From Saccoglossus kowalevskii (taxonomy: Eukaryota; Hemichordata; Enteropneusta; Harrimaniidae): 36,356 bases of DNA. The translations under genes were made by a program, and so were the position numbers. Shown here one piece after another: positions 1 to 36,356 of this stretch (positions are counted from its first letter, which is position 1; every line of letters begins with the position of its first letter). The stretch lies in contig NW_003122908.1 of assembly GCF_000003605.2 (NCBI RefSeq), positions 479,505-515,860 on the forward strand, in the 5' to 3' direction. Under the pieces are notes generated by a model that ran no database searches, was not told the DNA's origin, and was given only the letters and a program-made list of their open reading frames with translations.

Positions 1-3000
1 GCCGACTTGGACATTACGTCATTCCGCCACTTTTAGGGCCTCTTCATAAAGGTCGTGCAATAGAATACATTCTTGCACTTTGAAGTGTCTTTCGTAGGTC
101 ACACTAAGAACTTTGCAAATATTGTTTCTATTCAAGTACCAAGTACACAATGTTATGCTTGGTCGTCGTATATGTAAACTCAAATTGTACGTTTTGTGTT
201 CACCGTGACCGTGACCACCTCGCTCACAGTTTTTCACACTCGTTTGGGACGTTGTTTGTTATTTTCAAGTTTGCAAATAAAACAGGCAAAAATGAGACAA
301 TGTCGAAATAAATTAAAATGCATTGTAAACAACGAAAGGTTCTGTAAAGTAATGTTTTTGGAGTTGTTCCAACTGTCATTAACGTTGAACAATCGATATG
401 GTTGGACGGGTTTGTGGCGAAATCACTCTACCGTGAAGGCCATCGGCGATAAACTGGGATAAATAGTATTTCCCGTGAAAATGGGATTAATATAATTAAC
501 CAAAATTACGTGCGATATTGTCGATGTAAACTGTACTTGGCCTTATTGCCAGTGGCAATTTATTACACGCGCGAACGCATTACCAATCGACAGATAAATT
601 CAAACGTAGATGCCGAATTTATAACCACTTTAACATTATACGTATTTGTCATATAATAGAAACACACGTTACTGTCAAAGCAGGCCCCGGCGGCCATTGA
701 GTGGGATGGGTGCGCAATATTACCTTTAAATCACAGCCTATATACCGGGTTAAACAGCGATGAACTTTTCATCACCGTGATAGCAATTTGATTCATTCCA
801 TAGTTGCCGTAGATCTTTACTGCAAGAATATAGGTATGACGAAATATAGTTATGATAACTGGTGACTCTACAACTCGTGTAAATGTTTAAGGGATATATA
901 TGCAATTACAATGTTTTTAGTTATTTACTTTAAATGCTTAAGATGTAAAAAACGTAGAGACCTTACATACAGAGACGTTAATAAGTATTTTACAAGCTCC
1001 GAATCGCTATTCGCTCGGTCCGTTATAAGTGCTATAAAGAGTAACATTTGTCATTCAATCTATTTGCAGCAAGATTATAACCAAATGATGGGGTTCCCCC
1101 CCATTAAAAGGGGCCGGTATGTGCATGTCATCCCCAACCTCAGTAATTCAAGTTGCCCCGAACACAAAGCACGTTTTCATAATCTAACCATAGAAGGGAC
1201 ACGACCTCTCAATCTGGCTCACCAAAACGGCTGAAGACAAAAGGTGTACGTTGCTTACACAATGTTGTCATGGGTTTGGAGGCAACAATTGTCGACTGTG
1301 TCTTGGAATGTATAAACTGAATCCCAACAGCCACCCTGAACGAAAAATAAAGCTTACTCTAAAACCAAAGGCAAATAACACCTCGTTCAAGTTGACGTCC
1401 CTGACTAAGTGTGCGTCAAGGTGCAATGTTGCTTGCACACGATGCTCAGATGACAATATTTGTTTAGTTGCCCGAGACTCTCGTCAGTTACGAGCGAGTG
1501 TTTGGATGAGATTAACAATCGGGCGCCATCATTGTGGCATGATGGGCGTATAATAACACGTATTGATATTAGGAACAAAAGCATATTTCATCTCGGGTTT
1601 AGGTGACTCACGAGCGTCATCACCAACATTGCAACAATGGACATTTAAATATGAATATATATCAAGTATAGAATGAATAGATTAGCTAATAGAATGTTTA
1701 AGTGTGTGTAATTCTATAGTTACTGTAGAGCATGTCGAAACGTTAATATTACTTTCTTGAAAACATATTCATTCAAACTCCACCACGAAACAATCCCATC
1801 ATCGCATAATGCATACTACTTCAGCCAACTCTTTGATACTTCTCGTGCCCCACTGCCAAATAGAAACTTCCTGGCACCCGTCATGGTCTAGACCATCCAA
1901 ACCCAATGACTACTGCTTACAGCAGCACCTTTCAATGAGTGTGGCGTGGGAGATCACGTGACTGAATCATGATGGCGCACTGATTAGAGAGTATAGTTTC
2001 ACCATGAATAGTAGTCCGCACGGGAGCACACAAGCACATTTCCGAACGACCACCTGCATATAATATAATATAATATAATATAATATAATATAATATAATA
2101 TAATATAATATAATATAATATAATATAATATAATATAATATAATATAATATGAATATGATATGAATATGAATATGAATATAATATGAATATAATATGATA
2201 TAATATAAATATAATATAAATCTTATCAGGGTGCATCAGGTGCCACGATTGTTGATTAACAATCATCCTATTTGATACACAACACTCTTATATTACAATA
2301 TTTAAATATGTCAGATCGTCAATCATCCATTGAAGGAGACTGTACTGTATTCAGTGCGTGAACAATTTTAACGAGAATATTAAAGTAATTATAACGACAA
2401 TCATTCATCCGTGACATACTAGTAGTTATTCGGTTCCCGCCATTGAACATTGTAACTACTATATATAGTGAAAAAAACATTTGGTTAATTACACAATTAG
2501 CGCAAATTGTATACAAAAGCAAAAAAAAAAAAAAACAATGTTCCTATTTACATTTTAAACCGGAATAAAACATTACATTTTCTTTTGCTCTTCGCCCATT
2601 TCCTGAAATACACAATAGTAAATGTGGAACCTTCGAGAGTTGTTCGATGTAAACATACGTCTTGATATTATATAAAAATGGTCTTCACGCTAATGCGAAT
2701 TAATGGGAATACTAGAGAGTCCGTCGTAATATAGCTGACTTGTACATACTGAATGTACAGTCAAATCTCTCGAACGACTGTTGAATTAAATGGGCTTTCG
2801 ATTTACAACTGCGTGCTGTGATCAACCAACCGCATATATGTGTATTAAATATAGAGTCGCCGCCATCTTGGACTGAAATTGACCGACGTCGTAGTCAGAG
2901 CATGGTCAGAGTGAACATTTTCCAAACACTCGCAATTGATTTTTTAATTTAGACACCAGCTGAATTGAATTGCCATTAACAATGTTATATGTATTTACTT

Positions 3001-3755
3001 TGCATATTGACCATGACCCAGGGTATTATTCGCTAAAGATCGCGAGTTGCCAATCTCACGCATTCTCAGAGTCGACGGCGTTGTTGCTATGGCAACTATT
3101 GGCAAACATCAACGCACATTACACTGTTCATTCAATGGACTGACAATATTAGATACAAAAAAATCGCAGTGTCCACAGGACAAAAATGATGTATTTATTA
3201 GTATTTTTCCACATTTCGAAATGATACGTTTTTTTTTCACGTTTCACAGTTAGTGCTGTTTGCTCGAGGCATTGTGGCGGCGAACAGGGTAGCTCTCAGT
3301 GAAACATGCCAAACGCAACTATTTACAGCCACTGACTTTATCACGTCGTGCAGGGACGTGTTCATGTGTTTGGGCAATACAAAAAAAAACACAACAGTTC
3401 GTGCATTGTCTGAATCACGTCGTCCCCCAATATAATCCGCATTTCACATTGACGCAGACACTTTCTCTAGCTCCGTGTGTACGCATATAATAGTCACGAA
3501 TTCACTATTGTTATTTTATACCTAGTAAAACCAATTAAAACTGTAACGGTGTTTAATATACTAGTATTAAAATACTCTGTACTGGTCTAATTTTGAGAAA
3601 CATTATTCCACCTCCTAAACCAAATGTTTTTTTTTTTAATACGGAAAACAAAAGCGAAATTATTGCAACCCACAAAACGCTGTTTTTCTATTTTTTTCAC
3701 ACACACAAACAATAAATAAATAACTAAACACTGTAATTGTTTTTATTGTTTGCAG
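1..3755. other. 5' flank or first intron of the NCKX gene; no exon recognised
   Basis: No open frame here shows a recognisable protein family, and I could not find the missing start exon (an ATG with a signal-peptide-like run ending in a phase-1 donor). Contents: an AT pentanucleotide microsatellite (2058-2221), homopolymer runs (2521-2536), and a somewhat GC-richer patch near 680-715. A CpG-island-like promoter is not evident by eye. Confidence 0.5.
2058..2221. repeat. Pentanucleotide microsatellite (TATAA)n with degenerate tail
   Basis: About 18 near-perfect TATAA/ATAAT units over 2058-2151, then a degenerate run of ATGAAT and ATATA motifs to 2221. Long enough to be length-variable. Confidence 0.95.
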
Positions 3756-3953
3756 ACTCGCACTTTTCGTCTCGAAGCTTGCTCCAGTCGACCGATGCGG
3801 GCACGACGTCATTTTCAAATGTATCAACCGAATCACCGCCGTCATCGTCATCCTCATCTCATGTATCATGGGAAAGTTGCGACTACGAATCAGCACACTA
3901 TGCCTATTTGTGGGTCATATTGTACTTAATAATAGTTCTTATCATCTTTGTAG
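3756..3953 (+). CDS. NCKX exon A: extracellular N-terminus and first transmembrane helix
   Basis: The acceptor is a T-rich tract ending TTTGCAG at 3755; the donor is GTAGGT at 3954. The exon starts after one base of a split codon and ends on one base (phase 1), which joins the phase of the 11948 exon and makes the split codon GCT (Ala). It encodes a Ser/Thr-rich extracellular stretch with an N-glycosylation sequon (NVS) and a run of six serines, then a strongly hydrophobic segment ([15 protein letters not shown]) running into [10 protein letters not shown] of the next exon, as in other NCKX proteins. The phase match across an 8-kb intron and the seamless helix are the evidence that this exon belongs to the gene. 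The N-terminal sequence itself is not conserved enough to recognise. Confidence 0.8.
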
Positions 3954-6900
3954 GTAGGTGGTATTATTTATATGTTATATTGGCGTAATCGCGAAGTGGC
4001 GCACAGTTTCTAACTACTGTAAAATACTTAACAATTTTAGCTGGAATTGATTTTCACTGAAAGGACGTTTTGGATGTTTTGTATGGAATTTATTTTCACT
4101 GATTTTTGACAAGTTGAATTTAAAATATAGGAAAAAAGGTGTGTTCGCTGGATTTTATTTTCACTGAATCATTCCTTCAGCGAAAATTAATTTCAAGCGA
4201 AAATAAAGTATTCTACAGTACTTCGTATAGTATGACGCGCATTGATTTGGTTTTGAAGCGTGTACGCTTGACATCACGTCCGGCGTCTCGTCCAGCTTAA
4301 TATACTTCGAGATGTGTGTGGTCGGAACTGTAAGTATGCTCCCTTAATTACTGTACGTACGCAAATGTGCAATTAAAGTAATTGGCTTGGCACCCTAAAT
4401 CGCGCATATTCATTGTCTGAGGGAACATGATTCAATAAATATTTTTAGAGATTTATTTGATTTTAGTTTTCAGGTCACTGACCACAAGGTTTATTTTCAT
4501 TTAGAGTAATGTAAAATCCAGTGGGAGGAGCCTGGGTCAGGCATTTTAAAAGGACAAAAAAAAAAAAGTAATTAAACCATATTGACCAAAGTTTGGCTAT
4601 CCATTTAATATGGCCGCTTGTGGGTGCTTTTCTGTCAAGTCAGGCAGGCAGAAAATTCTATGATTAAAACTTACACTTCCTACAATAGCAGCCTTGGGCT
4701 CTGTCTAACTCTGTTCTCAACAAGCACAGTCTGGTCCATCAAATGTCCATTTCAAATGGCAGAAGTGTTTGCATTGATTGGCTCATCTGGTCGTTGTTTA
4801 CGACTGACTGACTGACTGCTGCTGTTCTTTTGGTATCTATGATCTATGTTGGTAAATCAAACATTTTCAAAGTGCAGAAAGCCATGTCACAAACTTAAAG
4901 GGCGATGGTCGTCGTGCTGAGCATGTGCAACGTTTGTGTTGATAAACATTGATTTTCTCACAGTCAAATGCGGTCTTCTAAATAGAAATCACCGCCAGTG
5001 ACTCCCTTGATACCATCCAATCATCTAAAAAAATACCTAATTAAAGCCTGGTAATTTCTCAGTTTGTACTTGTTTGATCTGTGCAACAGTCAAAGTCACC
5101 ATCTTTGTTTATATGAGACTCATTTATATCCCGCATTCATGGCGCGACGACTACAGCCCTTTACGTTTTATGTCTGTCTCTGTGTTGCAGCTGTATTCCC
5201 TTCCTCGTTTCAAAGACAGTTCGATAATGCAAGCAATTACTTAGATCAAGTTTTTCATTTTTTTCATTTAAACTATTGGCACTGGTACTTCATTATTGTT
5301 ACAAACATTGTAAAACTTTCAAATCAAAACAATTTTTTTTTTCATCACTATTATCAAAGGCGAACATATCTTTTGTTAGTGTGAACAAGGCTATTAATAT
5401 TCATGATGATATAACTATGAGTATCTTCAGGTTTGTTAGTGTTAACAGGGCTATTAAAGCAGCTTACCAAGGGAAATCTTTGTAATCACTTGTTTTCTGG
5501 CGGCAGTCGTCGTGCTGCGTCCAGTTCGATATGGGACTCATAGTGACGTATACAACGCATGTAAAATACATTGTTTATTTACATGAAATTCGAACGCGGC
5601 GACCATCGTGCTTTAAGTCATCATTCAGTATCACTATGTGTATAGCCATGAAAATGTATATATACTGTAAAATACTTTATTTTTGCTGGAATTAATTTTC
5701 ACTGAATAGACTTTTTGGGTGTTTTGTATGGAATTTATTTTCACTGATTTTTGACGAGTTGAATGTAAAATATAGGAAAAAAGGTATATTCGCTGGATTT
5801 TATTTTCACTGAATTATTCCTTCAGCGAAAATAGCGAAAATTCTGAAAGCTTAGATATAACATGGAGCATACAATAAGGAATCTTGTTGCTGAGGGTTGC
5901 CTTAGTGTTTATATTCATTGTATATCCAACTGTTTTCATATAACTCTAATCTAGGTACAAGATAAGTAACTAATAGGAATCTATTGAAGCGGGAAGGTCG
6001 TCACCTGCACACGCGCGGGAATTGAGTCCCAAGCAACGATAACAACACACAGTAAAAATGCAAAGGTTCATGGGTAGACGCTTGTTTGTAAACAATTACA
6101 CACTATGGCCATCTGGCGCATGCTCAGGTGACGACTTCCCCGCTTTAATTATTGAGACTCTTATGGAGGATATAAGAGATAGTCGACGATTCCAAGACTC
6201 CCTATATATTCGAGCATGCCTAACTGATCATGATTAGTTGTGATAGAACGCTACTGAAAAGTAAAAATTATGTAAATTTTCGTTATTTTTTCATATGCAA
6301 CATTTCATGTTACAAGGATGAAGAAAATGAAATATAAATATTGGCAGCATCTGATTCGCTTTTTGTCTATTTTAAGGCATGTTGCCATTGTTTCCTATGG
6401 CAAGGGTAATTTTTCATGATATCTACAAATTTTCGTTGGCAATTTCAAGTGAAGAAGTTTTATAATATATAGCGTTCTACTTGTTGATGTTTAGATGTAC
6501 TACAAAATTGACATTATTTTAGTGTCGAAATGTGTTTGCTTTGTAGTCTATGGAAACCATTAGTAAATTTTTATTTTATACATATTATTTGATGTTTTTT
6601 TTTTCAAAAAACACAGTGACAGTGTATAAAAAAATCATGTATTGTTCACTAACATTAAAACGTTTTATTATAGACAGATTTTGACACAAAATATTGTCAC
6701 TGCTGTACGGCTTAAATATGCACACATGTCTAAAAAGCATATGTTGTAGCATTTTACCTTAAAGAGATTTCCTGAGGTCGTTACCTTAATTATAAGAGAC
6801 AAACTGATATATAAATGTAGTTATTATGTGTCGTATGTACTGTCTGTGTAGCACTGGATAAAAGCTATTACTATCTAACAGGCATTTAATGACCCCCCAC

Positions 6901-9900
6901 CATATGGTACGCGATTAGGGGCTATAGTTTTGTCATTTCTATCATCAGCTCTGAGTGACATCTAAATGTTCGTACATTTTCGCATCATATATTTATCTGT
7001 ATTTGGTTAAATAGGAATGAATTATTGAATTATGAAATTGACGATTAACACGTTTCGATATTTCATTTCATTCTGAAATTGACATTTGACACATTTTGAT
7101 ATTTCAATTCTTGACCAATGAGTTACAAAAAGTGTTCGTAAAAAAAATGTTAATTTTAAATTTATGAAAAACTATAATTGACTATAATTAATTGAGATAA
7201 TTTGTTGTATCCATTCATCTATCCAGCACTGATTTGTGTACGTGTTTGATCGGTTTTTCATGCTTTGATTAAATGAAAGTGATGTCTCCACATAATTAAT
7301 ACTAAAATATGCATTTATTCATAAGATAATGTAACAATCAATGGTAGATATATACATTTAAAACCTGTTTTTTTTAAACCGTGTAAACATTTACAAAGTC
7401 ATAAGTTGTCTCGTATATAAATTACAGAAATATCATGAAATGATTTTGGGAACAACCATTCTCTCTCATTCTTCCTCTACAAGTACTTGTAACTCAAAAG
7501 ATACTGTGGAGACTTGCTTTCAGGTGAAGTATTGCCGATTATTTGGACAACTGCTTGAAGACGACAGATTGCCGATTACAGAGATTTGCCTGAAGGCAAT
7601 ATACTGCTGATTATTTTTAGAATTACTTAAAGGCGACAGACACTCGATTTTTAATTATTTGCTCGGAGGTGGCGTACAGCCATTTTTTGAAGGAATTAAT
7701 TGAAGGCGACAAACTGCTGATTAATTTGATTTGCATGGAGTCAATGTACTGCCATTTGTTTTAGAGAATTGTCTGGAATGTGAGTTGTCAGTTGACGGTA
7801 AATTTGTTTATGGCATACACTACTTGTTTTGTTGTTGCATTTATTTGGAATTTAGAAGTAGTTTACATTCAATAAGACATATCCTTGTTGTGTTTAAAAT
7901 AAACTGAGGTAAACTGAGTAATACTACTTTATATAGTTTTTGAATATTTGAGTTCTACACTAATAATGATGATTACCTTGTAGTGAAAATAAGTTTGCAG
8001 CTTGAAACAATAGATGGAAAACCACAATATTTCTATTATGTTTATATTTTAAGATAATTTCTGGCTTAAATTTTAAATCTATAAACTGCTAAGAAATTGT
8101 ACAGAAAAAGACAAATTCTAAATTTTAAAAGCAGGTAGTAAACAATAGTTTGATTGCATCAAAGTATGTTTTGTTTTTTCCTTTGGAAATGCACTTGAAA
8201 TATTGCATCTCATCCTTAGCAACAGCTGTTGCCCATGCTGACTCATTGGAAGATGTGAAGGGCCTTTCATTATCAATTTTAACAGAATTACTAAGTGGAT
8301 AAGTACGATGAGATCACAGAGGGGATTAAAGTAAATAGGATGATTTCACTTATTAATCCCCGTGGTCCAAATATACAATTGAGATCTAACGACTTGATTG
8401 ATGAATGATAGGAAACAAACCATAAATACATGGCACAAGAGCTATTATATTGATGTCAACTTTATCAATGTGACATATATACAACCCAATGGTAATACAA
8501 GCCTACTGAGTAATTTCTCTAATTCCACTGTAAGAACGAACAAATGTGGAGATTAAAAATGGCATCTGATATTTTGATATTTTTTTTTTATAATGTAGAA
8601 AAATATTACAATTTCGATGGAAAATGTGAATATTTGTTTTTTTACAAAATCGTTAGATTTGGTTTTCACTCATTGTCCCAGTGAATGATTATCTGAGTCA
8701 GTGAAGCGAAGTTGAATACGTAAATAGATTTCAAAGATAACATGATCAATGATCTCTGAAAGGAAACAACAAAAACAACATTTCGATTTTGAATATTTCA
8801 CTTTCACTATGTTCAGGTAAAGATCGAGAACGATTTCTGTAAAATTGATTCCATTCCATGAATCAATAATACATTTCATTTGTACTATATACATATATCA
8901 GATATAGATATGTATACGCCGACTGCATAGTAAAATCACTGCTGTGGCAACCCGGCATTTCCAATGCAATTAAATATTCACAACAAGCAGTCCGTATCAC
9001 ACTACGTTCTTATTAAAAAGATCATATTTATCTGTGTCGCATACAACTTGTTTTACCACTTCCGTGTGAAGTGACAATCTGGCTGTTTATATACCGAGTA
9101 CATGCAAGTTGCCATGGAATAGTTTTGTTTGTCTCACCTCTTTAGCTATTGAAGTTGAGTGCTTTTGAAAGCTTCTTCTTTTCTTTGTTTTGCGGCTTAG
9201 TATGAAATAATCTAGAATAAGGTCATGCCTTCCAACATAAGGAGATAACCAGTCAAATTTAAAATTGTTGTCTCTAAAAAAACTCAACTTTATGTTTTGT
9301 GTGAAAAGGGGGTACCATATTGCCACAACCTGCTCTTTCAGTACTGCGGTACTGTATGCTCTTATGCGGATTACAGAGGTGTTTTTTTTTTTTTTTTTTG
9401 GTTCAAAATGAGTAATATTTAATGATTCGGTATACAGAAAATGTGAGTTTTTGGTTTATAAGCGCGTCCTTCAACAATGTATATCTAATAGAATGAATAC
9501 ACCATATATCTTAAGTTACGTCAAGTTAGAAATGATTTCTTTTTTGTGGCGAATCTTATTTAAATATCAACATTCATTTGTGAATAACATATATTTAAAA
9601 ATAGAATGTCAGCAGCAGGTTATTTTTTTTGTTTGTTAAGAATGACTGTAATTACATAGTCGTGAGAGTTTTGGTGGCCTGTGATTTTACAATTCACCGA
9701 CACAGAGTTATTTTGTTTGAATCAACCATTGTTATACGTTGAAATATCTTCAAAAAAAAAAAAAAAACACTCTTTGACAATAGAAAGGTTGATTGTATAC
9801 GAACTGAGCCCAAACTGTTCATAATATACTGTGAATTTCAATTACTCTTTCCTCCAGGCTGTCGACATTGATCGATCACTTTATATGATCCCATTTTTAG

Positions 9901-12900
9901 TCGCCAAAATAAACTTCATATCACGCGATACATTAAATTGGTATTCGATGCAATATACACAATACACATATACGGTACCAGTAAAAGCTTCTTCGTAATT
10001 GGCTATAGTGTGTTACAAAATATCTGTATTAATAATGGAGTCGTCACTTTCCTGTTTATACGACGCTGCATAAATCAAGTCCATCGTCGGTACACAACAA
10101 AATGTAGAATATTATTTATTTTCTTTCAAACCGTGTTTCAAAGATAATTACTTTTTCTGAAAATTAAAGCATTACATTCAACATGAACAAGACGTTTTCA
10201 CATGTTTATTCTTACTGATTATATATGCATCTGAAATCACCACTGAGAGGGATAAACACTCTGATTTTAATTTGCTCTTATTTAATATGATTTCATTTTA
10301 TTGTCTGAGCATTTTTATGAAAAAAACGCACAAAAAAATATAAATAGGAGTAAAATCCAGGCGTCGTTAAATTTCACACAGGCATTAAATTCAAGAGGAT
10401 TATATCTACAGCATGTCAAGCACAGCATGGCAATCTGTTCAGACTCTGTACGCAGAAGGTTTGACTAATAATCCATTTAAAACCACAAGCCAATATTGTT
10501 CTCAAAAATGTCCTTACAGAGCCTAAGCCGGAGGTTGGTTCGCGTTAAGAAGCAGAAAAACATAAAAGAAGAATCTCTTCTAATTTGATAGGCAGTTGCT
10601 AATAAAATGTGATTACACTGTATTATCAAACTGGTTTTCCTTTTTTTTTGAAATTTCTTGCTCATCTCCAGATTAATACATTGTCGGAACAGCAGCAGCA
10701 GCAGCTTTTTTATTTTTTAAATTGAACAAATATTAACTGCCCATGGTATATATTCTAAATTAAAAAAAATATCAAAATAGTTATATAGCTGTTTTTATGA
10801 TTTATGTTGATTGAGACATTGATATGAAAAAAAAATATCATCCATCTCCAATCAATCTTTTTTTTTTAAAACTATGAACTCTTCGAAGCAATGTCAAATG
10901 TGCAAATTATTTGGCATTGTAATCAGCAGTTTTCACCCCCCCCCAAACACCAACATCTTAGAAATCAAGTAAATTGCCTTCTAGCTATGATATTGACCTT
11001 TAACATTAACTTGAATTCAATCTTGCATTGCTGTTTAATTTTCTTGATGATAATTGTACTGAAAAAATAATGAAAATTGAAATGAAATAAATAAAATTAA
11101 AAATCATGAACTAATATGAATTATTATTTTCATAGTACTAACAGGTTTTGAACATGTGTCAACATTGAATATGTTTATTCAGAATAATACCACATTGGTT
11201 CACTTGTCACTAGCAGCCATACCACGTTAGTGATGCCAGCTTGCGTATGCTTAATCCAGAGATAACATTTGAACACTGAACACAGGCACTGCGACGTCAC
11301 AGCAATCTCGCTATTCACTTATTTGACATTTTCATATTTTCCATAGAAATAATTTCATTTTAAGTGCATTGGTAACTATTTTCACTTTGTTAAAGCTATT
11401 GAGTGTAACGCTGTTTACCGGTTTTATGATGGGGGAGAGGATACCAGCTTGATTGCGGTAATGGAATAAAAGTACTCTGTCTCCACGGAATAATAGAGCT
11501 GGCTCAATTCGAGCTGCTACTGTCGGTTCAACGCATCAGTGGCCATGTTGTGAAATGAGACATCTGAATCGAGGCTATAAATAGATTTGTATAAAAAACA
11601 AAACAAAAGGCTAGGCCAAGTTTTTCCTTGGTCCCCTGTGATTACATTATGCCTTCTTTATATCACCATCATAGTGTGTTTCCTACATATAAGCTCTTGT
11701 TGACACTTTCATGCAATTCTCTTCATATCTTTGTAACTAGGGGTAACACATAGGGTTATGATGAATGTCAACGAAAAAATTGGCCTAGTGGAAATGATGG
11801 TTTTGTTCAAGCTCGGGTGCTTTAGGAAAAGTTCATTTGCACTGTAGTGTGGGTGGGCAACATTTTGGAGGTTTTCAGTTTGATTTCCTGTTTGTTCAGT
11901 ATTTTTTATGTTAATTTCTAATATGTTCATTTCTCGCTCTCCAACAGCTCTAGCAATTATCTGTGATGACTTCTTCGTGCCATCGTTGGAGGTTATCTCG
12001 GAAAAATTGGAACTTTCAGAGGATGTTGCCGGGGCAACGTTCATGGCAGCTGGATCTTCAGCTCCCGAATTGTTTACATCAGTCGCTGGTGTCGTCCAAG
12101 AGACGGATCTCGGTATCGGTACCATTGTAGGGTCAGCTGTTTTTAACATTTTGATCATAATTGCTTTGTCTGCTGCCCTCGCAGGTCAGGTAAGTCAAAT
12201 TCTGCTTTAGTTAATGAACCCCTTCCCATAAAAAAACAAACATTAATTTTATCTCTATTTCAAGCACATCTCTGATAGATGCACACATTAATAATAAATT
12301 GTGTTTATTATACGTTGAATCTTTATAATACATCAGATTTTGAATGGAATTTACATGAGCGCTACTAGGTAAGAGTCAACATGGTAACCTAATTTCTGGA
12401 ATAACAATAAAAATTAATTATTGTCTCACAGTATTATACCAATTCTCGGTTCTCAAAATAATAAAGACCCATACAAAGAAAGAATTTGTAACTGCATGCT
12501 AAAATTCATCAATGTTTTGTAGTTGCCATGACAATTTTGTCAATAAATAGATATAGCTATCTGTCAGAGTTTTGTCGCCGTGTACAGAGTAGATCTTGAG
12601 TCCGTCGTAAATTGAGATTTCTCTTTCTCTTGATTAAATAAATCTTACAGTATCTACTATGTTGACTAACTCTCTGTTATGAAAGACCTGCCTTTTGCTT
12701 TCACAAAAGGATGAGATGACGAACGGTTTTTAGTTGTTGTGAATGCGTGTTTGCGTGCATGTGGTAATTACTTGCATAAATAGACAGTTCCAGTAGTCTT
12801 GACTCCGTAGTGAAGATTAATTCTATTTTTTTTTTTTTGGTAAATGTGCAAAATAATAAAACTGCAACAAATGAATTGGATGAAATCCGTTTTATACGGT

Positions 12901-15900
12901 GGCTCAGTTTACTAATTAATTAATTAATTTAATAATGAAATATATTTTCACAGGAATTTTATTTCACCATTTTGGCATTTTTAGACATTTGAACATTAAT
13001 AAATATGTTCCTAGACACAAACGTTTTTTTCTGATAACAAATGATTTCTATATGCGCATAATATTTTAATCTCTAAACTTTAAATCAAGGAAAATACAGA
13101 ACAAGCTTTTTTTTTAACTCACTTCACAGTACATGCACTTCCAATCGTATGGGTTGTTTTCAACATCGACAATGAAGAATGATATATCCACCTAATTGGG
13201 ATATGTGAGAATCAAAAAATAATTACAAACTGCCTGTCTATACTGTTTACAAATGGGAACAAATTGTTTTCACAGATCAGACTGTACTTATGCCAACATG
13301 TGTGTATGTAAATTATAAGCTCTTCTGATTTCAACGTGAATAGAATTTTAAATTTGGTAGAAGTGGTGGGGAAAAAAAGCTGTTAAAAGGAGTTTGATCC
13401 AAATTGAACTACTGCGCACGTTTTTGAGCGTATGTGTAAAGCTTTTATGAGAATAAAAATCGCAGTGAATGTAATGGAAAAGTATGATTACATTTGAAAC
13501 TTACTAAATAAAATGTGAATTATTTGAAAATTTGTTGCAATATTATGCGTCATATCAATTAGGATGTGTAACTTGTTTAACCAAACAAAATTCTGAGATA
13601 TTTATGTTATCATTTTGCTTATTTAATTATTATTTTTGTTCTTTTTCTGTATCGTTATATAATCTTTAATTTATTGTTCTGTTTCTCCCCCAGATATTGC
13701 ATTTAGACTGGCGTCCATTGATGCGGGATAGTTTATTCTACGGTATTTCAATTTGCTGTTTTATTACATTTTCCTGGGATGCACACTTTGAACTATGGGA
13801 GTCCATAGTGTTGCTGGTGCTCTACGTCTTATATATTGTAATCATGAAGTTCAACCACCATTTTATGAATCTCATGGATAAGTGTGCTTGGTGAGTGTAT
13901 TAAACCAAATACAATAAACATTAATCCCTTGATTGAGGTAGTTCAAATTTGGAATGAAGACCCCAAAACACGGGGGATTAACTGATACCCTGGATGAGGA
14001 GGGTACATGCAACAGATGTAATTATGGACGAACTTTTGTTATTCTGTAAAATACTTTATTTTCGCTTGGATTTAATTTTCACTATTTTCGCTGATTCAGT
14101 GAAAATAAAATCCAGCGAATATACTTTTTAGCTCCGTTGTCGACTTTGTCGAGCGGAGCTTATCATATGAGTGATTGTCCGTCGTCGTCCCTGTCAATGT
14201 TTTACTTTTTCGACTTCTTCTTGAAAACTACAAGCCTGAATGCTTTGATACTTGGTGTATATGTACCTTGGGTAGACCTCTCTTAGGTTTGTTCATTTCA
14301 TGTTGATATCTTCAATTCTCTAATTTTGGTGAATATTTTTGTCATTTTTGGTAAAAAGTGATATTTTTGACTTCTTGTTAAAAACCGCAAGTCCAATTGC
14401 TTTGATACTACATATATAGGTACTACATGTGAACCTCTCTCAGATTTGTTCATTTCGTGATGATATCTTCAATTCTCTAATTTTGGTGAATATTTTTGTA
14501 ATTTTTGGTAAAAAGTGATATTTTCGACTTCTTGTTAAAAACCACAAGTCCGATTGCTTTGATATTACATATATAGGTACTACATGTGGACCTCTCTCAG
14601 ATTTGTTCATTTTGTGATGNNNNNNNNNNNNNNNNNNNNNNNNNNNNNNNNNNNNNNNNNNNNNNNNNNNNNNNNNNNNNNNNNNNNNNNNTGGAATACT
14701 GTTATGTAACTGCATCGCCAAACTTAAACTCAGTGAAATAGTGAGTACCAGTACTGTAAAATCCTTTATTTTCGCTCAGAATTTATTTTCGCTTTTTTCG
14801 CTGAAGGGATGAAATAAGTGAAAATAAAATCCAGCTAATATACCTTTTTTTTTCTATATTTTACATTTGACTCATCAAATACTAGTGAAAATAAACTCTA
14901 CAAAACAGCTAAAAGTCTTTTAATTTATTTATTTAATTTATTGATTATTATTTATTTTAATAAGGTGTTTTCAGTAAGTAACCAAATACATGTACCGGTA
15001 CCGGTAATGTTCATTGGTGTAACAATTCTTCATAACAATTTGATCTGTTAAAAACTTTTTGTTTCAACTTTTTTTATGAAGTCGTTTTTTTTATTTAAGA
15101 AATTGGCAAATTGTTTTCAAAAAATTGAGATAAGCCAACTTGTTTTTGATGATCAGTGAGACAACCAAAAACAGAACATTTTTGCTCACATCTACTGTAG
15201 ACTACTTTATTTTCACTATTTTCGCTGATTCTGTAAAAATAAAATCCAGCGAATATACTTTCTTTCCTATATTTCACATTCAACTTGTCAAATATCAGTG
15301 AAAATAAATTCCATACAAAACGCCCAAAAAGCCTTTTTAGTGAAAATTAATTCCAGCTGAAATAAAGTATTTCACAGTATATGGGTAACTATGGAATTAT
15401 TAATTAGTGAGTGATATTACAAATTACCATAAAAATATGTTGTCCACCCACACTACAGTGTGATGGTTGTGATCGAAATGGGTTGCTACTATATGTGCAT
15501 TCATCATGTCAGAGTTAACACTGGAATGAGTTTTGCAGAAAACAAATAAGCTTCGTCAAGATTTAGGGTTTGTAGGTGCCAAGACAATTTTGGTGTGGTT
15601 CTAAACAGATCACAAAATGTTTTGGTACGCTAATTCTTTTTCAATCATGAACTTGTAGTCAATCCTGTCACTGCCTATGTGTAAATCAATTTCTTTCAAA
15701 CCAGGACTGCGAAGAATGTAATATTACAGTGGTAGCATTCTGTTGCTAAACACACACCATAAAAACAAAAGAATTTGTTGTCCTTTGTTTTTATGCTACA
15801 ATTTCTCTGAATTATGCATCCTTTTAATTTCTGAATATTAAATGCTGACATATTTTTTTTACAGTGAGTGCTGTAGTCGGCAAGTTGTGCCCATAGATGC

Positions 15901-18900
15901 CGAGACTGGAGTGGAAGGAGAAACTGATACCACTAATCTTCCTGATGAAGAGACTCCAGTGAAAAGATTTGACAATGAAAACAACATTGCAAATGATAAA
16001 GATTCGCTGCCACCTCTGAAGAAGGTAGGGAAGTCAAAAGAAAAGCATTGTTTGAAGTGTGGAAGTTACCCTTTTCACCACCAGTTCTCGTTTTTTTCAT
16101 CACAAATTCACAAATTGTCTTGTTTATGGTCTGCACTCTCCTTCAGAAGATGGGGACAAAAATAGTGAAATTTTTTGAGTAAAAACTGAGAGCATCTGAT
16201 TGAATATCAAAGTGATAAAATATTATGTCATATAAAGCATGTATGTGACCTTAGTTGACCTTTAGGAAGTGTTTACTCAACAGTTCAGCACTGTATGTTG
16301 TACTATTTTTTCTGCTTGCTTTCAATAATGGATGTTGTTAAGTTAATATCTGTTTCATCCAAAACTTAATTTGCGAAAAATACAACAAAAAATTGATAAA
16401 AATATTGACTTAAAAAGAAATTTGCTGAGAGATGGTTACTGGCAACAATGTCCTTAGCAGGTGAAGAATTAACGCTTTATTTCTCCATGTTGAAATTACA
16501 TAGGATCGTAGGATGTCAACAATGTCGACGGGCAGTACGAGCGAAAAACATATCTTTCATCATGTTAAACATGGCGAACTCTCAGGAAAGATTGTAAGTC
16601 AGTTTATTAAAGTATCTCGTTAAATAAACGCTGTCATCGCAACTGTGCATATGTGTGCTCCTGCTAACAAAAACAAAACAAAAAAAGTTTTAAAAGATCT
16701 TCACAATTATGATCAAGGTTTTTTTTTATTTCGTGAGAAAGCGCCAAAATTACGGCTGTTTATCATTTCACGTCTACAAACTATTTGAATTGAACTGCGT
16801 AATGACGAAGTGGAAAACAGAAGAAGAATAATAAAAAAAGCAGGATGCACATTTATGTGGTTTTGATGACAGTGTCTCTCTATGTTTATATGAGGTGAAG
16901 CCTGTCTGTATATGGTGATGCTAATGTCGTGTATTTCAATAATGGATTATGTTAAATCAGTTTGTATGTGGGGCTGGGGTGTATATATAGCCGACTCCTG
17001 CGTTAAGAATTTAATTACAAACCTGATATAATTTATCATATTTTACATGATTGATACGTTTTTGCGCATTTTGACTATTATATTTTATGTTTTATTCATT
17101 GTTTTGTAGGAAAAGCTATACCATTATTGTAGACAGTACATGTCAGACATCGGTAATAGGCTATAAATTAAATAAATTAATTTTTTTTTTTTCTCGTCAA
17201 GCATGAAATATTGATGCAGTCAGGGTACGTTTATAGCGAACCATTCATGCAAAAAACTGGGGACTGCATACCGATTATAGACTTGGGATTTCTACTTGAT
17301 AATCCTGCAAACAACCGGTTGAACAAATTTGCGCATGAAATAACGGTCGTACTGTGCATGCATACTGATTCTATAAGGCACTGGTTTACCTACATAATCC
17401 ATATGATTTACGCTCGGCCACTTCTCGTGCCTGATTGAAGTTTAATTTTCTCAGAATTCCACATCAGTCTAGGACGTTGAGTGTATATACAGACAGGTGT
17501 TGACCTGGAATACCCTGTGTTACCTCCAAAACGAGCCTCCTTTGTGTGAATCAAAAACTTGATAAAAAACAATAATGGCTCATGTTGCATTGTGATTTGT
17601 TGAATTCACTGTGCGTTCTTGTAGGTTTTTTTTTATCACGGCCAGTAGGTAACTTACAAAAATAACTAAAACACAAGTTTTCAGCAAATCCTAAACAACA
17701 AATTTCGTTTAGAATTACATAATACTGAGGGAAAAGTTATCATGTAAACTTTTAAAGAAAAATATTCTTGTTTTTTTTTTCCTGAGACTTACATTATTGA
17801 AAACATTCCATTGTCACAACAAACAAGAATATTTTTTTTTTTTACCATAATTGGTTCATTTTCTATGTACATTTGTTTGCTTGCATACATGCATGGGATT
17901 AGCATTATCAAATCTGTATCCTGCCTAATTGGTTGTCTTGGTAACCAACCTGTCATAATAAATTGGGATTAAAGCAGTGATTTAGTAAAGACAACAAATT
18001 GGCAGGTTTTTCAGATTTGAAATCTTGTTTTGTATTGATTCGTTCTATTCTGTGGGTTTGGTTTATATGTTGAGTGTCTTTTTAATTAGTTTGTAAGAAT
18101 GAATTAAATACAGTGTTGTTCCACAGATTTGAGGCAACACCTCTACCAATTCAATTCTACAAGTAATTGTCTGATTTTCTTCACTACTTCTCATTATGTA
18201 CAATTTTATTAACAACAAAATTCAGGTCATGTAATTATCTGCACTGGATGCATTTGTTTTGTTTGTTTGTTCTACATTATTACTCTATACGACGATGTAT
18301 CGATAAAAGTAGAACTAAACAATCAAATCTAAATTTCCATGAAAAAACAAAAATTGCACACCTGGTGTGCCCGACCATCTCACAAAAAAAAATATAAATG
18401 TAACGTTAAAAACACAATACAGTTTTAAAAATAAAAATAATCAAAATTGTAATCACTGTAATACCTCACTGTATAAATGTATAAATATGGTTGATGATGC
18501 ACTTTATAAAAAAATTGTAATGTATTCAAATATGGGAAGCATGTCTCGTCAACAAAATGTTTTTTATTAAATGTGGGCATGTTTATTTATCACTGACAAA
18601 GATTTCCTGCCGAATTCACCTCGCAACATCCACAAATTATTGTTGTTAACTTTTATAACCCGAGCACAGAACTATCACTGTCAATGTTTCGTAATTCACG
18701 GTGGCTTATATGTCATTTGGTGTTCTATGTGGTGGATATATTTTTATTATCTAATTGTCTAATTTCTTAATACACGTTTCCACTTGGCTTTATATCTATA
18801 ACATTCTATAAATAGTTTACTAACCGCTGTACTTCTAATTTTTCTTATTTCCCCTATTCCCTGCCATAAATCATTCCCTTACCTCCTGGCTTTGCTATTT

Positions 18901-21900
18901 TGTTAATTTTTTTTATAATTATTTTTATTTATCAACATTTGTATATGGTAATCTAATAAAAAAAATCCCTATTAATAAATAATAAACCATGTCTGATCCA
19001 AATCAAATCAAATCAAATCAAAATCTGATGACTGGAACATTTATTTAGACCTCTTCTCTTTCTGATATGAGGAGGGGCAGTGCAATTGACTTGAGGAAGG
19101 GCAGTGCAATTGATGTTAGGAGGGGCAGTGCAATAGACGTCAAAAAGGGTAGTGTAATTGATGTCAAGAGGGGTAGTGCAATTGACGTTAGACGGAGTAG
19201 TAATACGGTAGATGTAGATATTTTAAATAAATCTAAACCCAATACCAATGGTACTGCAAATAAAAATAATGAACACAGCTCAGGTAGCACAGGTAAAGGA
19301 ACTCCATCCAAAACGCTAAATCCAAAAAATAAATTACCAAATAACGGGTCAGTAGTGCCTCCTATTTCAGTAAGAAATCAAGAGACAATAATTAGAGGTC
19401 CAGATGACAAATCACATTTAATAAGTAATAATAAAGGCACAAACAACATCACGGTTGAGGGAATAGACAATATAGGTCACACCCTTTCACCTGATTCCTC
19501 TGACCCATCCTATGACCCCTCTGACCCTAAGGCCAACAAGAGACCATCAATTGCCATCCAACCATCTGCCTTGGAACTGAATAATCTGGTGAAGGAGGCT
19601 GAATCCGCTACTGCACGAAATAACATTCCAGAAGAAGTTGAGGTGAGTAAGAAGCAAATGATTACCTCGTTTGAGGTCAGTGTTAAGTAATAATGACTCC
19701 CTTGCACAGTAGTTAGTGTTAACTTGTATTTTTAAAGGTTAAATGCTCTTTTAAGCTTTCAAGTAATTTATCATTCTCTCTGGCTCTCTTTGTCTTTGTC
19801 TTTGTTCCTTGTAATTTATTTGACAGTTGATTCGAGTTCAGCGTGTGTCTCAGTTTAATTGGTAATCAATTATTTTAAGCAAGTTTGTTTAAATAACAAT
19901 GAATAATATAGACGTTTGAATCGTTTAACAATTTGTAATGATTCTATTAAATACGAATAACTGCATGCTTCATTATTTTAAGCCAAGTACGTCTGATTTT
20001 TCAAGATTGCTGTGTTCCTGTATCCGGGTAGTTGCTGGAAAATACATTCAGAATTCATTCTTTGTTTGTTTGTTACACGAATACTCATCGCTCACTGACA
20101 GAAGTTGTATATACAAGTAGAGAATGTGGCTTTGTGAATTAATATCAGAATATGGCGTTTAAAGTTTGCAGGAACAATTAGGCAGCATTTTTGGGGGTTT
20201 ATTTAAATATGTTCACACTATGCGGTAGACATTTACTCCTCTGATAGTTTTCTTGGTACTCGCCAGCGTTTCTGGAACTGCATGGCAATTGTTTGGTAAT
20301 GTAGGCGTGCGCGTCATATTTTGATTTATCATTTACCATGCTGGAAAATAGTATAAAAACGAATGCGTTTATGGATGAGACTGGGACGGTAATGGGAGTG
20401 CGAAGCATGTGTATGATGTAGACTGGTAGGCGATGGAATGTAACGTGATGGATTTATACAGCGAACAGAGCAGGGAGTAATTTTCAATCTCATTTTGTCA
20501 CTTTGTATTTGGTAAATACCAGAAATTATAATAAAATTGTATTCTATGGTTTTATTTTTGTTAGTCTGTATATGCGCGTGTCAATTTTTGTCTGCACGGC
20601 ATTCAGTGTGCGTTTTTCTAACCAAGCATATTTCATGGATATGCTTAGGTGATTTAGTATTTCCAAATTGTTCTGACTATATGTATTTATGAAAGCCCAT
20701 TCTTGCTGTCATCTTAAAAGAAAACTTAACATATAGTGCCGAGTGTTGAACCAGTCCTCTCTATTTTGTGCTTTGGTATAGCGCCCTCATCACACATTAT
20801 CAGAGTACTTTTGTTTTTATTTAAATATTAATTCTTATGTTTTGTTAATGTTTACTGAAATATATATATATCTAAAAGTAAAATAAATAAATAAAATTGA
20901 TCTTTTATCGATATATATTTAAAATATATTTAAAATAATGAATGAAATTCTAAGATTAAATATAAATACCTCTGTTAGCATGTTTGTAAATACTGGTACT
21001 CATTGTTACTTCATTTCCTTGCTGCCCTCCTTTAGAAGGACTCTCAGGAAGCAACTGTACAAGCCGAAGAAGAGGAAGTGCAGCTTGTAGTTTGTCCATG
21101 CTTGCCTGCCCTCAATATGAATTATCCCGACAAGGAATTAGCACGTCAAAGCGGTTGCTGTGGATGGTTCAAATACTTCTTTAAGTGGATCCTCTTTATC
21201 GTCAGTTTCCCGTTCGTGTGTCTGTTTACCTGGACTATCCCCAACTGTGGCAAACCACATCTCAAGTAAGTGTCTTTGTCTTCGCTTAGGGCCTCCCATG
21301 TATATTGGTCAACTAATGCTGGGATGGGGGTGGTATGGTGTATGGAATGGTTGTTTTAGTTTTTTTGGGACGTTTCTAGTGGCCAAAATGTTTATGATTT
21401 AATGTTCCACGCCAAGAATGTTAATGTGCCTCATCTGACTGGGCCAATCTGTGGGACTTGATTACATTAACACTTCCTGTAAAAGTAAGGCTCAATTTAT
21501 TGCAAGATATTAGTACAAATTCCAGTGCTTTTTAAAATTACCGTATTTTGAGTATTAATATTACACAAAATAGCCAGTGTGAAACATAACTCTTTTGTGA
21601 AGGGCAGAAGGTAACATAAATTGACTAGCAACAGTAAAAGCCTACTCAATAAAATTGCACTCAAGGGCAATATAAGAATATTGACTTAAAAAAATCTGGT
21701 GGTCACCAGCCAAATCTTCTAGAAAATAATGGGTAATGGCCATTTTGGAAGTATTAGAATGCTTTTTACCATTGATTTCTATTACAGAGATATTATTATA
21801 TCTCAAATTGTAAGTTTCTCAAAATATGTCCCTGTAACGCACAATAGAATACTATTTCACGGTGAGACAATAGTTCCATGATTTTGTATAATCAACAAAC

Positions 21901-23804
21901 AAACAAACATGTGATTTATGAGCAACTTTTTAAAGCATTATGAGTTTGCTTTTACATCAAGTTTAATAACACAGGATAATTATAAGGTTCTTACATACAG
22001 TGTCCAACTGCACACCTGTGTTCTGATATACAATGCAAATGCAAGAGAAAATGATGACTATGTCTTGTAAAACTGTTAATATATCTTTTTTTTTTTTCAG
22101 GAAATGGTTTTTACTTTCATTTACTATTTCCGTGGTTTGGATTATGGTTCTCAGCTTCGTTATGGTGACTATTGTACAGAAAACTGGATGTTTACTCAAT
22201 ATTAATGCCTATGCGATGGGTCTTGTCATTGTAGCCATGGGAACTAGCATACCGGTGAGTTATAATTAATTTATATAATTATTATAATAAGCATGTGTGT
22301 ATCTATGTTTATAATCGAAATATGAAAAATGATTGATACACTTGCGAAACAGAATCAATTTTTTTTTCTCAAACATAACAGTGCAATGTTGTTATGTATT
22401 AAATAATATTTATTGGTTTTACAAATTCTAAAAAAAAATAAAACTTTGATTTATTGTTTTCAATGCAGACAATGTGTGTCAGCACGGAAGAGTTAAGCAT
22501 GACACAGTTGTCCAGTGTGTTTTTTTAAATAAATATTTTATCACAGTTGAAGTACATGCTAAAGTTGTCGCACTGTAATGTGTTTGACGAGGATTCTGTG
22601 AGACATTGCATGTACATACATTATTTCAAATACGTTATTAACACAAAACCTGAACATGTACTGCATGATAATACTGTGTAGTACTTACCTTATTTGGACC
22701 AAGTACTACCATATTAGGACATGAACTTACCTTATTTGGACCAAGTACTACTATATTAGGACATGCACTTACCTTATTTGGACCAAGTACTACCATATTA
22801 GGACATGAACTTACCTTATTTGAACCAAGTACTACCATATTAGGACATGAACTTACCTTATTTGGACCAAGTACTACCATATTAGGACATGAACTTACCT
22901 TATTTGGACCAAGTACTACTATATTAGGACATGCACTCACCTTAATTGAACCATGTACTACTATATTAGGACATGCACTTACCTTAATTGAACCATGTAC
23001 TACCATATTAGGTCTACTTCAACATATATATCTTTTTTTTCTCCCACAGGATGCACTTAGTTCTATTCTAGTTGCTCGTGACGGTTACGGTGATATGGCA
23101 GTGTCCAATGCAATTGGCTCAAACGTGTTTGATATCAACCTGGGACTCGGGCTTCCATTCGTCATTCGTATAGCCATCGATAAAGGAAAGTCTATTTACC
23201 TTTTCAAGAATGATGAAGGGGTAAGTAAACTAATCAACCTCCATGAGAAATGTATATATATAACAACATATGAAGCAATCAAACCATTTCAGAATGACGC
23301 TTTGTCTTCTCGAGACAGAGCTTGTAGATTTTGAGAATTTAACCTTATAATGAAAATTTATGTTTACTTCCCTCCTCCTCTGAGGTATACAAATGTTTAC
23401 CTCCCTCTTCCTCTGAGGAATACACCCGCCATAAATAAAAAAAAACACACCGACGTACAAAAAACATATCATGAAATTGGAAAAAAAGAAGTAGCATTTT
23501 AAAATATGATTATTTACCAAGTTTGTGCATGTGACAAAAAAAAAATATTTTTCCATTCATGTACCTGTTTCTTTTGTTTTTCTTGCAGTTAACCACTGCT
23601 TACGAAAATGGAGATATGCTGATGACTCCGCACTCGAAATTTGGTTTTATACTTCTGCTGATATTAGTGATCACCCAGATTACATTTATTGCTGTCCGAT
23701 TTCGATTGAACAAATACATTGGAATAGTGTTTGTGTCAATGTACGTCCTGTTCCTCGTCTACGCATTCATCCAAGAATTTCTCTGTGACGGTTACAAGTG
23801 CTAG
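3756..23804 (+). CDS. K+-dependent Na+/Ca2+ exchanger (NCKX, SLC24 family), ten exons, 5' end missing
   Basis: Exons: 3756-3953, 11948-12189, 13694-13890, 15865-16024, 16504-16593, 19049-19642, 21036-21265, 22101-22254, 23050-23220, 23589-23804. With one base from an upstream exon they sum to 751 codons including TAG, all junctions in phase. Family knowledge: these plasma-membrane antiporters exchange Na+ for Ca2+ plus K+. Seen (numbering from the first visible residue): a hydrophobic segment at 50-75; alpha-1 with [15 protein letters not shown] and its key Glu107; helices near 158-175 and 181-199; a hydrophilic loop at about 200-540; helices near 538-561 and 573-596; alpha-2 with GTSIPD (Asp623) and GSNVFD (Asp650, the position linked to K+ dependence in NCKX2); two last helices at 697-742. 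Alpha-1 looks closest to NCKX3/4, while alpha-2 is more divergent. No in-frame ATG precedes the first helix in the first visible exon, so a start/signal-peptide exon lies upstream. Family assignment is very secure; the loop exons are less so. Confidence 0.93.
4017..4218. mobile_element. MITE family 1, complete copy (202 bp, TA-flanked)
   Basis: Starts CTGTAAAATACTT and ends AAGTATTCTACAG, an imperfect terminal inverted repeat, with TA on both sides (4015-4016, 4219-4220). The inside is a series of inverted TTATTTTCACTG / CAGCGAAAAT motifs able to fold back. TA duplication is typical of Tc1/mariner-type elements (inference). It has no coding capacity. Confidence 0.85.
5372..5457. repeat. Direct repeat, period 60 bp, two copies of the core
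   Basis: TTTGTTAGTGTGAACAAGGC at 5372 recurs as TTTGTTAGTGTTAACAGGGC at 5432, both followed by TATTAA. Confidence 0.7.
5665..5850. mobile_element. MITE family 1, copy truncated at the right end
   Basis: Preceded by TA at 5663-5664; starts CTGTAAAATACTTTATTTT and follows the 4017 copy closely through TTCAGCGAAAATAGCGAAAA, then diverges before the terminal CTACAG. Same orientation as the first copy. Confidence 0.8.
5984..6148. mobile_element. MITE family 2 (TTAA type), copy 1
   Basis: The left end TTGAAGCGGGAAGGTCGTCA is inverted at the right as TGACGACTTCCCCGCTTTAA. The interior (ACGCGCGGGAATTGAGTCCC, then AACGATAACAACAC) is shared in reverse orientation with 32212-32334. The ends fit a TTAA target, as used by piggyBac-type elements (inference). 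Confidence 0.8.
7521..7779. repeat. Degenerate tandem repeat, ~36-bp unit, seven copies
   Basis: Units of 35-38 bp, typical start GCGACA-ACTGC(C/T)GATTA and typical end TTG(C/A)-TGAAG or GGAG. Highly diverged copies, so an old array. No open frame runs through it. Confidence 0.65.
11948..12189 (+). CDS. NCKX exon B: alpha-1 repeat
   Basis: The acceptor is CCAACAG at 11947 and the donor GTAAGT at 12190. It translates to visible residues 68-147: the [16 protein letters not shown] entry segment, then [20 protein letters not shown] (Glu107, cation-coordinating in the family) and [19 protein letters not shown] rather than GSAPE and the LSEDV lead-in favour the NCKX3/4 side of the family over NCKX1/2. 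It ends in phase 0 with AGQ. This is the best conserved exon and the anchor of the gene call. Confidence 0.96.
12190..13693 (+). other. NCKX intron between exons B and C
   Basis: AT-rich, with poly-T and a short TTAA run (12915-12930). No exon, transposon or RNA gene recognised. Confidence 0.6.
13694..13890 (+). CDS. NCKX exon C: helices after alpha-1, start of the cytoplasmic loop
   Basis: The acceptor is TTTCTCCCCCAG at 13693 and the donor GTGAGT at 13891. The frame continues in phase 0 as [16 protein letters not shown], the conserved W-PL-RD linker of NCKX proteins, then two hydrophobic helices and the conserved [16 protein letters not shown] and MKFN motifs. The exon ends on two bases (TG); the split codon becomes TGT (Cys213) on joining the next exon. 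Together they make a cysteine cluster (C211, C213, C215, C216) just past the helix. Confidence 0.94.
14044..14130. mobile_element. MITE family 1, left-end fragment joined to another element
   Basis: CTGTAAAATACTTTATTTTC followed by TTTTCACTATTTTCGCTGATTC and AGTGAAAATAAAATCCAGCG, a fold-back of the family. It stops at ATACTTTTTA, where the hairpin-headed element begins. The right end is missing. Confidence 0.75.
14130..14619. repeat. Hairpin-headed element with 157-bp tandem repeats, cut by an assembly gap
   Basis: Begins with a near-palindrome (AGCTCCG at 14130, CGGAGCT ending 14160, inner TCGAC-TTT-GTCGA). After GTCCGTCGTCGTCC come three copies of a 157-bp unit marked by GACTTCTTGTTAAAAACC-type sequence at about 14212, 14369 and 14526. 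The third runs into the N stretch. Hairpin-plus-CGTCGTC heads of this kind are, to my knowledge, dispersed in marine invertebrate genomes. Confidence 0.8.
14620..14691. other. Assembly gap (72 N)
   Basis: A run of N directly inside the 157-bp tandem array; the true array may be longer or shorter than drawn. Confidence 0.99.
14754..14921. mobile_element. MITE family 1, copy missing its right end
   Basis: Preceded by TA (14752-14753); CTGTAAAATCCTTTATTTTC, internal GTGAAAATAAAATCCAGC, then TAGTGAAAATAAACTC and ACAAAACAGCTAAAAGTC. Ends in a T/A-rich run instead of the terminal repeat. Confidence 0.75.
15195..15377. mobile_element. MITE family 1, complete copy in reverse orientation
   Basis: CTGTAGACTACTTTATTTTC at the left, AATAAAGTATTTCACAG at the right, with TA on both sides (15193-15194, 15378-15379). 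The interior matches the reverse complement of the 4017 copy (TGAAAATAAATTCCATACAA). Confidence 0.85.
15865..16024 (+). CDS. NCKX exon D: proximal cytoplasmic loop
   Basis: The acceptor is a T-rich tract ending ACAG at 15864 and the donor GTAGGG at 16025. It enters in phase 2 and leaves in phase 0, as needed by both neighbours. It encodes [19 protein letters not shown] and an acidic, Asp/Glu/Asn-rich stretch ending LPPLKK. The sequence is typical of the poorly conserved regulatory loop between the two halves of the exchanger. The call rests on phase, splice sites and continuity with the cysteine cluster. Confidence 0.85.
16504..16593 (+). CDS. NCKX exon E: 90-bp loop cassette exon
   Basis: A 30-codon open segment (starts [16 protein letters not shown], ends HGELSGKI) bounded by ACATAG at 16503 and GTAAGT at 16594. 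Both ends are phase 0, matching the exons on either side, so it can be included or skipped without changing the frame. It is basic, Ser/Thr- and His-rich. It is too short to be listed as an open reading frame and was found by following the splice phase. Moderately sure: the signals are good, but loop sequence offers no conservation check. Confidence 0.7.
16594..19048 (+). other. NCKX intron between exons E and F
   Basis: AT-rich. Open frames at 17211-17438, 18167-18570 and 18571-18762 are unrecognised and lack matching splice signals. The 3' end (about 18940-19023) is an A-rich stretch closing with AATCA repeats. Nothing else supported. Confidence 0.55.
18999..19023. repeat. (AATCA)n microsatellite, possible retroposon tail
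   Basis: Four to five AATCA units following ATAATAAACCATGTCTGATC. A short pentamer tail after A-rich sequence resembles the 3' end of a non-LTR retrotransposon, but no reverse transcriptase frame is present. It lies only 25 bp before the exon F acceptor. Confidence 0.6.
19049..19642 (+). CDS. NCKX exon F: large loop exon with RRGS octapeptide array
   Basis: The acceptor is ATTTAG at 19048 (weak pyrimidine tract) and the donor GTGAGT at 19643; phase 0 at both ends. It encodes 198 residues (297-494): TSSLSD, six tandem octapeptides (302-349, e.g. DVRRGSAI), then a low-complexity Asn/Ser/Lys/Pro stretch with DPSYDPSDP and [10 protein letters not shown], ending EEVE. RRGS and KRPS fit the Arg-Arg-X-Ser type consensus of PKA-like kinases (inference). 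The acceptor at 19048 is the only nearby one that keeps the incoming phase open, although a better pyrimidine tract lies just inside the exon. An unseen additional small exon upstream cannot be excluded. Confidence 0.82.
19064..19207 (+). repeat. In-frame 24-bp repeat encoding octapeptides in the NCKX loop
   Basis: Six contiguous 24-bp units (GATGTTAGGAGGGGCAGTGC type) encode D-(M/L/V)-(R/K)-(R/K)-G-S-(A/V)-I; the last unit reads DVRRSSNT. Synonymous third-base changes between units show they are not brand new. Confidence 0.93.
19643..21035 (+). other. NCKX intron between exons F and G
   Basis: AT-rich, with no recognised exon or mobile element. Confidence 0.6.
21036..21265 (+). CDS. NCKX exon G: distal loop and first helix of the second half
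   Basis: The acceptor is CCCTCCTTTAG at 21035 and the donor GTAAGT at 21266. Phase 0 in, two bases out. It encodes an acidic end of the loop (QAEEEEVQ), a CPC motif, [13 protein letters not shown] and a hydrophobic helix, then WTIPNCGKP, which matches the conserved (F/Y)TVPNC-KP motif that opens the second membrane domain of NCKX proteins. The split codon AA-G (Lys571) is completed by the next exon. Confidence 0.94.
21266..22100 (+). other. NCKX intron between exons G and H
   Basis: Ends in a T-rich acceptor tract. No repeat family or coding segment recognised inside. Confidence 0.6.
22101..22254 (+). CDS. NCKX exon H: helix before alpha-2 and start of alpha-2
   Basis: The acceptor is a long T tract ending TTTCAG at 22100 and the donor GTGAGT at 22255. 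It encodes [19 protein letters not shown], a helix matching the family pattern, then [16 protein letters not shown], the front half of alpha-2. The exon stops exactly before the key Asp. The usual AAGTSVP reads AMGTSIP here, a mild divergence. Phase 0 at the 3' end. Confidence 0.95.
22255..22682 (+). other. Front part of the NCKX intron between exons H and I, before the minisatellite
   Basis: Nothing recognised; AT-rich with short poly-T/A runs. Confidence 0.6.
22683..23011. repeat. 42-bp minisatellite, ~7.8 copies, in the intron before exon I
   Basis: Unit starts ACTTACCTTATTTGGACC, continues AAGTACTACCATATTAGG and ends ACATGA or ACATGC. Eight units differ by a few substitutions; the last two share TTAATTGAACCATG. 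Because 42 is a multiple of three, the minus strand is open throughout (14-residue repeat [14 protein letters not shown]), which I take as a by-product. Confidence 0.95.
23050..23220 (+). CDS. NCKX exon I: core of alpha-2
   Basis: The acceptor is TTTCTCCCACAG at 23049 and the donor GTAAGT at 23221; 57 codons, phase 0 to 0. It begins with the cation-binding Asp623 ([20 protein letters not shown]) and contains [18 protein letters not shown] with Asp650. An Asp at this place is the family marker of K+ co-transport; K+-independent NCX proteins lack it. It sits 38 bp after a 42-bp minisatellite. Confidence 0.96.
23360..23424. repeat. Two-copy 33-bp tandem duplication in the last NCKX intron
   Basis: ATGTTTACTTCCCTCCTCCT at 23360 is repeated as ATGTTTACCTCCCTCTTCCT at 23393, each followed by CTGAGG(T/A)ATACA. 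Confidence 0.8.
23589..23804 (+). CDS. NCKX exon J: C-terminal helices and stop
   Basis: The acceptor is TTTTTCTTGCAG at 23588; the frame closes with TAG at 23802-23804. It encodes a short linker ([17 protein letters not shown]), two hydrophobic helices separated by FRLNKYIG, and a short tail ending LCDGYKC. The last-helix plus EF arrangement (AFIQEFLC) matches the end of NCKX proteins. AATAAA follows 43 bases after the stop. Confidence 0.94.
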   Translation, partial: LTTAYENGDMLMTPHSKFGFILLLILVITQITFIAVRFRLNKYIGIVFVSMYVLFLVYAFIQEFLCDGYKC

Positions 23805-23847
23805 TGTTGAAACATTTTCGAAACTTGATATTTACAGACGTGCAAGT

Positions 23848-23853
23848 AATAAA
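23848..23853 (+). terminator. Proximal polyadenylation signal of the NCKX gene
   Basis: AATAAA 43 bases downstream of the NCKX stop codon, followed by T-rich sequence (23874-23905). It would give a very short 3' UTR. A second AATAAA at 27180 is an alternative. Confidence 0.4.
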
Positions 23854-25166
23854 CTAATGATATACGCAAAACTCTTTTTTTCATTTGATATTTTGATTTA
23901 TTTTCTCTCTCACCTTGCGCTTTGAAGACAGGGTAATCATATGTTGATATATTTTGTTTGTCACTATGAAGACATGGAACATTAGGCATGTTATGTGCTA
24001 AAGTTACCATGAATGTTTCTGATTGGTCCCTTCAAAAACAGTGGAATTCTCTGCCTTGGATGTGGTCGTCAAGACAGAGGAAGAGGAATTTTGCCAGTCA
24101 CACAGTGTCGTGTTTTTTTTTTCTACGCGTAGATATGGAATCTATTTACTTTACAACGATCACAGGGGATTAATGTATAGCTTTAAAGTTCTCTCTGCAT
24201 TTACCATTTTAGCTGCTTGATTTTAGCCTCTTCATGTATGCAACTCGCGGCAAGGTGCCTGGTGCACTGCTGCGAGACTACTGTACTTTGTAGAATATGA
24301 AATACTGTGCGGTTTCCATGACAATACATCTCCTTGGTTACACAAGGGAAAACAAAAACTAATAATGGAAATCGATCAAGAGTTCTACTTTGGAAGTGCC
24401 ACAGTTTTATTTTATTGAGATACAAGAAGGTTTGTAAATTTCAAAGCCTTTGTATTTATTGAGCGTGACACTATATTTATAAATATGCAAATTTTATGTC
24501 TACTGATTGGAACTAGTGCCAACTATATGCGTGCATCGAACAAACATTGCAAAGTAGGAGAGGATTAACAGAAGAGCCTTGAAGAAAACAAGTGGTGAGA
24601 AATCACTGTATTCTAACGAAGTCCTTAATTTAAGATTTACAAGTTCTTACCTCTACTAACTAAGAAACAACTTATTTTCTCAGTTTGGAGAAATTCTAGC
24701 GTCTGTTATTTCTTTATATTACTGACTGTTGTGTCAATTTTGAGCAACTTATTATATATACACATTTTTGACATTTAATTATTCGATAACTCATTCCAGA
24801 CATTTTTTTCGACTGATCAATTTTTGAAAAAAAAAAAAAAATGCTGTAATAATCATGCTGAAAAAATGTTCTCGCAAATATCTACCTTGCGGAAAAATTA
24901 CTATATAAAGTGTGCATGCAATGTTTTCCAGACCGAGGTGTTTACAGTTCATAGAGTGAGGAATCATAGGAAAGCTTCTTCTATGGCATAGCCAAGAAGA
25001 TTTTCATTTTTATTACCACTGTTAATTTATTCTTTTCATCCATACTATGCCAGAAGGCTATGAATTCTTTACTCTTTTCTCAAATTGTAGTTTTGATCAA
25101 AGTTCTTGAAAGGATTAATACTTCAATATATGCTGTACAGGTACAGGTACAGGCACAGGAGTTGGT

Positions 25167-25361
25167 TATATTTTGATGGAATTTATTTTCATAAGAAAAA
25201 GCATACCAGGAATTTTGTTTATCTAACTGTATGTAATGTATCTTTACTGATTCGTTAAATGGAAAATGCTTTTTTTTTTTTTTTTGCTGAATTAATTTGA
25301 CCAAATATTTCTATGGAGAAAAAAAATTATGAGGAAGTATAAAGAAATATTTTACAGTACT
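25167..25361. mobile_element. Possible decayed MITE family 1 copy
   Basis: GATGGAATTTATTTTCAT near the left and AGAAATATTTTACAG followed by TA at the right resemble the family, at about the right distance. The left terminus is not visible. Confidence 0.3.
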
Positions 25362-26993
25362 TCTTGAAAATGACTAAATTGGCGACAAATATTGGTGGTC
25401 AATTACAAATGCTAAAAGTAACTATTACTTTTAAGCCTCAATCATAAATGATGTCCAAGTTCACTTTCGAAGTTTTTGTGCATTTTCGTCCATTTGACAC
25501 CTGGTGTATACATTACCCCGCGGAGGCGACTACACCCTTTACATCTTCGTGTGGTTCAAGCGTGTGTGATCTAGAGCCGAAAAAACTATTCTTTTCATCT
25601 CCATGGTAACCAGTAACCAGCGTCTCTTTCATACTTCATGTGCCAGCAATAGATATGTTACTTTTTCAAGAATTTTTTCTTTTCTTCAGATGAAGACTAT
25701 GCATATCCAGTTTAGTAGCTTAATTCGGTGGTTGACCACTATGTTTAGATTCATTGTTGTGTTCACACGAAATGAAACATCTGGAGATGATTCAATTCTA
25801 TGTAGTTTATTTTTAAAAAGTACACTCTGTAGTAATATTTAGGAGTGATTGCGTCATGCCAGTGTAATGCAATTCAGAGAATAACTGTCTCTAATTTTAT
25901 AACTTTTTTTTTCTCAAATCATACAGGGAAGAGATGTTATGTTTTTCGGGAAATAACATTTTCGCTGATGACCTTGAGGCTGTTGTGGAACACCTTGTTC
26001 TTATATATTTACATTTTTGATATTCTTAAATGTCTTGATAATTTTTAGTTTATTATATTTTAATCATAATCCCAGCTTATCGATGAAGGGCTTTGTTCAT
26101 TTCAAAGACTGGGTACAGTTTCTATGTAGAGAAAATATTGGTACGTCCTTGGAGGATGAAACAATATTTGTTTTACCGCCATAGTATTGTCATTCATGTA
26201 CGTAAATTCTATTTATTTTCTTTGGTATTCTCCTGGTGTAGTGGGTGTACATAAGCATTAGGACGATAAATTAGATTTTCAAATTTGTGAATTTGTCTAA
26301 GCCTTGTAATTTTTAATTTAGATCAAAAAAATTAATTTGTTTCTGATCTTGTAATGTATGCTGATATGCCCTTTTTTCTCATTTTTTTGTAGCGAAATTT
26401 TTACAATATTTTGGGAGATAAAAACTGGCTCACATGCACAAACTGGCACATGCGCTGACCAAAAAACCTATTTGTGGCTTCTAGTTTGTGTTCTTTTATG
26501 AGTAACCTCTTTGACCTAACTCAGTTTAACGTCAGATAGATTCTGATGAAAAAGTAATAATAATAATAATGAACTTGGTCTTGGTGAAAAATTTTATCAG
26601 CAAAATCCATTAGATTTCATGAAAACTATTATATTCTAACTATTTTAGTCTGGTTACTGAAGGATGGGAAACCCCAGAAAAAATGCTTAATATTTGCCAT
26701 TGTGCGTTCATTATGTTCTAAAGGTCAGTAACCTTACAATCAATAATGTTCTCCCACTTAAAGTTCGCCTTCCATTATTTCAAATCTTTGCTTACAAAAC
26801 AAATATAAAACGTTCTGTTATTAGGGCGCCCTCATGTCTGCGTTTTGGGGTACTTTTGTTTTTTCCCTACAAGTTGCAATGTAATTATTTATTGTTTATT
26901 TAATAGATTTGTTTAATTTGTAGATATTGTGTGTAAATAACGTATTTCTAAATTATTGACAGTTGTTTTGTTTTTACTACAAGGAAGAAAATA

Positions 26994-27020
26994 TAATAAT
27001 AATAATAATAATAATAATAA
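26994..27020. repeat. (ATA)n trinucleotide microsatellite
   Basis: Nine contiguous AAT/ATA units. Confidence 0.9.
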
Positions 27021-27179
27021 ATTGGCCACTTTTTAGCATTAACTTGACCCCTTACAGTAAGCACACTGCGTGTAAACTGTGCTTACAACACCTTTCGGTT
27101 CAAGGTGCATTATGCGTTTTTTTTAAATCTACTTCAAGTTTCTGATGTGTAAAATCATTTCCGTATTTGTAAATATATC

Positions 27180-27185
27180 AATAAA
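27180..27185 (+). terminator. Possible distal polyadenylation signal
   Basis: AATAAA followed within 30-60 bases by TTGG/TTTATTTTGG sequence. Could end a ~3.4-kb NCKX 3' UTR; only transcript data would tell. In this AT-rich DNA the hexamer is expected by chance. Confidence 0.2.
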
Positions 27186-28087
27186 TTAAATTCTAGATTT
27201 TTCTACAATGTTTGGTATTATTTATTTTGGACAGTTGGTTATTTATACCGAGTCGTTGATTATGGTGGTGTGTGGTAACAATCAGTCCAACATCCCTTGT
27301 GTATTTTCAATTCAAATGAAAGCACGCCTTCTATTTTGAAAATGACGACGGTGGTTACAGGTCGCAGCAAAAATGCATTCGACGAGTTGAACCACGTTTT
27401 TTTTTGAAAATCTCTCTTTTTTTTTCTTCTTTGAATGAATGGCCAGATTGAATTTGTAGGGGAGTGTGTGTTCACTAATAACATATCAAATTGTACGAAA
27501 GTCGCTGGTGGTTGTGATATCAGCGAATCTCTGCATCGTCCGGTGCCGATTCCAACAACCCAGGCGGGGTCAGCCAGGGAAAACGCGTATTTTATCATGT
27601 TAAACAAATGGCCAATGGTTTGATTGGATGCGTCTGTTGGAAACGTTGCAGGCTGTGTGTGGCAAAGTGACAACTATTTATGTAGACCATGTTTTAACAA
27701 AGTAATGAAACTGTCAACTCAGTCGTGAGATGAACACATTAGCACCGAAGTATGGAGATATATGTCACGTGACAAAACTAAATTGTGCAGTGGTTCAAGT
27801 TGTTTTTTTGGTTGGTTAAGTCATTTAACATAAATGCAAAGATGAAGAAAGTTTGTTAAAATTCAACAACATTTGCAGCATCGGATGGAATGAATATTCT
27901 ATCCTATAACTATGTATAGTGAAGTCACTGATCCCACACAAGTCCACAAGTACTCGTACTTGCCAATAAATTGCGCCATCTAGTGACGAAACACTTCCGT
28001 GACGTCAAATTTACGTAGATGCAGGTGTAAGCGAAGTCGTTTTAATAGACTACTATCTGCTATTGTGTAGTCGTTTGTTATTAAAAA

Positions 28088-28417
28088 TATCCTCGGGGGC
28101 GGAGCTACGTCACAGACGTTCCACGTTGCTAAGACGCGCACCACTGTACCACGTATTTCTATGGACTTTGTGCGCGCTGCTGTGGAACGCCGGTGGAGCC
28201 GGTGAAAACTCGAGAAAACAACACAAACTCAACTTTGAAGTAATCCTGAACAACCAAATTCATATATGTTACACACGTAGGGCTAATCTTGTTACACTGT
28301 TCAGGGAACTCTCAACAACCATTGCAAAGTACCGTTTTCTGCGAGTTTTTGGTCTTTGTTTTCACCGCGAGGGTTGCCAGGCGGTAGAAAATGCCCGTAT
28401 GTCCGCCCCCGAGGATA
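28088..28417. mobile_element. Non-autonomous inverted-repeat element, 330 bp
   Basis: The left end TATCCTCGGGGGCGG and the right end CCGCCCCCGAGGATA are perfect 15-bp inverted repeats; the interior is GC-richer than its surroundings. No clear target duplication, so the superfamily is open. The open frame across it (28063-28449) shows no transposase motif. Confidence 0.8.
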
Positions 28418-31269
28418 GCAAATTTCCAAAACTATATTTTGTTCATTGACTGATAGGCTACTTGTCAAAGTAATACAAACGCTTTTCACGTCACGCGGTG
28501 GCGCTAATCAAAGGGAAGGTTCAGGATAACAAGCAACGTCCACAAAATACTAGTAATGTACAATCACCGTATACATTCATTTTACAACCAATAAACAGCA
28601 ACATTGATAATGTGGTTGATCATCCAACGTTGTCACGTGTTCTTTTATTTAAATATATACGTAGGGTGTTATACCTTTCCTTTTGCCTAATTTCGCGTGG
28701 TTGAAGTTCGCGGCGAGCAAAATGTTGCAAGTCACCAGAATTGTGCTCTCCAAATCAGATAAGAAATCGTTAACATAAATGATGCGTAAAATGATGTTTT
28801 GAAACAGATTAACGGTTGATCATTATTCGCAAATAGAGATCAAGTCTTTTCACATATTCATTTTATTTCCACATTCTTCGTTTCAATATAATAGTGGTAT
28901 ATTTATTCTAATGCCACTTTTTTTAAAAAAAAATTAAAAACTCACTGATTTTTGAATATAAATATTAAATATAGTAGCCGAATGTTTTACCTACTCTATG
29001 TATCGAGTGTGGGCCCTTATCTGTTCCAGTTTGAAAAAACAAGAATTCCTTATCTGATTTAGTTAAATCAGCAAAATCCTGCTCACAACTTATCACAACT
29101 TATCAAATCTGCATACGTAATACATGTAGTACCAAATTAATTTGTGACGACAACGTTAAATTTGAAAAAAAAAACAACTTTGAGATTTTATTCACAAATC
29201 AAGTTAACACATTCAAGAAAAACGAAATGTAGCGTATTTGGAAATTATCCTTAAAATAAAGTGTAAAATATAGCATCTAATCAATTCTTCGCGTTCATTT
29301 TATAAAATATAAGCATTTTTTTATTGAAATATATTCAGCTATGCTTCAAACGATATTTACACTTCTGATGCAATATTGCCCCGGAACATGAATAATACAA
29401 ACAACATTAAGTATTATTATGTTTCACTAACTACTTACCAACTATATATATATTAAAAAAAGCTATTTATCAAGTAATCTTATGGATGGGTGGCAGTACT
29501 ACAACAAATATTACAATGTAACGATGTCATATCGAACGCGTTGTAATGTAATCTTATGGATGGATGACAGTACTACAAAACGTATTACAATGTAACGATA
29601 TCATATCGAACGCGTTGTAACGTAATCTTATGGATGGATGACAGTATTAATAAAATATTACAATGTAACGATGTCATATTGAACGCGATGTAACGTAATT
29701 TATGGATGGATGGCAATACTATAAAAAGTATTACAATGTAACAATGTCATATCGAACGCGCTGTAACGAATATTATGGTTGGGTGGCAGTACTACAAAAA
29801 GTATTACAATGTAACGATGTCATGTCGAACGCGCTGTAACGTAATCTAAAGGATGGCCTGTACTACATAAAATATTCAATGTAACGGTATCATGCCATAA
29901 ATCACAATGAGTAACATGCAATATTCTTCATAAATGTTTGAAAAAAAATATTCAAAATTATTGCTTTTTTAGTGAACGAAAAATTCAGTAAATTCATTTT
30001 CGTCTGACATTTTCTTTTCATTGAGATAGCTTGCTAACCTGTTTGCCTCAGAATTTTCTGAACCTTCTGTTACGGGGAATAATGAGGATTCTCACTCGAC
30101 TGAAATTATTTTTATGAGCTTTTGAGCTGTCCTATAAAATAATGTAATAAAGTTTCGCTTAAAGGTCATCGCTATAACGTTCTTTATGAGAGACCTGTGG
30201 CTATTGCGTGACATATTTTATGGCACTTGTGAATAGGCGGGAAATTAAGGAAATAGTTGAGGTTTCGGCCTGTTCCGAATTACTTCGGATCACAAAGTCG
30301 AATCTTCGTGAAGGCATGTGCTTCGCAAAGCATTAGCAAATGAAATTCGAACAAATAATAACGACACGCTAAAAACCGGTGGCGCTCATGTGAACTATCA
30401 AATATTTCACACAATAGTCTTAATATTCTAATAAAGATTTATGGATGACTCAAGCTGTAATTTTAAAAACGACAAGGAAAATTGGAATATCGTATTCCCA
30501 ATATAACAGTAAGAGAGAGTCAAGAAACGGCATGAAAACAACGATTCAGTCTACACGTAGATCCGATTTGTTGGTCCCTTAAGTTTAAAAAAAACAAAAC
30601 AAAAACATAGACAAAATAGACTCTTGGAGTAGCATGAGTAAATAACAGAGATATACGTACTTGGTCAACATGAATCGTCCCCTAAAATAAATCTCGACTC
30701 TAGCCACGAGGCAATCACGTGACGTTGAAAATGACGTAGATAGGAGGCGCAGTTCCATGTTTGGTTGTGTAATTAATTGGTTGACAATCGTGATCAAAAT
30801 AATACGAATGCTATCCATTGCGTCTTTTATACTTATTGCGTCACAGAATCGCTTCGACGTAAGAGGGCGCGACTTACAGAAAGGTGTATAGGGATGCCTA
30901 AATTATGCATAAAATTAGTCAAACGTGAAAGTAAATAAGAACAATAACAATAAAAATAGAAACAATATTGATAATAATGTACGCATTATTAATAATCGAC
31001 GAATGACGACGGACAATGACATTAAAGCTTTCTATGTCATATATACATATGCTGGGATGAAGATCTCCAGTGTATGACAGGGTATATTGATATTTTTTAG
31101 GATTTAGGTAAAAACGTTAACTTAACACGTCTTTCCGGTAGAATCATCAACTTGTTCAAATAGCATGAACTTCGGCACCTCGTCTCAATTTTTTAGTAAA
31201 CTATCCAGAAGCAACCTAAAACGTTCTGATATATAATCACTTCGAGACGCGGATTGATATACTGTGAGG
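28418..31269. other. Intergenic DNA and 3' flank of the fibrinogen-related gene
   Basis: No exon recognised on either strand. Holds the 74-bp tandem array. I could not identify a convincing polyadenylation signal for the minus-strand gene close below 31270. Confidence 0.5.
29476..29896. repeat. 74-bp tandem array, about 5.7 copies
   Basis: Units begin AATCTTATGGATGG(A/G)TG-CAG and contain TATTACAATGTAACGATGTC and GAACGCG(T/C)TGTAACGT. The first copies are about 74 bp; later ones carry small deletions and the last is truncated at ATCATGCC. Confidence 0.93.
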
Positions 31270-31491
31270 TTACCCAGTAAACGGCCTTATCATCATTTTG
31301 AATGAGTTGAGACTGTACATATACGACTCGTGCCAGGCACCCCAGGTTATAATGCTTCCGGATCTGAAACTACCGTCGGAGTGTGGAAGCCAGATGCCAT
31401 TAGGATTTGAACGATTGCATTTCCTAAACCAGAAACCAGCCTTCCGTAAACGTGCACAGTTGACCGCAAGTATTACGTCATTATCACGATC
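31270..31491 (-). CDS. FReD gene last exon: Ca2+ loop, second cysteine pair, stop
   Basis: The acceptor is a 15-T tract plus CAG (coding strand) before 31491; stop TAA is the complement of 31270-31272. It encodes DRDNDV (acidic Ca2+-binding loop in the family), NCARL and FRKCNRSNPNGIW (cysteine pair), then WGAWHESYMYSLNSFKMMIRP, the classic C-terminal end of fibrinogen domains. The usual GAWWY becomes AGFWF here, a conservative change. Confidence 0.95.
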   Translation of the reverse strand, partial: DRDNDVILAVNCARLRKAGFWFRKCNRSNPNGIWLPHSDGSFRSGSIITWGAWHESYMYSLNSFKMMIRPFTG

Positions 31492-34400
31492 CTGAAAAAA
31501 AAAAAAAAAAAAATTGCAAAATGAGCACATGATGCGTTGATGGTAGTGAACAGTGCATTTTTTTCCTGCATGAATTTTATTCCCTCTGTGCCTTGCTTGT
31601 ACCATTTCAAATGCTCAACCACAAACTGATATTTCGTACTAAACGTAGCAATATGTACGCTAAACGTCATCGTTTTGTGTGTGCTCTAGAAGATCACGCG
31701 AAAAAAACAACAACAATTAGTGCGACGGTACCATGTTTATGAGAATTATCAAAACTGGGATATCCGCGGTGTCCTAACGTCTCTAATAAGTAACAGACGC
31801 AGTTATAATTTGTTGCACAGCTCGATACTTACCACCGTTGAAAACATCATGCCGCTATGGTATGACAGTGAGTCGCCCCTGTTTCCTTCAGTAAAGCTGC
31901 CCAGACTAAGCCGAAAACCATCAGCCTCACTGCCTACGTAGAACGCATTATAAATAGCATACCCGTCAACATTCTCCCAGTCAGTCATTTCTATAGAGAA
32001 TAATGGTAATAACGATTAAGATTCTCATAATGATGACGATGGTGACACTGATACATATCTGGCAATAAAAACAAAACAAAACATGTATAGACTTACTCAT
32101 TATTTGAAAAACGTGCGTCATAGTTATGTCACATTCAAACATTTTGCTTTGTTCACATTAGACGCAGCAACAATAACGCACAACGTTATTTGGTAAAGGT
32201 ATTTTGGGCTGTTAAATCGGGAGAGTCGTCAGCTGCGCATGCGTAAGATGGTCTTTGCGTTTTTAGCGTGTGTTGTTATCGTCGATTGGGACTCAATTCC
32301 CGCGCGTGCGCAGGTGACGACCCTCCCGCTTTAACTAAATTATCGCTAAATGCTGGAAAACACATACCGGTATCAGCAGAAACAAATGTCTTCAAGTAAT
32401 TTATTGTATTGCTTCTATACGCAAAGCAGAATTATCATAACATGTGAGAGATTACTTACCAATTCGCAGCTCATACCGGCCAAGAGACGTGATTTGATGT
32501 AAAAACTTATTGCCAATCCAAAATTCACCACCAGGGTCCCCAAAGCCGGCTGCATACTCCTCCCAGTTTCGTTCGAAGCTAACACTGCCATCCTGTAACA
32601 AATCGCAAATATACAATATAGTTGTTACTTTCATTGTAAAAAAGCATTCAATCGTGACCGATGACATTCAACATCACCAGTGCATAACTGACGCTGGCTT
32701 GTTGTCACTACCAAGTGCAACACGATATAGTAATATCTTTGACTGCTGTATTTCATTATTGTAATTTCCATAAGGTCTAATAGTGAGTGTCCGTAGACTA
32801 TGGTTCATTATTATCCAGGAAGATTTGATATATTTAATTTTATAATTTCAAGAATGAAGTGATACTCACAATTCGTCTTTGTATAACTGTCCACGGTATG
32901 CCATCAGTGGTGAAATCACAATAAATTTCTTTATATCCCTCATCCGTTCCTAAACCATTTATAGCATAAACTCCATTATATAAATAACCAATTTTCGCGA
33001 GTTCTGTACAAGGATCTGTTTGTGTTTCTTTATGCCTACGAAACTGTTTTGTAACAACTGTCACTGGAACAGAAGGTGTAAATATTTTGGCTGAAGGAGG
33101 AATTGATGTAGGTAGAACTGCGCTAGTGATAGGACCTCCTTCGATGTCAGTTGGGGCTGTAGTTATAACAAATGGTGGTGTATCAGGCCTATCATCTACT
33201 GTTGCCCTCTTCTTCATATTCGAGACGTCATCATGACCCGGACCAGATTTGTCATAACCTGGCGATTCGTAGCTCCTGTTCATAGTAGAGATGTTTCCAT
33301 GACCAGATGATTCATTGCTTCTCATCATAGTGGCGACATCCTCATGACCAGAATGAGTAATTAATTCCTGTTTTATTTTCATCTCTGTTCTTGTCTGCAA
33401 TCGTATTTGATCTGTCGTTGGTTGCCCATTATCAGGAGAAGCCCACACGTCAATTAGTTGTACATCAGGTGTAGTACCTGGAACTCTTATCTTTGATGGT
33501 ATTGTACTTTGTAACAACACGTCCTGTCCCAAGGTTGGTTTTCCATTGTCAGGAGTAGCTTTCTCATCACCAATTATTTCACTAGATGGAGGACTAGGTG
33601 ATCCTATGTCTGGTGGTAGTGCTTTTTGAGATGATAAGCCATGGTCAATTGTTGGTCTTCTATTAACAGGAGAAGCTGTCACATCCATTATTTCAGTAGA
33701 TGGAGGACTTGGAGCTCCCACGTTTGGTGATAATGTCCTTTGAGATGATAGACCATGAACTATTGTTGGTCTTCCATATTCAGAAGAAGAATTTTCATCA
33801 ACTATTTCACCAGAATGAGGACTTCGAGCTCCTATGTCTGGTGATAATGTCATTTGAGATGATACACCATGAGCTATTGTTGGTCTTCCATATTCAGAAG
33901 AAGAATTGTCATCAACTATTTCACCAGAATGAGGACTTCGAGCTCCTATGTTTGGTGATAATGTCCTTTGAGATGATACACCATGAACTATTGTTGGTCT
34001 TCCATATTCAGAAGAAGATTTTTCATCAACTATTTCACCAGAATGAGGACTTCGATCTCCTATGTCTGGTGATAATGTCCTTTGCAATGATAGATTATGA
34101 ATCATTGTCGGTCTTCTATAATCAGGAGGAGATCTTGGAGCTCCCACATCTGGCGGTAAAGTATTTTGACCCATTGTTGGTTTTAAGTTAACAGGAGAAA
34201 CTGTTACATCAATTATTTCACCTGATTGAGGACTTGGAGCTCCTATGTCTGGTGATAGTGCCATTCGAGATGATAGACCATGAACCATTGTTGGTCTTCT
34301 ATAATCAGAAGAATATTTTTGATCAACTGTTTCACCTGACGGAGGACTTGGTACTTCCATGTCTGTTGGTACTCTCTTTTGAGGTGATAGATCCTGATTG

Positions 34401-36356
34401 AAGGTTGATTTCCTATTATCAGAAGAAGATTTGCCATCAATTAGTTCACCGGATGGGGGACTTGGAGCTCCCACGTTTGGTGGTACTGTATTTTGATGGA
34501 ATTGACCCTTATCCATTGTTGGTCTTCTGTTAACAGGAGAAACTGTCATATCAATGATTTCACCTGATGGAGGACTTGAAGCTCCTATGTCTGGTGATAG
34601 TGCCATTTGAGATGATAAACCATGAACCATTGTGGGTCTTTCATAATCAGGAAAAGCTGTCTCATCAATTATTTCATCAGATGGATGACTTGGAACGGTC
34701 ATGTATAGTGGTACTCTCTTATGAGATGATGGATCCTGATCGAAGGTTGATTCCCTATTATCAGAAGAAGATTTGCCATCAATTAGTTCACCGGATGGGG
34801 GACTTGGAGCTCCCACATTTGGTGGTACTGTATTTTGATGGAATTGACCCTTATCCATTGTTGGTCTTCTGTTAACAGGAGAAACTGTCATATCAATGAT
34901 TTCACCTGATGGAGGACTTGGAGCTCCTATGTCTGGTGATAGTGCCATTTGAGATGATAGACCATGATCTATTGTCGAACTTCTATAATCAGGAGAAGAT
35001 TTTCGATGAACTATTTCACCTGATGGAGGACTTGGTTCTTCCATGTCTGGTCGTACTATATTTTGAGATGATAGATTCTGATCTAAGATTGTTTTTTCAT
35101 TAACAGCTGAAGTATCCCCATCAATTAGTTCACCAGATGGAGAAGATATTCCATAACTTATTTCACCCGATGGAGGACTTGAAGCTCTTATGTCTGGTTG
35201 TATTGTACTTTGAAATGAGAGGTCCTGCCCTAAGGTTGGTTTTTCAATATCAGGAATAGTTTTCTCGTCACCAATAAGTCCACCAGCTGGAGGACTGGGT
35301 GCTCCCATGTTTGATGATAATATCCTTTGAGACGTTAGATCATTAACCATAGTTGGTCTTCCATAATCAGGAAAAGATTTTCCATCAAATAATTCACCTG
35401 ATGGAGGACTTTGAGATTTCATGTTTGGTGACAATGTTTGTTGAGATGATAGACTATGAACCAATGTTGGTCTTTCATAATCAGGAGAATCCTTCTCATC
35501 AAATATATCACCAGATGGAAAACTTTGAGCTTTCATGTCTGGGGATAATGTTCTTTGAGATGATAGACTATCAACCATTTTTGGTTTTCCATAATCAGAA
35601 GAAGATTTGTCATAAATTATTTCAACTGATGGATGACTTGAAGCTCTTATGTCCGGTGGTACTGTACTTTGAAATGACAGCTCCTGATCTATGTCCTGGT
35701 TTCTATTATCAGGAGTGGCTTTCTCATCCCTAAATGGAGGGCTTGGAGATACCATGTTTCGTGGTCTAGTCTTTTGAGATGATAAACCCTGATCCATGGT
35801 TGATTTTTCATTTTCAAGTAAAGATTTCTCATCAGTTATTTCACTAGATGGAGGACTTCGAGCTCTCATGTCTGGTGATAATGTCTCTTGATGGAATGTA
35901 CCCAGATCCAAAGTTATTTTTTCATTATCCTGAATGGTGTTCACATCAATTATTGCACCAGATGGATGCATTGGTGCTTCCATGTCTGTTGGTAGTGTTA
36001 TGTGAGAAGATAGACCATGATCAATTGTGGCTCTTCTGTTAACAGAAGATGTCACATCAAATATTTCACCAGAGGGATGACTTGGAACATCCATGTACGG
36101 TGGTATTGTTCCTTGAAAAGACAAACCATGATCCATTGTTGTTCTTCCATGATCAGCAGACGACTTTTCATCAATAATTTCAATAGATTGATAACTAGGA
36201 GCTCCTATTTTTGGTGGTAGTGCCTTTCGAGATGACAGTCTCTTATCCATTGTTGGTTTTCTATTAACATGAGAAGCTGTCGCAACAATTATTTCACTAG
36301 ATGGACGACTTGGAGCTTCATTATCTGGTGGTATTGTCCATTGATATGATAGGCTC
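31270..36356 (-). CDS. Fibrinogen-related protein with giant N-terminal repeat region, four 3' exons, 5' end beyond window
   Basis: Exons in coding order: 36356-32870 (open at the edge), 32592-32460, 31990-31833, 31491-31270. The phases are 0, 1 and 0 with good donors and acceptors, giving about 1332 visible residues. The last ~217 residues are a full fibrinogen C-terminal domain: PCTELAKIGYLYNGVYAI, YCDFTTDG, WTVIQRR, DGSVSFERNWEEYAAGFGD, GEFWIGN, RYELRI, DGFRLSLG, DALSY-like DSLSYHSGM, DRDND (the Ca2+ loop in the family) and four cysteines in the usual two pairs. Upstream are a Pro/Thr linker, three short SG-rich repeats and at least 25 copies of a 38-residue repeat without cysteine. Such domains act as secreted lectin-like or adhesive modules in ficolins and invertebrate FREPs (family knowledge). 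A role in recognition or as an extended extracellular protein is inference. Start codon and signal peptide are not in the window. Confidence 0.92.
31492..31832 (-). other. Third visible intron of the fibrinogen-related gene
   Basis: 341 bp, GTAAGT donor; the acceptor is a 15-T run then CAG. Nothing else recognised. Confidence 0.85.
31833..31990 (-). CDS. FReD gene exon: fibrinogen domain part 3
   Basis: The acceptor (coding strand TTCTCTATAG) precedes 31990; donor GTAAGT on the complement at 31827-31832. 158 bp, entering after one base (split codon G-AA, Glu) and leaving in phase 0. It encodes MTDWENVDGYAIYNAFYVG, EADGFRLSLGSF and DSLSYHSGMMFSTV, the central strand-rich part of the domain that leads to the Ca2+ loop. 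Confidence 0.95.
31991..32459 (-). other. Second visible intron of the fibrinogen-related gene
   Basis: 469 bp, GTAAGT donor and CTATAG acceptor. Contains the second TTAA-type MITE. Confidence 0.85.
32212..32334. mobile_element. MITE family 2 (TTAA type), copy 2, in an intron of the fibrinogen gene
   Basis: TTAA at both edges (32212-32215, 32331-32334); the end CAGGTGACGACCCTCCCGC mirrors GCGGGAAGGTCGTCACCTG of the copy at 5984. GTTGTTATCGTCGATTGGGA and CTCAATTCCCGCGCGTGCGC are the reverse complement of that copy's interior. 123 bp, so 40 bp shorter. Confidence 0.85.
32460..32592 (-). CDS. FReD gene exon: fibrinogen domain part 2
   Basis: The acceptor (coding strand TTTGTTACAG) precedes 32592; the donor GTAAGT is the complement of 32454-32459. 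133 bp, phase 0 in and phase 1 out. It encodes DGSVSFERNWEEYAAGFGD, GGEFWIGNKFLHQIT and GRYELRI, which joins QRRI of the previous exon exactly as in other fibrinogen domains (QRR-DGSV-F-R-W-Y-GFG). Confidence 0.95.
32593..32869 (-). other. First visible intron of the fibrinogen-related gene
   Basis: 277 bp with GTGAGT donor and TTACAG acceptor on the minus strand; nothing else recognised. Confidence 0.8.
32870..36356 (-). CDS. FReD gene giant exon: 38-residue repeats, linker, start of the fibrinogen domain
   Basis: A single frame runs from the right edge to the donor GTGAGT (reverse complement at 32864-32869), 1162 codons plus one base. The first ATG (36250-36248) lies inside a repeat unit, and the frame upstream reads as a further repeat (SSEIIVATASHVNRKPT), so it is not the start. 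Order: repeats to 33416; a short-repeat segment at about 33355-33209; a Pro/Thr/Val linker (TTAPTDIEGG to PVTVVTKQFRR); the fibrinogen domain from Cys at 33010-33008 to QRRI. Without the spliced exons the frame would read only a few intronic codons past QRRI before a stop. Confidence 0.93.
33209..33355 (-). repeat. Short coding repeat next to the fibrinogen domain (three degenerate copies of ~16 residues)
   Basis: Between the 38-residue array and the linker the protein reads HSGHEDVATMMRSNES, SGHGNISTMNRSYES and SGPGHDDVSNMKKR: three related units with the pattern SGH-(D/N)(V/I)-(S/A)TM-RS-ES. The family is distinct from the large repeat. Confidence 0.7.
33416..36356 (-). repeat. Coding minisatellite: 38-residue (114-bp) repeats, at least 25 copies
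   Basis: Units read on the minus strand start with (M/I/L)-(D/V)-H-G-L-S-S-Q, continue through TLSPDIGAPSPPSGEIID and end NRRPT or YGRPT. From 36250 down I count 25 units: 18 of exactly 38 residues, the others 35-39, plus a 49-residue unit with an internal duplication and a 23-residue truncated unit (34174-34106). A further partial copy occupies 36251-36356. All indels preserve the frame and no unit has a cysteine or stop, so the array is under protein-coding constraint. Ser, Pro, Asp and Glu dominate, so an extended, disordered, possibly O-glycosylated stalk is inferred. Confidence 0.93.

Follow-up and report, generated by a model that had tools for sequence, protein, structure and literature searches.

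A minus-strand gene of Saccoglossus kowalevskii that appears to encode a fibrinogen-type head on a giant, possibly proteoglycan-like stalk

Fibrinogen-related exons and the repeat array

The window, a stretch of 36,356 nucleotides from the hemichordate Saccoglossus kowalevskii (C1550:479505-515860), carries on its minus strand the 3' part of a gene for a fibrinogen-related protein. In the direction of translation, an array of tandem units of about 38 residues (33410-36355, consensus HGLSSQKTLSPDMGAPSPPSGEIIDEKSSPDYGRPTMD) is followed by a non-repeated linker (33014-33409, as read from the frame) and by a fibrinogen head (FReD). The first 48 residues of the head (PCTELAK...IQRRI, 32870-33013) form the 3' end of a giant exon, with the donor GTGAGT from 32869. 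The initial annotation had placed a complete domain in this exon, whereas the rest of it was located in three further minus-strand exons at 32460-32592 (DGSVSF...YELRI, donor GTAAGT), 31833-31990 (EMTDWENV...MMFSTV, donor GTAAGT) and 31270-31491 (DRDNDV...MMIRPFTG and the stop codon), the last of which holds the motif DRDND and the replaced acetyl-pocket positions discussed below. When the four pieces were put together across the predicted joins, Pfam PF00147 (Fibrinogen_C) was matched with E = 5.1e-58 over positions 5-220 of 221, i.e., as a complete fibrinogen C-terminal domain, and the protein was classed as a FReD protein on this basis.

The array lies in a minus-strand frame listed at 32840-36355 (1171 aa), which runs for 1162 codons to the splice donor at 32870. 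The chance of a stop-free frame of 1162 codons is about 5e-34 at the given base composition, and the remaining two minus frames of the array region contain 136 and 64 stops. Units were defined by a score of at least 25 when the 38-residue consensus was scored along the frame. By this threshold 24 units were obtained, 22 of which outscored the best value (44) from any of 200 shuffles; the other two scored 25 and 37, below the shuffle best, the latter being the weak final unit of the array (33523-33410). Two incomplete units, at 36355-36245 and about 34168-34100, were left unscored, and the earlier count of at least 25 units is fair if these are included. The units are spaced by exactly 38 residues in 17 of 23 cases (35, 37, 39, 40, 49 and 61 in the rest), and the array was detected by Tandem Repeats Finder at periods 114 and 342. 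In an alignment of 18 units, S20 is the sole invariant column, and S17 and T36 are found at 90% or more. The stalk had been described as cysteine-free, and indeed the 1,114 residues that precede the FReD contain no cysteine. At the window edge the array abuts a run of Ns.

Translation of the array had been argued from common third-base variation. This argument did not hold: among 18 of the 24 units (the six others, of a length other than 38 or weak, were excluded from the codon, pN/pS and stop tests), differences at codon positions 1, 2 and 3 numbered 1628, 1609 and 1477, with no enrichment at the third base, and pN/pS was 1.32. The protein sequence of the array is either weakly constrained or diversifying, and no constraint is evident beyond retention of the frame. 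For the 358 substitutions from the unit consensus in these units, about 16.7 stops would be expected and none is present (P about 5e-8 by a simple Poisson calculation, which treats the copies as independent although they are not fully so). Since stops are absent among diverged units, the array was taken to be translated, on better evidence than the third-base argument. Of the original description of repeat array and FReD, the stop-free frame and the tandem units were thus retained, while the undivided FReD was corrected.

The genome was searched as 572 Mb in 4,830 contigs with intron-bearing animal genes. With the repeat as query, all nine matches among the best-scoring candidates fell within the array locus (among them an antisense one with 7 stops), and no second locus of the array unit was found among these candidates. 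A plasmid search with the same query gave no match.

Upstream stalk and predicted 5' exons

The window stops just where a run of 5,533 Ns starts; this run is presumably an assembly gap. Past this run the same minus frame is open for 2,607 codons up to a predicted acceptor, and the other two minus frames of this upstream stalk contain 179 and 283 stops. With the N run taken at its face-value size, the giant exon measures 16,844 nt and leaves the window, the array being its 3' part. The visible part of the exon amounts to 3,769 codons without a stop and has a Ser+Thr content of 26.6%. The upstream stalk has 28.7% Ser+Thr, a single cysteine at residue 12 and no Trp, and a furin-like RQKR occurs some 110 residues from the start of the giant exon. 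Only two unrelated Pfam matches were obtained for the stalk, both below the cut-off.

The upstream stalk is enriched in Ser-Gly pairs, of which there are 41, against a mean of 14.3 and a maximum of 24 in 500 shuffles. Acidic residues close by, our own rule for an acidic context, were found at 31 of the 41 (shuffles: mean 4.0, maximum 12), and Ser-Gly-Asp occurs 28 times against 1.1 expected. Typical forms are DLEYSGDD and NDDDFSGDGSGD, with [DE][YF]SGD in 15 cases, and the residue before the Ser is most commonly Tyr (12), then Gly (6). The stringent Caenorhabditis elegans motif E/D-G/A-S-G is present in 4 of the 41 pairs. On the window side of the exon there are 19 Ser-Gly pairs, with one acidic site by the same rule. 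With a Ser-Gly-Asp stalk query, all three matches among the best-scoring candidates in the genome lay inside the giant-exon frame. Self-BLAST of the stalk returned the identity match only, and several duplicated segments are seen in a dot-plot. Eight pairs of such segments were hand-picked from the dot-plot (a ninth on the list was left out, and two adjoin within a longer repeat); pN was lower than pS in six and equal to it at two decimals in two, and the pooled pN/pS was 0.61.

For the 5' end, 14 candidate frames were listed upstream, each opening with ATG and a hydrophobic stretch and containing a possible donor. One candidate, at 64488 in the coordinates of the extended window, begins with a putative signal peptide (MATDVNLIFIIRTVCVLSMYVAVNG), after which comes DEDCIPLSSLCK. 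The donor GTAAGG flagged by the scan in this frame is of phase 1 and incompatible with the next exon; a weaker donor five bases on, GTTAGT in phase 0, was picked by eye because it is compatible. The next predicted exon (52852-52762, NYTTFEPSAELEIIHQHIHDIENMMSIVMS) is preceded by a phase-0 acceptor, TTTCTTTACAG, and has its phase-1 end at GTAAGT; the TG at the start of the giant exon completes the codon. Across this predicted join the heptad positions read L I I I M V M L, all eight being I, L, M or V. Shuffling all 49 residues reproduced this score once in 20,000 trials, and shuffling the giant-exon side alone reproduced it 338 times in 20,000. Cysteines stand on either side of the predicted coiled coil. 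The first intron includes a run of 1,009 Ns, and further exons may exist, for example in this run.

If the N run is counted at face value, the product would come to about 5,870 residues, some 4,020 of them visible. The gene seems to specify a secreted protein that exceeds 4,000 residues and has a fibrinogen-type head on a huge stalk; from its composition only, the stalk is judged to be probably unstructured. The extended stalk presenting a fibrinogen head, as suggested by the initial annotation, continues beyond the window, and the 5' exons and signal peptide expected further upstream now have predicted candidates.

A proteoglycan-like reading and its rivals

It has been reported that xylosyltransferases xylosylate Ser-Gly in unstructured regions of core proteins (passages of PMC10570366), typically near clustered acidic residues, and that Ser-Gly motifs alone are no proof of chains (passages of PMC8418075). 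In the putatively unstructured upstream stalk, 31 of the 41 pairs have acidic neighbours, as in proteoglycan cores. Because acidic residues after Ser-Gly favour heparan sulphate (PMC10570366, in part), chondroitin and/or heparan sulphate are both possible on the stalk. The chondroitin sequon described in excerpts of a 2026 preprint, with an acidic cluster, DFSG and a critical Trp nearby (PMC13405426), resembles the stalk form NDDDFSGDGSGD, but its critical Trp is missing in the stalk. Genes of the chondroitin-synthase type are represented in the genome by five PF05679 matches on three contigs (best 6e-153); the xylosyltransferase profile PF12529 had no match in the genome, nor in any control, which makes this negative uninformative. 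Judged from its sequence, the upstream stalk seems to bear a signature typical of glycosaminoglycan attachment and to be proteoglycan-core-like.

The tenascin-like order of assembly coil, long arm and head, together with the Ser-Gly sites, led us to read the product as a giant proteoglycan-like FReD protein. We consider it probable, by a modest degree, that one minus-strand gene encodes such a protein in secreted and oligomeric form, as part of a matrix or mucus gel. The signal peptide would direct its secretion as an extracellular-matrix or mucus-gel protein, and the short Cys-flanked coiled coil would join several chains, the analogy of fibrinogen, tenascin and angiopoietin making three the probable number. 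The stalk, over 2,600 residues long, would be xylosylated at about 31 acidic Ser-Gly sites, on which chondroitin and/or heparan sulphate chains would be built; the unread stretch would follow, then an extended spacer made of the 38-residue units, 24 or more in number, and finally one FReD head. Such a protein may act like a tenascin with polysaccharide-carrying bottle-brush arms swollen by the charged chains, and its heads would bind a protein (or glycan) partner and thus cross-link or anchor a hydrated matrix or mucus. More tentatively, and with somewhat more doubt than confidence, we propose a new matrix class: an oligomeric proteoglycan of giant size whose glycosaminoglycan sites, dozens of them, lie in a single exon and which is capped by fibrinogen-type heads. 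If this is true, an invertebrate deuterostome combines roles that vertebrates split between the hyalectans, which serve as charged filler, and the tenascins, which provide FReD/FN3 arms.

FReD proteins are usually distinguished by the region before the head (collagen, coiled coil, immunoglobulin, EGF/FN3), and a proteoglycan-type stalk of several thousand residues, if true, would add a further class. Vertebrate angiopoietin-type linkers are far shorter than thousands of residues. Aggrecan and versican have a giant Ser-Gly-rich attachment region between terminal domains, encoded largely by one big exon. These hyalectans have a C-terminal lectin, in the place of which the giant protein has a FReD, and Link and C-type lectin domains had no Pfam match in its visible sequence. 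A tenascin consists of a signal peptide, an N-terminal Cys/heptad assembly region, a long arm and a single C-terminal FReD (PMC11401434, in part). The predicted giant protein would have the same order as these chordate proteins, its coil lying on predicted exons, but its arm is rich in Ser/Thr and Ser-Gly instead of being built from EGF-like and FN3 domains; none of these domains was found by Pfam in the visible 2,073 + 535 + 1,171 residues, at most about 1,845 more being hidden in the N run. In cyprinids, one tenascin-X has glutamine-rich repeats of about 70 residues and is labelled mucin in some species (passages of PMC11401434).

Angiopoietin and ANGPTL proteins consist of a coiled coil, a linker and a FReD, and hemichordate, sea-urchin and sea-squirt transcripts have been called orthologous to the human members, from which they diverge strongly and which they generally far exceed in length (PMC5237311). 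The giant protein would share this order, its coil being predicted, but its linker would be thousands of residues long. The C-terminal FReD is common to molluscan FREPs (PMC8878817, in part), whose N-terminal immunoglobulin domain had no Pfam match in the visible giant-protein sequence. Rotifers have FReDs preceded by a low-complexity, occasionally Thr-rich region, as in the giant protein, but neither Ser-Gly-Asp sites nor a tandem array are mentioned in the passages on them (PMC8878817). Fibrinogen did not turn up in a term search of a paper on the sea-star footprint (PMC9382459). The combination of a fibrinogen head with a proteoglycan-type stalk was not met in searches of the open-licence PubMed Central literature, and within the same searches the initial statement that no described family is known to have this repeat stands unrefuted. 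If the proteoglycan-like reading is true, glycosaminoglycan carriers and fibrinogen-type connectors, two matrix systems, are united in one chain, and the hemichordate host makes this relevant to deuterostome matrix building beside chordate tenascins and hyalectans.

Other explanations were weighed, some of them compatible with one another in part. The strongest, which we still regard as unlikely, is a secreted mucin with a fibrinogen head, whose stalk would be O-GalNAc glycosylated and whose Ser-Gly-Asp sites would be without glycosaminoglycan. The Ser+Thr content of 26.6% over the 3,769 visible exon residues is consistent with a mucin, as are 13 genome matches to the Branch glycosyltransferase family, which we take to include mucin-branching enzymes. 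In another FReD gene the FReD exons are preceded by a classical Pro/Thr/Ser array (see below), but the shared transcript of that array and FReD is only putative. The excess of acidic Ser-Gly sites, 31 against at most 12 in 500 shuffles, would be unexpected for a plain mucin and argues for the proteoglycan-like reading. The term mucin-like used by the initial annotation is half appropriate: the larger upstream part of the stalk looks proteoglycan-core-like, whereas only 1 of 19 Ser-Gly pairs on the window side is acidic.

The architecture on each side of the N run is well supported, while the unity of the gene across it is predicted. A scaffolding error could have joined two genes, one for a Ser-Gly-rich proteoglycan-like protein and the other for a shorter FReD protein with the 38-residue repeat stalk. 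The 5,533-N run itself would allow this, and composition and repeats differ between its two sides. BLASTP between the sides gave nothing at E 1e-4; with E up to 1 and the composition correction off, four weak alignments of 18-33% identity were obtained (best E 2.8e-4), which may be read as shared composition. Nevertheless, we consider two genes improbable, because both frames lie on the same strand and are open into the N run, one has no 3' end and the other no 5' end, and both are long, Ser/Thr-rich and (nearly) cysteine-free. The frames also agree across the N run, but this is worth only 1 in 3 by chance and was rejected as proof of unity.

A ficolin- or FREP-type immune lectin, soluble and with a spacer of unusual length, appears no more probable than two joined genes. 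FIBCD1, ficolins and MFAP4, which bind acetylated or related ligands, share with the giant protein the FReD and DRDND, which in exon 4 retains the calcium-loop pattern. The best sequence matches among solved structures were angiopoietin-2 (top score), MFAP4 and ficolins, and there are 39 FReD matches in the genome in all, the exons of the giant gene included; both facts would suit such a lectin. In FIBCD1 the acetyl group is bound via the backbone of Cys414/His415 and by Tyr431, with Tyr405 flanking it (passages of PMC10825690), and docking placed the sulphate of chondroitin-4-sulphate among Tyr405, His415 and Tyr431 (passages of PMC9449597). The equivalent residues in the S. kowalevskii FReD are Arg, Asn and Phe, the His415 and Tyr431 columns being read from the MFAP4 alignment and the Tyr405 position by counting back 9 residues from the Cys. 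The S1 pocket residues of acetyl-binding FReD lectins (ficolin, TL5A, FIBCD1) are thus replaced, which speaks against a lectin, and immunoglobulin and collagen domains were not found in the visible sequence. However, since His415 acts via its backbone, the pocket is possibly not wholly lost, and ficolin-2, which is altered at S1, binds its ligands through other sites (PMC10825690, in part). On these residues, a protein-binding, angiopoietin-like head seems more likely than an acetyl lectin. With all three pocket side chains replaced, the acetyl-lectin head was rejected as the default reading, and the lectin-type head of the initial annotation finds no support in the pocket.

A non-working gene, i.e., a decaying or assembly-generated array beside a FReD, is very improbable, for although pN/pS is 1.32 among the units and an N run lies at the window edge, there are 0 stops in 3,769 visible codons and the FReD, whose donors resemble the consensus, covers 216 of the 221 profile positions.

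Other FReD genes and neighbouring features

The top-scoring FReD paralogue in the genome has 45% identity over residues 1-161 of the 170-residue query, and a FReD gene on contig C3461 has 50% identity over a shorter stretch, residues 1-85. Upstream of the FReD exons of the latter (L021, C3461:643000-647445), a minus frame at 2961-4445 is open for 495 residues and is cut by the contig end. It consists largely of Pro/Thr/Ser repeats (TYEATTNPPSTSSESTTNIPIT units) with 44% Ser+Thr, and its FReD introns lie, by eye, at other positions of the domain than those of the giant gene. The Pfam profiles UPF0731 and SEF14 adhesin passed the cut-off in this array; both are unrelated and were taken as chance matches of low complexity. 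This is the only Pro/Thr/Ser array in 13 stretches around 10 other FReD places, several of which are N-rich. Since the array lies upstream of a FReD, more than one S. kowalevskii gene may have a Ser/Thr-rich array before its FReD. About 6 kb upstream of another FReD gene (L016, C2107:787000-796999), putatively coding minus frames from 1356 and 791 contain a repeat of about 10 residues of the STNILGMNTD type.

On the plus strand of the window, the neighbour of the giant gene is a sodium/calcium-exchanger gene with PF01699 matches at 11884-12207 (2e-21) and 22672-23331 (2e-9). Between the two matches, a 24-nt tandem repeat on the plus strand (19063-19201) is read as an 8-residue repeat, RRGSAIDV, in an open frame of 213 aa and possibly belongs to the cytoplasmic loop of the exchanger. 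A 42-nt tandem repeat at 22683-23012 (7.9 copies, 95%), just before an exchanger exon and open in both directions, is probably intronic. Downstream of the FReD gene there is a 73-nt tandem repeat of 5.8 copies (29474-29893). An interspersed element with a 36-base core is present in two copies, at 5996-6031 (plus) and at 32287-32322 (minus), the latter in an intron of the FReD gene; no such pair was seen in 100 shuffles.

The mitochondrial contig of the assembly (C4830, 17,037 bp) was also inspected. In its COX1, 10 ATA codons stand at isoleucine sites where this could be judged (e.g., MPIM-ATA-GGFGNW), 7 TGA codons are read through and AAA occurs once; among bilaterians, ATA is read as Ile in echinoderms, hemichordates or flatworms. 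The genes for tRNA-Phe, 12S, 16S and tRNA-Leu are consecutive on one strand, an order that is vertebrate- and hemichordate-like. Both features point to an ambulacrarian, most probably a hemichordate. COX1 lies on the strand opposite to both rRNAs, which departs from the usual hemichordate mitochondrial order.
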